64,000 bases of DNA from Mesorhizobium sp. B4-1-3 (GTDB lineage: Bacteria; Pseudomonadota; Alphaproteobacteria; Rhizobiales; Rhizobiaceae): the NCBI RefSeq assembly GCF_006439355.1, contig NZ_VFTG01000013.1, forward strand, positions 1 to 64,000. The letters are read 5' to 3'. Under the pieces are notes generated by a model. That model did no database searches. It had not been told where the DNA came from and saw nothing but the letters and a program-made list of their open reading frames with translations. Positions 1 through 64,000 of the stretch are shown here, piece by piece. Numbering within the stretch: the stretch's first letter is position 1; every line of letters begins with the position of its first letter. Both the position numbers and the translations under genes were made by a program.

Positions 1-327
1 GATCTACACGTCGCCCCGTTCCGTGAAGACGGCGAGACCTACGGCACGCCGACCTGGATCTGGTCGGTCGTTGTCGACGACGACCTCTATGTGCGCGGTT
101 ACAACGGGCAGAACTCGCGCTGGTATCAAGCCGCGGTCCGGCAACGCGCCGGGCGCATCACGGCCGCTGGCATGACGAAAGAGGTCTCGTTCGAGGCGGT
201 CGACGGCGCGATCAACGATCGGATCGACGACGCCTATCGCCAGAAATACCGCGCCAGTCCTTACCTCGCGCCGATGATCAGCGCCCGTGCCCGCGCGGCG
301 ACCGTTCGCGTCACGCCGAAAGATTAG
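1..327 (+). CDS. DUF2255 family protein, 5' truncated by window edge
   Basis: The frame is open from the first base and ends with TAG at 325-327, so the start lies outside the window; 108 residues are visible. The sequence matches my memory of the small DUF2255 family: an early V-A-P-F-R segment, a TPTWIW stretch, a YNG..SRWYQ block and a C-terminal PYLAPMISARARAATVRV block. The biochemical role of the family is not established. It lies about 100 bp before an MFS transporter gene on the same strand and may share its transcript. Confidence in the family is fairly high; function is unknown. Confidence 0.75.
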   Translation, partial: DLHVAPFREDGETYGTPTWIWSVVVDDDLYVRGYNGQNSRWYQAAVRQRAGRITAAGMTKEVSFEAVDGAINDRIDDAYRQKYRASPYLAPMISARARAATVRVTPKD

Positions 328-429
328 GAGGCCGCCAGCCACCATCGAAATCGAAGGCGAGTGCTATCCAGAAGCAATGCTGCGGCGCTCCGGATTGTAA
401 CGGGCGAAGACGTCCGAGGAAGAACAACA

Positions 430-1626
430 ATGTCTATGACCATGCTCCAGCGGTCGGCCTCGCCGACCGATAGGTCCCTCTTGTCCCTGATGGCCTCGGT
501 CTTCGCCGTTTTCCTGGTCACGGGCGCGGTGCTGCCAGCCTTGCCGCTACACATCCATGAGGGCCTCGGCTTCGGTCCCTTCATGGTGGGCCTCGCGACA
601 GGCGCGCAGTTCGCGGCATCCCTGCTCTCGCGCCTGTGGTCCGGTTCAGTCTCCGATCGCCACGGACCCAAACGCGCTGTGTCGGCGGGGTTGATTATGG
701 CGGCGCTCGCCGGCCTGCTTTACATCCTGTCCCTTCTCGCCGTTCGCACTCCCGCATTGTCGGTAGCGATCTTGCTCGTAGGACGGGCGCTCCTCGGAGG
801 CGCGGAAAGCTTCATCATGACCGGCGCCCAGAGCTGGTGCCTGACGCTCGCCGGTCCGGGCAACGCCGGAAAGATGATCGCCTGGATCGGCACGGCGATG
901 TTCGTGGCGCTGGCGATCGGCTCCCCTCTTGGCAGTTTCCTCTATGCACACTGGGGCTTTGCGGCGATCGGCTTGGCGACCTTCGCCGGCGCGGTGGTCA
1001 CGCTGGCGCTCGTCATGCCTATCCCGTCCGTCAAGCCGGTGCCGCAGGGCGACAAACCCGTTGCCAAGGTTTTGAAGGCCGTCTGGCTTCCTGGTACGGG
1101 CATGGCCTTCGCCGGTCTCGCATACGGCGTTATGACCGCCTTCTCCGTGCTGCTATTCGTGCAACGGGGCTGGGAGCCAGCCTGGCTTCCCTTCACCGCC
1201 TTCGCCATCGCGCTGATGGTCGCGCGCGTCTTTTTCGGGGCGTTGCCAGACCGGCTCGGGGGGGCGCGCGCGGCGATGATCTTCGTTGTCATTCAGAGCG
1301 CGGGCATCGGCCTGATCTGGGTCGCTCCCGTCGCCTGGGTCGGCTTTGCGGGCGCCGCCATCGCGGGCTTCGGCTATGCGCTCGTCTATCCGGGATTCGG
1401 CATGGAGGCCGTCGGGCATGCGCCGGCCGCTTCCAGCGGACTGGCCATGGGTGTCTATACTGCCTTCTTCGACCTGTCGCTGGGCGTCCTGTCGCCGATG
1501 CTCGGGCTTGTCGCCAATACCACCGGAATCGGGACGATCTTCCTCATCACCGCGCTTCTTGGGTTGTGTTCTGTCCCGATCGCGGCGCGTCTCCTTCTCT
1601 CGTCTCCCCAACCTACATACAGGTGA
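430..1626 (+). CDS. MFS transporter (arabinose-efflux/YhhS-like exporter)
   Basis: A 398-residue hydrophobic protein with about 12 predicted membrane segments, the usual major facilitator length. Between the second and third segments is the loop motif A variant (W-S-G-S-V-S-D-R-H-G-P-K-R), typical of drug or sugar-efflux MFS proteins; a second copy of the motif (GALPDRLGG) starts the C-terminal half. It should sit in the inner membrane and export a small molecule by proton antiport; the substrate cannot be read from sequence. I chose the ATG at 430 because the frame upstream of it lacks membrane-protein character. Its 3' end overlaps the convergent ABM gene by 14 bp. Confidence 0.85.
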   Translation: MSMTMLQRSASPTDRSLLSLMASVFAVFLVTGAVLPALPLHIHEGLGFGPFMVGLATGAQFAASLLSRLWSGSVSDRHGPKRAVSAGLIMAALAGLLYILSLLAVRTPALSVAILLVGRALLGGAESFIMTGAQSWCLTLAGPGNAGKMIAWIGTAMFVALAIGSPLGSFLYAHWGFAAIGLATFAGAVVTLALVMPIPSVKPVPQGDKPVAKVLKAVWLPGTGMAFAGLAYGVMTAFSVLLFVQRGWEPAWLPFTAFAIALMVARVFFGALPDRLGGARAAMIFVVIQSAGIGLIWVAPVAWVGFAGAAIAGFGYALVYPGFGMEAVGHAPAASSGLAMGVYTAFFDLSLGVLSPMLGLVANTTGIGTIFLITALLGLCSVPIAARLLLSSPQPTYR

Positions 1627-2035
1627 CGGGGCCTCCTGCGTGGCCCTTCGATTTGGCGCACAGCAGGATCGGGGTGGTAGGAATCAATTTGAGGGACGTC
1701 ACCATCTTTTCAGTCGAAGTCTTATATCTGAGAAAATGCGGCGACTTGATATGTGCTTCATAGGCGCTTTGGCTGGCATAGACCTCGAGTAGGCGGATGT
1801 GCGTAGGGTTGTCGGTGATGGCGACCGAATGAAGCATGAGCACGCCGGGCTCCAGTCGCACCGATGCCTCCTGTTCCTCGGCCAGGATCGCTTTGTAAGC
1901 GTCGAGCTGCTGAGGATCGACCTCGATCTCGGCGATTCGGACAACCGGCTGCGCCGGGTTTGGCGCAGCGTTTAGTGCGACCTCGGAGGCCGCTAAGAGG
2001 GCGACGCCTATTGCCATCGTGATTACCTTCATCAT
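1613..2035 (-). CDS. Exported antibiotic-biosynthesis-monooxygenase (ABM) domain protein
   Basis: About 140 residues. An N-terminal hydrophobic segment ending near A-L-N-A-A-P looks like a cleavable signal peptide. It is followed by a single ABM-like ferredoxin-fold domain: V-V-R-I-A-E-I-E-V-D at the first strand, then the E-P-G-V-L-M-L-H and Y.S..AY..H..SPHF segments usual in putative quinol monooxygenases such as YgiN. Those enzymes are cytoplasmic, so the signal peptide is unusual and points to a periplasmic member. Three adjacent start codons exist (GTG 2038, ATG 2035, ATG 2032). It is convergent with the MFS gene and lies downstream of the SDR gene on the same strand. Substrate unknown. 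Confidence 0.7.
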   Translation of the reverse strand: MMKVITMAIGVALLAASEVALNAAPNPAQPVVRIAEIEVDPQQLDAYKAILAEEQEASVRLEPGVLMLHSVAITDNPTHIRLLEVYASQSAYEAHIKSPHFLRYKTSTEKMVTSLKLIPTTPILLCAKSKGHAGGPVTCM

Positions 2036-2250
2036 CACAAGCCTATTGCTTTCCTGGCGTTGGCTCCTCGCCCGCCAACCGCCTCACCTCCGCCAAATAG
2101 CTCGCCCGGTGGATACGCTCCTGAAGGACAGGGCGTTGCGACTGAAATTCCCGCAAGTGGCTCGACCGCGGCTCAGCGCGAGCTGGGCGCGCGGAAAATC
2201 CAATCGGGCCTCGGCGTCGCGTTGGTGGTCTCCACGCATGCGAGCAAGGT

Positions 2251-3018
2251 TCAGTGAGCCGTAAAGCCGCCATCGACCGGCAAACCGACGCCGATCACGA
2301 AACTCGCGCCGGGGCTGCACAGCCACAGCACAGCGGCTGCCACCTCCTCCGCCTGGCCAAGGCGGCCGATTGACTGCTCCTTCATGATCTCGTTCATGGC
2401 ATCAGCCTGGCCTTTCAGCATGTCCTGCACCATAGGCGTGTCGATGGTGCCTGGGCAGACGGCGTTGATGCGGATGCCGCGTGGCGCATATTCGACTCCG
2501 GCGCTCTTCGTCATCCCCAACACCGCATGCTTGGAGCCATGATAGGCGGCGCGCGAGGGCAGGCCGACGAGTCCGCCCAGCGACGAGTTGTTGACGATCG
2601 CCCCCGATCCTTGCGACCGCATTACCCGAAGCTCATGCTTCATACTCGCCCAGACGCCGAACTGATTGACCGCAACGACCCGCTGAAAGTTCTCGACCGG
2701 CTCGTCGGCCGCGTCGCTCGGCGGAACCTGAATGCCAGCATTGTTGAAGGCCATGTCGAGCCGGCCGTACTCGGCCACCGCACGATCGACCGCAGCTGCG
2801 ACCTGTCCCTCGTCAGTAACGTCACAGGCAACGCCGATGGCGACGCCCCCTTCGTCAGCGATTCGGGCCGCTTCCTTATCGGCGAGCGCCTTGTCCCGAT
2901 CAGCGAGCACGACCGATGCGCCGCTCTGGGCGAATGCGCGCGCAGCCGCGAGGCCCATGCCCATTGCGGCACCCGTCACGAAGGCGACCTGACCGCGAAA
3001 ATTATAAGTTGGATTCAC
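2251..3018 (-). CDS. SDR family NAD(P)-dependent oxidoreductase
   Basis: 255 residues, the normal classical-SDR length. Visible motifs in order: TGAAMGMG cofactor-binding glycine motif near residue 16, an acidic residue at the end of strand 2 (V-L-A-D-R-D) that favours NAD, NNAG near residue 92, the catalytic Ser in N-N-S-S-L-G-G, the YHGSK Tyr/Lys pair near residue 160, and the PG.IDTPM segment. It should be a soluble dehydrogenase or reductase of an alcohol or ketone; the substrate is not predictable. The divergent LysR gene about 730 bp away could regulate it, as is common for such pairs. Confidence 0.88.
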   Translation of the reverse strand: MNPTYNFRGQVAFVTGAAMGMGLAAARAFAQSGASVVLADRDKALADKEAARIADEGGVAIGVACDVTDEGQVAAAVDRAVAEYGRLDMAFNNAGIQVPPSDAADEPVENFQRVVAVNQFGVWASMKHELRVMRSQGSGAIVNNSSLGGLVGLPSRAAYHGSKHAVLGMTKSAGVEYAPRGIRINAVCPGTIDTPMVQDMLKGQADAMNEIMKEQSIGRLGQAEEVAAAVLWLCSPGASFVIGVGLPVDGGFTAH

Positions 3019-3751
3019 GCCTCTATCCTTGTGTAGTGCTATCGAATGCCCCTTTCCAACTGTATCGGTAATCCGATGCTACGCTAAGGTGCCTGGGATT
3101 GCATGCGGTTATGAGTTCTGCTCATCAACGCGTTACTGGCCGCATTTGCCCGGACCTCTTTGCAATGCGGACTGGCGGCTCGCCCGTCATTATGGTCCGC
3201 GGCTCGGCCGACTCTATGCAAACCGAACCTTCGGGGCACCAGCGCGGGCCGTGGCCCATCCCAGGGCGTTCGCATTCGACAGAGCGACCTCAATGCCGAC
3301 GTTCTCATGTGTGACGCCGGGTGTCGCCTGCCTCAGCTGCGTAAACACGCAGACGATCCCGCCCCCGTGGTGTGCTCGATGACAATGCACACCTTTGAGT
3401 GTGGCTCATTGCTTCGTTGAATCGAGCTGGGCTTTCGCGCGCACACCCCAAGGCAGAGAATAAACTCGAAAGCTGAAGCCTGTCAGGGCGGTGAGATGTA
3501 GCAGTGTGCCTCAGCTGCTGGGGACGCGATGAGCAGATAACCGCACGTTGCATCGGGAGGGATGGAGGAATGCTGCGTATCGACACGTGCCTTTTCTGCT
3601 TCCAGAACTGCCGGCGCGACTCTCGACAGGCGGCCCTACGCTATTCAGGTCGGCCATTTTGGCCTGCGCGATCATGATCGCGCTGAGCGCCTCTCCGATG
3701 AGAGATTGCAACATCCAAAGCTGTGCCTAGTCCTGCGCGGCGGTACGAAAC
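3019..3751. other. Intergenic stretch, no convincing gene
   Basis: About 730 bp between the divergent SDR and LysR genes. Every open frame here is short and has no recognisable domain. One minus-strand stretch around 3200-3330 reads like protein (an N-A-N-A-L-G-W-A-T-A-R-A-G segment) but is interrupted by a stop and lacks a start, so it may be the remnant of a lost gene. The region must hold the SDR and LysR promoters; I see no clear T-N11-A LysR box that I would defend. Confidence 0.4.
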
Positions 3752-4702
3752 GTGATTGAGGTGCGCCACCTTCGATACTTCGTAGCCGCAGCGGAGCATG
3801 GGAGCTTCCGAAAGGCCGCGGTGGCGCTCGAAATTCAGGAGTCGGCCGTAAGCCGCCGGATCCGAGACCTCGAAGATCACCTCGGAGCCTCTCTTTTTCA
3901 GCGATATAGTGGCGGTGTTCACCTGACGTTAGCGGGACACCGCTTTGTGCATCGAGCGCGCAAAGCGCTTCGACAGATCGACTATGGGGCAAAGGATGTG
4001 GCCGCTATCGGCCGTTCCGAGCTGGGACATATCAAGATTGGAATTTTCTCGTCGCTCGCGTCCGGCTTCCTTTCCGATCTGCTGCGCGCCTACAGCAAAG
4101 AACATGCGAGTGTGCGTGTCGAATTTACTGACGGTGATCCCGCGGATCATGTCGCCTCGATCCGGCGGCTCCAACTCGATGTGGCCTTCATCACGGGAAC
4201 CGCGAGGTGGTCAGACTGCGAATCAGAACAGCTTTGGTCCGAGCGTGTATTCGTGGTGCTTCCAGACGACCATCCGCTTTGCGCACGGCCGGAGCTTGGC
4301 TGGCATGATCTTGCAAACGAGCGGTTCATTGTGAGCGACGGAGCGCCTGGTCCGGAGATTCATGATTACTTGACGCAGCGCCTAGCCGACCTCGGACACC
4401 ATCCCGAAATCCACACACATCACGTTGGGCGAGACAACCTCCTTTCTCTTGTGGCGATCGGCCGCGGCCTGACGGTGATGAGCGAGGCGGGTACAGCGGC
4501 ACAGTTTCCTGGAACCGTTTACCGGCAGCTCGTCAGCGAGCTTCTACCGTTCTGCGCGGTATGGTCGGCCAGAAATGACAATCCCGCCTTCCGGCGCCTG
4601 CTCAGTCTGGCGCGAACCTTATCACGATCTGTAAGAGCGGCGGTCATTGCGACGATTTTCTTGACTTCCTCGCTGTCGCAAAACCCCGATCCGTGGCTAT
4701 GA
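3752..4702 (+). CDS. LysR family transcriptional regulator
   Basis: 316 residues from a GTG start; a classic LysR regulator is about 300. The N-terminal winged helix-turn-helix is clear (residues 1-62): R-H-L-R-Y-F-V-A-A-A-E-H-G-S-F then A-A-V-A-L and S-A-V-S-R-R-I-R-D-L-E, with the usual G-A-S-L-F-Q-R wing. A periplasmic-binding-protein-like effector domain follows (about 90-295), containing the I-G-I-F-S-S-L first strand and a V-V-L-P-D-D-H-P-L loop. It likely controls the divergent SDR gene or nearby cargo. Its 3' end overlaps the convergent DUF2274 gene by 59 bp, so cargo and transfer genes abut here without a spacer. Confidence 0.9.
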   Translation: MIEVRHLRYFVAAAEHGSFRKAAVALEIQESAVSRRIRDLEDHLGASLFQRYSGGVHLTLAGHRFVHRARKALRQIDYGAKDVAAIGRSELGHIKIGIFSSLASGFLSDLLRAYSKEHASVRVEFTDGDPADHVASIRRLQLDVAFITGTARWSDCESEQLWSERVFVVLPDDHPLCARPELGWHDLANERFIVSDGAPGPEIHDYLTQRLADLGHHPEIHTHHVGRDNLLSLVAIGRGLTVMSEAGTAAQFPGTVYRQLVSELLPFCAVWSARNDNPAFRRLLSLARTLSRSVRAAVIATIFLTSSLSQNPDPWL

Positions 4703-4874
4703 ACCGCTCCAGCATCGGGACGATCAAGCGAAGCGGATCGGCCGATGGCTGCCCAGCTTCACGGCCGAGGATCTCGGCATAGGCGACGAGATCGCGGTGA
4801 AGGCTGGCGGGCAGTTCCACCGTCACCTTCACCGGTTTGGCGTCGACAATCGGTCCCAATTTCAGCTTGGCCAT
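4644..4874 (-). CDS. DUF2274 domain-containing protein
   Basis: 76 residues, last gene of the trb operon, starting 2 bp after the TrbI stop. The sequence (M-A-K-L-K-L-G-P-I, then K-V-T-V-E-L-P-A-S-L-H-R-D-L, then a P-M-L-E-R-F-I-A-T-D-R-G-F tail) is characteristic of DUF2274, which routinely follows trbI in alphaproteobacterial ICEs and plasmids. The E-L-P-A-S-L-H-R-D-L-V-A-Y segment resembles the strand-helix of a ribbon-helix-helix regulator, so it may be a small DNA-binding protein acting on the transfer genes; that is inference. The end overlaps the convergent LysR gene. Confidence 0.85.
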   Translation of the reverse strand: MAKLKLGPIVDAKPVKVTVELPASLHRDLVAYAEILGREAGQPSADPLRLIVPMLERFIATDRGFATARKSRKSSQ

Positions 4875-4876
4875 CT

Positions 4877-6133
4877 TTAGCCTCCGTAGGGTTCGAGCAC
4901 GAGATCGCGCGTGACGATGACGCGAACGGGGAAACCCGGCCGGATAGTGAGCGTTGGCGCGACGTTGAGCTGGCGTTGGACGATCTGCTGGCCGGTCTGA
5001 TTGATGCTGTCTGATCCGCCGCGGCGCAGAGCCCGCACGATGTCGCTTTCCTGCCCGGACGATCCAGCCTCAGCGCCGATGCTGAGAATGGTGGATATTG
5101 CCGCGGCCTTGAACAGCTCGCCCCAATGATAGTCGACGCCGTCCTCGAGGCCGGCATAGCCTTCGGCGTCGGCGCCAGGCTGACGCTCAAGAACGATGGA
5201 GCGGCCATTGGGGAAGATCAGGCGGTTCCAAACGAGGAGGATGCGCCGCTGACCGAAGCCGACGCCATTGTCGTACTGCCCGATGACGCGCGTGCCTTGG
5301 GGCACGAGCAGGATCTTGCCGGTCGGGCTATCGTAGATATTCTCCGTCACCTGCGCAGTGATCTGACCTGGCAGATCGGAGCGGATGCCGGTGATGAGGG
5401 CGGCAGCGATGACGGCGCCGGCCTGCAGGACATTCTTCGACGCCGGCGCCGCAACGCGATCCGGCGAGACAGTGCGCTTGTCGGGGGCCTGGTTGAGGAA
5501 GGCGAGTTGGCGGTCCTGCGCCGATGGCGTCGCCGGCTGCGGCGCCAGGCCGAGGCTGGCGAGATCGGCCGGCGGCGTGGCGTTCGTAGTAGGCTGTGCC
5601 GAGGCTGCAGCACTGCCGGGCCGAGTCTCGGTCGAGGCGAACAGCCGCGCGGTCCGCGCCGCCTCCAGCTCCTGGGCCCGCCGCTGTTCCTCCGGGCTTG
5701 GCCCCACTGGGCCTGTGGCCGGCGTGCCGATCGCCGGCACGGCGGCGCCATTCTGCGCATTGAGGATAGGTCGGCCGAGGTCGCCGGGCAGCGGCGGCCC
5801 GAGCTTCGGGACGCCGGAATAATCCTTCGGCAATCCAGCGAGGCCATCCGGTGTCGAGCGGTTGTCCGTCGAGTACAGCTCCTGGCCTTGGCCGCCGTGA
5901 CGGGTCTGGAGCGCGTAGATCAACGCCCCGCCAACGCCGAGGCTCGCGGCGAGACCCAGACCAGCCAGCACCTTTCGGGACAGCCGGGTCACACGCGGCG
6001 GATCGGCGCGCAGCCGCATCGTCGCGGCGGGCTCGCCGGTCAGCGGCCGAGCCTCGTCGTCGGCCGGCTGGAGCTGGGGCGTCGAACCCTGCGACCGTCC
6101 CTCTTCCTTTTCGGGATCGCGTTCGTCGCTCAC
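4877..6133 (-). CDS. trbI: TrbI/VirB10-like conjugal transfer protein
   Basis: 418 residues. An acidic, proline-rich cytoplasmic N-terminus (1-60) leads into one membrane segment (about 63-80, L-A-G-L-G-L-A-A-S-L-G-V-G-G), then a long Pro/Gln/Ala-rich periplasmic linker and the conserved VirB10 beta-barrel domain (about 235-418). The latter includes A-G-A-V-I-A-A-A-L-I-T-G-I, the V-P-Q-G-T-R-V-I-G-Q-Y segment and the terminal R-V-I-V-T-R-D-L-V-L-E. VirB10 proteins bridge inner and outer membrane and form the outer-membrane core of the type IV secretion channel with TrbG and TrbH-type partners. The GTG start overlaps the TrbG stop by 4 bp. Confidence 0.95.
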   Translation of the reverse strand: MSDERDPEKEEGRSQGSTPQLQPADDEARPLTGEPAATMRLRADPPRVTRLSRKVLAGLGLAASLGVGGALIYALQTRHGGQGQELYSTDNRSTPDGLAGLPKDYSGVPKLGPPLPGDLGRPILNAQNGAAVPAIGTPATGPVGPSPEEQRRAQELEAARTARLFASTETRPGSAAASAQPTTNATPPADLASLGLAPQPATPSAQDRQLAFLNQAPDKRTVSPDRVAAPASKNVLQAGAVIAAALITGIRSDLPGQITAQVTENIYDSPTGKILLVPQGTRVIGQYDNGVGFGQRRILLVWNRLIFPNGRSIVLERQPGADAEGYAGLEDGVDYHWGELFKAAAISTILSIGAEAGSSGQESDIVRALRRGGSDSINQTGQQIVQRQLNVAPTLTIRPGFPVRVIVTRDLVLEPYGG

Positions 6134-7182
6134 GATGCCGGCCTCCCGTCAGTGCGGGAGATGCGGACGCGCTTCTGGCTCTTGCCCGCACCGAACCGCA
6201 ATTCGGCGGCGGCGAACAAGCGGTCCACTATCATATAGTTGCCGCGCACGCGATAATTCACCAGCTCGGAAGTGTCGCCCTCCGGCCCGACCACGAACAG
6301 CGGGGGCATCTCGCCCTGGCCGATGCCGCGCGGAAATTCGATGAACACCTGTTTCCCGTCATCGAAGGCGCGCAGCGGCCGCCACGGCGCGCGGTCGCCC
6401 GTCACCTCGTATCGGAAATTGACGCGCGCGAGATCGATGCCGCTGGAGACAGGCTGCACGGCCTCGGCCTGCTGGTTTTGACGGCGCAGCGCGATGAGCT
6501 GGTCCTGTGGATATTGCCAGGACACCGACGCCATGTAGGTCGAAGGCGTTGCGCGCAATTCCATGTGATAGGTGCGCCGGTCCGTGTTGATGACGAGATT
6601 CGTCATCAGCTCGGCGCGGGTGGGCTTCACGAGAATATGGATCTGTTTGGCAGCGCCAATGCCGCTCTCGGTATCGCCGATGATCCAGCGCACCGTGTCG
6701 CCGGCGGCGACGGGACCGGAACCGACGAGCTGCTCGCCGGGCTGAAGCGCGATGTCGGTGATCTGCCCCGGTGATGCGTAGACCTGATAGAGCGCGCCCT
6801 CGACGAAAGGATAGACCTGCATCGAGTTGATGAAGCCGTGGCGGGCGGGTTGGACGCGCGCGGCGGCGTTGGCTTGGTTCACGCGCGCGGCGGGATCGGC
6901 CGGTTCCGGCTCGGGCTTGCCGTCCTTACCGACTGGCTTCAACTGGCCGGGCAGCGGGAGCGGCTTCGGCAACTCCACGACCTGCACCGGTTTCGGCGGA
7001 TCGGCGGCGATGACAGCGGGCGCGGCATCGTCGTAGGAAATCTCGGGCGGTGGCGTGTGTCCGGCACAGCCCGCGAGCGCCGATGTGCAAAGCAGGAGAA
7101 GTGGCAAGCCGGATTTACGGAAACCCGGAACGGCATGGTTGAGGAAAGCCGGCCTTCCGGCTTTGCGGAAGGTCGGTGTCAT
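6130..7182 (-). CDS. trbG: TrbG/VirB9-like conjugal transfer protein
   Basis: 350 residues. A lipobox-like L-A-G-C near residues 37-40 follows a hydrophobic stretch, suggesting a lipoprotein or signal peptide. The VirB9 core follows: V-N-Q-A-N, Y-P-F-V-E-G-A-L-Y-Q-V-Y at the first strand, W-I-I-G-D-T and the C-terminal R-Y-E-V-T-G-D, D-D-G-K-Q-V-F-I-E-F-P and N-Y-R-V-R-G-N-Y-M-I-V-D-R-L motifs. It forms the periplasmic and outer-membrane core of the channel with TrbI. The first 30 residues carry two F-R-K-(A/S)-G units encoded by a short repeated DNA element and may be an insertion. ATG overlaps the TrbF stop by 4 bp. Confidence 0.95.
   Translation of the reverse strand: MTPTFRKAGRPAFLNHAVPGFRKSGLPLLLLCTSALAGCAGHTPPPEISYDDAAPAVIAADPPKPVQVVELPKPLPLPGQLKPVGKDGKPEPEPADPAARVNQANAAARVQPARHGFINSMQVYPFVEGALYQVYASPGQITDIALQPGEQLVGSGPVAAGDTVRWIIGDTESGIGAAKQIHILVKPTRAELMTNLVINTDRRTYHMELRATPSTYMASVSWQYPQDQLIALRRQNQQAEAVQPVSSGIDLARVNFRYEVTGDRAPWRPLRAFDDGKQVFIEFPRGIGQGEMPPLFVVGPEGDTSELVNYRVRGNYMIVDRLFAAAELRFGAGKSQKRVRISRTDGRPAS
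7109..7172. repeat. Two copies of a short CCGG-TTT-CGGAA repeat inside trbG
   Basis: The 5' end of trbG contains CCGGATTTACGGAAACCCGG at 7109-7128 and a related CCGGCTTTGCGGAAGG at 7157-7172. A third copy lies at 34581-34598 inside the strawberry-notch gene. Read in frame they encode F-R-K-(A/S)-G-x-P. They look like a small dispersed, partly palindromic element that can insert in frame in coding sequence. Confidence 0.5.
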
Positions 7183-7862
7183 TGTCCAAGTTCCTTCGAC
7201 CAGTTGATGGCGTTGATGTAAATTCCCAGCGGATTCTTTCGCAGCGTGTCGGCGTCGCGAGGGGGCTGCACGACAACCGTAAGGATCGCGGTCCAGCGCT
7301 CGGTGGAAGCCAGCGAGCCATCCTGATAGCGGCGCTCGATCCAGGCGATGCGGAAGCTCGATGGTGAAGCGCGGATCACCGACGACACCTCGACGGCGAC
7401 CTGCTGCTTGCCGACCTTGGCAAAAGGATCGTTGGCGCGGGCATAGTCGTTGAGCGCAAGCGCGCCGCCCTGTGTCGTGAAGTCGTAGGCGCGTAGCCAG
7501 TTTTGCCGCACGATGATCGGATCGGCGGGGATACTTCTGACCTGCTCAATGAAGCGGGCGAGGTAGAAGGCGATCTGCGGATCGTTCGGCTGATAGTCGG
7601 CGGTCGCTGGCGCGATCGCCTGCGCCTGGCCGAGCCGATCGACCTGTACCACCCAGGGCACGATCGAACCGTTGGCCGACTGCCAGACCAGCGCCGCCGA
7701 AAGCCCGCACGCGAGCGCCAGCGAGCCGAAGGCCATGTAGCGCCAGTTGCGGGCCTGCACGCGGGCGGAGCCGATGCGATCGTCCCAGACCTGCGCAGCG
7801 CGCTGATAGGGCGTCTCGGGCTGCGGGGCTTTGCCGTAGTGGGTGGATGGTCGCTTAAACAT
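7179..7862 (-). CDS. trbF: TrbF/VirB8-like conjugal transfer protein
   Basis: 227 residues. A short cytoplasmic N-terminus with the family hallmark P-Y-Q-R-A-A-Q-V-W-D-D-R-I-G leads into a single membrane helix (about 43-62, M-A-F-G-S-L-A-L-A-C-G-L-S-A-A). A periplasmic NTF2-like VirB8 domain follows, with W-V-V-Q-V-D-R-L-G, Y-L-A-R-F-I-E-Q-V-R-S-I and W-I-E-R-R-Y-Q-D-G segments. VirB8 proteins nucleate assembly of the inner-membrane complex. The ATG lies 2 bp after the TrbL stop and its stop overlaps trbG by 4 bp, so translation is probably coupled. Confidence 0.95.
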   Translation of the reverse strand: MFKRPSTHYGKAPQPETPYQRAAQVWDDRIGSARVQARNWRYMAFGSLALACGLSAALVWQSANGSIVPWVVQVDRLGQAQAIAPATADYQPNDPQIAFYLARFIEQVRSIPADPIIVRQNWLRAYDFTTQGGALALNDYARANDPFAKVGKQQVAVEVSSVIRASPSSFRIAWIERRYQDGSLASTERWTAILTVVVQPPRDADTLRKNPLGIYINAINWSKELGQ

Positions 7863-7864
7863 GG

Positions 7865-9220
7865 TCAGTCGCTTTCAGAAAGGTTGACGGAGGAGCCGCC
7901 GCCATGGCTGTCGCCGCTACGCACGGCGTGGGCGGCCGCGGAGACACCGTGGGACATTTGCTGCGAGCGTTTCATGCGCTTCGCCCAGGCTGGCGGGCCG
8001 TCGCTGGCAGAGGACGCGGCTCCCGAAGGCACGGCCTCCGCAGCGGTTGTGGTTGCGGCGCCGGATGCGCTCGTGGCGATCTTCGTCACGGCCTGGCCGC
8101 CGGCCTGATAGCTCTGCTTGAGGCTGTCGGCGGCGCGCACGGCTGCGCGCTTCAACGGGGAGACGGCCGCCTTCGCGCCGGTACTGGCAACATTGCCAAG
8201 GCCCGACGCGACGCCCGATGCGCCGGATTGGCCGGCCGCGCCGAGGCTGTAGGCGGTGGAGGCTCCGCCGGCGAGGGCTGCACCGCCGCGCGCGGCGGCG
8301 GCAGCGCCGCCGGCAAGGGCGGCGCCGCCTGACACGACGGCGCCGGTGGCGGCCGCGCCCGCTGCGACAACGCCGCCGGCGGCAAGACCAGTGCCAATGG
8401 CCGCGCCGGCACCGAGCTGTGGGCCACCGGAGATGAGGCCGTTGGCGATGCCGGGGCCGAAGATGCCGAGACCGAGCAGCGACAGCGCGGCCAGCACGAT
8501 CGCCATGGCGTCGTCGATCGATGGCGTTGCGCCGTTGAAGCCCGAGGTGAACTCGGAGAACAGCGTCGAGCCGATGCCGATGATGACGGCGAGCACCAGC
8601 ACCTTGATGCCGGAGGAGATGACGTTGCCCAGCACGCGCTCGGCCATGAAGGCGGATTTGCCGAACAGGCCGAAGGGAATGAGGACGAAGCCGGCGAGCG
8701 TCGTCAGCTTGAACTCGATCAGGGTGACGAAGAGCTGGATCGCTAGGATGAAGAACGCAAGCAGCACCAGCGCCCAGGCGAAAAACATGCAGGCGATCTG
8801 GATGAAGTTCTCGAAGAACGACCAGTAGCCCATCAGGCTGGAGATGGAGTCGAGCAGCGGGCGACCGGCATCGAGGCCGGTCTGCGCCACCTTGCCGGGA
8901 CGCATGAGATCGCTGACGGCGAAGCCGGTGCCCGAAGCCTTCAGGCCGAGGCCCGCGAAGCTCTCGAAGATGATGCGTGCGAGATTATTCCAGTTGGAGA
9001 TCAGGTACGCGAAGACACCGACGAAGAGCGTCTTCTTGACCAGCCTCGCCATGATGTCGTCGTCGGCGCCCCATGACCAGAAGAGCGCGGCGAGCGTGAC
9101 GTCGATGACGATCAAGGTGGTAGCGATAAAACCCACTTCGCCGCCGAGCAGCCCTAATCCCCCGTCGATGTAGCGGGTGAAGACCTCGAGAAAATGGTCG
9201 ATGACGCCGGTGCCGCCCAT
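7865..9220 (-). CDS. trbL: TrbL/VirB6-like conjugal transfer membrane protein
   Basis: 451 residues. The N-terminal half (1-260) holds six or more membrane segments and family motifs, including the N-terminal V-I-D-H-F-L-E-V-F-T-R-Y-I-D-G-G and F-V-T-L-I-E-F-K-L-T-T-L-A-G-F-V-L-I-P-F-G. The C-terminal part is a long Ala/Gly-rich, low-complexity tail typical of TrbL, ending hydrophilic and Ser-rich. VirB6 proteins form the polytopic inner-membrane part of the channel. Placed directly between trbK and trbF, as expected for the Ti/RP4-type order. Confidence 0.94.
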   Translation of the reverse strand: MGGTGVIDHFLEVFTRYIDGGLGLLGGEVGFIATTLIVIDVTLAALFWSWGADDDIMARLVKKTLFVGVFAYLISNWNNLARIIFESFAGLGLKASGTGFAVSDLMRPGKVAQTGLDAGRPLLDSISSLMGYWSFFENFIQIACMFFAWALVLLAFFILAIQLFVTLIEFKLTTLAGFVLIPFGLFGKSAFMAERVLGNVISSGIKVLVLAVIIGIGSTLFSEFTSGFNGATPSIDDAMAIVLAALSLLGLGIFGPGIANGLISGGPQLGAGAAIGTGLAAGGVVAAGAAATGAVVSGGAALAGGAAAAARGGAALAGGASTAYSLGAAGQSGASGVASGLGNVASTGAKAAVSPLKRAAVRAADSLKQSYQAGGQAVTKIATSASGAATTTAAEAVPSGAASSASDGPPAWAKRMKRSQQMSHGVSAAAHAVRSGDSHGGGSSVNLSESD

Positions 9221-9221
9221 G

Positions 9222-9623
9222 TCAGCGAACCTCTGGCTGAGCGGGCCCGGCCTGCATCGCAGGCCCGGTCACGTCCGCTGGCGCACTGTCTTTATGGATG
9301 GGATCGGCCGAGGTGGGCGCACTCGGAAACAGCGTGGTCGGCGCAACCGGCGACGGGGATGAAACGGGGGCTGGCCGGCCGAGGAAGCGGCGCCGGTTCT
9401 CTGCCCACGCCTTCAGGCAATTGGGATCGCGCGTGCCAGCCTCGCCGATCTCTGAACATCGAAGCAGTTCTGCGGCGAGAGGATCTGGTGCCGTGGCCGG
9501 GCGGCCCTGCGTCGCGGGGGCATCCGCCGAAGCGTCCTCGCGGTTCATCTCGATCGCGGTCGCCGTGATGGCGACCGCAATGAAGGCGATGGCGCCGACG
9601 CGAGCGAGGGTCTTGCCGTCCAT
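9222..9623 (-). CDS. trbK: TrbK-like (TrbK-alt) small membrane protein
   Basis: 133 residues. One membrane segment near the N-terminus (residues 7-26) is followed by a Pro/Ala-rich periplasmic region with two cysteines: L-L-R-C-S-E-I-G and D-P-N-C-L-K-A-W-A-E-N-R-R-R-F. The C..(..)C-x-x-A-W-x-x-N-R-R-R-F pattern is the signature of the putative entry-exclusion protein TrbK-alt found between trbJ and trbL in alphaproteobacterial clusters. In related elements TrbK-type proteins reduce redundant transfer into cells that already carry the element; the role here is inferred from position and motif. Confidence 0.85.
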   Translation of the reverse strand: MDGKTLARVGAIAFIAVAITATAIEMNREDASADAPATQGRPATAPDPLAAELLRCSEIGEAGTRDPNCLKAWAENRRRFLGRPAPVSSPSPVAPTTLFPSAPTSADPIHKDSAPADVTGPAMQAGPAQPEVR

Positions 9624-9633
9624 CGTGCCAGCC

Positions 9634-10395
9634 TCAGTTGCCGCTGTTCGGGAACATGCGGGCGTTGCCGGGCTGGTAGCCCGCGCCCGGCGTCAGGAAA
9701 CGACGGCGCTGCTCGCGGCCTTGCTCGGCGGCGGCAGCCTGCTCGGCGGACTGCAATGCCTGAGCTCGACCATTGGCCGCCACGACGGCGGTGAGATCAG
9801 CGAGCTGCTGCGCCTGGAGTGCGAGGAGCTGGTTGCCGGCCTGTGTCGCCTGCAGCGCGCCGGTCGCGCCTTGGCTCTGGCCGACCAGCGCCGACATCTG
9901 CGCGCGGTTGGTGTCGATATTGCCGACCACGCCCGCTTGGACGCGCATCGCATCCTGCAGGCCGCCGACTGTGTTCTGCCAGCGCGAGCGGGCATCGCTG
10001 ACGAGCTGTTGGTCGGAGGCCGAAAGCGAGACGTTCCCGTATTTCTGCTGGAACATTCGGTCGATCTGCTGGACGTCATAGGCGATGTTCTGCGCCTGGC
10101 TGAGTAGCTGCTGCGTCCGCTGCACTGACTGCTGTAGCTGTTGCAGCGAGGAGTACGGCAGGCTCGCGAGGTTGCGGGCCTGGTTGATGAGCATCTGCGC
10201 TTCGTTCTGAAGCGAGGTGATCTGGTTGGTGATCTGCTGGAGCGATCGCGCCGCCGTGAGCACGTTCTGCGCATAGTTCGAGGGATCGAACACGATGATG
10301 GCGTGGGCGGGGGTCGCCAGCATGGGTGCGAGCGCAACGGGGGCGGTCAGCAGCGCGGCAGCAAAACGCGCTGCGCGGGAATTGCGCAGTTTCAT
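9634..10395 (-). CDS. trbJ: TrbJ/VirB5-like P-type conjugal transfer protein
   Basis: 253 residues with a cleavable signal peptide (hydrophobic 10-28, A-T-P-A-H-A cleavage site), then the diagnostic I-I-V-F-D-P-S-N-Y-A-Q-N motif at the mature N-terminus. The rest is a Gln-rich, coiled-coil helical region (L-Q-Q-I-T-N-Q-I-T-S-L-Q-N-E and similar) as in VirB5/TrbJ. VirB5 proteins localise at the pilus tip and take part in adhesion to recipients. The ATG overlaps the trbE stop by 4 bp (ATGA), implying translational coupling. Confidence 0.94.
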   Translation of the reverse strand: MKLRNSRAARFAAALLTAPVALAPMLATPAHAIIVFDPSNYAQNVLTAARSLQQITNQITSLQNEAQMLINQARNLASLPYSSLQQLQQSVQRTQQLLSQAQNIAYDVQQIDRMFQQKYGNVSLSASDQQLVSDARSRWQNTVGGLQDAMRVQAGVVGNIDTNRAQMSALVGQSQGATGALQATQAGNQLLALQAQQLADLTAVVAANGRAQALQSAEQAAAAEQGREQRRRFLTPGAGYQPGNARMFPNSGN

Positions 10396-12830
10396 TGGAA
10401 CGTCTCCTTGTTGGTGAGCGTGGGGATGAGATCGGCGGCCCAGCCGACTTCACGGTGATCGAGCCAGGCGGCGAGGAAGCCTTCGCGGCCATGTTCGGCG
10501 ACGATGCGAGCGATAGCCGCCTGGTCGGTCTTCGACGATGCAGCGCACAGCGCGAGCGCGACATCGGAGAGCCCCAACTCGAACAGCCGGTTGCCGCGGC
10601 GCGACTGGCAGTAGTAGTCACGCTTCGGCATCGCCCGCGCGATGATCTCGATCTGGCGATCGTTGAGGCCGAAGCGCCGATAGATCGCGGTGATCTGCGG
10701 CTCGATCGCCCGCTCGTTAGGCAACAGGAGCCGCGTCTGGCAGCTTTCGATGATGGCGGGCGCGATCGCCGAGCCGTCGATGTCCGACAGCGACTGCGTG
10801 GCGAAAATGACGCTGGCGTTTTTCTTGCGCAGCGTCTTCAGCCATTCGCGGAGCTGGCCGGCGAAGCCATCATCGTCCAGCGCCAGCCAGCCCTCATCGA
10901 TGATGAGAAGAGTTGGCGAACCGTCGAGCCGATCCTCGATCCGATGGAAGAGATAGGAGAGAACCGCGGGCGCCGCGTCGGTGCCGATGAGCCCCTCGGT
11001 CTCGAACGCCTGGACGGAGGCCGAGCCGAGATATTCACGCTCGGCGTCGAGCAGCCGGCCGTAGGGACCGCCGACGCAATAGGGCCTGAGCGCTTGCTTG
11101 AGATCGTTCGACTGGAGCAGCACGACCAGGCCGGTGATCGTGCGCTCCTCTACTGGCGCCGATGCGAGCGAGGTCAGCGCCGTCCAGATATGCTCCTTCA
11201 CCTCGGGCGTGATTGCCACGCCCTCGCGGGTCAGGACCGATACGATCCAGTCGCCTGCCCAGGCGCGCTCGGGCACGTCGTGAACGCGAGCGAGCGGTTG
11301 AAGGCTGACGCTATCGGTCACGCCGTCGCTGAGATCGCCTCCGAGGTCATGCCAATCACCGCCCATGCCGAGCGCCGCCGCGCGGATCGAGCCGCCGAAG
11401 TCGAAGGCGAAGACTTGGGCACGGGCATAGCGTCGAAACTGCAGCGCCATCAGCGCCAGCAGGACCGACTTGCCCGCGCCGGTCGGGCCGACGATCAGCG
11501 TGTGGCCGACGTCGCCGACGTGAAGCGAAAGCCGGAACGGAGTCGAGCCTTCGGTCTTGCCGAAGAGCAGAGGGGGCGCTGCAAAATGCTCGTCCCGTTC
11601 CGGCCCCGCCCACACCGCTGACAGCGGAATCATGTGGGCGAGATTGAGGGTGGAAATTGGAGGCTGACGGACGTTCGCATAGACGTGGCCGGGCAACGAG
11701 CCGAGCCAGGCGTCCACCGCGTTGATGGTCTCGGCCATGGCGGTGAAGTCGCGGCCCTGGATGACCTTCTCGACCAGCCGCAGCTTCTCGTCGGCTATCC
11801 GCGGATCATCATCCCACACCGTCACCGTCGCGGTGACATAGGCCATGCCGGCATAGTCGGCGCCGAGTTCCTGAAGCGCGAGATCGGCGTCTGCCGCCTT
11901 ATTCGCGGCGTCGGTGTCCACGAGGACGGACGCCTCGTTGGTCATCACCTCCTTAAGGATCGCGGCGATCGACTTGCGCTTGGCGAACCACTGTCGCCGA
12001 ATCTTGGTGAGCAGCTTGGTGGCGTCGGTCTTGTCGAGCAGGATCGCGCGCGTCGACCAGCGATACGGAAATGCGAGACGGTTCAGCTCATCGAGCAGGC
12101 CGGGCGTCGTCGCCGTCGGAAAGCCGGTGACGGTGAGGATGCGCAGATGCGACGCGCCAAGGCGCGGCTCGAGCCCGCCAGTGAGCGGTTGGTCGGCGAG
12201 CAGCGCGTCGAGATAGATCGGCGTTTCGGGGACGCGGACACGATGCCGTTTGGTCGAGACGCAGCCGTGGAGATAGGTGAGCGTCTCCGCGTCATCGAGC
12301 CAGCGGCATTCCGGCATGAAGGCTTCGACCAGGCGCAGGATGCGATCGGTGCGATCGGCGAAGCCGGTCATCACCTCGTTGGGGTCGAGGCCCGACTTTT
12401 CCCGCCCCTCATAGAGCCAAGCTTCCGCCCGTGCGGCATCTTCGGCCGGCGGCAGATAGGTGAAGGTCAGGAAATAGCTCGACTCGAAATGCGCGCCGGC
12501 TTCCTCGAAGTCAGCCTTGCGCTCCGCATCGACCAGCGCCGAGGCGGGATCGGGAAAGCGGCTGTCGGGATAGAGGTTTGAGGCATGGCGCTGGGCCTCG
12601 ACGAAGATCGCCCAACCGGAGCCGAGACGACGGAAGGCATTGTTGAGGCGGCCGGCGACGGCGACCAGCTCGGCCGGGACGGCACTGTCGAGATCGGGGC
12701 CGCGAAACCCTGCGGTGCGCTGAAAGCTGCCGTCCTTGTTGAGGACGATGCCCGCGCCGACCAATGCCACCCAGGGCAGGAAGTCGGCGAGCCGGCTGTT
12801 GCGGTTGCGATATTCTGCGAGGTTCATCAT
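10392..12830 (-). CDS. trbE: TrbE/VirB4-like conjugal transfer ATPase
   Basis: 812 residues, the usual VirB4 size. The N-terminal domain begins N-L-A-E-Y-R-N-R-N-S-R-L-A-D-F-L-P-W; the ATPase domain has Walker A GPTGAGKS near residue 450 and Walker B L-L-I-I-D-E-G-W-L-A near residue 645, followed by K-K-N-A-S-V-I-F-A-T-Q-S-L. It powers assembly of the mating channel at the inner membrane. Two ATG codons sit side by side (12828-12830 and 12825-12827), 13 bp after the trbD stop; an upstream extension of the frame to 12935 overlaps trbD and is not supported. Confidence 0.96.
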   Translation of the reverse strand: MMNLAEYRNRNSRLADFLPWVALVGAGIVLNKDGSFQRTAGFRGPDLDSAVPAELVAVAGRLNNAFRRLGSGWAIFVEAQRHASNLYPDSRFPDPASALVDAERKADFEEAGAHFESSYFLTFTYLPPAEDAARAEAWLYEGREKSGLDPNEVMTGFADRTDRILRLVEAFMPECRWLDDAETLTYLHGCVSTKRHRVRVPETPIYLDALLADQPLTGGLEPRLGASHLRILTVTGFPTATTPGLLDELNRLAFPYRWSTRAILLDKTDATKLLTKIRRQWFAKRKSIAAILKEVMTNEASVLVDTDAANKAADADLALQELGADYAGMAYVTATVTVWDDDPRIADEKLRLVEKVIQGRDFTAMAETINAVDAWLGSLPGHVYANVRQPPISTLNLAHMIPLSAVWAGPERDEHFAAPPLLFGKTEGSTPFRLSLHVGDVGHTLIVGPTGAGKSVLLALMALQFRRYARAQVFAFDFGGSIRAAALGMGGDWHDLGGDLSDGVTDSVSLQPLARVHDVPERAWAGDWIVSVLTREGVAITPEVKEHIWTALTSLASAPVEERTITGLVVLLQSNDLKQALRPYCVGGPYGRLLDAEREYLGSASVQAFETEGLIGTDAAPAVLSYLFHRIEDRLDGSPTLLIIDEGWLALDDDGFAGQLREWLKTLRKKNASVIFATQSLSDIDGSAIAPAIIESCQTRLLLPNERAIEPQITAIYRRFGLNDRQIEIIARAMPKRDYYCQSRRGNRLFELGLSDVALALCAASSKTDQAAIARIVAEHGREGFLAAWLDHREVGWAADLIPTLTNKETFQ

Positions 12831-12843
12831 CGGCGCGCTCCCG

Positions 12844-13125
12844 TCAGACCGAGAGGTGCGCGGGGACGCGCAGATGGCGGCGCACCACGTCGACGAAGAG
12901 CGGATCGCGCTTCGCCGCCCAGACCGCCGCGACATGGCCGATTGCCCAGATGGTGATGCCGACCAGCCAAAGGCGCAGGCCCAGGCCCACGGCGCCAGCG
13001 AGTGTCCCGTTCATGATGGCAATGGCGCGCGGCGCGCCGCCGAGCAGGATCGGCTCGGTCAGCGCCCGGTGAACGGGTACCGTGTAACCCGGGACTTCGC
13101 CGCCCTGTTCGACAACGCCCGTCAT
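12844..13125 (-). CDS. trbD: TrbD/VirB3-like conjugal transfer protein
   Basis: 93 residues. The ATG overlaps the trbC stop (TGATG). The protein has the VirB3 pattern: a short soluble segment (V-P-V-H-R-A-L-T-E-P-I-L-L-G-G-A-P-R), then one or two membrane helices (about 35-70), then D-P-L-F-V-D-V-V-R-R-H. VirB3 is a small inner-membrane partner of the VirB4 ATPase and is encoded immediately before it here. Confidence 0.93.
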   Translation of the reverse strand: MTGVVEQGGEVPGYTVPVHRALTEPILLGGAPRAIAIMNGTLAGAVGLGLRLWLVGITIWAIGHVAAVWAAKRDPLFVDVVRRHLRVPAHLSV

Positions 13126-13472
13126 CAGACCAGCGCCCCGCCGCCGAACGAGAAGAACGACAGGAAGAAGCTCGAAGCAGCGAAGGCGATCGAAAGCCCG
13201 AACACAATCTGGATCAGCCGCCGGAAGCCGCCGGCCGTGTCGCCAAAGGCGAGCGTCAGGCCGGTGACGATGATGATGATCACTGCGATGATTTTGGCCA
13301 CGGGGCCTTCGATCGACTGCAGGATCTGTTGCAGCGGTTGCTCCCACGGCATCGACGAGCCGGAGGCGTGGGCAGGCGCGGCCGTCACTACCGACAGCGC
13401 GGCGACGGACACGGTCATGGCGAGACGTTGGCGCACTTGATGCAAGCGCATTGGGCGCAGGCGTTGGATCAC
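13125..13472 (-). CDS. trbC: TrbC/VirB2-like pilin
   Basis: 115 residues. A long basic signal peptide ends near A-A-P-A-H-A, followed by the two hydrophobic helices of VirB2-type pilins (I-I-A-V-I-I-I-I-V-T-G-L-T-L-A-F-G and F-G-L-S-I-A-F-A-A-S-S-F-F) around a short basic loop (G-G-F-R-R-L-I-Q). It would be the major subunit of the conjugative pilus. The GTG start overlaps the trbB stop by 4 bp. Confidence 0.93.
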   Translation of the reverse strand: MIQRLRPMRLHQVRQRLAMTVSVAALSVVTAAPAHASGSSMPWEQPLQQILQSIEGPVAKIIAVIIIIVTGLTLAFGDTAGGFRRLIQIVFGLSIAFAASSFFLSFFSFGGGALV

Positions 13473-14485
13473 AGGCTTTCTCCTTCAGGGCTTGGGGTGA
13501 GCAGGGTCGAGCCGCCGTCGCCCTCGATGACGGCCGGCGCGATGCGATAGTCGCCGTCGGGGCCGAGGCCCTCGACGCGTGCGAGTTCGGAGAGCCGGCG
13601 CGCGGAGCCGCGTCCGGAGAGGACGGCAATGATGTCGATCGTCTCGGCGATCAGCGCGCGCGGGACGGTGACGACGGCTTCCTGGATGAGCTGCTCCATC
13701 CGGCGCAGCGCACCGACCGCGCTGCCGGCGTGGATCGTGCCGACACCGCCGGGGTGGCCGGTGCCCCATGCTTTGAGCAGCTCCAACGCCTCGGCTCCGC
13801 GCACCTCGCCGACCGGAATGCGATCGGGGCGCAGGCGCAGCGAAGAGCGAACGAGATCGGAGAGCGAGGCAACGCCGTCTTTGGTACGCATCGCCACGAG
13901 ATTGGGTGCGGCGCATTGCAGCTCGCGCGTGTCCTCGATGATGACGACGCGATCAGCGGTCTTCGCGACCTCAGCGAGCAGCGCGTTGGTGAGCGTGGTC
14001 TTGCCGGTAGATGTCCCGCCGGCGACGAGGATGTTGGCGCGAGAGGCCACGCCCTGGCGCAGCATTTCGGCCTGTTCGGCCGACATGATCCCCGCGCGCG
14101 CGTAGTCGTCGAGCGTGAACACCGCGACCGCTGGCTTGCGGATCGCGAAGGCCGGCGCTGCGACGACAGGCGGCAGCAGGCCCTCGAACCGCTCTCCCGT
14201 CTCGGGCAGCTCCGCGGACACGCGCGGCGCGCCCGCGTGAACCTCCGCACCGACGTGATGGGCGACCAGGCGAACGATGCGCTCACCGTCCGCCGCGGAG
14301 AGTCGCTCACCCGTATCGAAGAGACCTTCGGACAGGCGGTCGATCCACAACCGCCCATCCGGGTTGAGCATCACCTCAACGATGCTTGCGTCGTCGAGGT
14401 AGCGCGCGATCGCGGGGCCAAGCGCCGTGCGCAGCATCCGTGCCCCGCGCGCCAGACCTTCCGCATGTTGATGTGAAGCCGCCAC
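13469..14485 (-). CDS. trbB: TrbB/VirB11-like P-type conjugal transfer ATPase
   Basis: 338 residues, first gene of the trb operon. Walker A GGTSTGKT lies near residue 155, an Asp box [10 protein letters not shown] follows, and the His-box region [14 protein letters not shown] is intact. It is the hexameric traffic ATPase of the secretion channel. The GTG start at 14485 is preceded by a 7-bp perfect hairpin whose 3' arm ends a few bases from the start, which may affect initiation. Confidence 0.95.
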
Positions 14486-14490
14486 GTGAC

Positions 14491-14507
14491 CCCCGATTCC
14501 ATCGGGG
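14491..14507 (-). promoter_or_regulatory. Hairpin in the trb operon leader
   Basis: CCCCGAT at 14491-14497 and ATCGGGG at 14501-14507 form a perfect 7-bp stem with a 3-nt loop, five bases upstream of the trbB start codon on the transcribed strand. There is no T-run, so it is not a standard terminator. It could occlude the ribosome site or act as an operator. Confidence 0.4.
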
Positions 14508-14652
14508 TCGAGACAGTCTTTCCCCGGACGGGGATGATTAAAAGGGCCTGATTTTGGGTCGATTCAACAAAGATTCACCGGCGTAGTGGTGTAGCGTGCA
14601 AATACAGGAGAACGGCGGTGCGGGATTTCGGGTAGCGCGAGGTGAGAGATCA

Positions 14653-15132
14653 ATGACGTCGACTGTCGGCCATGGGAGAACCGACTCAGCGATCCGATTC
14701 ATCGCCGCCAGCGCGGACGTGATCTATCGTGCGTTTGTCGACCCTAGGGCATGGCCGCAGTGGCTTCCGCCGGATGGCATGACCGGCCAGATCTACGAGT
14801 TCGACGCACGGCCAGGCGGCACCTACAGGATGGCGCTGACCTATCGCGAGGATCATTCGAACGCAGGCAAAACCTCCGACGACACTGATGTCGTCGGAGG
14901 TCGCTTCGCAGAGCTGATCCCAAATCATCGCGTCGTTCAGATCGTGACGTTTCAGTCTGATGATCCGGCTTTGGCCGGCGACATGCGAATGACGTGGAGC
15001 CTATCGCCGGCGGCCGGCGGCACTGATGTCTCGATCATCGCCGAGAATGTGCCGATCGGAATAAGCAAAGCGGACCACGATGTCGGGCTTCGTTCGACGC
15101 TCGAAAACCTAGCACGATTTGTTGAAGGATGA
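14653..15132 (+). CDS. SRPBCC family protein (AHSA1-like)
   Basis: 159 residues from the ATG at 14653, which follows a GGTGAGAG ribosome site. The fold is recognisable as START/Bet v1 (SRPBCC): I-x-A-S-A-D-V-I-Y-R-A-F-V-D-P at the start, W-P-Q-W-L-P-P-D-G-M-T-G, F-D-A-R-P-G-G-T-Y-R-M, G-G-R-F-A-E-L-I-P-N-H-R and a final helix T-L-E-N-L-A-R-F-V-E-G. Such proteins bind hydrophobic ligands or act on them; no specific role can be read. It is a stand-alone plus-strand gene inserted between the trb and tra operons, so it is cargo rather than transfer machinery. Confidence 0.85.
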   Translation: MTSTVGHGRTDSAIRFIAASADVIYRAFVDPRAWPQWLPPDGMTGQIYEFDARPGGTYRMALTYREDHSNAGKTSDDTDVVGGRFAELIPNHRVVQIVTFQSDDPALAGDMRMTWSLSPAAGGTDVSIIAENVPIGISKADHDVGLRSTLENLARFVEG

Positions 15133-15166
15133 TCTTACGCCGATCCGGTTAGATTGACGCGACACA

Positions 15167-15598
15167 CTACGGCTCGCCGTCGGCGGCGACGTCCTCGGAA
15201 ATCTCCTGCCGTAGCTTCGGCCCCTTCGCGAGGCGGCGGCCGAGCGCGGTGACGAATTGATCGTAGCGCTCGCCGGCCTTCGCACGTGCAGCCTGCGCGG
15301 CAGGCTCCGGCAAGGCCGGCGTGGTCGCGACCCAAAACCGCACGAACACCGCCAGCATCTCGACGGAGATGCCGACGTCGCGTTCCATCCGCGTCATGCG
15401 GCGATCAAGTTGGTCGAGGCGCTTGGTAATCGCGGCCTCCTGTCGCTCAGCAGCATCCGGGGAGAGGAAAGATTCGATGGCGGCTTCCGCGATCAGCGAT
15501 CGGGAGTGATCGCGTCGCGCGGCATGCTCGGCGAGCCGCCGCATCACGGCCGGATCGAGATAGACGGACAGGCGCTGTTTCTTCGCGGATTTCGTCAT
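15167..15598 (-). CDS. CopG-like ribbon-helix-helix protein
   Basis: 143 residues. The N-terminal R-L-S-V-Y-L-D-P-A-V-M-R-R-L-A-E-H-A-A-R-R and S-R-S-L-I-A-E-A-A-I segments form a ribbon-helix-helix DNA-binding domain (residues 8-50); the rest is helical with a coiled-coil-like stretch (K-R-L-D-Q-L-D-R-R-M-T-R-M-E-R-D-V-G). This CopG-type gene commonly follows traG in alphaproteobacterial ICEs and may bind oriT or the tra promoter. ATG 15598 has GAGGG at the right distance; a GTG at 15610 overlapping the traG stop is an alternative. Confidence 0.85.
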   Translation of the reverse strand: MTKSAKKQRLSVYLDPAVMRRLAEHAARRDHSRSLIAEAAIESFLSPDAAERQEAAITKRLDQLDRRMTRMERDVGISVEMLAVFVRFWVATTPALPEPAAQAARAKAGERYDQFVTALGRRLAKGPKLRQEISEDVAADGEP

Positions 15599-15606
15599 GG
15601 CGACCC

Positions 15607-17592
15607 TCACAGCTCCATGCCGTCGCCGGGATCGAGCGACACCTGACGCGCGACACCCTGCATCAGTGCGTTCATCCGGCTATTGCGGGCGGCGTCATCC
15701 TCGGCCTCGTCGGCAAGACCAATCTCGAACTCATTCTCGATCGGCGCCTTCTTCTCGACCGGCTTCACGCGGCTCAACTCGGGCTGCTGGCGACGCTCGG
15801 ATTCGGTCGGATCTCCGTCACCTGCCTCGGTGGATGGTCTTGCCTCCGCCGTCTCGGGCGGCGTCGGGAGTGGTAGCGCGGTCCAATCGTCAGCATGGCC
15901 CTGTTTCGGTCGCGCGAGCGCCGGCGGTGGCAGGATGCGCTCTTTGAAGCGAGAATCCTCATAGTAGCGCGCCTTCTTTGCTCGGATTGGCGGCGTGCCC
16001 GCGACCATGACAATCTCGTCGGTCGGCGGGAGCTGCATGATCTCGCCGGGCGTGAGCAACTGGCGGGCCGTCTCTGAACGCGAGACCATGAGGTGTCCGA
16101 GCCACGGCGAGAGCCGATGTCCCGCATAGTTCCGCATCGCCTTCATCTCGGTCGCGGTGCCGAGCGCGTCGGACACGCGTTTGGCGGTGCGTTCGTCGTT
16201 CGTGGCGAAGCTGACGCGCACATGGCAGTTGTCGAGGATCGAATTGTTCGCCCCGTAGGCTTTCTCGATCTGGTTGAGGCTCTGGGCGATCAGGAAACTC
16301 TTGAGGCCATAGCCCGCCATGAAGGCCAACGCGGACTCGAAGAAGTCGAGCCGCCCCAGTGCCGGAAACTCGTCGAGCATGAGCAAGAGGCGATGACGAC
16401 CGGCCCTCGCCTGCAGATCCTCGGTCAGCCGGCGGCCGACCTGATTGAGGATCAGGCGGATCAGCGGCTTGGTGCGATTGATGTCGGAGGGCGGCACGAC
16501 GAGGTAGAGCGTCGTCGGATGCTTGCCGCCCGCGATATCCGTGATGCGCCAATCGCAGCGCCGCGTCACCTCGGCGACAACGGGATCACGGTAGAGGCCG
16601 AGGAACGACATGGCGGTGCTAAGCACGCCCGACCGCTCATTGTCGCTCTTGTTGAGCAGCTCGCGCGCCGCGCTGGCGATGACCGGATGCGGCCCTGCTT
16701 CACCGAGATGCGCCGTCTTCATCATCGCCGCGAGGGTGGACTCGATCGGGCGCTTCGGGTCCGACAGAAACGCCGCGACGCCAGCGAGCGTCTTGTCGGC
16801 TTCGGCATAGAGGACATGGAGGATCGCGCCAACCAGCAGCGCGTGGCTGGTCTTTTCCCAGTGGTTGCGCTTCTCCAATGAGCCTTCGGGGTCGACCAGG
16901 ATGTCGGCGATGTTCTGGACGTCGCGGACTTCCCATTCACCGCGGCGCACCTCGAGCAGCGGATTGTAGGCGGACGATTTGGCGTTGGTCGGATCGAACA
17001 GGAGCACGCGGCCATGCTTGGCGCGAAAGCCGGCGGTGAGGGTCCAGTTCTCGCCCTTGATATCGTGGACGATGGCCGAACCGGCCCAGGTCAGCAGCGA
17101 CGGCACCACCAGGCCGACGCCCTTGCCGCTGCGGGTCGGCGCGAAGCACAAGACATGCTCCGGTCCGTCGTGGCGCAGATAGGCGTGATCGTAGCGGCCG
17201 AGCACCACCCCATCCGGACCGAGAAGGCTAGCCGCCTCCACCTCCTTCTTCTCGGCCCAGCGTGCGGAGCCGTAGGTTTCGACCTTCTTGGCTTCGCGCG
17301 CCCGCCAGACGGACATGCCGATGGCGACCGCGATCGAGATGACGCCGCCGGACGCCGCGATGTAGGCGCCCTCGACAAAGATCGCCGGGGCGTAGGCGTC
17401 GAAGCCATACCACCACCAGAAAAAGGAGGGGGGAAGGTAGAAGGGAAAGCCGAACAGCGTGAACCACGGATGCCCCAGCTCGGGCTGGAAGGCGAGCCGC
17501 CAGGCCACCCATTCCGTTGCGCCCCAGGTCGTGATCAGCACGATGGTGAGGACGGTGAGAATCTGACCCCAGAGGATTTTGGTAGCGGACAT
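15607..17592 (-). CDS. traG: TraG/VirD4 type IV coupling protein
   Basis: 661 residues. Two N-terminal membrane segments (about 10-32 and 75-95) precede the nucleotide-binding domain with Walker A T-R-S-G-K-G near residue 154 and Walker B L-L-M-L-D-E-F-P-A-L-G-R near residue 405. The P-T-T-L-Y-L-V-V-P-P-S-D segment is typical of TraG. The acidic, variable C-terminus should contact substrate. Coupling proteins bring the relaxase-DNA complex to the channel. It starts 24 bp after the relaxase stop. Confidence 0.96.
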   Translation of the reverse strand: MSATKILWGQILTVLTIVLITTWGATEWVAWRLAFQPELGHPWFTLFGFPFYLPPSFFWWWYGFDAYAPAIFVEGAYIAASGGVISIAVAIGMSVWRAREAKKVETYGSARWAEKKEVEAASLLGPDGVVLGRYDHAYLRHDGPEHVLCFAPTRSGKGVGLVVPSLLTWAGSAIVHDIKGENWTLTAGFRAKHGRVLLFDPTNAKSSAYNPLLEVRRGEWEVRDVQNIADILVDPEGSLEKRNHWEKTSHALLVGAILHVLYAEADKTLAGVAAFLSDPKRPIESTLAAMMKTAHLGEAGPHPVIASAARELLNKSDNERSGVLSTAMSFLGLYRDPVVAEVTRRCDWRITDIAGGKHPTTLYLVVPPSDINRTKPLIRLILNQVGRRLTEDLQARAGRHRLLLMLDEFPALGRLDFFESALAFMAGYGLKSFLIAQSLNQIEKAYGANNSILDNCHVRVSFATNDERTAKRVSDALGTATEMKAMRNYAGHRLSPWLGHLMVSRSETARQLLTPGEIMQLPPTDEIVMVAGTPPIRAKKARYYEDSRFKERILPPPALARPKQGHADDWTALPLPTPPETAEARPSTEAGDGDPTESERRQQPELSRVKPVEKKAPIENEFEIGLADEAEDDAARNSRMNALMQGVARQVSLDPGDGMEL

Positions 17593-17616
17593 GACGATGG
17601 GTCTTTCTGCGAAGGA

Positions 17617-19356
17617 TCAGAGGCCAAGGCCGCGCTTGCGGCCGAAGCTCCAGTCGATGCCGCCATCGTCGCGGGCGACGCCGGTGACGTGGCGACCGAG
17701 CTGCTTTTCGAGAGAGGGTGTCCAGGGAACGAGCTGGAAGCCGAGGCCGTCGTCCAGCATGGCGAACCGGCCCGACGCGAGCGTGAAGCGCTGACGGTAG
17801 GAGCCGGCCACATATTCGCCGCTGGCCGCCCGATTGAACGGCTGGCCGATCTCCGTAGAGAGCTTCTCGCCGAGTGCCTCAAGCTCACGCCGGCGCAGCG
17901 TGTCGATGAGGTTGCGGGTGAAGGTGACGCGCGAGCCTTGCCGTTTGCCGAAACCCTGTTCGATTAGGTGATCGGCACGTCGCTCCAACGCCTGCCGAAC
18001 CTCGGCGCCGAAGCCACCTTCGGACAGCGCAGCCGGCTCGCGGGCGATGTTCTGCCGGTCGAGCCAGGTCGCGCCCGACGCCGTGATCTGGCGGTCGATA
18101 TCGAGGTCGGAACGGACGGCGATCGCGACGCGCCGCTGCCCCTGCGCATCGTCGAACCTGCGCAGCTCGACGATCGAGCCTGGCGCACTGTCGCCGGCCG
18201 CATCGAGGTCGGGGAGCTTGATGTGATGGGTGCGGCCATCGACACCATCGACAACGGCATAGGCCGTGCCCTTCAGCTCGTCGTCGAGGCCGCGATCGAC
18301 CAGCCGGCCGATGATCGGCGTGTCGAGACTTTCGGCGGCAAGAACATAGCTGGCCGAGCCGCGTTCGATGCCGCGTTCCGTCAGCGCGCGGTGCATCCGC
18401 TTGATGATGTCACCGCGTTCGCCGAGCTCGCGTAGCGTCGCCTCGGTCTTGCCGTCGATCATCCATTGGCCGGGACCGACCTGCTCGGCGAGGCCAAGGG
18501 TTTCCAGCTTGCGAAGGCGACCGACCTTCAGCGCGTGATATTCGTCGGGCCACGCGCCCGGATCGGGCGCCATGTCGATGACGCCTGCGTCTCGGGCATC
18601 GCGAACAAGCTGGCGATCGAGCTGGGTCCAGCGCTCCGCCTCGACCTGACGCTCCAGATTGCGGCGGATGTCGAGATCGGTGCGCGGCCCCAATTCCTGC
18701 GTGACGAGATCGGCCGCGCGGGCGCGCATCCCTTCCTTGATGTAATCGCGCGCGATGACGAGATCCTGCCCATCATCGGCGCGGCCGCGCAGAATAATGT
18801 GGACGTGCGGGTTGTCGGTGTTCCAGTGATCGACCGCGGCCCAATCGAGCTTGGTGCCGAGATCCTTTTCCATCTGGCCCATCAGGTCGCGGGCGAAGGA
18901 TTTGAGGTCCGCCATGTCGACGGCGTCTTCGGGCGAGACGATGAAGCGGAAATGATGCCCGTCGTTCTGGCATCGCTCGGCGAAGGCGCGGCCATCGGCG
19001 TCATCGGTCTCCGGCCCGAACACCCGGGCCTTCTCCCCGTCACGGGTGACGCCCTCGCGGCGCAGATAGCTCAGATGGGCGGCAAGTGGCGCCGCGCCAG
19101 CGGTGTGGCGGACGACGCGCGTCTTGATGACGACGATGCGCGAGCGTCCGGTCAGCAGGCGGTTGGCGCGCACGCTCGCTGTGCGGCCGCGGCCGAATGA
19201 CGAGCGGTTGCCAGAGCTGATCTTGCCGGAGTGCGAGACGCGGGCACCCGCCTTCTGCGCCGCGGCCAGCGCTTGCGCGATGAAGGGGCGTGCCGCCTGC
19301 GCGCGCGTCGAGCGGATGCGGCCAGGCCGGATGCGAAGCTCGTTCTCGCCGGTCAT
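17617..19356 (-). CDS. rlxS: RlxS-like relaxase (VirD2 type, DUF3363)
   Basis: 579 residues. The N-terminal relaxase domain shows the H-L-S-Y-L-R-R-E-G-V segment (candidate catalytic Tyr near residue 99) and the three-histidine metal motif H-W-N-T-D-N-P-H-V-H near residues 172-181; the C-terminal two thirds match DUF3363. It should nick oriT and pilot the strand. The order relaxase - transglycosylase - DUF736 - TraF - DUF2840 - ParA - RepA - RdfS-like resembles the rlxS region of Mesorhizobium symbiosis ICEs. Start placed at M-T-G-E-N-E-L; an upstream ATG at 19374 is possible. Confidence 0.9.
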   Translation of the reverse strand: MTGENELRIRPGRIRSTRAQAARPFIAQALAAAQKAGARVSHSGKISSGNRSSFGRGRTASVRANRLLTGRSRIVVIKTRVVRHTAGAAPLAAHLSYLRREGVTRDGEKARVFGPETDDADGRAFAERCQNDGHHFRFIVSPEDAVDMADLKSFARDLMGQMEKDLGTKLDWAAVDHWNTDNPHVHIILRGRADDGQDLVIARDYIKEGMRARAADLVTQELGPRTDLDIRRNLERQVEAERWTQLDRQLVRDARDAGVIDMAPDPGAWPDEYHALKVGRLRKLETLGLAEQVGPGQWMIDGKTEATLRELGERGDIIKRMHRALTERGIERGSASYVLAAESLDTPIIGRLVDRGLDDELKGTAYAVVDGVDGRTHHIKLPDLDAAGDSAPGSIVELRRFDDAQGQRRVAIAVRSDLDIDRQITASGATWLDRQNIAREPAALSEGGFGAEVRQALERRADHLIEQGFGKRQGSRVTFTRNLIDTLRRRELEALGEKLSTEIGQPFNRAASGEYVAGSYRQRFTLASGRFAMLDDGLGFQLVPWTPSLEKQLGRHVTGVARDDGGIDWSFGRKRGLGL

Positions 19357-19413
19357 GGCTGAGAACCCACACATCGTGCCAAGCGCAGGAAATCACGGTA
19401 AAATTGGCGTTGC

Positions 19414-19498
19414 CGCGAGGTGCGCGCTAATCCCGCACCTCGCGAAATCGCTTCATAACCTATTGAAAAACCACAATCGACCGACGCCGCACCTCGCG
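19414..19498. other. Candidate oriT: inverted repeat plus a third copy upstream of the relaxase
   Basis: CGCGAGGTGCG at 19414-19424 and its exact complement CGCACCTCGCG at 19434-19444 form an 11-bp perfect inverted repeat with a 9-nt spacer. A third copy (direct with the second arm) lies at 19488-19498, where flanking bases give GCCGC...GCGGC followed by T5. The 43 bp between copies are locally AT-richer. The position, just upstream of the relaxase gene in a short gene-free gap, is typical of oriT. The nick site cannot be assigned from sequence. Confidence 0.55.
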
Positions 19499-19600
19499 GC
19501 TTTTTATCTCGCCATCCTTCGGTCGTGTTCCCTGCCACTACCCTCCGCGCACTCCATGACACGCCAGAGGCCGCTATCGTGCGATCGGGAACCGGAACGC

Positions 19601-20374
19601 TCATGGCGCGGTCCCTTCACCAGCACGGGCAACGAACAGGCCAATGGACTGTGGTGTGATGGCGGAAACATCGCGCACGGTTGATGTCGTCGCTGCAGCA
19701 TCGGACATGCGCTCGGCCGGCACGGGATCGGCGGCCGGTCTGCGCTCCGGCTGCCCGATGAACAGCGGCGCGCGTGTCCAGGCGAGCGGATCGACCGCGG
19801 CGACCGCGATCGGGCTGGCCGTGTCGCCGCGATCCACAGACGGGGCGACGATGGTGACATAGGCGCGCGTTTCCGCAGGCAGCGCACGACCTTTCAGCGA
19901 GTCCTCGTAACGCCCCGGTCCGGCGTTGTAGGCGGCGATCCAGCCGGGCGAGCCGTAGCGATCGAACAGGTCGCGGATGTAGCCCGCGCCCGCGATGACG
20001 TTGTCGTGCGGGTCGTAGGGATTAGCGCCAAGACGGTGGCGAAGGCGCAAGCCCGCCCAAGTCTCCGGCATGATCTGCATCAGGCCCATCGCGCCCTTGG
20101 GCGAGATGGCACGCGGATCGCCTGCGCTTTCGGCGCGCATCACCGCCCTGATCCATGCGATCGGAACGCCGAACCGCCGCGATGCCTCCGCAATGTAATC
20201 CGCATAGGGCGCTCGCAGAGATGGCCGCGCGATCGGCCCGTCTTGCGCCATCGTGACCGCCGGCATGACGCTCGCGATGGAAAGGCCGGAAAGGAGAAGG
20301 AGAGCCATGCGCCGGGCAGCGCGAAGCGGCCCGGGCGCACTCGAACGGCTCGTCGATTGATGGCGAGCAGGCAT
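19601..20374 (-). CDS. Lytic transglycosylase (SLT domain), VirB1-like
   Basis: 257 residues. An N-terminal hydrophobic segment (22-44) ending A-V-T-M-A-Q is a signal peptide. The SLT domain follows: catalytic Glu in V-M-R-A-E-S-A-G-D-P-R-A-I-S-P-K-G-A-M-G-L-M-Q (near residue 82), then Y-D-P-H-D-N-V-I-A-G-A-G-Y-I and I-A-A-Y-N-A-G-P-G. It cuts peptidoglycan glycan strands so the channel can be assembled. The C-terminal 80 residues are Pro/Ala-rich and unassigned. Gap to DUF736 is 3 bp. Confidence 0.93.
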   Translation of the reverse strand: MPARHQSTSRSSAPGPLRAARRMALLLLSGLSIASVMPAVTMAQDGPIARPSLRAPYADYIAEASRRFGVPIAWIRAVMRAESAGDPRAISPKGAMGLMQIMPETWAGLRLRHRLGANPYDPHDNVIAGAGYIRDLFDRYGSPGWIAAYNAGPGRYEDSLKGRALPAETRAYVTIVAPSVDRGDTASPIAVAAVDPLAWTRAPLFIGQPERRPAADPVPAERMSDAAATTSTVRDVSAITPQSIGLFVARAGEGTAP

Positions 20375-20377
20375 CGA

Positions 20378-20725
20378 TCAATCCTTCTCACCGCGATCGC
20401 GCGGGCGCGACCAGTGCAGCGACCAGGCGTTGCCGGCATCGTCGTCGCGGAACAGGTTGGCGCGGATCGGATGCGGGAACGCCGGATCGTCGATCTGCAA
20501 TGCGACGTATTCGCCGGCTTTCTCGCCGGTGCGTTTCCAGGCCGCGCCGATCTCCGGGCCTGTTTCGTTGCTCATGCCGTCGAAGAGGTGAACGCGATAA
20601 TCTGGTGCGTTCTCCGCGTCGGACGGTTCTGCCAGGACGATGATGATGTCCTGATGCAGTAGGAGCGTTGCGAGGTTTCCGATGAAGCCGGCCTCGTCGC
20701 GCCTGAATTCACCAATCTGCGGCAT
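20378..20725 (-). CDS. DUF736 domain-containing protein
   Basis: 115 residues starting M-P-Q-I-G-E-F-R-R, after an AAGGAGAC ribosome site. DUF736 hallmarks are the I-G-E-F...G-F-x-G-x-L-x-T-L-x-L start, G-P-E-I-G-A-A-W-K-R-T-G-E-K-A-G-E-Y-V-A-L and the D-D-P-A-F-P-H-P-I-R-A-N-L-F end. The family is found almost only near tra genes of alphaproteobacterial plasmids and ICEs; no activity is established. Confidence 0.92.
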   Translation of the reverse strand: MPQIGEFRRDEAGFIGNLATLLLHQDIIIVLAEPSDAENAPDYRVHLFDGMSNETGPEIGAAWKRTGEKAGEYVALQIDDPAFPHPIRANLFRDDDAGNAWSLHWSRPRDRGEKD

Positions 20726-20793
20726 GACTGTCTCCTTAGCGGTGAAGGTGGGAAAGCCATCGGCGAGCACCGCTCCCGCCGATGGGGAAGCGG

Positions 20794-21339
20794 TCAGCGT
20801 GTCGGCGCACGCCATTCGAAGCGGCCGGTTCCGTCTTCGTCGGTCCACAGCGGGACGGCGCGGCCGATGATCTGGTCGGTCGAGATCAGGCCGAAGTAAC
20901 GGCCGTCGAGGCTGTCGTGGACCTGCCAGTTCATGAGGAAGACTTCGCCGGTCTGGACACGGCGGCAGCCTTGCCAGACGGGGAGATCGCGACCAGCGCG
21001 ATCACGTTCGAGCGCCGCACCGACGTTGACGCCATCGACCGTGATGGTGAGATTCGACCGGCAAACGGTTTGCCCCGAAACGGCGAGGATGCGCTTCATC
21101 AGCGGCACGCCCTTGGGCAGATAGCCGCGCTCGGCGAGGAAGGTCGACAGCGGTTCCGGCGCATCGACGGCGACGAGATCGGTGACCTCAAAGGGACCGT
21201 CGAAATCGATCGTGTAGAGGCCGACGGGTGCGCTGGCCGACGCATTCCAGACGAGCTTGGTCGGCATCGGCGTGAGGCCGGGATAGCCGACGCCGAGCGC
21301 GGCGAGCGTCGTCGCGAGGAGCAATCCCGCACGGCTCAC
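20794..21339 (-). CDS. traF: TraF, S26-family conjugative transfer signal peptidase
   Basis: 181 residues from a GTG that overlaps the DUF2840 stop by 4 bp. An N-terminal membrane helix is followed by the S26 motifs: N-A-S-A-S-A-P-V-G-L-Y with the nucleophile Ser, and P-L-M-K-R-I-L-A-V-S-G-Q with the catalytic Lys; the final W-Q-V-H-D-S-L-D-G-R-Y-F-G and I-I-G-R-A segments complete the domain. In RP4-type systems TraF processes and cyclises the TrbC pilin, so it probably matures the pilin at 13125-13472. Confidence 0.93.
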   Translation of the reverse strand: MSRAGLLLATTLAALGVGYPGLTPMPTKLVWNASASAPVGLYTIDFDGPFEVTDLVAVDAPEPLSTFLAERGYLPKGVPLMKRILAVSGQTVCRSNLTITVDGVNVGAALERDRAGRDLPVWQGCRRVQTGEVFLMNWQVHDSLDGRYFGLISTDQIIGRAVPLWTDEDGTGRFEWRAPTR

Positions 21340-21857
21340 GGCTCCGCGCTCCGGCGCAGCAGGAACGCGCGGTGATGATCGAGCGTGTAGGCGCGCGGCT
21401 CGTGTCCGGCGGTGAGCCGGTTGTGAACGTGACGCCAATGGTCGGGCGAGACGGCTTCGGGATCGATGCCGAGACGCTCGATGGCGTCGATCGCCTGCAG
21501 CACGCGCTCGACCTTCGGCCAGCTCTCGACCTTCAGCAGCATATCGCCGCCTGGCCGCACGAAGGGCAGCGTCTGGTAGGCTTCGCCGCGTGCGACGGCG
21601 CGCACGATGTCGATGCGTGAGATGATCGTGCCGAAATCGTTCGACGCCCAGCGCACGAACGCGAAGACGGCGCCGGGACGGAACGACAGGACGCGCCGTC
21701 GACGATCGAGAATCTGTTCGTGCGCGTGTGCGCCGAAGCGAATCCAGTTCTCGATCTTCTTCTCGACCCAGGTCAGCTCGACATGGGTCAGCGTGTCGTG
21801 GGGGAGCGCGGCCGGCGACGGGCCGCCGCGCACGCGGGAGGCCGCGATGCCGGTCAT
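21336..21857 (-). CDS. DUF2840 domain-containing protein
   Basis: 173 residues. The sequence L-T-H-V-E-L-T-W-V-E-K-K-I-E-N-W-I-R-F-G near residue 24 and F-R-P-G-A-V-F-A-F-V-R-W-A-S-N-D-F-G-T-I further on are the recognisable core of DUF2840, always found between parA and traF in this class of element. No catalytic motif is visible. Start and stop both overlap neighbours by 4 bp, so it is part of one tightly coupled parA-RHH-DUF2840-traF unit. Confidence 0.9.
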   Translation of the reverse strand: MTGIAASRVRGGPSPAALPHDTLTHVELTWVEKKIENWIRFGAHAHEQILDRRRRVLSFRPGAVFAFVRWASNDFGTIISRIDIVRAVARGEAYQTLPFVRPGGDMLLKVESWPKVERVLQAIDAIERLGIDPEAVSPDHWRHVHNRLTAGHEPRAYTLDHHRAFLLRRSAEP

Positions 21858-22108
21858 GATGGATCTCCTGACGGTGGGGGGAATTCGCGCGTGAGCAGCT
21901 CGCGCAGCATGTCGGCGACGGTGGCGCCCCGCTGGAATGCCGCGATCTTGATGCGGCCGCGCAATTCGGGCGTGATGTCGATGGTGAGCCGCGCCGTGTA
22001 GGCGGGAACATCCGCCGTGTTCGGGTGCGGCGCATCCGCTTCACGAACCCAGGTCTCAGCCGTCGATGGACGGGCCGCAAAGTCGCGTTTCGGGGAGCGG
22101 AAGTTCAT
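21854..22108 (-). CDS. Small ribbon-helix-helix protein (ParG-like partner)
   Basis: 84 residues. After a disordered, basic N-terminus comes a strand-helix-helix segment: Y-T-A-R-L-T-I-D-I-T-P-E-L-R-G-R-I-K-I-A-A-F-Q-R-G then V-A-D-M-L-R-E-L-L-T-R-E-F. This is a ribbon-helix-helix DNA-binding fold and it directly follows parA with a 4-bp overlap, the usual place for a centromere-binding partner. It may bind a parS-like site or act as a repressor of the operon. Exact role inferred from context only. Confidence 0.75.
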   Translation of the reverse strand: MNFRSPKRDFAARPSTAETWVREADAPHPNTADVPAYTARLTIDITPELRGRIKIAAFQRGATVADMLRELLTREFPPPSGDPS

Positions 22109-22743
22109 CGCGCGATCCTCTCGGTCTCGGAAACGAGCGCGGTGATCTCGCGCGAGGCGGGACCGTCTTCATCGATCTCGAAGGCGAGCCGCCCGGACTG
22201 CGCGGCGTCGGCGTAGATGACGCGTTGGCCGATCGTCGTGCGCAGCACCGGCGGATCGTGATCGGCGAGCGTCTCTGCCGTCTCGCGGGCGATGACGGTG
22301 CGCGCACCACAGCGATTGAGGACGAAGCGAGCGCGTAGCTCCGGCCGATAGATGCGCGCCTCCGACAGGAGCGCCAACATCTCGGCCGAGGCCCAGCCGT
22401 CGAGCGGCGATGGTTGGACCGGGATCAACACGAGATCGGCGGCAAGCAGCGCCGAGCGCATCAACCCGGCGACACGCGGCGGACCGTCGATCACGACATG
22501 ATCGACGTCACGCGCCAGCTCCGGCGCTTCGCGGTGAAGCGTATCGCGCGCCAGGCCGACAACACCGAACAGGCGAGGCACGGGCTCGCGGGAGCGTTGC
22601 TGCGACCAGTCGAGCGCCGAGCCTTGCGGGTCCGCGTCGATCAGCGTGATGCGCTTACCCCTGCCGGCCCATTCGCCAGCGAGATGCAGCGCCAGCGTCG
22701 TCTTGCCGACGCCGCCCTTCTGGTTGAGCAGCGCGACGATCAT
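22105..22743 (-). CDS. parA: ParA family partition ATPase
   Basis: 212 residues. The deviant Walker A L-N-Q-K-G-G-V-G-K-T-T starts at residue 7, D-A-D-P-Q-G-S-A at the Walker A' position, and V-I-D-G-P-P as Walker B. The short form without an N-terminal DNA-binding domain is the type Ib/ParF class, which pairs with small ribbon-helix-helix partners such as the next gene. In ICEs of this kind it may stabilise the excised, replicating circle. Confidence 0.93.
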   Translation of the reverse strand: MIVALLNQKGGVGKTTLALHLAGEWAGRGKRITLIDADPQGSALDWSQQRSREPVPRLFGVVGLARDTLHREAPELARDVDHVVIDGPPRVAGLMRSALLAADLVLIPVQPSPLDGWASAEMLALLSEARIYRPELRARFVLNRCGARTVIARETAETLADHDPPVLRTTIGQRVIYADAAQSGRLAFEIDEDGPASREITALVSETERIAR

Positions 22744-22884
22744 GACGCGCTCCTGGCCAGGTCGGCGAGGCTATCAACAGCGGTGCAAAAACGCGGCAGC
22801 GTTAGAAAGATTCCGTAGGAATCTAGGTTAGAGAAGTTACGGCCGCTGCAAGGCTTTGAATCGACACGATGAATCGGCGATTCC

Positions 22885-22948
22885 GGTCCCCGATAGCACG
22901 AGGATCGGGTCCCCGATGGCACGATAGGGGCGGTCCCCGATAGCACGA
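22885..22948. repeat. Three iteron-like direct repeats next to repA
   Basis: The 17-bp unit GGTCCCCGATAGCACGA occurs at 22885-22901, 22908-22924 (one change, GATGGC) and 22932-22948, at intervals of 23 and 24 bp, roughly two helical turns. They lie in the 211-bp gap between the repA stop and the parA start. Iterons beside a RepA gene usually are the initiator binding sites of a replication origin or control repA copy number. Confidence 0.7.
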
Positions 22949-22954
22949 GACAAT

Positions 22955-23842
22955 TCACAGCTTATCCCCAAAGCGCGTTGCTGATTTCCGTCGCGGGCGC
23001 GGCGGGGTGAAAAAGGTCGGATCGACGGCGACGAAGGAGAGGATGTCGGGTCCGCCGGGCTGCTGCTCGATGGTGAGCCGGTAGCCGGGAAGCGGCTGGC
23101 GCTTGACGATCTCGCGCAGGTCGTAGGCGAAGTGCTTGAGCGGCGAGAGACTGCCCGACTTCTGGTGCAGATGGCCGAAGTCGAAGCTCCAGCCGAACGA
23201 CTGGCGACCGCCGTGCTTGCGCACGATGCGGTAGAGCCAGCGCTCGAGACCGCCGGTCAGATCGAAATACGCCCGGTCGATCGTGAGCACGAGCGCGTCG
23301 TCGAGCACGGCGCGGTAGAACCAATCGGGCAGGATCAGCTCGACGCCGATGGGGCGGCCATCGCGATCGGTCCGCTCCTGCCATTCGTTGATCCAGGAGA
23401 AGCGGTGACGGCGGCCTTCCGCCGGCTGGCGGATCGATGTCGCGACGGTGGTGGACTGGAGCCTGTCGAGCGCCGCCTTGAGGCGCTGGTAGTCGCGCAT
23501 GGACACGCCGCGGCCGACATAGGTGAGAATCTCGTAAGGCGTCGTCGCCATCAGGCGCGAGGTGCGCAAACCTGCGTCGCGAGCATTGACGATCTGGCTC
23601 GCGGCCCAGATCAGGATGTCGGCATCCCAGATCGTCGCCATGCCGTGATCCGGCACGGCCTCGACGCGGATGGTGATGTCGCCGGCCTTGAAGTCGATCG
23701 GCGCGACGCGCTTCGACTTCGCGAGGGAGAAGAACGGATAGGCCATGAGATCCTGTGCGTCGCGAGGCGCGAACTCGCCGGGAACTGCGTGAAACAGATC
23801 GAGCTGCGCGCGTTCCGAGGGCTGGCGAGAGCGGGCCGACAA
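22955..23842 (-). CDS. repA: Replication initiator protein A (RepA/RPA family)
   Basis: 295 residues from a TTG start. The N-terminal L-D-L-F...A-P-R-D-A-Q-D-L-M-A-Y-P-F-F-S-L-A-K-S-K-R block and the later T-P-Y-E-I-L-T-Y-V-G-R-G and L-D-R-L-Q-S-T-T-V-A-T-S-I segments identify the RPA replication-initiator family found in alphaproteobacterial plasmids and ICEs. Two winged-helix-like regions are expected. It begins 18 bp after the RdfS-like stop in the same frame and is followed by iteron-like repeats, its likely target. An internal ATG (M33) is a less likely start because it would remove the conserved N-terminus. Confidence 0.88.
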   Translation of the reverse strand: MSARSRQPSERAQLDLFHAVPGEFAPRDAQDLMAYPFFSLAKSKRVAPIDFKAGDITIRVEAVPDHGMATIWDADILIWAASQIVNARDAGLRTSRLMATTPYEILTYVGRGVSMRDYQRLKAALDRLQSTTVATSIRQPAEGRRHRFSWINEWQERTDRDGRPIGVELILPDWFYRAVLDDALVLTIDRAYFDLTGGLERWLYRIVRKHGGRQSFGWSFDFGHLHQKSGSLSPLKHFAYDLREIVKRQPLPGYRLTIEQQPGGPDILSFVAVDPTFFTPPRPRRKSATRFGDKL

Positions 23843-23860
23843 GAGGAAGCCGCTGCGTGA

Positions 23861-24142
23861 TCAGCGTGCGTAGCGGCCGGCATGGGCCGGTGGTTGAGGC
23901 GTGTGGCGCTTGGCCGGAAGCACGGTGCCGCGCGGATCGGAGGTCGAGGTGACAGCGCCGCGCTCCGCCCAGGCCTCAAGATCGTCGACGGCATAGACGA
24001 CGCGGCCGCCGAGCTTGCGATAGGCAGGGCCTGTCCCATAGGTCCGGTGCTTTTCGAGCGTGCGGGCGGACAGGCTGAGAAACTCGGCGGCTTCCTTGGT
24101 GCGCAGGAAGCGCGGAGGGAGAACGGCGAGATCGGGTCGCAT
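23861..24142 (-). CDS. AlpA/HTH_17-like protein, probable RdfS-type excisionase
   Basis: 93 residues from ATG 24142, preceded by a strong GGAGG. The core R-F-L-R-T-K-E-A-A-E-F-L-S-L-S-A-R-T-L-E-K-H-R-T-Y-G-T-G-P-A-Y-R-K-L-G-G-R split by the wing is a MerR/AlpA-type winged helix-turn-helix (HTH_17) as in phage excisionases and RdfS. In Mesorhizobium ICEs rdfS heads the operon leading to parA, traF and rlxS, exactly as here. It would direct the integrase toward excision. Identification as RdfS is by fold and gene order. Confidence 0.75.
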   Translation of the reverse strand: MRPDLAVLPPRFLRTKEAAEFLSLSARTLEKHRTYGTGPAYRKLGGRVVYAVDDLEAWAERGAVTSTSDPRGTVLPAKRHTPQPPAHAGRYAR

Positions 24143-24228
24143 GGGAGGGCCTCCGTGGGTTCGTTGGGGCCGCTGGTGTTCAGCGGGTGACGAAGGCCAG
24201 GATGGCGAAGCAGGACCGGCGAGATGCA

Positions 24229-24258
24229 GGGCGAATTTGGGGGGTGCCAAAATCGCCC
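24229..24258. promoter_or_regulatory. Palindrome upstream of the RdfS-like gene, candidate activator site
   Basis: GGGCGAATTTGG (24229-24240) and CCAAAATCGCCC (24247-24258) are inverted copies with a single mismatch, separated by 6 bp. The centre is about 100 bp upstream of the RdfS-like start, a suitable place for an activator. No T-run follows on the minus strand, so a terminator is unlikely. The adjacent FseA-like DUF6499/DUF2285 product is the obvious candidate to bind it. Confidence 0.5.
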
Positions 24259-24281
24259 ACCGCCAGCCGAACGGAGGACAG

Positions 24282-24857
24282 CTAGGATTGCCGGCGATGA
24301 CGAAGAAGCATGCGATAGCCGCCTGCGATCATCGCGCGGGCATCCCGGAGCAGCGCCTTGACTGCATGGCGTGCGGAGGACTTCTGCCAGTCGTGGCGAT
24401 CGAGCGGGCCAATGCGAAATACGACCTGCGCGATCTCCTGCTGCGTCGCGCCATTGCGATAGCCATCGACGCTCTGCAGCATCCGTCGCAGCCGCGCGCG
24501 CTGTTGTTTGGTCAGCCGTGTTTCGGGAGGAACGGTCCTCTCGTGGAGCGCGGCGAGCAGGCGTTGGATGGACTCAAGCCGGTCGAACCCCTCGATGCCG
24601 AGAGGCACGAACGCACCGAGGGCCATGCGGCCTGGCTCGACGTCATGATGCGTGAGCTGCAGGTGTTGCCCGTTGCCGAGATCGCAGAGGAGTGAGGTTT
24701 CTCCCTCGTCGCTGATCGTGAAGGCGACGCCGAGTGGCGGGTATTGCTCAGTGCTTGCCGACAGGATTGCGGGCGCCTCTGTGAGAACGATGGCGCTGGT
24801 ATCTTCCTGCGGTAGCCAGATCACGCGCGCTTCGGGCGGGGCATCCAGTGGGTTCAA
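24282..24857 (-). CDS. DUF2285 half of an FseA-like activator (overlapping frame)
   Basis: The reading frame spans 191 codons; from the region after the frameshift point it encodes N-P-L-D-A-P-P-E-A-R-V-I-W-L-P, a beta-rich middle, and a C-terminal DUF2285 helix-turn-helix (Q-Q-R-A-R-L-R-R-M-L then A-T-Q-Q-E-I-A-Q-V-V-F and R-D-A-R-A-M-I-A-G-G-Y-R-M-L-L). There is no good start and ribosome site of its own. It lies in the +1 frame relative to the upstream DUF6499 gene, which it overlaps by 110 bp. In Mesorhizobium the homologous msi172-msi171 pair is joined by +1 ribosomal frameshifting to give the activator FseA. Confidence 0.8.
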   Translation of the reverse strand: MNPLDAPPEARVIWLPQEDTSAIVLTEAPAILSASTEQYPPLGVAFTISDEGETSLLCDLGNGQHLQLTHHDVEPGRMALGAFVPLGIEGFDRLESIQRLLAALHERTVPPETRLTKQQRARLRRMLQSVDGYRNGATQQEIAQVVFRIGPLDRHDWQKSSARHAVKALLRDARAMIAGGYRMLLRHRRQS

Positions 24858-25056
24858 CGGGAAATCGCAACCCCCACCGCCGCCGGATCGCGTCGGTCAG
24901 CGGACGTGTATTACTCTTGGCGTTCATCAGCGCCCGGAAATCCTTGTCATAGGATTCATTGCGACGCAGCCATTCCCACGCGACATCGGACGCGGTCATG
25001 TCTTCGATATGTTCGTAGCTCTCGCGCGAACGCCAGTCGGACGCATCCGGTGTCAT
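24748..25056 (-). CDS. DUF6499 half of an FseA-like activator (zero frame)
   Basis: 102 residues if read without a shift. The start ATG 25056 has GGGAGG at the right distance. The DUF6499 pattern is clear: W-R-S-R-E-S-Y-E-H-I-E-D-M-T, D-V-A-W-E-W-L-R-R-N-E-S-Y-D-K-D-F, and R-R-R-W-G-L-R-F-P-V-E-P. After that point the zero-frame tail is Arg/His-rich with no family character, while the +1 frame continues with the sequence expected of full-length DUF6499-DUF2285 proteins. The zero-frame protein may be only the abundant, non-activating product. Confidence 0.8.
   Translation of the reverse strand: MTPDASDWRSRESYEHIEDMTASDVAWEWLRRNESYDKDFRALMNAKSNTRPLTDAIRRRWGLRFPVEPTGCPARSARDLATAGRYQRHRSHRGARNPVGKH
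24846..24858 (-). other. Predicted +1 frameshift site joining DUF6499 to DUF2285
   Basis: On the minus strand the zero-frame codons GTT GAA CCC ACT end the DUF6499 homology. Skipping the A at 24849 gives GTT GAA CCC CTG GAT, which reads V-E-P-L-D and joins directly to the DUF2285 frame. A proline CCC codon followed by A is a plausible +1 slip site. A simple one-base mutation would look the same. Confidence 0.6.
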
Positions 25057-25168
25057 CGCGATCCTCCCTTAGCCCTTGAACTTGTGGGAGAGTCAGGATT
25101 CCCGGTTGAGTTGTTCTGCGGAAGCCAGGCGGGCGGCAAAGGGCGATGCCGAAACGGCATCGCGACGA

Positions 25169-25435
25169 TCACTGTGCGGCGCGTACCAGTTCCCGGTAGC
25201 CGTGTTCAGTCATCCACCGCGCACGCGCGAGGTGCGTGTCATGGATTTGGCGACAGCGCTGCGGGTCGCGCTCTGGATCGAGGCCGAACAGGATCTGGAC
25301 GGCCTCCTGCCAATCAGCGCCGTCGCGGGCCGAATCGAGCAGGCGAAGGTAGAGAATCATATGCTCACGATCATAGATCGTAAGCGTTTCGCTGATCGGT
25401 GGCTCGTCCAGAAACGGTGGCATAGCTTGTCCCAT
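25169..25435 (-). CDS. Stand-alone DUF2285 protein, QseM-like antiactivator
   Basis: 88 residues: T-I-Y-D-R-E-H-M-I-L-Y-L-R-L-L-D, then G-A-D-W-Q-E-A-V-Q-I-L-F-G-L-D-P, then H-L-A-R-A-R-W-M-T-E-H-G-Y-R-E-L. This is the DUF2285 helix-turn-helix on its own. In Mesorhizobium ICEs the stand-alone DUF2285 protein QseM binds FseA (and TraR) and blocks activation; its gene lies near the FseA and RdfS genes, as here. The next gene downstream is the FseA-like pair. An internal Met (position 5) is an alternative start. Function inferred from domain and neighbours. Confidence 0.75.
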   Translation of the reverse strand: MGQAMPPFLDEPPISETLTIYDREHMILYLRLLDSARDGADWQEAVQILFGLDPERDPQRCRQIHDTHLARARWMTEHGYRELVRAAQ

Positions 25436-25439
25436 GAGC

Positions 25440-25451
25440 CGACTATATTCG
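25440..25451. promoter_or_regulatory. CGACTATATT motif at the DUF2285 gene promoter
   Basis: CGACTATATTCG lies 5 bp upstream of the start of the stand-alone DUF2285 gene. Its first ten bases are identical to part of the palindrome at 25833-25849 in front of the XRE gene. On the minus strand it contains TATAGT, a good -10 hexamer, so a bound repressor would block this promoter. Confidence 0.45.
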
Positions 25452-25535
25452 CTCGACCGGCATAGTTACCACGCCCGCCTAGCGTTACTGTGACAAGAGA
25501 CGGCGGACGGTGCGCAAGGCGCGATCGGAACGACA

Positions 25536-25790
25536 CTAGCGGGTGGGCTTAGCCTGGTCCCGGTCATGCAACAGTAGCACTCCTTCACCCTTGTCGGTTG
25601 AGAGCAGAACGATACCGGCCGCCTCAAACGCCCTGCGAACCTGATCGCGCGTCGACTCGTACACTTCGAACCCGTTCTCGGATTCGAGGCGCTTGAGCGC
25701 GGTCAGCGACGTGCGGGCCTTGTCAGCGAGCGTCTCCTGCGTCCATCCAAGCAACGCGCGCGCGGCCCGTGATTGGCGGGCGGTGATCAT
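25536..25790 (-). CDS. XRE family helix-turn-helix regulator
   Basis: 84 residues. A Cro/CI-type helix-turn-helix fills residues 2-60: Q-S-R-A-A-R-A-L-L-G-W-T-Q-E-T-L-A-D-K-A, T-S-L-T-A-L-K-R-L-E-S. A short tail (V-R-R-A-F-E-A-A-G-I-V-L-L) follows, the common form of single-domain plasmid and ICE regulators. By position it is comparable to QseC, which controls qseM in Mesorhizobium ICEs. The shared motif before this gene and the DUF2285 gene suggests that it represses both. Confidence 0.85.
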   Translation of the reverse strand: MITARQSRAARALLGWTQETLADKARTSLTALKRLESENGFEVYESTRDQVRRAFEAAGIVLLSTDKGEGVLLLHDRDQAKPTR

Positions 25791-25832
25791 GCATGATCAC
25801 CTCCCACCGACGCCAACGCACTTGCCAGAACT

Positions 25833-25849
25833 ACGACTATATTAGTCGT
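25833..25849. promoter_or_regulatory. Palindromic operator candidate upstream of the XRE gene
   Basis: ACGACTA (25833-25839), TAT, TAGTCGT (25843-25849): two perfect 7-bp arms around a 3-bp centre, 43 bp upstream of the XRE start. The ten-base core CGACTATATT recurs at 25440-25449. Likely an autoregulatory site of the XRE protein. Confidence 0.5.
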
Positions 25850-25968
25850 TCTTGACCCACTGTTCCAGTCGAAACTTTCTTTGGGACGCTGTAAAGAGGG
25901 CAATCGACTGACAACCGATTCGGTCGCACTGATCCTGCCGAAGGCGGGGGCCAAAGCCCCCATCCGGT

Positions 25969-26133
25969 TCAGGCGAAGGGATCGATTTCGCCGACGATGG
26001 TCTCAGCATCTCCATCATATTCGGCGGCGGGCATGACGCTCATTGTGCCGTCGCCGGCGCGGTAGATGATGATCGTGACCATCAGGGTGGCGGCCAGGCT
26101 GAAGGCGAAGGCGTGGGCATCTGCGAGGGACAT
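25969..26133 (-). CDS. Small single-pass membrane protein
   Basis: 54 residues, below usual ORF cut-offs. ATG 26133 follows a GGAG. The sequence begins M-S-L-A-D-A-H-A, has one hydrophobic helix (F-S-L-A-A-T-L-M-V-T-I-I-I-Y) and an acidic tail ending E-I-D-P-F-A. The amphipathic layout and clean stop suggest a real peptide. A GC hairpin (25946-25961) lies just after the stop. No family recognised. Confidence 0.5.
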   Translation of the reverse strand: MSLADAHAFAFSLAATLMVTIIIYRAGDGTMSVMPAAEYDGDAETIVGEIDPFA

Positions 26134-26540
26134 TTTTCCGGCTCCTGTCTGGAGGCGGGGACCATCCCCGCTCGACAGGCGCCCGACGTGTTTCGTTCCT
26201 GGCCGGGGTCATCAGAGAGGCGAAACCGATCTGACCGCACGCTTCGCGTAGCGGACCCCTTGAGGGTTGACCCCATGAGGCCGGGATTGAAACCAAGGTC
26301 AGCCTCAAAGAGCGGGGTGGTGCCCGCTGACCGGAGCGGAAACCCACGCATTGCCCGCTGCCACAGCCCTGCGCCGCCATAATGATTGCGATGTCGCCGT
26401 GCGGGGGAACGCCGCAGAGTGCGCACGCCCGAATATGATGGGGATGGAGCCTGCGGTTCCTCGCTTGAACCGGATGGGAGCTTCGACTTCTCAGGGGCGG
26501 AAAAGGGAGCTCCTGGCGGCCGCGATCCGCCGCGAACATG
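26134..26540. other. Intergenic stretch with no confident gene
   Basis: About 400 bp between the SSB terminator and the small membrane protein gene. Open frames on both strands are Arg/Pro-rich and have no domains. The sequence is rich in short complementary GC runs (for example GGACCCC / GGGTTGACCCC around 26258-26275), so the transcript would be structured. I see no tRNA-like fold. Confidence 0.35.
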
Positions 26541-26546
26541 GAAAAT

Positions 26547-26568
26547 CCCGGCGGCTTTCGCCGCCGGG
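26547..26568 (-). terminator. Intrinsic terminator after ssb
   Basis: CCCGGCGG (26547-26554) and CCGCCGGG (26561-26568) form an 8-bp perfect stem with a 6-nt loop; on the minus strand it is followed by ATTTTCC. It lies 16 bp past the ssb stop. Confidence 0.7.
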
Positions 26569-26583
26569 CTTCCGGTCTCCCGT

Positions 26584-26985
26584 TCAGAACGGGATGTCGT
26601 CGTCATCGACGGTGTTGTTGCCGTCGTTCTGGGCCTGCTTCGCCCGGCTCAGGAAATCCACTGTCTCGGCGATGATCTCGCAGCCGTAGCGGTCGACGCC
26701 CTGCTGGTCGGTCCATTTCGTGTAGTGGATGCGGCCGCGAACCAGAACCTTCATCCCCGTCTCGCAATATTGCTCGATCGTCTTGCCGAGCCCGTTGAAG
26801 GCGGTGATGCGGTGCCATTCGGTGTCCTGGACCCGGTAGCCCTTCTCGTCCCGAACAACCTTGCCTTCCGAGTAGCGGGGACGCGAGGTGGCGAGCGTGA
26901 AGTGCGTGATCGTGGTGCCGCCGTTGGTGGTGCGGGTTTCGGGGGCCTGGCCGATGTTGCCGGCGAGAATGACGATGTTCTGCAT
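26584..26985 (-). CDS. ssb: Single-stranded DNA-binding protein
   Basis: 133 residues: the OB-fold begins M-Q-N-I-V-I-L-A-G-N-I-G-Q-A-P-E-T-R, continues I-T-H-F-T-L-A-T-S-R and D-T-E-W-H-R-I-T-A-F-N-G-L-G-K-T-I-E-Q-Y, and ends with the SSB acidic tip D-D-D-D-I-P-F that recruits partner proteins. Element-borne SSBs coat the incoming strand and can damp the SOS response. The ribosome site (GGAG) is inside a long-range stem of the leader; see the leader feature. Confidence 0.95.
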   Translation of the reverse strand: MQNIVILAGNIGQAPETRTTNGGTTITHFTLATSRPRYSEGKVVRDEKGYRVQDTEWHRITAFNGLGKTIEQYCETGMKVLVRGRIHYTKWTDQQGVDRYGCEIIAETVDFLSRAKQAQNDGNNTVDDDDIPF

Positions 26986-26988
26986 GGT

Positions 26989-27057
26989 GAGTCTCCGTTG
27001 CTTCTCGGAGGGGCCAATCCCTTCCGATGAGACCCGGCCAAGACCGGCGGGAGACTC
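26989..27057 (-). promoter_or_regulatory. Structured ssb mRNA leader
   Basis: GAGTCTCC at 26989-26996 pairs perfectly with GGAGACTC at 27050-27057. Inside are a G/C hairpin (27007-27013 with 27019-27025, one G-U) and a CCGG..CCGG hairpin (27034-27047). On the transcript the start-proximal arm is GGAGACTC, containing the ribosome site 3-4 bases from the ATG, so folding should limit ssb translation. Confidence 0.5.
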
Positions 27058-27642
27058 CTGCACTGACGCCTTGGCGGCAGTTCGACCCCTAAGGCCCGAA
27101 GTGGTGCGGGCAGGCGCGCAGCGCCAACACGGTTCGGAGCCGCGGGGGTTGCTGGTGGAAACCGAACGGGCTTAGGGGATCAGTCAATCGGAGGGATTAG
27201 CGCCTTTCGAGAGCCGGAAGATCACGCAGAGTCGAACCATCGTCCTTGCCGGCAAGAGCGTCCGATCAGGCTCCACCCACGACGGCGGCGCACCACCCAC
27301 ACCATCTTTGTCGCCCCTCATACGCCCCGGCCGGAACGGCAGATTGGGACGAGAACGGAATTGTTACCGGGCTTCGGGCACACAGTGCCGTCTTTGCCGG
27401 GATGAAGGTGCTCGCGGCTCTCTCCACGCCGATGTGGGGGACAGGCCGACCATGCGGGCGTGCTCGCTATGGCCGCGGAATTTGGCGCCAAGTGGCCGCT
27501 TACAGAACCGGGCGACGCGGATCGGACGGACTGGCGAGCCCGTCCCTGAAACGCTCAATCTCGTTTGAACGGGATGTCGGAGGCGTGGTGGTGTCGGCCG
27601 TCACGGGAAGTCTCCTGGGAGCGGCGCATCGCGGCCGACCCC
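27058..27642. other. Intergenic stretch; possible 34-aa ORF at 27500-27604
   Basis: About 585 bp between the ssb leader and the membrane-protein gene. The longer frames are low-complexity Arg/Pro/Ser shadows. One short minus-strand ORF at 27500-27604 (GTG start with GGAGA upstream; starts M-T-A-D-T-T-T-P-P-T-S-R-S-N-E-I-E-R-F-R) would give 34 residues and could be real, but nothing confirms it. Confidence 0.3.
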
Positions 27643-28059
27643 TTAGCGCGAAAGAACGGCCGATCCCAGCGCATTGAGATTGAGCATCGCCGCGATGCCG
27701 ATGAACACGCCACCGGCACCGCACAGCAGGTTGAGGGCAAGGCCCGAGTCGATCATGTTCTTGGTGATGCCGTGGACGAGTGCATAACCGGCGATCGCGG
27801 CAGGGATGGCGAAGATCGCCAGCGCGACAAGGCGCAGTGCCGGATTTTTCGCGAAGCCGACGACGACGATGACCAGGGCGATCGAGGCAAGCGCGGTGCC
27901 GATGGCCGCAAGACCAGACATGAGGAATCCGGCGTGCGCTCCATAAGCATATTGGAACGCAGTCAATCCGACCATGAAGGGCAAGGCGTAGATCGCGAAG
28001 TTATAGGCGAGCACGCAGAGCGCGATGGTCAGCGAGATGGCGAGCAAGATCAGCGTCAT
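27643..28059 (-). CDS. Small polytopic membrane protein, unknown function
   Basis: 138 residues with a strong GGAGG ribosome site before ATG 28059. Three to four membrane helices: 2-22 (L-I-L-L-A-I-S-L-T-I-A-L), 25-50, 52-72 (A-L-A-S-I-A-L-V-I-V-V-V-G-F) and 78-130 with several Ala/Gly-rich segments. No family I can name; similar small membrane proteins are frequent between the ssb and primase-like genes of these elements and might act in entry exclusion, which is only a guess. Confidence 0.75.
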   Translation of the reverse strand: MTLILLAISLTIALCVLAYNFAIYALPFMVGLTAFQYAYGAHAGFLMSGLAAIGTALASIALVIVVVGFAKNPALRLVALAIFAIPAAIAGYALVHGITKNMIDSGLALNLLCGAGGVFIGIAAMLNLNALGSAVLSR

Positions 28060-28223
28060 GAAAACCTCCGTGCAAACGGTTGAGGATCACGACAGGCTGC
28101 CGGAAGATACGCTCCGCCTGCGACTATGTTGCTTCGCCGGTTCTCCAAGGACGCTTTATGTGATCCCGATAGGGAGCTTCCGTCAAGTAATAGCGACAGG
28201 AACAATCGCCGAGCGGCGGCGCA

Positions 28224-29159
28224 TTACGCGCCGCCGTCGAACTTCATGACGGGGATGCCAAGCTTGCGGGCCTTGTCGCCGAGGTTCTCCTGAATCCCGG
28301 TGCCGGGGAATACGAGGACGCCGACCGGCAGGACATCGAGCATGGCATCGTTGCGCTTGAAGGGCGCGGCCTTGCCATGCTTCGTCCAGTCGGGCTTGAA
28401 GGCGATCTGCGGCACCTTGCGCGTGTCGGCCCAGCGGGAGGCGATCAGTTCTGCGCCTTTCGGCGTGCCGCCGTGCAACAGCACCATGTCGGCGTGCTTG
28501 GCATGGATCTGATCGAGCTTCGCCCAGATCAGGCGATGGTCGTTGAAGTCCGCGCCGCCGGTGACGGCAACCTTTGGGCCGGCGGGCACCATCACCTGAG
28601 TCTCGGCTCGGCGCTTCGCGGCGAGGAAATCGCGGCTGTCGATCATCGCCGAGGTCAGATGGCGATGGTTGACCTTGGAGCCGGTGCGCTGCCGCCAGGG
28701 TGAGCCGGTGTGGCGCTCGAAGGCGTCGGCGGAGAGATCGCGGAACAATTCCATGCTGTCGCGCCGCTCGAGAAGGGTCTGCCCCTCTGATGTAAGGCGC
28801 TCCAGCTCGACCGACTTCACCTCGCTGCCATCCTGTTCCCGCTGAAGGCGGCGCTGCCCCAGCTCATTGTCGTCCAGTTCGCGCTCCACCCGGTCGACGG
28901 CGCGGTGGAAGAGATTGACGGTCCCCCAGAGCAGATCGTCAAGGTCGGGTTCGAGGCGGGTGTCGCCAAGTGTGGCGATGAGGGCGTCGAAGATGTCCGC
29001 GACGGCGGCGACGACCATGTTGCCTTCGGGCAGCGGCCTTGGATCGGGTTCGTCCTGAAACGGGCGCCAGCCATAGAGCTGGAGTTCGTGGAGGACATGA
29101 TCGGTGGGGGATGAGGTGTGGAGCGGCTCGAAACCTGCATCGTCGAGTTCGTTCGTCAT
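28224..29159 (-). CDS. DUF2493 (SLOG-like) domain protein
   Basis: 311 residues from ATG 29159. The N-terminal 170 residues are acidic and helical (W-R-P-F-Q-D-E-P-D-P-R-P-L-P-E-G; V-D-R-V-E-R-E-L-D-D-N-E-L). The C-terminal 130 residues are the DUF2493 domain: K-V-A-V-T-G-G-A-D-F-N-D-H-R-L-I-W, then L-L-H-G-G-T-P-K-G-A-E-L-I-A-S-R-W-A and the final V-L-V-F-P-G-T-G-I-Q-E-N-L-G-D-K-A-R-K. SLOG-superfamily Rossmann-like folds bind nucleotides or nucleotide-derived ligands; a link to nucleotide signalling is possible but unproven. Confidence 0.85.
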   Translation of the reverse strand: MTNELDDAGFEPLHTSSPTDHVLHELQLYGWRPFQDEPDPRPLPEGNMVVAAVADIFDALIATLGDTRLEPDLDDLLWGTVNLFHRAVDRVERELDDNELGQRRLQREQDGSEVKSVELERLTSEGQTLLERRDSMELFRDLSADAFERHTGSPWRQRTGSKVNHRHLTSAMIDSRDFLAAKRRAETQVMVPAGPKVAVTGGADFNDHRLIWAKLDQIHAKHADMVLLHGGTPKGAELIASRWADTRKVPQIAFKPDWTKHGKAAPFKRNDAMLDVLPVGVLVFPGTGIQENLGDKARKLGIPVMKFDGGA

Positions 29160-29506
29160 CGGGAGCGTCCTTGGTCTGGAGACCGCGCCCATCGCGGCCT
29201 TCGCAGGCATCGGAAGCCTACGGGCGGAACGGACCTGCATACGCAGCGAAGCGAAGGACCGGAGCGTCAGCGCAGGATGGCGGAGGCCGGCGATTTTGCT
29301 TCGCGATGCAAAGCGCGGCCCTGGCCGCGCGGCGGAAAATCGTTGGCCGCAGCCATTGCCGGGACGGGCCGCTTGTGGGCCGATCGCCCTCTCAGAAGGC
29401 CGTGGGTGCGGGACTCTCCGACGCCAAAGGTTGCCCACGATGATGGATGAACATGGGAGGTGAAGATGTGCCGGGCCGTACCTCATCCCCCACCGATCAT
29501 GTCCTC
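29091..29506. repeat. 27-bp perfect inverted repeat flanking a non-coding spacer
   Basis: The arms are 29091-29117 (inside the 5' part of the DUF2493 gene) and 29480-29506 (just after the Toprim stop). Both contain the core GATCGGTGGGGGATGAGG, in opposite orientation, with no mismatch over 27 bp. The spacer of 362 bp carries no convincing gene. Both arms fall in the probable Toprim-to-DUF2493 transcript and could pair. Confidence 0.75.
29160..29479. other. Intergenic stretch, no gene seen
   Basis: About 320 bp between the Toprim and DUF2493 genes. The minus-strand frame stays open into DUF2493 but its translation is Arg/Pro/Ser-rich and lacks domain character, so I treat it as leader. Several short GC palindromes occur (for example CGCGGCC...GGCCGCG near 29318-29333). 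Confidence 0.4.
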
Positions 29507-30539
29507 ACGCTTCCATGAAGCGGCTGATATCCTCAGGACGAAGCTGATCCCGCAAGGTCGCCCGCAGGGTGTCGATGCCGCGCCAGCGCAGATCGTCGTT
29601 GAAGTCTCCATCGACCGGCGACACAGATACCGCTTCGATCCCGACGCTCTGCGCTCTGGCGATCAGGCTATCTCTTGCCCCATCCCCGGCCGGGTCGCGA
29701 TCACGAAGGACGTAGAGCCTGCGCAGTGTCAGCGGGAACAGGATGGCAGCGAGGTGTGCGGCCGAGAGCGCCGCCAGCATCGGCATCCGGGGCAGCCCCA
29801 TGCGCGCCGACAGCACGGTCTCGATCCCTTCGCCAGCCGCCAGCACCTCGCCGGCGATTCCGAAGCGGACGCCGTGCCCGAGAAGGTCGCCCATCGCCCG
29901 TCGCGGTGTGTCGACTGGCGCCTTGCCCGAACCATCCGGAGCGAGCCAGGTGCGATGCGCGCCGGTCTGCCGTCCGGCAAGGTTGGTGACGGACGCGACG
30001 ATCGCCGGCCAGATCTCGGTGGGCGAATGCTCGTCGGGCCGATAGTAGCACCGCGGATGGTAGCGCAGCGCGGTCGCGCCGGAGAGTGACGTGATCGCCC
30101 GACCGCCGAGATAAGTTGCCGCAAGGGTGCCGCAGATCGGCTGAGACATGGCGAACAGCCGACGCGCCGCTTCGGGCGAACCAACGCTGCGGGACGCCCT
30201 GCCGTTCGGTATCCTCGTGCTTTCCAGCTCGGGATGTGGGAGCGACAGAAAACGGCGTGCTTCCTCGGCCACGTCCTTGAAGTCGATCAGGCCCTGCGTC
30301 TCGCGGATGATGTCGAGCAGGTCGCCATGCTCGCCGGTCGCCGCGTCCGTCCATTTGCCGGCCGCGCCCCTGGCGGTGCCCTTGAGGCGGACGTAGAGCG
30401 AGCGGCCGGGATTGTTCTGCGTATCGCCCACCAGCCAGTAATTTCCGGCGCGATGGCCCGACGTCAGATATTCGCGACACACCGCCTCGGCCTCCCGGCC
30501 GAGGCGGTTCGCCAGTTCGGAAGCATCATGACGGGCCAT
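29505..30539 (-). CDS. Toprim domain protein (DUF7146-type, primase-like)
   Basis: 344 residues. Its ATG overlaps the strawberry-notch stop (TGATG). The N-terminal part (A-N-R-L-G-R-E-A-E-A-V-C-R-E-Y-L, then S-L-Y-V-R-L-K-G and G-K-W-T-D-A-A-T-G-E-H-G-D-L-L-D-I) is the DUF7146 zinc-ribbon-less primase-like module, and the C-terminal Toprim fold has the conserved Glu in L-A-A-G-E-G-I-E-T-V-L-S and the D-x-D of Y-V-L-R-D-R-D-P-A-G. Such proteins are thought to prime or process DNA of the incoming element. A D-F-N-D motif ends the domain. Confidence 0.87.
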   Translation of the reverse strand: MARHDASELANRLGREAEAVCREYLTSGHRAGNYWLVGDTQNNPGRSLYVRLKGTARGAAGKWTDAATGEHGDLLDIIRETQGLIDFKDVAEEARRFLSLPHPELESTRIPNGRASRSVGSPEAARRLFAMSQPICGTLAATYLGGRAITSLSGATALRYHPRCYYRPDEHSPTEIWPAIVASVTNLAGRQTGAHRTWLAPDGSGKAPVDTPRRAMGDLLGHGVRFGIAGEVLAAGEGIETVLSARMGLPRMPMLAALSAAHLAAILFPLTLRRLYVLRDRDPAGDGARDSLIARAQSVGIEAVSVSPVDGDFNDDLRWRGIDTLRATLRDQLRPEDISRFMEA

Positions 30540-33500
30540 CACGCTGCCTCCCGCTCGCCGATGCGCTCGACCGGCCAGCAGCCCAGCACGCGCTCCAGCA
30601 CCACCGCGCCGTTGCCATCGGTGGGCACGAACATGCGCAGCTTCCACGAGATGATCTCGTGGAACAGGCCATAAGCGGTCAAGCGTTCGCGCATCGTGTC
30701 GGTGAAGCCCGACAGTTCGATGCGGTTGGCGCCCATGACACGGCAGCGACGGAGCTGGAGGCCCTCGGCGAGATCGAGGATCGTGCGACCATCCATCAGC
30801 GCCATGAACGCGGCATCGGGCGTGAGCGTGGATGCGCCGGTCGTGGTCGCGTTCGCTGCCCATGCGGGCGAGACCTTGCGACCGACGATCCGTTCGCCCT
30901 CGTCGGTCTGAAGCCGATAGACGCGGGTGGACTCGTTCGGCAGCCGCTTCCAGATCGGAAGCAACAGGCCGGTGACGACATGGATCGTGCTGTCGGCAAA
31001 TGCCGGCACCTCGGCGACCTCGGCGCTCCAGGCCGAGGCGAAGGCATCCCGGTCGGCTTCGATCCAATGGGTCTCGCCCATCATCTTGACGGGTAAGTTG
31101 TGCGCCTCCATCGGCCGGATGAGCCGGAGGCGCCGCTCGATCTCGCCGTCGTCGAGCATGATGCTGGTTGTCGGGATCTGCACGGCGGCCCGGCCCGATC
31201 GCTCGTTGATGAGCAGCTTTGCGCGTGGATCATCGAGATGGCCGAAGGCATCATCGACCGTCACTGGACGATTGCGTTCGCGCTGCGTGATCGTCAGAAG
31301 CCGGGTTTCCGCGCCGGTGCCAGGATGGGTGTAGATGGTCTGGCGCTCGGTGACGGTGAAGCGCTCCGCCGTCAGGGTCTCCAGCCCGACATCATAGGTG
31401 CCGCTGGCGATGGCGCCCTCGATCTTCCCATTCAGCAATTGCTCGAACGCGGTGAACAGGATGCCTTGAAGCTCGATGGTGAGCGCCAGCAGCCGGTTGA
31501 GGAAGGTGGTGATCGGCGGCAGCTCGTCCTTGATGCCGTTCGAGTCCATCAGCTTCAGGCCGGTGGCGGACTCGAAACGGTCGAGCGAGCAGCCCTCGAC
31601 TTTGCCGCGCACCAGCAGAAGATAGAGCTGACGCAGCGCATCGCGGGCATAGGTGCTTTCCAGATTGTCCTCCGGCCGGAACAGGCCCTGACCTCCGGTC
31701 TGGCGCTGGCCGCGCGTGATCGCGCCCAGCGTGTCGAGGCGGCGGGCGATCGTGCTCAGAAAGCGCTTCTCCGCTTTCACGTCGGTCGCGATCGGGCGGA
31801 ACAGCGGCGGCTGCGCCTGGTTCGTCCGATGCGTGCGGCCGAGGCCCTGGATGGCGGCATCGGCCTTCCAACCCGGTTCGAGCAGATAGTGGACGCGCAG
31901 CCGCGTGTTCCGTGCCGACAGTTCAGCGTGATAGCTGCGACCCGTCCCGCCCGCGTCCGAGAAGATCAAGACACGCTTCGCGTCGTCCATGAATGCCTGC
32001 GTCTCCGCGAGGTTTGCGGATGCTGCGCGGTTCTCGACAGCGAGACGGTCGCCCTTGCGGACGATGCGCCGTGAGCGGCCCGTCACCTCTGCCACCATGT
32101 CGGTCCCGAAGTGCTGGACGATCTGATCGAGCGCACCGGGGACAGGCGGCAGGCTGGCGAGCTTGGCGATCAGCTCGTCGCGGCGCGCGACTGCCTCGCG
32201 GCTTTCGACGGGTTGGCCATCACGGGTGACGGGCCGTGACGACAGGTTGCCCTCGCTGTCCGTGAACGGCTCGTAGAGCTGCACCGGGAAGCTATGGGCG
32301 AGGTAATCCAGAACATATTCGCGCGGCGTGATGTCCACGCGGACGTCGTTCCATTCCTCGGTCGGCAGCTCCGCCAGCCTGCGCTCCATCAGCGCCTCGC
32401 CGGTCGAGACGATCTGGATGACGGCGGCATGGTCATCGTCGAGATCGCGGCTGATCGAGCGGATCAGGGTCGGCGTCTTCATGCTCGTGAGCAGATGGCC
32501 GAAGAAGCGCTGCTTGGCGCTCTCGAAGGCTGAACGCGCGGCGGACTTGGCCTGCCGGTTCAACGTCCCGGACGAGCCGGTGATGTTGGCCGCCTCCATC
32601 GCCGCGTCGAGATTGTTATGGATGATGGCGAACGCGCCGGCATAGGCGTCATAGATGCGCGTCTGTTCCGGCGTCAGCGCGTGCTCGACCAGCTCATATT
32701 CCACGCCGTCAAAGGAAAGCGAGCGGGCGGTGTAGAGCCCGAGCGTGCGCAGGTCGCGGGCCAGGACTTCCATCGCCGCGACGCCGCCGGCCTCGATCGC
32801 CTCGACGAATTCGGCGCGGGTGCCGAATGGAAAGTCCTCGCCGCCCCAGAGGCCGAGCCGCTGGGCGTAGGCGAGATTGTGGACCGTGGTGGCGCCGGTC
32901 GCGGAGACATAGACGATGCGGGCGTTCGGTAGCGCGTGCTGGAGGCGCAGGCCCGCACAGCCCTGCTGCGAGGCGGCGACGTCGCCGCGTTCTCCCTTGC
33001 CGCCGCCGGCATTCTGCATTGCGTGCGCCTCGTCGAAAATGATCGCTCCATCGAAATCGGAGCCCAACCATTCGACGATCTGCTTGACCCGCGAAACCTT
33101 CTCGCCGCGGTCGTCGGACCGTAGCGTGGCGTAGGTTGTAAATAGGATGCCTTCCGGCAACGTGACCGGACGCCCTTGCGGGAAACGCGAGAGCGGCGTC
33201 ACCAGCAGGCGCTCCATGCCGAGGGCCGACCAGTCGCGCTGGGCGTCCTCGATCAGCTTGTCCGACTTCGAGATCCAGACCGCCTTACGGCGACCCTGAA
33301 GCCAGTTGTCGAGGATGATGGCGGCGGACTGGCGGCCTTTGCCGACGCCGGTGCCGTCGCCGATCATGAAGCCGCGCCGGAAACGCACGGCGTTCGCCGC
33401 ATCCTCGCGCGCGGCGCTGACGACATCGAAGGTCGCGTCCACCGTCCACGACCCGGCGAGGTAATCGGCATGCGCCTCGCCGGCGTAGATCACGGTCTCT

Positions 33501-34864
33501 AACTGCGCGTCGGACAGCAGATCGTGGACGTTGGCCGGAAGATGCGGCCGATAGCCCGGCTTCGGTGGCGCGACCGAGGCCATCGCGGCCGATTGCACCA
33601 GCTTGGTCGGATGCGCCTGAGACCCAGAAATACGGATCGCCTGCAATCCGTATTCTTCATAGATGGCGTCGGGAAGACGGCCCGCTTCGCTGGCCTGCCA
33701 GTCGAGCGTCTCATAAGCGAGCGGCAAGCCCTCCGGTTCGCTCATGGGCGCGGCCGGGACGGTGCTGACGGCGCGAGTGAGATAGCCGCGCACGCTGCGG
33801 GGCGCCGGCGTGGAGACCTGGGGAATGGCGACGGAGGGATCGACGGGAAGCCGCGCGGGCAGATGCTCGTTGAGCCACCCCATGAGCGTGGCGATGTTCG
33901 GCGCGACGCCGGGAGAAGCCGGGAACGCGGCCGGATCGACAGCGGGCAGCTTGTCGATGACGGTCAGTCGTGTGTCGATGGTCGTGCCGTGCTTGGCATA
34001 GACCGCGCCGTCGACGGCGGCGGAGAACACGACGCGCCCGCGCTCCTGCAAGCGGGCGAACGCAGAAGCCCAGGCCGGATTGTCGGGCGCAAAGCTGGCG
34101 CCGGTGATTGCGACCAGGCGGCCCCCGGGAGCGAGACGCGCCAGCGCTGAGGCGACATGCCGGAACGTGGCATCGGCCACACGTCCCTCGACATTGGCCA
34201 TCACCGAGAACGGCGGGTTCATCAGCACCACAGTCGGCACGACGGCGGGATCGAGATGGTCGTCGATCTGGGCCGCGTCGAAGCGGGTGACAGGGACGGC
34301 CGGAAAGAGGGAGGTGAGCAGGCCCGCGCGCGTGTCGGCCAGTTCGTTCAGAACGAGCGTACCGCCCGCGACCTCGGTGAGGATGGCGAGGAGGCCGGTG
34401 CCCGCCGAAGGCTCCAGCACTCGGTCGGCCAGCGTGATGCTGGCGGCATGGGCCGTGGCCAGGCCGAGCGGGATCGGCGTCGAGAATTGCTGGAAGGTCT
34501 GGCTTTCGGAAGAGCGCCGCGTATGTGTCGGCAGAAGGCTGGCGATCTTCGTCAGCGGGACAAGCCGTGCAGCCGGAGAACCGGCTTTGCGGAAAAGCGC
34601 CTTTCCGTATTTGCGGAGGAAGAGGACGGTCGCGGCCTCGCAGGCATCATAGGCCGTCTTCCAGTCCCAGGCGCCGCTCGCGTCGGACGCGCCGAACGCG
34701 GTTTCCATCGCCGCGCGCAAGGTCACGGCGTCAACGCGCTCGCCGCGTTCGAGATGAGGCAGCAGCAGGTTCGCCGCTGCGAAGATCGCGGCGGAAGCCC
34801 CCTGATCGGAGCCGTGCGGAAGGGTTGCGGCAACGGGTGCCGCCGATCCAGACATCATGTTCAT
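30539..34864 (-). CDS. Methyltransferase plus strawberry-notch-like helicase
   Basis: 1441 residues. An N-terminal adenine-methylase-like domain has V-L-E-P-S-A-G-T-G near residue 150 and N-P-P-F near residue 215. The strawberry-notch NTPase follows with Walker A I-G-D-G-T-G-V-G-K-G-R near residue 500 and a DEAH box I-I-F-D-E-A-H-A-M-Q near 610, then the helicase C domain with H-R-T-N-Q near 1015. Large methylase-helicase fusions of this type are common on conjugative elements beside ArdC and ParB-like genes and may protect or remodel incoming DNA. Upstream is a structured leader shared with the parB-like and ardC genes. Confidence 0.88.
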   Translation of the reverse strand: MNMMSGSAAPVAATLPHGSDQGASAAIFAAANLLLPHLERGERVDAVTLRAAMETAFGASDASGAWDWKTAYDACEAATVLFLRKYGKALFRKAGSPAARLVPLTKIASLLPTHTRRSSESQTFQQFSTPIPLGLATAHAASITLADRVLEPSAGTGLLAILTEVAGGTLVLNELADTRAGLLTSLFPAVPVTRFDAAQIDDHLDPAVVPTVVLMNPPFSVMANVEGRVADATFRHVASALARLAPGGRLVAITGASFAPDNPAWASAFARLQERGRVVFSAAVDGAVYAKHGTTIDTRLTVIDKLPAVDPAAFPASPGVAPNIATLMGWLNEHLPARLPVDPSVAIPQVSTPAPRSVRGYLTRAVSTVPAAPMSEPEGLPLAYETLDWQASEAGRLPDAIYEEYGLQAIRISGSQAHPTKLVQSAAMASVAPPKPGYRPHLPANVHDLLSDAQLETVIYAGEAHADYLAGSWTVDATFDVVSAAREDAANAVRFRRGFMIGDGTGVGKGRQSAAIILDNWLQGRRKAVWISKSDKLIEDAQRDWSALGMERLLVTPLSRFPQGRPVTLPEGILFTTYATLRSDDRGEKVSRVKQIVEWLGSDFDGAIIFDEAHAMQNAGGGKGERGDVAASQQGCAGLRLQHALPNARIVYVSATGATTVHNLAYAQRLGLWGGEDFPFGTRAEFVEAIEAGGVAAMEVLARDLRTLGLYTARSLSFDGVEYELVEHALTPEQTRIYDAYAGAFAIIHNNLDAAMEAANITGSSGTLNRQAKSAARSAFESAKQRFFGHLLTSMKTPTLIRSISRDLDDDHAAVIQIVSTGEALMERRLAELPTEEWNDVRVDITPREYVLDYLAHSFPVQLYEPFTDSEGNLSSRPVTRDGQPVESREAVARRDELIAKLASLPPVPGALDQIVQHFGTDMVAEVTGRSRRIVRKGDRLAVENRAASANLAETQAFMDDAKRVLIFSDAGGTGRSYHAELSARNTRLRVHYLLEPGWKADAAIQGLGRTHRTNQAQPPLFRPIATDVKAEKRFLSTIARRLDTLGAITRGQRQTGGQGLFRPEDNLESTYARDALRQLYLLLVRGKVEGCSLDRFESATGLKLMDSNGIKDELPPITTFLNRLLALTIELQGILFTAFEQLLNGKIEGAIASGTYDVGLETLTAERFTVTERQTIYTHPGTGAETRLLTITQRERNRPVTVDDAFGHLDDPRAKLLINERSGRAAVQIPTTSIMLDDGEIERRLRLIRPMEAHNLPVKMMGETHWIEADRDAFASAWSAEVAEVPAFADSTIHVVTGLLLPIWKRLPNESTRVYRLQTDEGERIVGRKVSPAWAANATTTGASTLTPDAAFMALMDGRTILDLAEGLQLRRCRVMGANRIELSGFTDTMRERLTAYGLFHEIISWKLRMFVPTDGNGAVVLERVLGCWPVERIGEREAA
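34581..34598. repeat. Third copy of the CCGG-TTT-CGGAA repeat, in the helicase gene
   Basis: CCGGCTTTGCGGAAAAGC, related to the two copies at the start of trbG. In frame it encodes F-R-K-A-G-S-P. Confidence 0.45.
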
Positions 34865-34883
34865 GGGAAAGCCTTAAGGAGAG

Positions 34884-34944
34884 CGGGACAGGATCGAGCC
34901 CGCGCAGCGCTCTCTCTCGACCGCACCAGCTCAAACCCGTCCCG
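34884..34944 (-). promoter_or_regulatory. Structured leader of the strawberry-notch gene (shared element)
   Basis: CGGGAC (34884-34889) pairs with GTCCCG (34939-34944) and TCGAG (34894-34898) with CTCGA (34916-34920). The box AAACCCGTC at 34933-34941 (GACGGGTTT on the transcript) and a neighbouring purine-rich GAGAG..AGAGGG run recur before the parB-like and ardC genes. Confidence 0.5.
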
Positions 34945-34986
34945 GCCTCCCTCTGCCTCTCATTCGGCAGGTCGTGGCCAACATGA

Positions 34987-35021
34987 CAAAAGCGCCCCAG
35001 CCATACGGCGGGGCGCTTTTG
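34987..35021 (-). terminator. Intrinsic terminator
   Basis: CAAAAGCGCCCC (34987-34998) and GGGGCGCTTTTG (35010-35021) are a perfect 12-bp inverted repeat with an 11-nt loop. It is T-rich on both sides, so it could work in both directions. It ends the three-gene cluster 35999-35027, whose last stop is 5 bp away. Confidence 0.85.
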
Positions 35022-35026
35022 AGGGA

Positions 35027-35323
35027 TCAGTTCCAACGTCCGTCAGCGATCTCGCTGGCGACAACCGCGCGCGCTTTGCGGATCAGGTCATCGCCATGAG
35101 TGTCGATGTGGCCGAAGAACCTGGCGCGTTCGCCGTGCGCGGTCCAATCGGCATATGCGCAATATTCCCGAACATCGGATCGGAACGCGCGCATGTCGCT
35201 GGCCCAATGGGGCTTGGGCTCGATGACGACGGTGATGTCGCCCCTGGTTTCGGACCACGGCAGAGACCGCTCGTATGGCGGACGTTCACGATCAACCGTG
35301 AAGATAGCGTCGATGTCTATCAT
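35027..35323 (-). CDS. Hypothetical protein, third gene of a small cluster
   Basis: 98 residues; ATG overlaps the previous stop by 4 bp. Sequence features: an acidic start (M-I-D-I-D-A-I-F-T-V-D-R-E-R-P-P-Y-E-R), E-P-K-P-H-W-A-S-D-M-R-A-F-R-S-D-V-R-E-Y-C and a basic helix near the end. No family recognised. Coupled translation with the DUF6117 gene and the terminator right after it mark it as a genuine operon end. Confidence 0.7.
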   Translation of the reverse strand: MIDIDAIFTVDRERPPYERSLPWSETRGDITVVIEPKPHWASDMRAFRSDVREYCAYADWTAHGERARFFGHIDTHGDDLIRKARAVVASEIADGRWN

Positions 35324-35586
35324 GACGTCTCTCCCTGCGCGTCGGGGTGCACGAAGCCGTCTGGATCGCTGGGATCTGGTGGCAAATAGGCGTTGTAGGG
35401 ATTGCCGTCGGCGAGATGGCCGAACGGCGTGAAGACGTAATCGCCATTGTCGCGTCCCATGGCGCAGATGACGTAGCGGGCGCAGCCCGTCTGCGCGTCG
35501 AGGCACTCCATCAGCGCGAGATTGCCGTCCGCTGCCGCTCGCAGCAGCGTCTGGAAATTGCTTTGCGCATAGGCGGGGATGCTCAT
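35320..35586 (-). CDS. DUF6117 family protein
   Basis: 88 residues: M-S-I-P-A-Y-A-Q-S-N-F-Q-T-L-L-R-A-A-A-D-G-N-L-A-L-M-E-C and, further on, a C-A-R-Y-V-I-C-A and F-T-P-F-G-H-L-A-D-G-N-P-Y segment. I recognise this as the small DUF6117 family carried on sphingomonad and related mobile elements. No activity is known. ATGA overlaps on both sides tie it to its neighbours. Confidence 0.75.
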   Translation of the reverse strand: MSIPAYAQSNFQTLLRAAADGNLALMECLDAQTGCARYVICAMGRDNGDYVFTPFGHLADGNPYNAYLPPDPSDPDGFVHPDAQGETS

Positions 35587-35999
35587 ATCCGCTCTCCATC
35601 GCCAGAGAGCGTTTCGGCGAGCCAGCCATCGGTATTGGTCCAGGCGATCGTCTCGCCGGTCGCGAGATCGAGGACGTGCGCGCCGCCACCGAACCCATCG
35701 AACCGAGGGCGCGAGCAGGTATTGGCGTATTGGAAACCCCAACGGCCCGTCAGCCCGAACTCGGCGGCGCAAATCGTCACGAACTGAATCAGCCGTTCGG
35801 GATCGCCGGTGATGTCATCGCGCATCCAGAGCTGGCTGCCGCCATGCTCGGGCTGGATCGACAGAAGGAAGCCTTCGGAGGGCGGTTCCTCCGATGCGCC
35901 GTCCTCGGACAGCTTGTTGTAGAGGTCGAGCGCGCGAGCGGCCTTGTCGGGCGTGCCGACGTCGAGCAGGCACGAGAAATGGGTGAAATAGTCAGCCAT
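35583..35999 (-). CDS. Hypothetical protein, first gene of a small cluster
   Basis: 138 residues from ATG 35999 with an AGGAGGC ribosome site. The protein starts M-A-D-Y-F-T-H-F-S-C-L-L-D-V-G-T and contains G-F-L-L-S-I-Q-P-E-H-G-G-S-Q-L-W-M-R-D-D, F-V-T-I-C-A-A-E-F-G-L-T-G-R-W-G and G-F-G-G-G-A-H-V-L-D-L-A-T-G. It is a soluble mixed alpha/beta protein; similar proteins are common next to parB-like genes on such elements. Function unknown. Confidence 0.75.
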   Translation of the reverse strand: MADYFTHFSCLLDVGTPDKAARALDLYNKLSEDGASEEPPSEGFLLSIQPEHGGSQLWMRDDITGDPERLIQFVTICAAEFGLTGRWGFQYANTCSRPRFDGFGGGAHVLDLATGETIAWTNTDGWLAETLSGDGERI

Positions 36000-36021
36000 G
36001 ACGGCCTCCTGAAACGAAAAT

Positions 36022-36041
36022 GCCCGGCGCGATGGCCGGGC
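36022..36041 (-). terminator. Intrinsic terminator after the parB-like gene
   Basis: GCCCGGC (36022-36028) and GCCGGGC (36035-36041) form a 7-bp stem with a 6-nt loop, followed on the minus strand by ATTTTCGTTTC. It is about 60 bp past the parB-like stop. Confidence 0.7.
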
Positions 36042-36099
36042 TGATGGATGGATAGGGAAGGAAGGCGCGGAACGGCTGATGCCGTCCCGCGCCAGTGCG

Positions 36100-38229
36100 C
36101 TATTCGGCGGCGACGGCGTGCGGAATCTCGTCCTCTTCGTCGGACGGTTCGTCATCGTCGGCGAGGAAGGCCGGCAGCGCCTCTTCGCCTTCGCCGTTCG
36201 CCGCCGGCTCGTCATGCTCGACCAGGCGCAGCGGTTCGGGCAGCCAGCCGCTATCGGTGAGCAGGCGTTCGGCCTCCTTCGCCATGTCGGCCTTTTTCAG
36301 ATGGTCGATGAGCTGGGCGGCGCGTTCGCCAGCACCTTCGCGTACCGCAGCGAGGATGCGCGGCTTCGTCACGCGGCCGAGATAGTTTTCGACGGTCGGG
36401 CGGAAGCCCACCTCCACCATGTCGAGTCCGGTCGCGCGCGCCAGCCGATCCGCCTCGGCCATGCGTCGATCGAGGCTCGATTGCGAGACGCCGCTACCAC
36501 TGAACGGATTGGGCCGTTCATAAAGGGCGTTGATCCCATAGCTGACGCAATGGGCGAGCAGCGCCAGGCGACTGGCGTCGTCGAGCACGGCCAGCCAGTC
36601 CCACAGCGCATCCTCGTCGGCGGGCAGGTCCACCTTCCAGTCCTCGTGCCGTTGGGTGATCGACCTGGCATAGGACGTTTCAGCAAGATCCTTGCCCTGT
36701 TCGCGGAAGAAGACGTGATTGACCGACGCTTGCAGGCTGGCTCCGGCAGTGCCGGTGCGCTGAAAGGTGTCGCGCACCAGCTTGTGCAGCAGGGCCGTGA
36801 GCGCGACCTGCGGATTGGCGCCAACCGCATCGCGCAGCGCGAGCGTGCGGTGCGCGGTCAGCTCGGTGACGAGCCGTTCGGGCAGCGGCTTGATGACGTC
36901 TTCCTCGTCATCCTCCTCCGGCTCGGCCGACTGGCCGCCGATGGTGATAATGGCGCGCTGGACGTTGGCGCTATTTTCGGCGTCGGCGCCGGCGGGATCG
37001 GAGACGCCATCGACCTCTTGGCCTTCGGCGTCGATCGGCGCTTCGTCCTCCGGCCGGACATAGCCGCGACGGACGACAAGCCCGCCGTCGCGATCGATGC
37101 TGACGAATACCCCGGCGCGCGTGATTTCGGCGCGATCGTAGATGACCGGGCGCTGCTCGAACGCCTCGATCGCCGCTTCGATCTCGCCCAGGCGTTGGTC
37201 GATCTCATCGGGCAGTTCGTCGGCTTCCGAATATTCCCCTTCGAGCCGGTCATACTCCTCGCGCAACGCTTCGCGGGCGGCACGCTCGTCGTCGGTGAGA
37301 TCGACGGGGCTACCGATCAGGACACGAAGGCCGTGGTCGTGGCCGTAGGGCAGATCGGTATCGATGGTGATCCACTTCCAACCTTCGGCAGCGATCTCGT
37401 CGGCGATCGCCTTCAGCTTGTCGGAGACCAGCCGGTCGAGCAGCGCCGGTTCCTGCAGCCAGCCACCGTCGTCGGTCTCGAACAGGTCGCGAAGAATTTC
37501 GCCGCCCGCCGCCTGATAGGCTTCGACGCCGACGAACTGCGCCCGCTTGTCGGAAGCGGGAATGGAGGTTTCGGTGAGAAGCTCGCGGATGTGCCAAGGC
37601 TGGCGGTTATAGGAATGCTGGATCGCCTCCCAGACCTGTTCTTGCCGGGCGTGGTCCGGGTTGACGGTGAACGCCATCAGCATCTCCAAGGTCATGCCGT
37701 CCTCGGCATAGATGCCGCACAGCGCGGGCGAGACCGCCGCGAGGCGCAGGCGCTGCTTCACGATCTGGACCGTGGTGAAGAAGGCGGTGGCGATCTCCTC
37801 CTCGGTCATGCCCTTGGTCCGCATGTCGAGGAATGCGCGGAACTGATCGAGCGGATGAAGCGCGACGCGCTGGGTGTTCTCGGCCAAGCTGTCATCCTCG
37901 GCGAGAATGGGCGTCGAGGGATCACGTACGACGCAGGGCACCGGCGAGGTCTTGGTCAGGCGCTTCTGCTTCACCAGCAGTGCGAGGGCCTGATAGCGGC
38001 GACCGCCGGCGGGCACCTCGAACATGCCGGTCTCGCCGCCATCGGCATCGAGGACCGGGCGGACATTGAGGCTCTGGAGGAGCGTGCCGCGACGGGCGAT
38101 GTCCTCGGCCAATTCCTCGACCGAGACGCCGGATTTGACGCGCCGGACGTTGGACTGGCTGAGGACCAGCTTGTTGAAGGGGATATCGCGCGAGGGCGAG
38201 AGGGTGAGTTTCTGAACGGCAGTAGCCAT
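36100..38229 (-). CDS. ParB-like nuclease domain protein
   Basis: 709 residues. ATG 38229 follows a GGAG. The N-terminal ParB/sulfiredoxin-like domain is clear (residues 10-130): I-P-F-N-K-L-V-L-S-Q-S-N-V-R-R, L-A-E-D-I-A-R-R-G-T-L-L-Q-S-L-N-V-R-P, V-P-A-G-G-R-R-Y-Q-A-L, and the A-E-N-T-Q-R motif. A KorB/HTH-like part follows (M-T-E-E-E-I-A-T-A-F-F-T-T-V-Q-I-V-K-Q-R-L-R-L-A), then a long acidic middle region. Large ParB-like proteins of this type sit next to ardC on conjugative elements and are probably establishment or nuclease factors, not segregation proteins; parA lies far away and has its own partner. Confidence 0.85.
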   Translation of the reverse strand: MATAVQKLTLSPSRDIPFNKLVLSQSNVRRVKSGVSVEELAEDIARRGTLLQSLNVRPVLDADGGETGMFEVPAGGRRYQALALLVKQKRLTKTSPVPCVVRDPSTPILAEDDSLAENTQRVALHPLDQFRAFLDMRTKGMTEEEIATAFFTTVQIVKQRLRLAAVSPALCGIYAEDGMTLEMLMAFTVNPDHARQEQVWEAIQHSYNRQPWHIRELLTETSIPASDKRAQFVGVEAYQAAGGEILRDLFETDDGGWLQEPALLDRLVSDKLKAIADEIAAEGWKWITIDTDLPYGHDHGLRVLIGSPVDLTDDERAAREALREEYDRLEGEYSEADELPDEIDQRLGEIEAAIEAFEQRPVIYDRAEITRAGVFVSIDRDGGLVVRRGYVRPEDEAPIDAEGQEVDGVSDPAGADAENSANVQRAIITIGGQSAEPEEDDEEDVIKPLPERLVTELTAHRTLALRDAVGANPQVALTALLHKLVRDTFQRTGTAGASLQASVNHVFFREQGKDLAETSYARSITQRHEDWKVDLPADEDALWDWLAVLDDASRLALLAHCVSYGINALYERPNPFSGSGVSQSSLDRRMAEADRLARATGLDMVEVGFRPTVENYLGRVTKPRILAAVREGAGERAAQLIDHLKKADMAKEAERLLTDSGWLPEPLRLVEHDEPAANGEGEEALPAFLADDDEPSDEEDEIPHAVAAE

Positions 38230-38244
38230 CGTGGTGGTCTCCGC

Positions 38245-38284
38245 GACGGGCGCCGAGAGCCTCTCTCTCGACCCTAAACCCGTC
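38245..38284 (-). promoter_or_regulatory. Structured leader of the parB-like gene (shared element)
   Basis: GACGGG (38245-38250) pairs with CCCGTC (38279-38284), and inside it CGAGAG (38254-38259) pairs with CTCTCG (38265-38270). The same architecture with a different inner stem occurs before ardC. The ribosome site (CTCC on the plus strand at 38239-38242) is directly adjacent to the outer stem. Confidence 0.55.
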
Positions 38285-38388
38285 ACGAAGCGAAGCGCCG
38301 CCCTCTTCCTCTAAAGAGAGCAGCGCCACGGATACGGAACAGCGGAAAGCAGGAAATCCGTGTCGCCGCCTTTCAGGTTTTCAGGAGA

Positions 38389-39339
38389 TCACGCCGCCTG
38401 CCGCTCGTCATCGGTTATGCCGAGGTCGGTGTCCGGCGCGAAACTGAGCAGCCAGTCCGCTGCCTTGCTCGCCTGCGAGGCGGCGCGGACAATGGCGCGA
38501 TTGTCCTCGCGCAGCACCTCCAGCCAGGAGCCGATATAGTCGGCATGGCGGACGGTCGGCACGATGCCGAGCGAGGCGCAGCAGAAAGCGGCGTTGATCT
38601 CCGCCACCAACTCCTCAAACGCGTATTTCTTCGACCCGAACGAGCCGGAAAGGTCGCGATCGAGACGTGAGGAATGTCCGCTGGCGTGCCCCAGCTCGTG
38701 CAGGGCCGTGCGGTGCCAGTTGATCGGCTCGAAATAAGCCTGCGGCGGCGGAACCTGCACATAGTCGAGCGCTGGAGCATAGAAGGCGCGATCGCCGCCG
38801 ATGCGGAAGTCGACGCCTGTCGCCCGGATCAGCACCTCGACCTTCGGCTCGATCAGGCCGGGCGGAGGCGGCGGGACGATCGTGGCGATGTCGTCAGCCA
38901 GACCATCGCATTGCGCGGTGTTGAACACCGTGAACCGTTTGAGGAACGGGATGGCGGCGGCTTCCTCGCCGGCCTCGCGGGCGCGGCGTTTTTCGTCCTC
39001 CGGAGTGAAGCGATCGGCATAGACGACGGTGGTGCCGCGCTCGCCCTTGCGGACATTGCCGCCAAGCGACAGCGCCTGGCGGAAGGTGAGCCAGCTCTGG
39101 CCGGGAAAGCCGTGCTGAATGACGGCGCCCCAAAGGATCAGAACATTGATGCCCGAATAATGCCGGCCGGTTGCGCCATTTCTCGGCATGGCGAGCGGCG
39201 CTTTGGTCGAGGCCGATCCCCAGGGCTGGACCCAGGGCACGCGACCCGCCTCCAGCTCGGCGATGATCTTGCCGGTGATTTCGTCATAGAGGCTCGCCCG
39301 GTCCTGGTCGGTGCGTGCGTTGCTATCTTTCCTGAACAT
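38389..39339 (-). CDS. ardC: ArdC-like antirestriction protein
   Basis: 316 residues. The N-terminal ssDNA-binding ArdC domain (Y-D-E-I-T-G-K-I-I-A-E-L-E-A-G-R-V-P-W-V-Q-P-W, N-V-L-I-L-W, S-W-L-T-F-R-Q-A) is followed by the zincin-like metallopeptidase domain with the H-E-L-G-H motif in T-A-L-H-E-L-G-H-A-S-G-H near residue 217 and a C-terminal E-E-L-V-A-E-I-N-A-A-F segment. ArdC proteins bind single-stranded DNA and protect incoming plasmid DNA from type I restriction. The gene has its own structured leader. Confidence 0.93.
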   Translation of the reverse strand: MFRKDSNARTDQDRASLYDEITGKIIAELEAGRVPWVQPWGSASTKAPLAMPRNGATGRHYSGINVLILWGAVIQHGFPGQSWLTFRQALSLGGNVRKGERGTTVVYADRFTPEDEKRRAREAGEEAAAIPFLKRFTVFNTAQCDGLADDIATIVPPPPPGLIEPKVEVLIRATGVDFRIGGDRAFYAPALDYVQVPPPQAYFEPINWHRTALHELGHASGHSSRLDRDLSGSFGSKKYAFEELVAEINAAFCCASLGIVPTVRHADYIGSWLEVLREDNRAIVRAASQASKAADWLLSFAPDTDLGITDDERQAA

Positions 39340-39352
39340 CGCGGTTCTCCGC

Positions 39353-39391
39353 GACGGGCGCCGGAGACCTCTTCTCCAGCCTCAACCCGTC
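39353..39391 (-). promoter_or_regulatory. Structured leader of ardC (shared element)
   Basis: GACGGG (39353-39358) pairs with CCCGTC (39386-39391); inside, GGAGA (39363-39367) pairs with TCTCC (39373-39377). The inner stem differs from that of the parB-like leader yet still pairs, which is compensatory change. A second AAACCCGTC box lies at 39397-39405. Confidence 0.55.
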
Positions 39392-39599
39392 ACGGAAAAC
39401 CCGTCCGCACTCTCACTCTCAGGGGGCGTTGCGGGGTCTCCCCGCAGAAGGGGTCGGCCGAGACCTTGGGCTCGGCCGCAGGGGAAGGCGTTCCCCTCCT
39501 GCCCTCCCAGATCGCGACCCCATCATTCCCAATTAGCGGGCCATTGACTCCCAATCAGCCGGAACCCATAGTCCCGATGGGCGAGGATTCGGAGCTGGG

Positions 39600-40820
39600 A
39601 TGTTCGGACGGTTTGTGGAGCGACGGGCGGAAGAAGCCCTTGCGGATACCCCCGTGGTCCTGATCGTGGGACCGCGGCGGGCCGGCAAGACCACGCTCGT
39701 CCGAAAGATGGGCGACGCTGGCCGAACCTATATCACGCTGGACGATCAGACGGTTCTCGCGGCGGCCCAATCCGATCCGGCCGGCTTCATCCGGGGTCTG
39801 GATCAAGCCATCATCGACGAGATCCAGCGCGCGCCTGACCTGCTGCTAGCGATCAAGAAGACGGTCGACGAGGACTATCGGCCCGGACGATTCCTGCTGA
39901 CCGGATCGGCGAACGTGCTGACCCTGCCGCGGATCGCCGACAGCCTGGCCGGACGGATGGAGACCATCCAGATGCTGCCGCTGGCAAAGGCCGAGATCGA
40001 AGGCCGGACGCCGACCTTTCTCGAGCGTCTGTTCGAAGGAAAGCTCCAGAGCCAGCGGAATGCGATCGTCGGCGACGATCTGGTCGAACTCGTCCTGCTC
40101 GGAGGATTTCCGGAGGCAATCAGCCGCGACAATGAGCGGCGGCGGCAGGACTGGTTGCGGTCCTATCTCACGTCGATCCTGACGCGCGATCTGCGCGACA
40201 TCGCCGACGTGGAGAAACTGACCGAGCTTCCGAAATTCGTGCGGCTGCTGGCCGAGCATTCGGGACAGTTGGTGAACTATTCGCAGTTCGCAGCCGGCAT
40301 CAACGTCACCCACAAGACCGGGCAGCGCTATGTCGGGCTGCTCGAACAGGTGTTCCTGATCGCAACGGTGCAGCCCTGGTTCACCAATGCGCTGAAGCGC
40401 ATCGTCAAGACGCCCAAGCTGCACTTCCTCGATTCCGGCCTGCTGGCGACCGTGCGCGGGCTCACCTTCGACAGGGTGAAGGCCGATCGCGGAACATTCG
40501 GCGCGCTCCTGGAGAGCTTCGTGTTCTCGGAAGTGCTGAAGCTGATGAGCGCCTCAGACCTGCGGCTGACACCGCATCATTTCCGGGATCGGGACATGCG
40601 CGAAGTGGACATCGTACTGGAGCGCGATGACGGCATGATCGTCGGGATCGAAGTGAAGGCGAGCGCTACGGTGAAAGCGGGCGACTTCGCTGGTCTTCGC
40701 GCGCTGGCCGAGGCGTGCGGGGATCGCTTCGCCTTCGGCGCAGTCCTCTATGACAGCACAGATGTCGTACCGTTCGGCGACAGGTTGGCGGCGGCGCCAC
40801 TGTCTTCACTTTGGGGATGA
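39600..40820 (+). CDS. AAA family ATPase with DUF4143 domain
   Basis: 406 residues. AAA_14 domain: Walker A V-G-P-R-R-A-G-K-T-T near residue 24, Walker B A-I-I-D-E-I-Q-R-A-P near residue 71 and the L-T-G-S-A-N sensor. The C-terminal DUF4143 part (about 200-390) carries H-F-R-D-R-D-M-R-E-V-D-I-V-L-E and I-V-G-I-E-V-K-A-S, a D...E-x-K pattern resembling the PD-(D/E)XK nuclease core. These ATPases are widespread, often mobile, and of unclear function. It is convergent with the CBASS operon and is the first gene of the island by position, but no functional tie is visible. Confidence 0.88.
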   Translation: MFGRFVERRAEEALADTPVVLIVGPRRAGKTTLVRKMGDAGRTYITLDDQTVLAAAQSDPAGFIRGLDQAIIDEIQRAPDLLLAIKKTVDEDYRPGRFLLTGSANVLTLPRIADSLAGRMETIQMLPLAKAEIEGRTPTFLERLFEGKLQSQRNAIVGDDLVELVLLGGFPEAISRDNERRRQDWLRSYLTSILTRDLRDIADVEKLTELPKFVRLLAEHSGQLVNYSQFAAGINVTHKTGQRYVGLLEQVFLIATVQPWFTNALKRIVKTPKLHFLDSGLLATVRGLTFDRVKADRGTFGALLESFVFSEVLKLMSASDLRLTPHHFRDRDMREVDIVLERDDGMIVGIEVKASATVKAGDFAGLRALAEACGDRFAFGAVLYDSTDVVPFGDRLAAAPLSSLWG

Positions 40821-40882
40821 GACCGGTCTGCGATGGCGCGTCTTGATGCAGCGCCAATGTGCGCATCTACTACGCCGTTCGA

Positions 40883-41533
40883 TCAGTTTTTTGGGTCGAG
40901 CCGAAGCAACATGCGCCGGGCGATATCAGGCGGCACTCTCCGGTGCATCGCCATCAAATCTTGATGGTGGCAGCGCCGTAGCGCCTTGCCACTTCCACAC
41001 GGGCACGGCCAGTGGCCCTTTGGCCAATCCTGGGATAGCAGACGTAGATGATAGAGCAGGCTTTCTCGCTTGTTCGCTATTCCCAGCGCATCGGCATAAG
41101 CTTCCTCAAGTCCCTTCAGACCGTGTGGCCGTTCGCCAAACGGCCATTTTCCGGTCTTTTCGAACCAAAATTGTCCGAGAAAATATTCGCTGAGAGGGCC
41201 CTTGAGGAAGCTCCCAAACGAATGGTCACGCGAGGCGGCCAGCCAGTTTTCCCAAACCGTGACACAGCAATCCCCGTCGGGATTGATGTGTCGGTCCGGA
41301 TTGCGTGGAATCCTGCCGCCAACTTCGAAAACCTTTGGCTCCCGCCGCGGATAAAGGTCGGGCAATTCCATCCTGATGTTGAATTCGGCGATCGGCCCAT
41401 CCGGGGCGGCGACGACGTCCCGTTCAGATACGAGGTAGCTGCCTTCGACCAGGATCCGTCGATCGGCCGCGGTGGCGCGCAGCTTCGGCTGGTCAAAGGC
41501 GATCGCGGCCTTGACCTCCTTGAGGGTGAGCAA
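40883..41533 (-). CDS. CBASS-associated E2-like protein with SEC-C zinc motif
   Basis: 216 residues from a TTG start with AAGGAGG 8-9 bases upstream, 14 bp after the CD-NTase stop. The E2-like fold shows E-F-N-I-R-M-E-L-P-D-L-Y-P-R-R-E-P-K-V-F, then H82-I-N-P-D-G-D-C-C-V with the candidate catalytic Cys at 89 or 90. A C-terminal SEC-C zinc motif C-P-C-G-S-G-K-A-L-R-R-C-H-H is fused. In short type II CBASS an E2-only protein, with no E1 or JAB partner, modifies or primes the CD-NTase; no E1 or JAB gene is present here. Confidence 0.85.
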   Translation of the reverse strand: MLTLKEVKAAIAFDQPKLRATAADRRILVEGSYLVSERDVVAAPDGPIAEFNIRMELPDLYPRREPKVFEVGGRIPRNPDRHINPDGDCCVTVWENWLAASRDHSFGSFLKGPLSEYFLGQFWFEKTGKWPFGERPHGLKGLEEAYADALGIANKRESLLYHLRLLSQDWPKGHWPCPCGSGKALRRCHHQDLMAMHRRVPPDIARRMLLRLDPKN

Positions 41534-41547
41534 CTCGGCTGGCCTCC

Positions 41548-42804
41548 TTACGACCTTGCCCAAGGTTTCGACTGCGGTCCGGCACGGTTGATCTGGTCGA
41601 CGGCGTGTTGGGCGCGATCCACATCCTCCGCACGCGCGGCGCTGGTGATGATGGCCGGCGCCGCAAGGCCGGCGGCTGCAACCGGCAGCACTGCCGCCAT
41701 GGCGCGATCGACGAGTTGCGGACCGAGATGCTCGCGGAGCAGCTCGGGGACTTTGTCGAAGGCGTTCGCCCGCAGATAGAGGGCGAAATCCTGGCGGGCC
41801 TGACCGAGCCAACGGTCGAAGTTCTCGCTCTTCTTGGGCTCTTCCGCCCATTTGTCGGCGAAGTTCTCGGCAGGGTTGACCGGGTTGGCGACCCAGGCAG
41901 CGCCGCCGCGATCCTCGATGTAGCGGTCCATCACAGTCAGGATGCTCTGCAGCGCCCCCGAGATGGTCGTCTCCTCGTTATAGGCGTGGGCCGAGAGCGT
42001 CGTGATGATGATCGAGATCGGCTTGTGTTCGCAATCCTCGGCGAACATGCAGTCGCGGTGGCGTTTCAGAAGCTGGACCGCGCGCTGGAGCGGGGTCTTG
42101 ACCTTGTAATCGGGAATTTCATCGACGCTGGCGGTGATCCGCTCGCGCTTGGCGAAGGCCTTCTTGCTCTCGGTCAGTTGGACGAGCATCCGGTTCCGGA
42201 ACCATGCGCCATAGCCGGTCGGATTGCTCTGCGGCCAATCCTCGGTCGGCTGATCGTAGTGCGGGAGGGTCTTGTCGGTGATGGCGATGGCATGCCCGCT
42301 CAGTGCGCTGTCGTGCGCCAGAGTGCGATAACCCTCCGCCAGGAGCTTGGTCTGATAGCGCTGCGCGTCAGGCAGCGCCGGCAGAATGTCCATGTGGAAT
42401 TGCGCGCCTGCAGCGTAGTTGAGGGTCCAGCAACGCCGGCCGTCGTCGGGCTTGGTCATGCCATGGGCCTTGGCATAGAGTCCGACCTCGTAGCCGACCG
42501 CATCCTTCAGGCTTTTCTGCGTGAACTCGGCCTTCGTCGCATTCAAGCGACAGACAAGATCAACATCATACTCCTCGGCGTCGGTGAGCGGCCGGGTCAC
42601 GGTACCGAGCAGGAAAGACCCCTGCGGCGAGATCGCCGGATCATAGTCGGCCAGCGTGGACTCAGGACGGTCGAGCCAGTTGCCGATCGCTTCGTAACGG
42701 GACCTCGCCTCCTCGAGCTTGGACGGCGGGATGGCGAGAGCTTCCGCCATCGCTTCCAGGATATCATCGTGCGTCTTGGCGAGGCGCTTGTCGTGCATGG
42801 TCAT
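41548..42804 (-). CDS. CD-NTase (CBASS cyclic-oligonucleotide synthase)
   Basis: 418 residues from ATG 42804, four bases after the phospholipase stop, with AGGTGAT as ribosome site. The nucleotidyltransferase core is intact: G62-S63 in P-Q-G-S-F-L-L-G-T, D80 and D82 in E-Y-D-V-D-L-V, and D139 in F-H-M-D-I-L-P-A-L. A helical C-terminal domain includes L-Q-R-A-V-Q-L-L-K-R-H-R-D. On infection it should make a cyclic di- or trinucleotide that activates the neighbouring phospholipase. The last residues are the expected target for E2-dependent modification. Confidence 0.92.
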   Translation of the reverse strand: MTMHDKRLAKTHDDILEAMAEALAIPPSKLEEARSRYEAIGNWLDRPESTLADYDPAISPQGSFLLGTVTRPLTDAEEYDVDLVCRLNATKAEFTQKSLKDAVGYEVGLYAKAHGMTKPDDGRRCWTLNYAAGAQFHMDILPALPDAQRYQTKLLAEGYRTLAHDSALSGHAIAITDKTLPHYDQPTEDWPQSNPTGYGAWFRNRMLVQLTESKKAFAKRERITASVDEIPDYKVKTPLQRAVQLLKRHRDCMFAEDCEHKPISIIITTLSAHAYNEETTISGALQSILTVMDRYIEDRGGAAWVANPVNPAENFADKWAEEPKKSENFDRWLGQARQDFALYLRANAFDKVPELLREHLGPQLVDRAMAAVLPVAAAGLAAPAIITSAARAEDVDRAQHAVDQINRAGPQSKPWARS

Positions 42805-42808
42805 GGCA

Positions 42809-43774
42809 TCACCTGTAGTGAGGGGTGAATTCCTCAGCAGGCGCGCCGAAGAATTGCGGTTGAAGGATGGGTTTCTGGATTCGCGCCTCGGCAAAGGCGC
42901 GGTCTTTCAAGCTGCGGATGCGGCTGGTGTCGTCGAGGGAATAGAAGCCATCGGGGACAGGCTGGGAGACGCGGTAAATGGCGCGCCGCTCATGCGGATC
43001 GCCCGTCAGAATCTGGGCGATGCCGAGAGAGCCATGCGACTGGCCAGCCATGAACAGGCTGGCGAGCTGCGGCGCGAGACTGGCTGCGCCATAGGCTTCG
43101 CGCACAACCTTGATGTCCTCCAGGCACCCGATGCTGAGAACGCGGATGTCTTCGGCCGGCCAGCCCAAAGTCGCCATCGCTTCGACGACCGCGATCCCGG
43201 TCGGGTTGTTGGCCCAGAGCCCGCCATCGACCAGTCCGACGTCATTGGCCGTGACGTGCTGCGCGAAATAGGTTGGCGCTGCCGCCGTCGCCATCGCGGC
43301 GTCGACCGCGAACTCCTTATAGTCGGTCCGGAGCCGGGGGTGATGGGCGGTCTTGAAGATGTAGACGCCTTGCGTCTGGGGATGCCATGCGGGGATCACC
43401 AAGCGTGTCCGAGCCTCGCCAAGTTTGCGGTCCCCCAGCACGCCATGGAGCGCGTCGCGGAGCGGCTGCGCGCTGTATTTCGGCCCCCAAAGCAACCAGC
43501 GTCCCTTACGCAGGTGCCGGCCGACCCAGCCTGCAATGCCCCCGCGCGTCTGCGCGAAGATCGCCGGCCCCTTCTCCTCGTAAAACTTGAGAATATCGGA
43601 GGCGCGCAGCCCAAGCGCCAATCCGATGGCGATGATGCCGCCGGTCGAGGTGCCGGAGATGAGATCGAAATAGCGGCCGATGGGCTGCTCAAGGTCGTGT
43701 TCGAGATTGGCGAGGAACGCCGCCGGGAATGTGCCTCGGATGCCGCCGCCATCGATAGTCAGGATACGTTTCAA
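42809..43774 (-). CDS. Patatin-like phospholipase, CBASS effector (CapV type)
   Basis: 321 residues from a TTG start with GAGGGGG eight bases upstream; the frame runs open farther upstream but over the DUF2188 gene. Patatin motifs are complete: oxyanion hole D-G-G-G-I-R-G at 8-14, nucleophile S43 in G-T-S-T-G and catalytic D183 in D-G-G-L-W-A-N-N-P. CapV-type effectors are switched on by cyclic nucleotides and degrade membrane phospholipids, killing the infected cell. Here it is followed 4 bp later by the CD-NTase. Confidence 0.92.
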   Translation of the reverse strand: MKRILTIDGGGIRGTFPAAFLANLEHDLEQPIGRYFDLISGTSTGGIIAIGLALGLRASDILKFYEEKGPAIFAQTRGGIAGWVGRHLRKGRWLLWGPKYSAQPLRDALHGVLGDRKLGEARTRLVIPAWHPQTQGVYIFKTAHHPRLRTDYKEFAVDAAMATAAAPTYFAQHVTANDVGLVDGGLWANNPTGIAVVEAMATLGWPAEDIRVLSIGCLEDIKVVREAYGAASLAPQLASLFMAGQSHGSLGIAQILTGDPHERRAIYRVSQPVPDGFYSLDDTSRIRSLKDRAFAEARIQKPILQPQFFGAPAEEFTPHYR

Positions 43775-43797
43775 CGCGCGCCCCCTCTGCTCGTCGC

Positions 43798-44067
43798 CTA
43801 GTGCTTCTGGTCCCGCGGCGGATTCGGATCGTTGCCGGGCGGCACCGTGTCGGAATCCCGCCAACGGCCGTCGCGGCCCTGAATACGAACCTCGCCGCCA
43901 CCGAGATTGCGAACCGTCTGCTTCGCGGCCTGCTCGGCGTCGCGCTGGGTGGAATGGACGCTGCTCGCGCGCTCGCTGCCGGGCGCTTTCACGGCCCAGC
44001 CCTTCGGATGCTTGGTGACGTATCTGTCGGCCACGGTGAACTCCAGCCATTGACTCGGTGACGACAT
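43798..44067 (-). CDS. DUF2188 domain-containing protein
   Basis: 89 residues. The DUF2188 pattern is visible: A-D-R-Y-V-T-K-H-P-K-G-W-A-V-K-A-P-G-S-E-R-A-S-S-V-H with later Q-R-D-A-E-Q-A-A-K-Q-T-V-R-N-L-G-G-G and I-Q-G-R-D-G-R-W-R-D-S. This family accompanies many defence and mobile genes with no known activity. It is the first gene of the CBASS operon, 23 bp before the phospholipase start, and lies across from the WYL regulator, so it may be part of the defence unit. Confidence 0.85.
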   Translation of the reverse strand: MSSPSQWLEFTVADRYVTKHPKGWAVKAPGSERASSVHSTQRDAEQAAKQTVRNLGGGEVRIQGRDGRWRDSDTVPPGNDPNPPRDQKH

Positions 44068-44078
44068 GAATATATAAA
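44050..44078 (+). promoter_or_regulatory. Sigma-70-like promoter for the WYL regulator operon
   Basis: TTGACT at 44050-44055, a 17-bp spacer, and TATAAA at 44073-44078. The predicted start (about 44085) falls inside the palindrome at 44076-44111. It is 57 bp before the GTG of the WYL gene. Confidence 0.6.
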
Positions 44079-44111
44079 CTAATCGCGTTCGTCGCAAGAT
44101 GCGTATAGTTT
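44076..44111. promoter_or_regulatory. Palindromic operator between CBASS and the WYL regulator
   Basis: Half-site AAACTAATCGC (44076-44086) and inverted half-site AAACTATACGC (read on the minus strand at 44111-44101) match at 9 of 11 positions, 14 bp apart. It overlaps the plus-strand promoter and is 9 bp upstream of the DUF2188 start, so one bound WYL dimer could control both directions. Confidence 0.6.
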
Positions 44112-44134
44112 TTATCTTCATATGAGGACCGCGA

Positions 44135-44998
44135 GTGCGTTGGGGCGTCGAACAAAGGCTTGAGTTTATTGAGTTCCGCCTGTTCTGGGAGGGCTCGATC
44201 AATCGCGCCGACATCGTGGAGTTTTTCGGCGTGTCCGTGCCGCAGGCGTCAAAAGACCTGACGCTCTATCAGGAGCGCGCGCCAGGAAACATGGACTACG
44301 ACACGCGGGCCAAGCGCTATGTCGCTGCCGAAAAGTTCGTGCTGCGGTTCCTCGACCCGGATCCTTATGTGTATCTCGCGCAGCTCCGCTCTGTGGCCGA
44401 AGGCACCGTCCCCTCCCATGATTCCTGGATCGCCGCGCTACCCCGGGCCGATGTCGCGCTGACGCCCAAGCGGGACATCGACATCAAGGTCCTGCGCCGG
44501 ATCCTCGATGCCGCGCGCGAAGGCGCGTCGGTGGACGTCTTCTATCAGTCGATGAACAAGGTGCGCCCCGACCCCATCTGGCGCCGTATCACACCGCATG
44601 CCTTCGGCTATGACGGCTTCCGCTGGCATACCCGGGCCTATTGCCACATCGAGCACAAGTTCAAAGACTTCCTCCTACCGCGCATTCTGGAGGTCGGCGC
44701 CATCGGTCAACCCGGTGCGACCGGCGAGCAGGACTGGCTCTGGAACAACTATTTCGACGTCGAGATCGGCCCGCATCCGGATCTCACCGAGAGCCAGAAG
44801 AAAGTCGTCGCCAAGGACTATGGGTTCGACCATGGCAATGGCGTGCTTTCGGTTCGCTATGCGATGCTGTTCTATGTTTTGAAGCGACTGGGTCTTCTCG
44901 GCGACGCGATAAAGCAAAACGCTCGCACGCAGCATATTGTCGCAATAAACCGCAAAGAGACCGAGGCTGCGCTGGAGCGGGCGGAGTTTCGGCAGTGA
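44135..44998 (+). CDS. WYL-domain transcriptional regulator (CapW/BrxR type)
   Basis: 287 residues from a GTG with GAGGA upstream. The N-terminal winged helix-turn-helix (R-L-E-F-I-E-F-R-L-F-W-E-G-S-I-N-R-A-D-I split by the loop, then F-F-G-V-S-V-P-Q-A-S-K-D-L) is followed by the WYL domain with R-R-I-T-P-H-A-F-G-Y-D-G-F-R-W-H-T-R-A-Y-C-H and a C-terminal WCX-like part. Proteins of this class repress CBASS (CapW) or BREX (BrxR) operons and respond to infection signals. Here it stands between a CBASS operon and a second defence operon and could control both; the next gene starts 25 bp later. Confidence 0.9.
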   Translation: MRWGVEQRLEFIEFRLFWEGSINRADIVEFFGVSVPQASKDLTLYQERAPGNMDYDTRAKRYVAAEKFVLRFLDPDPYVYLAQLRSVAEGTVPSHDSWIAALPRADVALTPKRDIDIKVLRRILDAAREGASVDVFYQSMNKVRPDPIWRRITPHAFGYDGFRWHTRAYCHIEHKFKDFLLPRILEVGAIGQPGATGEQDWLWNNYFDVEIGPHPDLTESQKKVVAKDYGFDHGNGVLSVRYAMLFYVLKRLGLLGDAIKQNARTQHIVAINRKETEAALERAEFRQ

Positions 44999-45023
44999 AG
45001 ATATTTGGGGGAAACGTCGGCTG

Positions 45024-48523
<3,500 letters not shown>

Positions 48524-48527
<4 letters not shown>

Positions 48528-51500
48528 GCACGGGGCGTCTGCTTGCAGCCAGCGTCGGCGATCCGCCGGACTATTTCCATAGAATCAGGGAGCGGGCCTC
48601 AAAGCGTTGGGATCAGCTTGAGGCAGACCCTGAGCTTGCAGGGCCTTGGCACCAACTGTTCAAGCAGGTCCAGAGCCCGCGCCATATCCTCTCCGAATTG
48701 CTCCAAAACGCCGATGACGCGGGCGCCAGCGAAGCGCGCGTATCGATCGAGAATGATCGCTTCGTGTTCGAGCACAATGGCGAGGACTTTATCGAGGCGC
48801 ACTTCGCGTCGATCTGCCGCTTTGGCTATTCCAACAAGCGCGCACTCCACACTATCGGTTTCCGCGGCATCGGGTTCAAGAGCACGTTCAGTCTTGGCGA
48901 TCGGGTCGAGCTGTTCACGCCGACCCTGGCCGTGGCCTTCGAGCGCATTCGGTTTACGGAGCCGCACTGGATCGATGGCAGACATCTCACGAACGGCAGC
49001 ACTCGGGTCGAGGTAGCCATCGCCGATTCCCTGCTGCGTCGCGAGGTTGAAAAAAACCTCGATGAGTGGCTGAAGAGTCCAGTTTCGCTGCTCTTCTTCA
49101 AGCGGATTCGCCGGCTGCAGGTCGGCGATCGCGTGGTGCATTGGCAAAGCCTCGGCCCTGGTCCGATCGCCGAGAGCGAATGGATGGGGCTCGACCAGAA
49201 GGCCGACGATCCCTTTCTGCTGGTGCGGTCGGCCGAGGAGGCTTTTCCGGCGGATGCGCTCGATGAAATCCGTAAAGAGCGCATGCTGGGAGCCGAGGAT
49301 AGCAGCGACTTTCCGCCCTGCCGGGTTGAGATCGTGCTGGGCGCAAAGGGAAGACTCTATGTCGTGCTGCCGACCGGAGTTGAAACGGCGCTTCCCTTCG
49401 CCTGCAATGCCCCTTTCATTCAGGATCCGGCGCGCCTCAAGATCAAGGATCCGGAGACCTCGCCGACCAATCGCTGGCTCCTGAACCGAGCGGGCGTACT
49501 CGCCGCCAGCGCGATGATGGAATGGCTCGAACAGGCCAAGACCAGCGCACGGGACCGGACGGGCGCCTATGGTCTGCTGCCTGACGTTGACCGTGAGGCG
49601 ACCACGCTCGAAGGGTCATGCGGCGCGATCGTCGAGCTTGCGTTTGATGGTGCGATCGATGATCGAGCGATCCTGCTGACTGAGAATGGCGAACTGGTCG
49701 CCGCCGGGGGCGCGATCGCCGTTCCGCAGCCGATATTCGACATCTGGCCAGCCGACCAGGCCTTGGCCTTGCTCGACACCAAGTCACGGCCGGCGTTGTG
49801 CCAGCATGTGTCGGTCAAGGATCGGACCAAGCTCGTTCGCTGGGGCCTGGTCGAGGAGTTTTCGAAGGCCGAGCTGCTTCAGCGGTTGCGCAGCAATCAT
49901 CTGCCTCGGCCGTCGACTTGGCGGCACCTGTTGAATCTCTGGTCCTACATCGCTGCCGAGGTGACAGGTTGGCAGTATCAGGACGCCGACGATCTGCGGA
50001 TCGTGCCGGTCCAGGGCAAGGAGGTGCTTTACGCAGCGTCCGAGATCGTTCGGCTCGGTGAGAAAAAGCTTCTCCAATCGGAGGAGGATTGGGAATTCCT
50101 CGCCGGTCATCTGATCGTCCTGAACCAGAATTGGACCCGTTTCCTCGCCGAGCAGCGCCGCGACAAGGCCGAGGGTGGTGGCCGAAGCGACCCGGTTCAG
50201 GCCGCCTTCGCGGTGCTGAAGGAAATTGGTCTGGATGAAACAAGCGACGTCAATGCCGTGATCGAGCGGGTCGCCGCCGATTATTTCAGCTCAGCGCAGC
50301 CGAAGCTGGCGGAGTGCGTCCAGCTTGCTCAGATCGCGGCCAAGCTCGGCGTTACCATCGGCGAATCCTTCCGATATGCTTGCGCCGACCTGAAGCTGCG
50401 GGCGATCGGGAAGGGCGTCCTATTTGATGAAAATGGCTCGTTAGAGGAACTGCTGCCGGAGAGTGTTCAGCAGACGCACCTCGTGCACGCCGATTATGTG
50501 GCAACCTTCAAATCCTGCTCGCGGGAAGATTGGCTTCGCTGGGTATCTTCCGGCCGTTCGGGCCTTCAGACATTCGCACCGCTCGTCCAGAGGCGAGGCA
50601 GCGTCTATGGGCGTCAGCGTGCCACTGCGGAGGCGCAGGCACGCGGGCAGCGCCAACCACTTTCCTATTCCTACGTCACCGACAGCTTCGTCATCGACGA
50701 TTGGGACTTCCCCGCCGACTATTGGCGGCATTGGGAGGTGCTGTCGAAGAGCGATCCGGGCCTCTGGGCCAAGGTCGCCGGGAAGGTCCTGGAACAGCGG
50801 GAGGCCTATTGGTCGCGCGCTTCGAGCGCTCGCCTGTCACAGGTGGCCACCACCGGATCGACGCGATCGGTCACTTCGGAGCCGTTGCTGACGGATTGGT
50901 TACTGAAGCTGCGGACCAAGCCCTGCCTCCCTGACATGCGCAGCATGATCCAGGTTCCGGCGGACCTGGTGCGCAGGAGCCCCGAGACGGAGGCGCTGAT
51001 CGACGTCGAGCCCTTCGTGCATGGCTTGCTCGACCGGGAAACGACACGCCCGCTGCTCGACCTGCTTGGCGTCCGCAGCACGCCGAGCGGCCCCGGACGC
51101 CTGCTCGATCGGCTGCGCGCGCTTGCGAAATCGGACAAGGCTCCGGCGCATGAGGTCGAGAAGTGGTATCGCCGCCTGGACCAAATGCTCGACGGCTGCT
51201 CGACCGCCGACGCCCAAAATCTCAGGAACGCTTTCAAGACCGAGAAGCTGATCCTCGCCCAGGACGGGACCTGGGTGACGTCCGGGGGAGTCTTTCTGGC
51301 CGGGGACGAGGAAGACGTTCCTGGCGCGGCGGTCATCCGGTCCTCTGTGCTCGATCTCAGTCTGTGGCGGCGCATCGGTGTTGCTGAACGGCCCTCCGCA
51401 GACCTGGCGCTGCAATGGCTCGGCACGCTGGGCTCGGGGAAGGCGCTGTCGGCTGACGACGCCCGCCGGGTTCGTTCGCTGCTGGTGCGATACCCGACCC

Positions 51501-52768
51501 GCATCTGGGAAGAGTGCGGCCATTGGGTGAATCTGCTGGGCGAATGGGTGCCGGCCGACACGCTCGCCTATGCGTTGAGCATGCAGACCCTTTTCCGGTG
51601 GAGCCACCTGCACGATTGGGTCAAGCGTAAGACCGCCGACCTTCAGCGGCTACCGGCGGAGACCGTGCAGGCGCCGCCGTTCTCGGCGCTTCCGGCGCTG
51701 TCGGATCTTGTCGAAGAGCGGTTCAACCAGCCATCGTTGCTCGCGCGACTCGAAGACCGGCGCGCCTGGCTGACGGCGTTCGGAACCCAGCTTGGGCGGA
51801 TCGAGCTTGCCGATCCCGCTGAGACCGAGCGAGTGCGGACGCTGGCCGAAGCGATCGCCGCGACGAGCTGGGTCCAGGCGCCCAAGCTGGAGGTCATTCC
51901 CTATCTCGACGGTGTGCCCGCCGGCACGGCGCGGCTCACGGACATCCTGTGGCTCGACCGAAAGCTGTTCGTCAGCCCCTTGACCAAAGCCAAGCTCGCC
52001 AAGCGCGTGCCGGAGGAGATCGGCAGGAGTCTGAACGCGGACATTCGTGCAGCGCTGGCCTATGCGTTCGAGCGGTCGCCCGAAGACATCAAGGAATATC
52101 TTGAGGAGAACTTCACGCTCGGCCCCGAGCAGCGAGCGGTAGCGCCGGTTGTCGAGACCCAGCCCGTAGCCGGGCCGGTCGTTGACGAAGCGGTGGGCGC
52201 GCTCCGCGAGGATGCCGGCGAGTACGCAGAGTCGATCGGCGATGCCCCTGTCGCGGAAGAGCCTGATCTAACCGAGGACGATGAACCCGCGGCCCAGCCA
52301 GAGGCCGAGGAGCCATTGGAAAACCCTGAAGGCGGCTTGCTGGCATCAGAGCCCGTAACCCGGTCGCGCCCGCCCGCGAAGCCGCCACGACCGAACGTGA
52401 TGTCGCGTTTCGCGCTTGCCCAGGGCTACAAGGCCGACGGCGACGATCGCTTCTTCCATGCGGACGGAAGCTGGATCGGCCGCGCCAACGGAGCGAGGTT
52501 TCCGTGGGAGCGCCGCTCGGCGGGCGGCGAGGTCCTGCGTCACTATTACCCGAAGGAACATTGCCTGGAGCACGAGCCGCTCCAGATCGAGGCCGACGTG
52601 TGGGGTCTGCTCGACCAGAAGCCCGACGTCTATTCCTTCATTCTCGTCAACCCCGAGAGCGAGCCGGTTGAGATGACGGGCGCCCGCCTGCGTGCGTTGC
52701 GCGACGACGGCGAAATCACCATTCACCCCGCAACATACAGGCTCGTCCTGTCGGAGGCATCAACGTGA
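48524..52768 (+). CDS. Large GHKL (sacsin-type) ATPase protein
   Basis: 1414 residues; ATGA overlap with the helicase. The N-terminal HSP90/sacsin-like ATP-binding fold is seen in H-I-L-S-E-L-L-Q-N-A-D-D-A-G-A (residues 55-68, with the Mg-binding Asn) and G-F-R-G-I-G-F-K-S (113-121). A long middle region has no recognisable domain. Residues about 1200-1290 are an acidic, proline-rich linker, and the last 120 residues form a compact region with F-F-H-A-D-G-S-W-I-G-R. Sacsin-type ATPases recur in prokaryotic defence islands; the mode of action is unknown. It could be a sensor or a clamp driven by ATP. Confidence 0.85.
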
Positions 52769-54021
52769 CGGATGCCCAGGTGTCTCATTTGGGTGCCGTC
52801 TCCAGGCGGGTCGTTCGCGCGTTCAACGGGCGCAGCAATCTGCCGGTCCATGAATTGGCGAAAGCTAAAGTGGAGAAGCCCCACGGCCGTACCCGACCGC
52901 TTCCCAAAGCATCGGGCAACGTGCAGTTCAGTGCTTGGCGCCTGGCCCATGCGGTCAAGAAGGCTGATTGCTTGCGATGGCAGACCGCGCCGATCCGTTG
53001 GGTAGGGGCTGCCGGGTTTCTTCTTGAAAACGGCCACCTGTTCGATTGGACCACGAGCGAGTGGTGCCTGAACGACGGCATGTCGAGTTTCTATGCCGAT
53101 TTCTCCGGCTCCGGCTTGGCGGGACGGATTGCGCAAGGCATGGCGCTGCTGCTCTTGGAAGACAAGGGCTACGCCTATGTCGGTCGCTTCGAAACCGAGT
53201 GGAGGCAACGCGCGGCCACGCAAAATAGGCAATGGCCCGCAGGCAAAACGAAGGCGCCGGACTTCATCGCCGAGAACGGGCAAAAGCAATGGGTGCTCGC
53301 TGAATCCAAGGGCGGGTTTTCGTCTCCGGGAAAGAAACCACCCATCAAAGGCGCGTTGAAGGACGGACTGACCCAGCTCGACGGTTGGGACAAGTATATC
53401 AATCCCCAGCCCATCAAGAGCTTTGCGATCGGCACGTTCCTGCGGGAGGCTGGTGATACTCTTGGCGAGACATCGCTTGTCGCCTTCGTCGATCCCGAGC
53501 CGGAGGTTCCCGAAAACCCCGTCGAGTTCCCCCGTGACGCGGTTCGCCGGGCCAATTATGCCTCGTGGTTATCCCTGATGGGATTGGACGAGGCGGCTGC
53601 TCGGCTGCGAGTGGGCGAAGGGGAGCCCCAGCGATACGAGATTCCTCTCCTTACCGTGGGCGAGCGCCAATATGCGGTGAGCATCGCGTCGGTGATGCCG
53701 AGGCATCCCGACCTATCCAGCCGGGAATTCGGGCGTGATTGGCCATTTTGGCCCTTTCCTTGGCTCCGGGACGGCATCGACATCGAACTTGTCGGCCTCG
53801 ATCTCAAAGTCCTGCGCGCCCTGAGTTCGGCGACGCTATCGGTTGATGCTTCAGAGCTGATGGCGCTGGAGCCGTCGGAGCGGCGAGACACGCCTGCCGA
53901 TCTGGACGGCGGGACATTTTACGGCAGTGTTTTTTCGGATGGTTCCTTGCTGGGCGAGCTGAGGCTGCGGCGTCGGGGAGAGCCGTTTCCGGATATCGAG
54001 TGGACCGAGGTGGAACTGTGA
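52765..54021 (+). CDS. PD-(D/E)XK-like nuclease candidate
   Basis: 418 residues from a GTG that overlaps the ATPase stop by 4 bp. I do not recognise a named family. The segment K-A-P-D166-F-I-A-E-N-G-Q-K-Q-W-V-L-A-E180-S-K182-G-G has the D-(x)n-E-x-K spacing and the hydrophobic strand of the PD-(D/E)XK nuclease fold, and the C-terminus is basic then acidic. No other catalytic motif is seen. As the only nuclease-like gene of the operon it is the best candidate for the cleaving subunit beside the methylase. Confidence 0.6.
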   Translation: MTDAQVSHLGAVSRRVVRAFNGRSNLPVHELAKAKVEKPHGRTRPLPKASGNVQFSAWRLAHAVKKADCLRWQTAPIRWVGAAGFLLENGHLFDWTTSEWCLNDGMSSFYADFSGSGLAGRIAQGMALLLLEDKGYAYVGRFETEWRQRAATQNRQWPAGKTKAPDFIAENGQKQWVLAESKGGFSSPGKKPPIKGALKDGLTQLDGWDKYINPQPIKSFAIGTFLREAGDTLGETSLVAFVDPEPEVPENPVEFPRDAVRRANYASWLSLMGLDEAAARLRVGEGEPQRYEIPLLTVGERQYAVSIASVMPRHPDLSSREFGRDWPFWPFPWLRDGIDIELVGLDLKVLRALSSATLSVDASELMALEPSERRDTPADLDGGTFYGSVFSDGSLLGELRLRRRGEPFPDIEWTEVEL

Positions 54022-56831
54022 CGGCTTACAAAAAGAAACTCATCGAAGTCGCGATCCCGCTTGAGGCGATCAACGCTGCCTCTGCGCGAGAGAAGTCGAT
54101 CCGGCACGGACATCCGTCCACCCTACATCTGTGGTGGGCGAGGCGCCCCCTGGCAGCATGCCGAGCTGTGCTGTTCGCTCAGCTCGTTGATGATCCATCA
54201 AGCCATCCGGACAAATTCCCAACCGAGGAGGCCGTTGAAGCGGAGCGGCAAAGACTGTTCAGAATCATCGAGGAACTCGTCGTTTGGGAAAATTCGACAA
54301 ACGACGAGGTGCTCGAGCGCGCACGAATCGAAATTCGCAAGAGCTGCGGGGACGAACTTCCTGCGATCTATGACCCATTTTCAGGTGGTGCGTCGATCCC
54401 ACTTGAAGCGCAACGCCTTGGCCTTCCATCTTTTGGTTCTGACCTCAACCCCGTCGCGGTGATGATCGGCAAGGCGATGGTCGAGATCCCGCCGCGCTTC
54501 AAAAGCAATCCGCCAGTTCATCCCGGAGGACGGGACCGAATTCACTATCGAAACGCTGAGGGGTTAGCCGAGGACATCAGATATTACGGCGAATGGGTGC
54601 GAGAGGAAGCGTTTCGGCGCATTAGCCACCTGTATCCCCAGGTCGACCTGCCGAAAGAGCTAGGGAGTGGGAAGGCCACGGTCGTCGCATGGATTTGGGC
54701 GCGAACAGTGCCGAGCCCGGATCCCGCCTTTGCCGACACACGCGTGCCAATTGCGTCCAGCTTTCTGCTGAGCCTCAACGCCGGCAAAGAAGCGTGGATC
54801 GAGCCGATTGTCGACAAGCGCGCCAAATCCGTCACCTACAAGGTACGAAGCGGGGGGACAAAGGCACAACTTGAAAAGGCAAAGAAGGGCACCAAAGCTG
54901 GCCGTGCTGTCTTTAACTGCATTTTCTCGGATGCCCCGATAACAGGCGACTACATCGATAGGCAAGCCGCCGAAGGCAAGATGGGCAAGACGTTATTGGC
55001 CATCATTGCAGAAGGTCCGAGCGGGCGGCGCTATTTGTCAGTGGATTCGCTGAGCGAGCAAGCAGCAACCGTCGCGGCGGAAGCAGCCGTAGCTAAGTTG
55101 GACTTGGGCTACCTCGATATACCCTGTCGGGGAACGTTCGCAAGTAACGCTCAAGGTCGTCGATATGGCTTTAATACCTTTAAGGATTACTTCATTGAAC
55201 GTCAGCTCGTCGCCTTAAATACGTTCGGCGAGTTGGTTCGCGAGGTGCGCTCAAAGATCGAGAAAGATGCTCTAGCCGCAGGTCTCTCGTCCGACGGGAT
55301 GCCACTTCGCGAAGGAGGAGATGGCGCCAAGGCCTACGCAGAAGCCGTAAGCGTGTATTTGGCATTTGCCATTGATCGCGTGGCGGATGCCGGCAGCTCA
55401 GTCGCGACGTGGTCGTCCTCCGGGTTCATTCGATTCACCTTCGCACGCCAAGGCATCGCTATGACGTGGGATTTCGCTGAGTGTAACGTATTCAGTGATA
55501 GCACCGGCAATTTCTTGGGCGCCGTAGAATGGGTATGGAAGGCCCTTCTAGGATTAAGTTCGAATGCGGCAGGAAAAATTGTTCAGCATGATGCGCAGAC
55601 TGTCCAAATACCTGAGAACGCCGTAATCTCGACGGACCCACCCTATTACGACAACATTGGCTACGCCGATTTATCTGACTATTTCTATGTTTGGTTGCGA
55701 TGGAATATAAAGGATGTATTTCCTGCGCAGAGCAGCACGATTACTGTTCCGAAGGCGGAGGAGTTGGTTGCTACGCCGTATAGGCATGGAGGAAACGACG
55801 AAGCAGAGAAGTTTTTCCTCGATGGAATGACGCTGGCTATCTCAAATCTGGCGCTGCAGGCTTCGAGTCAGTTTCCCGCGACCATATACTACGCGTTTAA
55901 GCAGAGCGAAGTGGAGCAGGAAGGGCTATCGTCGACAGGATGGGCGACGTTTATCCAAGCCGTAATTTCAGCAGGGTACTCGATCGTCGGAACTTGGCCC
56001 GTCCGGACAGAACGCGCTGCACGCACAGTCGCGTCGGGTACGAATGCCCTTGCCAATTCGGTCGTCCTCGTCTGCCGCAGGAAGGAAGCCGCCGCCGAAG
56101 TTATCACGCGCGCGGAGTTCATACGTGCGCTGAAACGCGAGTTGCCCCCGGCAATCGCCGAGCTTCAGGCCGCCAACATCGCCCCAGCCGATATGCCGCA
56201 ATCGGCGATCGGACCCGGAATGGGCGTTTTCTCGCGCTACCAGGCCGTACTGGAAAGCGACGACAATCCGATGAGCGTGAAGACTGCACTCCAGCTCATC
56301 AACAAGGAGCTGGACGAGTACCTTGGGGGCATCCAGGGCGAGTTCGACGCCGATACCCGCTTTGCGATCACTTGGTTCGAGCAGAACGGGCTAAAAGCCG
56401 GTGAGTACGGCACCGCCAACAGCATCGCGACTGCGCGCGGCATCTCGGTCGATAGCGTCAAACATGCCGGGATCGTGGAAAGTGCCGCCGGTAAGGTCCG
56501 CATCCTGACGCGCGACGAGCTTGATGATGATTGGGAACCAGAGAGCGACGGCCACCTGACGGTGTGGGAGTGCCTCCAGCATTTGGTCCGTCTGCACGAA
56601 AAGGACGGCATCTCCCACGAAACCGCTGTGCTGCTGAAGAAGATCAACACCCAGGCCGAGGCCGTGAAGGATCTCGCCTACTGCCTCTACGACATCAGCG
56701 CCAACAAGCGAAAGGATGCGAAGGAGGCCACGGCCTACAACGCGCTGATTGCCGACTGGACCGAGCTGACGAAGGCTGCGGCGGCCATCCACGACACGAG
56801 CGGGGATCGTCAGACCCGGCTGGATATTTGA
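54018..56831 (+). CDS. DUF1156 adenine-specific DNA methyltransferase (COG1743)
   Basis: 937 residues from GTG 54018 (GTGA overlap; an 18-bp longer frame exists). The N-terminal K-K-K-L-I-E-V-A-I-P-L-E-A-I-N-A-A-S-A-R-E-K-S and H-L-W-W-A-R-R-P-L-A-A-C-R-A segments are DUF1156. Motif I lies at I-Y-D-P-F-S-G-G-A-S-I-P-L near 117 and the catalytic D-P-P-Y-Y-D near 538, separated by a large insertion. It should methylate adenine and mark self DNA. The family is known from predicted restriction-like antiphage gene sets together with DUF499, which follows here after 13 bp. GC content drops visibly in 54.9-55.9 kb compared with the neighbours. Confidence 0.92.
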   Translation: MTAYKKKLIEVAIPLEAINAASAREKSIRHGHPSTLHLWWARRPLAACRAVLFAQLVDDPSSHPDKFPTEEAVEAERQRLFRIIEELVVWENSTNDEVLERARIEIRKSCGDELPAIYDPFSGGASIPLEAQRLGLPSFGSDLNPVAVMIGKAMVEIPPRFKSNPPVHPGGRDRIHYRNAEGLAEDIRYYGEWVREEAFRRISHLYPQVDLPKELGSGKATVVAWIWARTVPSPDPAFADTRVPIASSFLLSLNAGKEAWIEPIVDKRAKSVTYKVRSGGTKAQLEKAKKGTKAGRAVFNCIFSDAPITGDYIDRQAAEGKMGKTLLAIIAEGPSGRRYLSVDSLSEQAATVAAEAAVAKLDLGYLDIPCRGTFASNAQGRRYGFNTFKDYFIERQLVALNTFGELVREVRSKIEKDALAAGLSSDGMPLREGGDGAKAYAEAVSVYLAFAIDRVADAGSSVATWSSSGFIRFTFARQGIAMTWDFAECNVFSDSTGNFLGAVEWVWKALLGLSSNAAGKIVQHDAQTVQIPENAVISTDPPYYDNIGYADLSDYFYVWLRWNIKDVFPAQSSTITVPKAEELVATPYRHGGNDEAEKFFLDGMTLAISNLALQASSQFPATIYYAFKQSEVEQEGLSSTGWATFIQAVISAGYSIVGTWPVRTERAARTVASGTNALANSVVLVCRRKEAAAEVITRAEFIRALKRELPPAIAELQAANIAPADMPQSAIGPGMGVFSRYQAVLESDDNPMSVKTALQLINKELDEYLGGIQGEFDADTRFAITWFEQNGLKAGEYGTANSIATARGISVDSVKHAGIVESAAGKVRILTRDELDDDWEPESDGHLTVWECLQHLVRLHEKDGISHETAVLLKKINTQAEAVKDLAYCLYDISANKRKDAKEATAYNALIADWTELTKAAAAIHDTSGDRQTRLDI

Positions 56832-56844
56832 GGGGGAACGGGAC

Positions 56845-60141
<3,297 letters not shown>

Positions 60142-61521
60142 ATGAGCGGAGCCGGGCCTATCGAGCGCGACCTGATCTTCATCTCCAAGGCGACGCCTGG
60201 CGATGACCAGTTCGTGCTGTGGCTCGCGCCGCGGCTCGAAGCCGCTGGCTACAAGGTCTTTGCCGACATCTTCGATCTCGATGCCGGTGACGAATGGCGC
60301 GGCAAGCTCACCGCAGCCCTTCAGACGCGGGCGATCAAGATGCTGCTGTGCTGCAGCGACGAGACGCTCGCCAGAAGGGGAGTTCGCGAGGAGATCGCCA
60401 TCGCGGAAGACCTGACGAAGCAACTCCCCGATCCCAATTTCATCATCCCCCTCAAGATTCGCACATTCCAGAAGCTCTTCGGCATCGGCGGCCTTCAGTA
60501 TATCGACTTCGAGAGCGGCTGGGCCAAGGGACTGGCGAGTCTGCTCAAGTCGCTCGAAAAGCAGCAGGTGCCGAAGGCTGGCGGCGGTATCATTCAGCCC
60601 GAATGGTACGCCCATCTCCGCCGGCGCGCCGTAGAGATCGAGGCGGCTCCCGAGGTCCTAACATCCAACTGGCTCCGGATCCTACGGATGCCGGACAAGC
60701 TAAATCATCTGGTGCCGCGCAACCGGGCCACTGAGGCTTTGCTGCGCAAGCTCGGCGCGTCCTTTGAGTTCCCGATGGCCGAATTCGGCGACGGTTTCCT
60801 GACCTTCGCCAGCCCGTTCGACCTGACAGAACATTTCGAGCGGGTGGGGCCGTTTCGCGTCGAGCGTGACTTCGATGTTCTCGATCTGCTCGAGAACGGG
60901 TCATCGAATGCGGGGATCGAAAGCGGGGATGCCCGGTCGATCATGATGAATCTCCTGCGGCAGGCGTGGGAGAAGCATTGCGCCCGCGAAGGGTTTCTTG
61001 CCCACACCTTCTCGAGCGGACTGTCCTTCCATGTCGGCGAGGGCAAGTTGGGCCTCAAGAAGCGTGTTTCATGGGGGCGCCAGGGTCAGAGTCGCAACTC
61101 GATGCTGCGCGGCGTCGCCCGCAAGAAGATCTGGGAATATGGCGTCAGCGTCATTCCCAGCCTATTTCCCTATCCCCATATGCGCCTCAAGGGCCGCGTG
61201 CTGTTCTCCGACATCGGGGAGCGCAACAAGCCGATCGCCATTCCGGACACGAAAATCCAGTTTCGCCTGCGGCGCTCGATCTGTTCTAGCTGGCGCAACA
61301 AGGCATGGCACGGGCGCGTGATGGCGTTCATGGAGTTGTTGGCCGGCGACAGTCCTTATGTCGATCTTGCCGTCGGCTCGGGCGGCAGCATCACGCTCGA
61401 CGCGATGCCGATCCAGTTCACGGCGCCCGTGACCGCGCGCCAGACCAACCAGCTCGGCGAGGATGCGGAAGAAGCCGATTCCACAACGCTCGGCGGCCAC
61501 TTCGAGGAGGAGGACGCTTGA
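60142..61521 (+). CDS. TIR-APAZ protein of a SPARTA system
   Basis: 459 residues. The TIR domain (1-140) has D-L-I-F-I-S-K-A at strand A, E-A-A-G-Y-K-V-F-A-D then the acidic loop, and the candidate catalytic Glu at 83 or 84 in G-V-R-E-E-I-A-I-A. The APAZ domain (about 150-440) resembles PAZ-like partners of short Argonautes; S-I-C-S-S-W-R-N-K-A-W-H near 388 is a conserved-looking block. In SPARTA, guide-directed binding of invading DNA by the Argonaute makes this TIR hydrolyse NAD+, halting the infected cell. The ATG abuts the DUF499 stop with no gap. Confidence 0.88.
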   Translation: MSGAGPIERDLIFISKATPGDDQFVLWLAPRLEAAGYKVFADIFDLDAGDEWRGKLTAALQTRAIKMLLCCSDETLARRGVREEIAIAEDLTKQLPDPNFIIPLKIRTFQKLFGIGGLQYIDFESGWAKGLASLLKSLEKQQVPKAGGGIIQPEWYAHLRRRAVEIEAAPEVLTSNWLRILRMPDKLNHLVPRNRATEALLRKLGASFEFPMAEFGDGFLTFASPFDLTEHFERVGPFRVERDFDVLDLLENGSSNAGIESGDARSIMMNLLRQAWEKHCAREGFLAHTFSSGLSFHVGEGKLGLKKRVSWGRQGQSRNSMLRGVARKKIWEYGVSVIPSLFPYPHMRLKGRVLFSDIGERNKPIAIPDTKIQFRLRRSICSSWRNKAWHGRVMAFMELLAGDSPYVDLAVGSGGSITLDAMPIQFTAPVTARQTNQLGEDAEEADSTTLGGHFEEEDA

Positions 61522-63074
61522 TCGAATTTTCCGAAAAATCCGTTCCGGTCCTCTATATTCCGGAACCACCGCTCGGATTTGGGCATGGGCAGGCTTCGGA
61601 TCATCCGAAGGACGGCCTCACGCTCTATGGGCCGGCGTCGACGCCCGATCGCCCGCAGATCACGATCGGCGCGATCGGTACCAAACATGGCCTGGATCTC
61701 CTGCGCCGTTGGCTCGAGGCGATCAGCAATCCCGTCGCGATTCCGGCTCGCGGCAAGCGCGACAAAGAGTTTCGGCTGCACCTGTCCGACTTTCCCGGTC
61801 TCGAAGAGGCGTTCGGGATGCGCGCAGATCCGAGCGCCATGATTGCATGTGAGATCGATCCTGCGGACATCCGTGCCGCGATTGCGATCGAGAACCATCA
61901 CGAGGCGGTGGCCGCGACGACCAAGCTGTTCATCGACCCAATCGAGCGTCACGCGAAAAACGAGGAGCGGACGGTCGATGTCTGGATCTTCGTGGTTCCG
62001 GAGATCGTGTTCGAGACCTGCCGGCCGGTTGCGGGGCAGCGCCGCAAGGTCGAGCTCCTCAAGGGGGAGTTGTCCAGACGCCAGAAAGGGCGTGCCGACC
62101 TTCCGTTGCTGGCCGGCGTCATTGATGACACGCTTGAGGCGGTGTTCGACGACATCCCCGACTTCCACCGTCAGATCAAAGCGAAGCTTTTGAAGCTGGG
62201 CATGACATCCCAGCTCATTCGTGAGACGACCCTTGCCCCCGAGGAGTTCGTGAACAAGGCGGGATATCCGAAACGCGGCACTCAGGATTCCGCTACCGTC
62301 GCCTGGAACCTGGCGACAGGCCTGTTCTACAAGACGCAGGCCGAGCCGCCATGGAAGATTGCCGGCATGCGACCGGGCGTCTGTTACGTCGGCTTGGTCT
62401 TCAAACTCCTTCCCAACCATCCCGACAATCACGCTTGCTGTGCAGCGCAGATGTTCCTGAGCGAAGGGGATGGCGTTGTCTTTCGCGGGGCGAACGGACC
62501 CTGGCAGACCGAAAACAGGGAATTTCACCTCAGCGATCTGGCGGCGGGGAAGCTGATCAAGACGGTTCTGGACACCTACAAGCAGCGTTTCGGGGCTTAT
62601 CCGAAAGAGCTGTTCATTCACGGCCGGACCAAGTTCAACGACGCGGAATGGGAGGCCTTCAGCAAGGCCGCGCCCGATGGCACCAATATCGTGGGCGTGC
62701 GTATCCAGTCGACCCATGGTGAGACCAAGCTCTTCCGCGATGGCGATTATCCATGCCTTCGCGGCACGGCAGTCCAGCTCGGTAACAAAGATGCTTATGT
62801 GTGGACCACGGGATATGCGCCACGCATCGACACCTATATCGGCCCGGAAACGCCGAACCCTCTGTTCGTGACTGTGCTGCGTGCGAGCGGTGAATTTCCG
62901 GCCATCGAGACCGTGCTGGCCGACATCTTGGGTCTCACGAAAATCAACTATAACGCCTGCAATTTCAGCGACGGGCTTCCTGTCACCATTCGTTTTGCGG
63001 ACAAGGTCGGCGAAGTGCTGACCATGGGAAGCGCCGCCGGCGCTGAGCGCCAGCCGTTCAAATTCTATGTCTAA
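61518..63074 (+). CDS. Short prokaryotic Argonaute (MID-PIWI) of SPARTA
   Basis: 518 residues from TTG 61518, overlapping the TIR-APAZ stop by 4 bp and preceded by GAGGAGGAGGA. A longer frame to 61305 lies inside the TIR-APAZ gene and is rejected. The length and the absence of N and PAZ domains match short pAgos. The MID/PIWI halves include V-A-W-N-L-A-T-G-L-F-Y-K, Y-V-G-L-V-F-K-L, P-K-E-L-F-I-H-G-R and the terminal K-I-N-Y-N-A-C-N-F-S-D-G-L-P-V-T-I-R-F-A-D. Short pAgos lack slicer activity and act as guide-loaded sensors with the APAZ partner. Confidence is high because both subunits are adjacent. Confidence 0.88.
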   Translation: MIEFSEKSVPVLYIPEPPLGFGHGQASDHPKDGLTLYGPASTPDRPQITIGAIGTKHGLDLLRRWLEAISNPVAIPARGKRDKEFRLHLSDFPGLEEAFGMRADPSAMIACEIDPADIRAAIAIENHHEAVAATTKLFIDPIERHAKNEERTVDVWIFVVPEIVFETCRPVAGQRRKVELLKGELSRRQKGRADLPLLAGVIDDTLEAVFDDIPDFHRQIKAKLLKLGMTSQLIRETTLAPEEFVNKAGYPKRGTQDSATVAWNLATGLFYKTQAEPPWKIAGMRPGVCYVGLVFKLLPNHPDNHACCAAQMFLSEGDGVVFRGANGPWQTENREFHLSDLAAGKLIKTVLDTYKQRFGAYPKELFIHGRTKFNDAEWEAFSKAAPDGTNIVGVRIQSTHGETKLFRDGDYPCLRGTAVQLGNKDAYVWTTGYAPRIDTYIGPETPNPLFVTVLRASGEFPAIETVLADILGLTKINYNACNFSDGLPVTIRFADKVGEVLTMGSAAGAERQPFKFYV

Positions 63075-63082
63075 GCTTCACG

Positions 63083-64000
63083 TCAGGCAGCTTTGCGAGT
63101 CGTGATCTCCTTGCAATAGCCTTCATCGCTCACGGCACTCTGGAGAAACCGATCAAGAGCTGCACGCCGAGATTTGCGGTCCAAGGCGTAGGCAGTCTGC
63201 TTGAACTCAACTCCGTCCAGGAGCCCTTGAATGTAGCCAGCGATCGTATCCGCAGCCATGATGAGCGCGGTGTCGAGCGTGTGAATATATTTGCTCGTCA
63301 CCGAGCCCTTCGAATGCCCGACCAGCGCGGCGATCGTCACCTCGGTAAATCCGAGATCGTTGGCGATGCTGGCAAAGCTGTGACGCAGGACGTGCGGCGT
63401 GACGCCAGCGAGCGGGCTGCCCTTGAAGATCTGGTCCCAATGGTTCGGGAAGCTGCCGAACGCATTGTCCTCGCCCTGACCGGGGAAGACATAGGTGCCC
63501 GTGGCGGCCTTGCGGCGCTCCTCCAGATATTCGACGACGGGCAGCCCGATAGGACGAATGGACTCGCCCTCCTTGCTGTCCACCAGGCGCATGCAGCTCG
63601 CGTCTGTGTCGGCCTCGATCCACATCAGCGAGATCATTTCCGAGCGGCGGCAGCCGGTGAGCGCGATCTGGCGGATGATGTCGACGGTCATGACGTACTT
63701 GTCGTTCGCCGCAGCGTCGCCAAGCATCTGGCCGAGTGTACGATACTCCGCCTCGGTCAGCCGGCGATTCCGGACTTTGTCCTTCGGCTTCTTGATGCCG
63801 TGCGCGGGATTGCTCTCGATGATGCCAGCGTCAATGGCATAGGTGAGGATGCCGCCGAGCAAGCCGACCGTTCGGGTCGCCGTGCCCGCGCCGCCGCGCA
63901 CGATGGCCTTGCCGCGCAACTTCTTCGTCTTGACGGCAACGCGCGTCTTGCCGGCCATGATGTCCTTCAAGACCTTGTTGATGTCGGCCTTGGTGAGATC
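63083..64000 (-). CDS. Tyrosine recombinase/integrase, cut by the window edge
   Basis: 305 residues to the edge; the frame is open to position 64000 so the N-terminal DNA-binding part is outside. The catalytic domain is complete: Arg in L-T-G-C-R-R-S-E-M-I-S-L, H-V-L-R-H-S-F-A-S box II, and G-H-S-K-G-S-V-T-S-K-Y-I-H with the nucleophile Tyr. It resembles phage-like and ICE integrases. It faces the SPARTA operon tail to tail with an 8-bp gap. It may be the integrase of this element; no att site is visible in the window. Confidence 0.92.
   Translation of the reverse strand, partial: DLTKADINKVLKDIMAGKTRVAVKTKKLRGKAIVRGGAGTATRTVGLLGGILTYAIDAGIIESNPAHGIKKPKDKVRNRRLTEAEYRTLGQMLGDAAANDKYVMTVDIIRQIALTGCRRSEMISLMWIEADTDASCMRLVDSKEGESIRPIGLPVVEYLEERRKAATGTYVFPGQGEDNAFGSFPNHWDQIFKGSPLAGVTPHVLRHSFASIANDLGFTEVTIAALVGHSKGSVTSKYIHTLDTALIMAADTIAGYIQGLLDGVEFKQTAYALDRKSRRAALDRFLQSAVSDEGYCKEITTRKAA

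What the first reader, a model, noticed from the sequence alone, without database searches (positions are those of the whole stretch)
44135..63074. 19-kb single-strand operon fusing a DUF1156/DUF499 restriction-like system to SPARTA
Eight genes run in one direction with almost no gaps: WYL regulator, DrmD-like helicase, sacsin-type ATPase, PD-(D/E)XK-like protein, DUF1156 methylase, DUF499 ATPase, TIR-APAZ, short Argonaute. Junctions are overlaps of 4 bp (four cases), a direct abutment at 60141/60142, or gaps of 13 and 25 bp. The families DUF1156 and DUF499 are known together as predicted antiphage genes, and SPARTA is known alone; I know of no description of the two as one translationally coupled unit. 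A model: the methylase/helicase/nuclease set senses or cuts unmodified DNA and feeds guide or signal to the Argonaute, with TIR-driven NAD+ loss as fallback.
Basis: partly seen in the sequence, partly recalled or inferred. Interest (0 to 1): 0.9.

Follow-up and report, generated by a model that had tools for sequence, protein, structure and literature searches.

The report
Hma restriction operon with SPARTA appended
A known bacterial anti-virus operon (Hma) carries a second known immune module, the Argonaute-based SPARTA, joined flush to its end; the pairing recurs in other bacteria and seems to have arisen twice, but it most likely stacks two self-sufficient defences rather than making one new machine.

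Summary
In detail: eight same-strand genes at 44135-63074 with exactly the junctions described. The core is a Hma system (HmaA/HmaB/HmaC; "Type-1 BREX-Related" in a 2026 paper), with a sacsin-type ATPase and a nuclease-like protein between hmaA and hmaB. A whole SPARTA (TIR-APAZ plus short Ago) starts at the base after the hmaC stop.

The pairing is not a one-off: 7 of 74 close SPARTA loci with a whole TIR-APAZ gene have hmaC directly upstream, six in Proteobacteria and one in an acidobacterial MAG with a very different HmaC. The Ago tree favours two separate recruitments. SPARTA is under purifying selection there, and DNA similarity to SPARTA-free Hma operons stops at the hmaC stop: it behaves as a gene-precise cassette.

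Against one machine: the other 67 of 74 SPARTA loci have no HmaC, none of 32 further HmaC regions has SPARTA, and other defence genes (Druantia III, a reverse transcriptase) also follow hmaC. Defence genes embedded in Hma operons are already in print; my searches found no Hma-SPARTA description.

Verdict: operonic stacking, probably co-expressed; new variant of a known kind.

The parts
44135..44998 (+). WYL-domain regulator, first gene of the run
   Evidence: Pfam WYL 28.5 bits, cut-off 21.8; 85-89% identical relatives stand before hmaA in L142, L143, L144, L146 and L147
45024..48527 (+). HmaA: SNF2 helicase with a C-terminal NOV_C (PD-(D/E)XK-type) domain
   Evidence: PADLOC HmaA 1594.8 bits over 4-1165; NOV_C 76 bits; GAGKT, DEAH and a D...ExK motif with E1090 present
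48524..52768 (+). Sacsin-type (HSP90-like) ATPase, accessory gene in the hmaA-hmaB slot
   Evidence: NCBIfam NF047352 76.6 bits, cut-off 50; PADLOC TmtA 177.7 bits, partial; the only full-length plasmid relatives, 3 records, lie in records that also hold HmaC
52765..54021 (+). Putative PD-(D/E)XK nuclease, accessory gene in the hmaA-hmaB slot
   Evidence: No family hit; D166, E180 and K182 invariant in 3 of 3 aligned relatives; a 64% identical gene stands between hmaA and hmaB in L161
54018..56831 (+). HmaB: DUF1156 adenine methylase with a variable middle part (likely target recognition)
   Evidence: PADLOC HmaB 1172.2 bits; DUF1156 111.7 bits; DPPY at 540 and block identities
56845..60141 (+). 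HmaC: Swt1-type HEPN domain plus DUF499 AAA+ ATPase
   Evidence: PADLOC HmaC 944.1 bits over 167-1096; HEPN_Swt1 94.1 bits and DUF499 102.6 bits; RNKLSH motif at 93 and CLILIDE at 358
60142..61521 (+). TIR-APAZ of SPARTA, starting at the base after the hmaC stop
   Evidence: PADLOC Aga_TIR 495.7 bits; aligns with solved TIR-APAZ chains over 9-451 of 459, Glu84 with catalytic Glu77
61518..63074 (+). Short Argonaute of SPARTA, TTG start overlapping the TIR-APAZ stop by 4 bp
   Evidence: PADLOC pAgo_I 682.4 bits; aligns with solved short pAgo over 11-518 of 518

Best explanation
A stacked defence operon. The core is a HEPN-type Hma (Type-1 BREX-Related) restriction-like system: HmaB marks self DNA by adenine methylation, HmaC scans, HmaA (helicase-nuclease) attacks unmarked DNA, and the HEPN domain of HmaC may be a suicide RNase. 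Two accessory genes (sacsin-type ATPase, putative nuclease) sit in a variable slot between hmaA and hmaB. A whole SPARTA was placed gene-precisely behind hmaC, so that it is read from the same transcript, probably under the WYL regulator, and helped by translational coupling. SPARTA most likely works there as it does alone: guide RNA, recognition of invader DNA, NAD(P)+ destruction by the TIR domain, an abortive second line when an invader survives Hma. Shown here: gene content, junctions, recurrence in two Hma lineages, purifying selection, modular exchange, both systems apart elsewhere. Inferred: one transcript, WYL control, division of labour, and every enzymatic activity.
For: Family matches of all core proteins and of both SPARTA proteins to solved SPARTA chains, with the catalytic TIR glutamate. 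Junction TAG|ATG, no + strand promoter-like or terminator-like site listed there. HmaC directly upstream in 7 of 74 SPARTA loci: 0 bp in L044-L047 and L049, 1 bp in L059, 113 bp in L043. A single clade of the linked Agos is rejected, p-AU 2.8e-28. dN/dS 0.041-0.109 (TIR-APAZ) and 0.033-0.096 (Ago) among the linked copies. DNA similarity with SPARTA-free operons L146 and L147 ends at the hmaC stop. HmaC and SPARTA differ in silent divergence. Each half usually stands without the other. Druantia III genes and a Drt1a-like reverse transcriptase also follow hmaC.
Against: No expression or phage data. Two separate recruitments to the same place could mean a specific functional link rather than loose stacking. 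Six of the 12 tightly coupled upstream ORFs among 74 SPARTA loci are HmaC, though five of these six belong to one closely related clade. The Trp46 of the studied SPARTA, needed for its NADase activity, aligns with Arg53 here, with a Trp one residue before, so full TIR activity is not certain.
Confidence: 0.7

Rival explanations
1. One integrated machine: the Hma helicase-nuclease makes fragments or exposes single-stranded DNA that arm SPARTA, so that SPARTA is the suicide arm of Hma.
For: Abutting junction kept in five relatives; two separate recruitments behind hmaC; purifying selection on SPARTA in the linked state.
Against: 67 of 74 SPARTA loci and 32 of 32 fetched HmaC regions lack the other half; HmaC 93.7% identical exists without SPARTA (L146); the middle of HmaB changes between L045 and L047 while SPARTA stays; other systems use the slot.
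Confidence: 0.15
2. Hitch-hiking: SPARTA landed behind hmaC in a defence hotspot of a mobile element and is carried along without regulatory or functional coupling.
For: Conjugation genes on the same contig and an integrase beside Ago; relatives share flanking backbone genes; L050 looks like a remnant that lost Hma and TIR residues 1-130 but keeps an open Ago; only one of the two recruitments is seen in more than one genome.
Against: Two recruitments in the same order and orientation; exact abutment kept in five relatives; SPARTA under purifying selection; no space for a promoter between the genes, although one inside hmaC is not excluded.
Confidence: 0.12

Closest known systems
Hma (PADLOC 2021, PMC8565338) = Type-1 BREX-Related system (PMC12839542, 2026); HEPN-DUF499 restriction-modification systems (PMC3710099, 2013)
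   Same: HmaA, HmaB and HmaC models all match; HEPN-DUF499 fusion, DUF1156 methylase, helicase with C-terminal NOV_C/DUF3883 nuclease domain
   Different: Sacsin-type and nuclease-like genes inserted between hmaA and hmaB; WYL gene in front; SPARTA behind hmaC
SPARTA (TIR-APAZ plus short Argonaute; PMC11156904)
   Same: Both proteins align with solved SPARTA chains; catalytic Glu kept
   Different: Lies flush behind hmaC; TIR-APAZ without the N-terminal extension seen in 34 of 74 relatives; Trp46 not matched in register
Defences embedded in Hma operons (Payne et al. 2024 preprint, known to me only through the papers citing it)
   Same: A second defence inside or beside a Hma operon
   Different: As cited there, embedded between Hma genes (for example Septu); here a complete SPARTA appended after hmaC
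DISARM (DrmD helicase)
   Same: Related SNF2 helicase (398.5 bits)
   Different: HmaA model scores about four times higher; NCBIfam DrmD cut-off not reached; no DrmB or DrmC hit among the nine proteins scanned (of protein 2's 54 hits only the best 25 were shown)

Membership tests
Hma / Type-1 BREX-Related system | Helicase (HmaA), methylase (HmaB) and ATPase (HmaC) in one operon | tested here: met
   1594.8, 1172.2 and 944.1 bits, same strand and order A-B-C
Hma / Type-1 BREX-Related system | Helicase with C-terminal active PD-(D/E)XK-type domain (79% of Type-1 taxa) | tested here: met
   NOV_C domain with D...ExK motif; activity itself not tested
Hma / Type-1 BREX-Related system | Anti-phage activity | not testable with these tools
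   Needs phage challenge
SPARTA | TIR-APAZ gene directly followed by a short (MID-PIWI) Argonaute | tested here: met
SPARTA | Catalytic TIR glutamate | tested here: met
   Glu84 aligns with Glu77 of 8fex_A
SPARTA | Trp46 of the TIR domain, needed for NADase activity in the studied complex | tested here: inconclusive
   Arg53 in register, Trp52 beside it in the alignment; role of Trp46
SPARTA | Guide-dependent NAD(P)+ hydrolysis | not testable with these tools
   Biochemical
DISARM | DrmD above the curated cut-off | tested here: not met
   383 bits against 610
Tiamat-like (PADLOC TmtA; the name Tiamat is recalled) | Full-length match of the sacsin-type protein to TmtA | tested here: inconclusive
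   177.7 bits, best stretch 50-358 of 1414
Hma-embedded defence | Gene lies between Hma genes | tested here: not met
   SPARTA lies after hmaC; only the sacsin-type and nuclease-like genes lie between hmaA and hmaB
One Hma-SPARTA machine | Each half usually found with the other | tested here: not met
   7 of 74 SPARTA loci have HmaC; 0 of 32 further HmaC regions have SPARTA

The most novel reading that the evidence does not exclude
SPARTA was recruited twice, independently, behind hmaC because Hma action makes SPARTA's trigger: HmaA-driven unwinding and cutting of unmethylated invader DNA yields the single-stranded targets or guides that arm the Argonaute. The Hma methylation mark would then decide indirectly when the TIR domain fires, giving a restriction-licensed abortive infection system.
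Probability: 0.15. Interest if true: 0.82.

Novelty: new variant of a known kind. Interest (0 to 1): 0.46.

Why it matters
How SPARTA is regulated and where its guides come from are, as far as I recall, open questions. A recurrent, gene-precise coupling to a methylation-based system offers a natural test of whether self/non-self marking can license an Argonaute. It also suggests that the 3' end of Hma operons is a docking slot that takes whole defence systems (SPARTA, Druantia III, a reverse transcriptase), which helps in finding new ones and in predicting which defences are expressed together.

Tried and rejected
DISARM: rejected, DrmD scores far below HmaA and below the curated cut-off. One-off chance juxtaposition: rejected, the pairing recurs. 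A single origin of all linked SPARTAs: rejected by the AU test, with the caution that the group was known from an earlier tree. Assembly artefact: unlikely, the arrangement is on a 142-kb contig and in seven other assemblies. Leads that gave little: viral contigs gave one SPARTA relative, 40% identical (L189), and four HmaC relatives, none with a TIR-APAZ or Ago hit in its stretch (L123-L126). Acidobacteriota: 15 of 396 genomes have a related Ago, G394 (the genome of L059) included; of the other 14, two also have HmaC (G1011, G1142), on different contigs, so adjacency is undecided there. Plasmids: 102 records with an Ago relative and 137 with an HmaC relative; no accession is shared between the 60 listed of each, compared by eye. 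Fold of the fourth gene: unusable model. Relatives of the fourth gene: one weak plasmid hit outside any Hma operon and none in viral contigs.
Full report
Observation. Ago starts at TTG 61518 and HmaB at GTG 54018, each overlapping the previous stop by 4 bp. HmaC's stop (60139-60141) abuts the ATG of TIR-APAZ. No + strand promoter-like or terminator-like site was listed from 60.0 to 60.3 kb; that scan finds little more than shuffled sequence does.

What the genes are. HmaA, HmaB and HmaC match their PADLOC models with 1594.8, 1172.2 and 944.1 bits, HmaC over residues 167-1096. HmaA carries a C-terminal NOV_C domain and HmaC an N-terminal Swt1-type HEPN domain. The HEPN survey of 2013 noted this architecture (PMC3710099, passages), PADLOC named it Hma in 2021 (PMC8565338, passages), and a 2026 paper calls it Type-1 BREX-Related (PMC12839542: abstract, outline, section 29, part 1 of section 35, and passages). 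DrmD scores far lower and misses its cut-off. The third gene is a sacsin-type ATPase. The fourth has no family hit but an invariant D...ExK in 3 of 3 aligned relatives. TIR-APAZ and Ago match solved SPARTA chains over nearly their whole length. The catalytic TIR glutamate is kept (Glu84, aligned with Glu77 of 8fex_A). Trp46, whose change to Ala nearly abolishes NADase activity in the studied complex (PMC11156904, passages), is not matched in register: Arg53 aligns with it and a Trp stands one residue before.

Recurrence. A scan of the genome collection with an alignment of 12 Agos gave 543 relatives; the best 80 were kept. TIR-APAZ is whole in 74; set aside are L050, L056, L074, L076, L091 and L116. 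HmaC lies directly upstream in 7 of 74: L043-L047, L049 and L059. Six have Agos 94-97% identical to the window's and come from Brucella pecoris, Xanthobacter autotrophicus, a Phenylobacterium MAG and three other proteobacterial MAGs. L059 is an acidobacterial MAG with Ago 62% and HmaC 36% identical, a 941-residue HmaC that matches the window's only from residue 159, and a gap of 1 bp to TIR-APAZ. WYL-HmaA-sacsin-HmaB-HmaC-SPARTA is complete in L044, L045 and L047 when the neighbouring stretches L142, L143 and L144 are read with them; the fourth gene is missing in these three. In 8 same-genus and 8 same-family genomes listed by the phylum survey HmaC was not found, as expected for a mobile element.

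Origins. In the Ago tree of 85 rows the Hma-linked label needs three changes; I read them as two gains and one loss (L050). In a careful tree of 27 rows, with L050 counted as linked, holding the linked rows together is rejected, p-AU 2.8e-28; the group was known from the first tree, which the test warns about. The nearest relatives of the two linked groups, L048 and L067, have no HmaC in their stretches. In the HmaC tree the window's nearest relative is L146, which lacks SPARTA, and the SPARTA label needs four changes.

A gene-precise cassette. DNA similarity between the window and the SPARTA-free operons L146 and L147 runs to the hmaC stop and ends there; in L043 about 113 unrelated bases come before SPARTA resumes at its start codon. 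Silent divergence differs on the two sides: window-L044 dS is 0.888 in HmaC, 0.357 in TIR-APAZ and 0.520 in Ago; window-L043 is 0.783, 0.307 and 0.340 (Nei-Gojobori). Third-position identity is higher in SPARTA than in HmaC in the 7 pairs compared, z from 2.3 to 8.9. Against this: the pair L045-L047, which seems to share one history, also shows a small rise (z 2.6), so part of it may be codon constraint. dN/dS among the linked copies is 0.041-0.109 for TIR-APAZ and 0.033-0.096 for Ago.

Modularity on both sides. Between hmaA and hmaB different relatives hold no gene, the sacsin gene, the nuclease-like gene (L161), both (the window), or other ORFs. The middle of HmaB falls to 27% identity in one 50-column block while its last 250 residues stay at 80-96% to the window; between L045 and L047 it falls to 52% while HmaC is 99.3% and HmaA 98.6% identical. 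Ten next-gene products behind hmaC or DUF499 genes at nine loci were scanned: Druantia III DruH and DruE (26 bp, Rhodobacter plasmid L148; DruH matches over its N-terminal part only), a Drt1a-like reverse transcriptase cut by the contig end (58 bp, L172), a DpdF/PsyrT-like helicase (5 bp, L175), a 2051-aa protein with a double-PIN-linked HTH domain (21 bp, L182, behind a distant DUF499 protein), a LysR regulator, a carbamoyltransferase and three without hits. These gaps assume the earliest start codon.

How often. In 385 genomes of the class the short-Ago family was found in 14 and HmaC in 17; both in 3. They are adjacent in the window's genome; in G065 and G091 they lie on different contigs, which are short in G065, so adjacency there is not excluded. 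HmaC was found in 22 of 398 genomes of the phylum. I fetched 32 of the HmaC places from these two surveys (13 and 19; the window's own and a few places at contig ends, such as G137, G316, G343, G344, G454 and G525, were not fetched). None of the 32 has a TIR-APAZ or Ago match; several end soon after hmaC, some are only distant DUF499 proteins, and L160 is the same place as L146. Only 12 of 74 SPARTA loci have a co-directional ORF of at least 100 aa ending within -30 to +20 bp of a possible TIR-APAZ start; six of the 12 are HmaC, five of them from one clade. Two of the rest (L088, L093) lie inside the longer TIR-APAZ reading frame and are probably chance.

Literature. PMC12988326 (passages) and PMC12255303 (passages) cite a 2024 preprint on defences embedded in other immune systems, with Hma-embedded candidates and Septu in Hma; the preprint is not held. 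Searches that joined Hma, DUF499, DUF1156 or BREX terms with SPARTA or Argonaute terms and searches on short-Ago neighbourhoods and on embedding showed no description of Hma with SPARTA. I saw listings, and passages of PMC12839542, PMC3710099, PMC6299218, PMC12988326 and PMC12629846. This covers open-licence PMC only.

Judgement. The best reading is operonic stacking: SPARTA as a co-expressed abortive second line behind a restriction-like first line. Integration into one machine is possible, but nothing here shows it, and the modular, mostly separate occurrence speaks against it.

Noticed in passing
window 41548-44155, - strand: CD-NTase-like gene (DncV-like/SMODS) and patatin-like phospholipase, divergent from the WYL gene: a CBASS-like pair; relatives of both lie at the same place in L142 beside the Brucella pecoris Hma operon.
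   Followed up: partly
L028 (G000:C1:505001-525000), about 9052-11957: The window's genome has a second SPARTA (Ago 42%, TIR-APAZ 30% identical) with no Hma protein hit in the 20 kb read.
   Followed up: partly
L148 16001-28654: Rhodobacter sp. CZR27 plasmid: hmaC followed after 26 bp by Druantia III genes druH and druE.
   Followed up: partly
L080 2395-7586: A distant HmaB-like methylase (84 bits; DUF1156 just under its cut-off) overlaps the TIR-APAZ reading frame of a SPARTA by up to 20 bp, with no HmaC on the 8.7-kb contig: a possible methylase-SPARTA pair.
   Followed up: partly
L094 3344-11554: A PDC-S37 gene (1881 bits) ends 10 bp before the earliest TIR-APAZ start: SPARTA behind another defence candidate.
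   Followed up: no
L081-L090, L092-L102, L104, L108-L110, L112-L114, L117-L122: In 34 of 74 loci the TIR-APAZ reading frame is 174-230 codons longer at its N-terminus than in the window; its nature was not examined.
   Followed up: no
L050 9015-11557: A short Ago 94% identical to the window's with only residues 131-459 of TIR-APAZ and no Hma, beside a conjugative-element gene: it looks like a deletion remnant.
   Followed up: partly
L024 3348-6662, - strand (G000:C5, downstream of the window): A 1104-codon ORF with DPACGSG and NPPW methylase-like motifs seen by eye; perhaps another restriction-modification gene.
   Followed up: no
window 4877-19374 and 63083-64000, - strand: trb-type conjugation genes, TraG and a DUF3363 relaxase, and a tyrosine recombinase whose stop lies 8 bp beyond the Ago stop, convergent with it: a mobile element setting.
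   Followed up: partly
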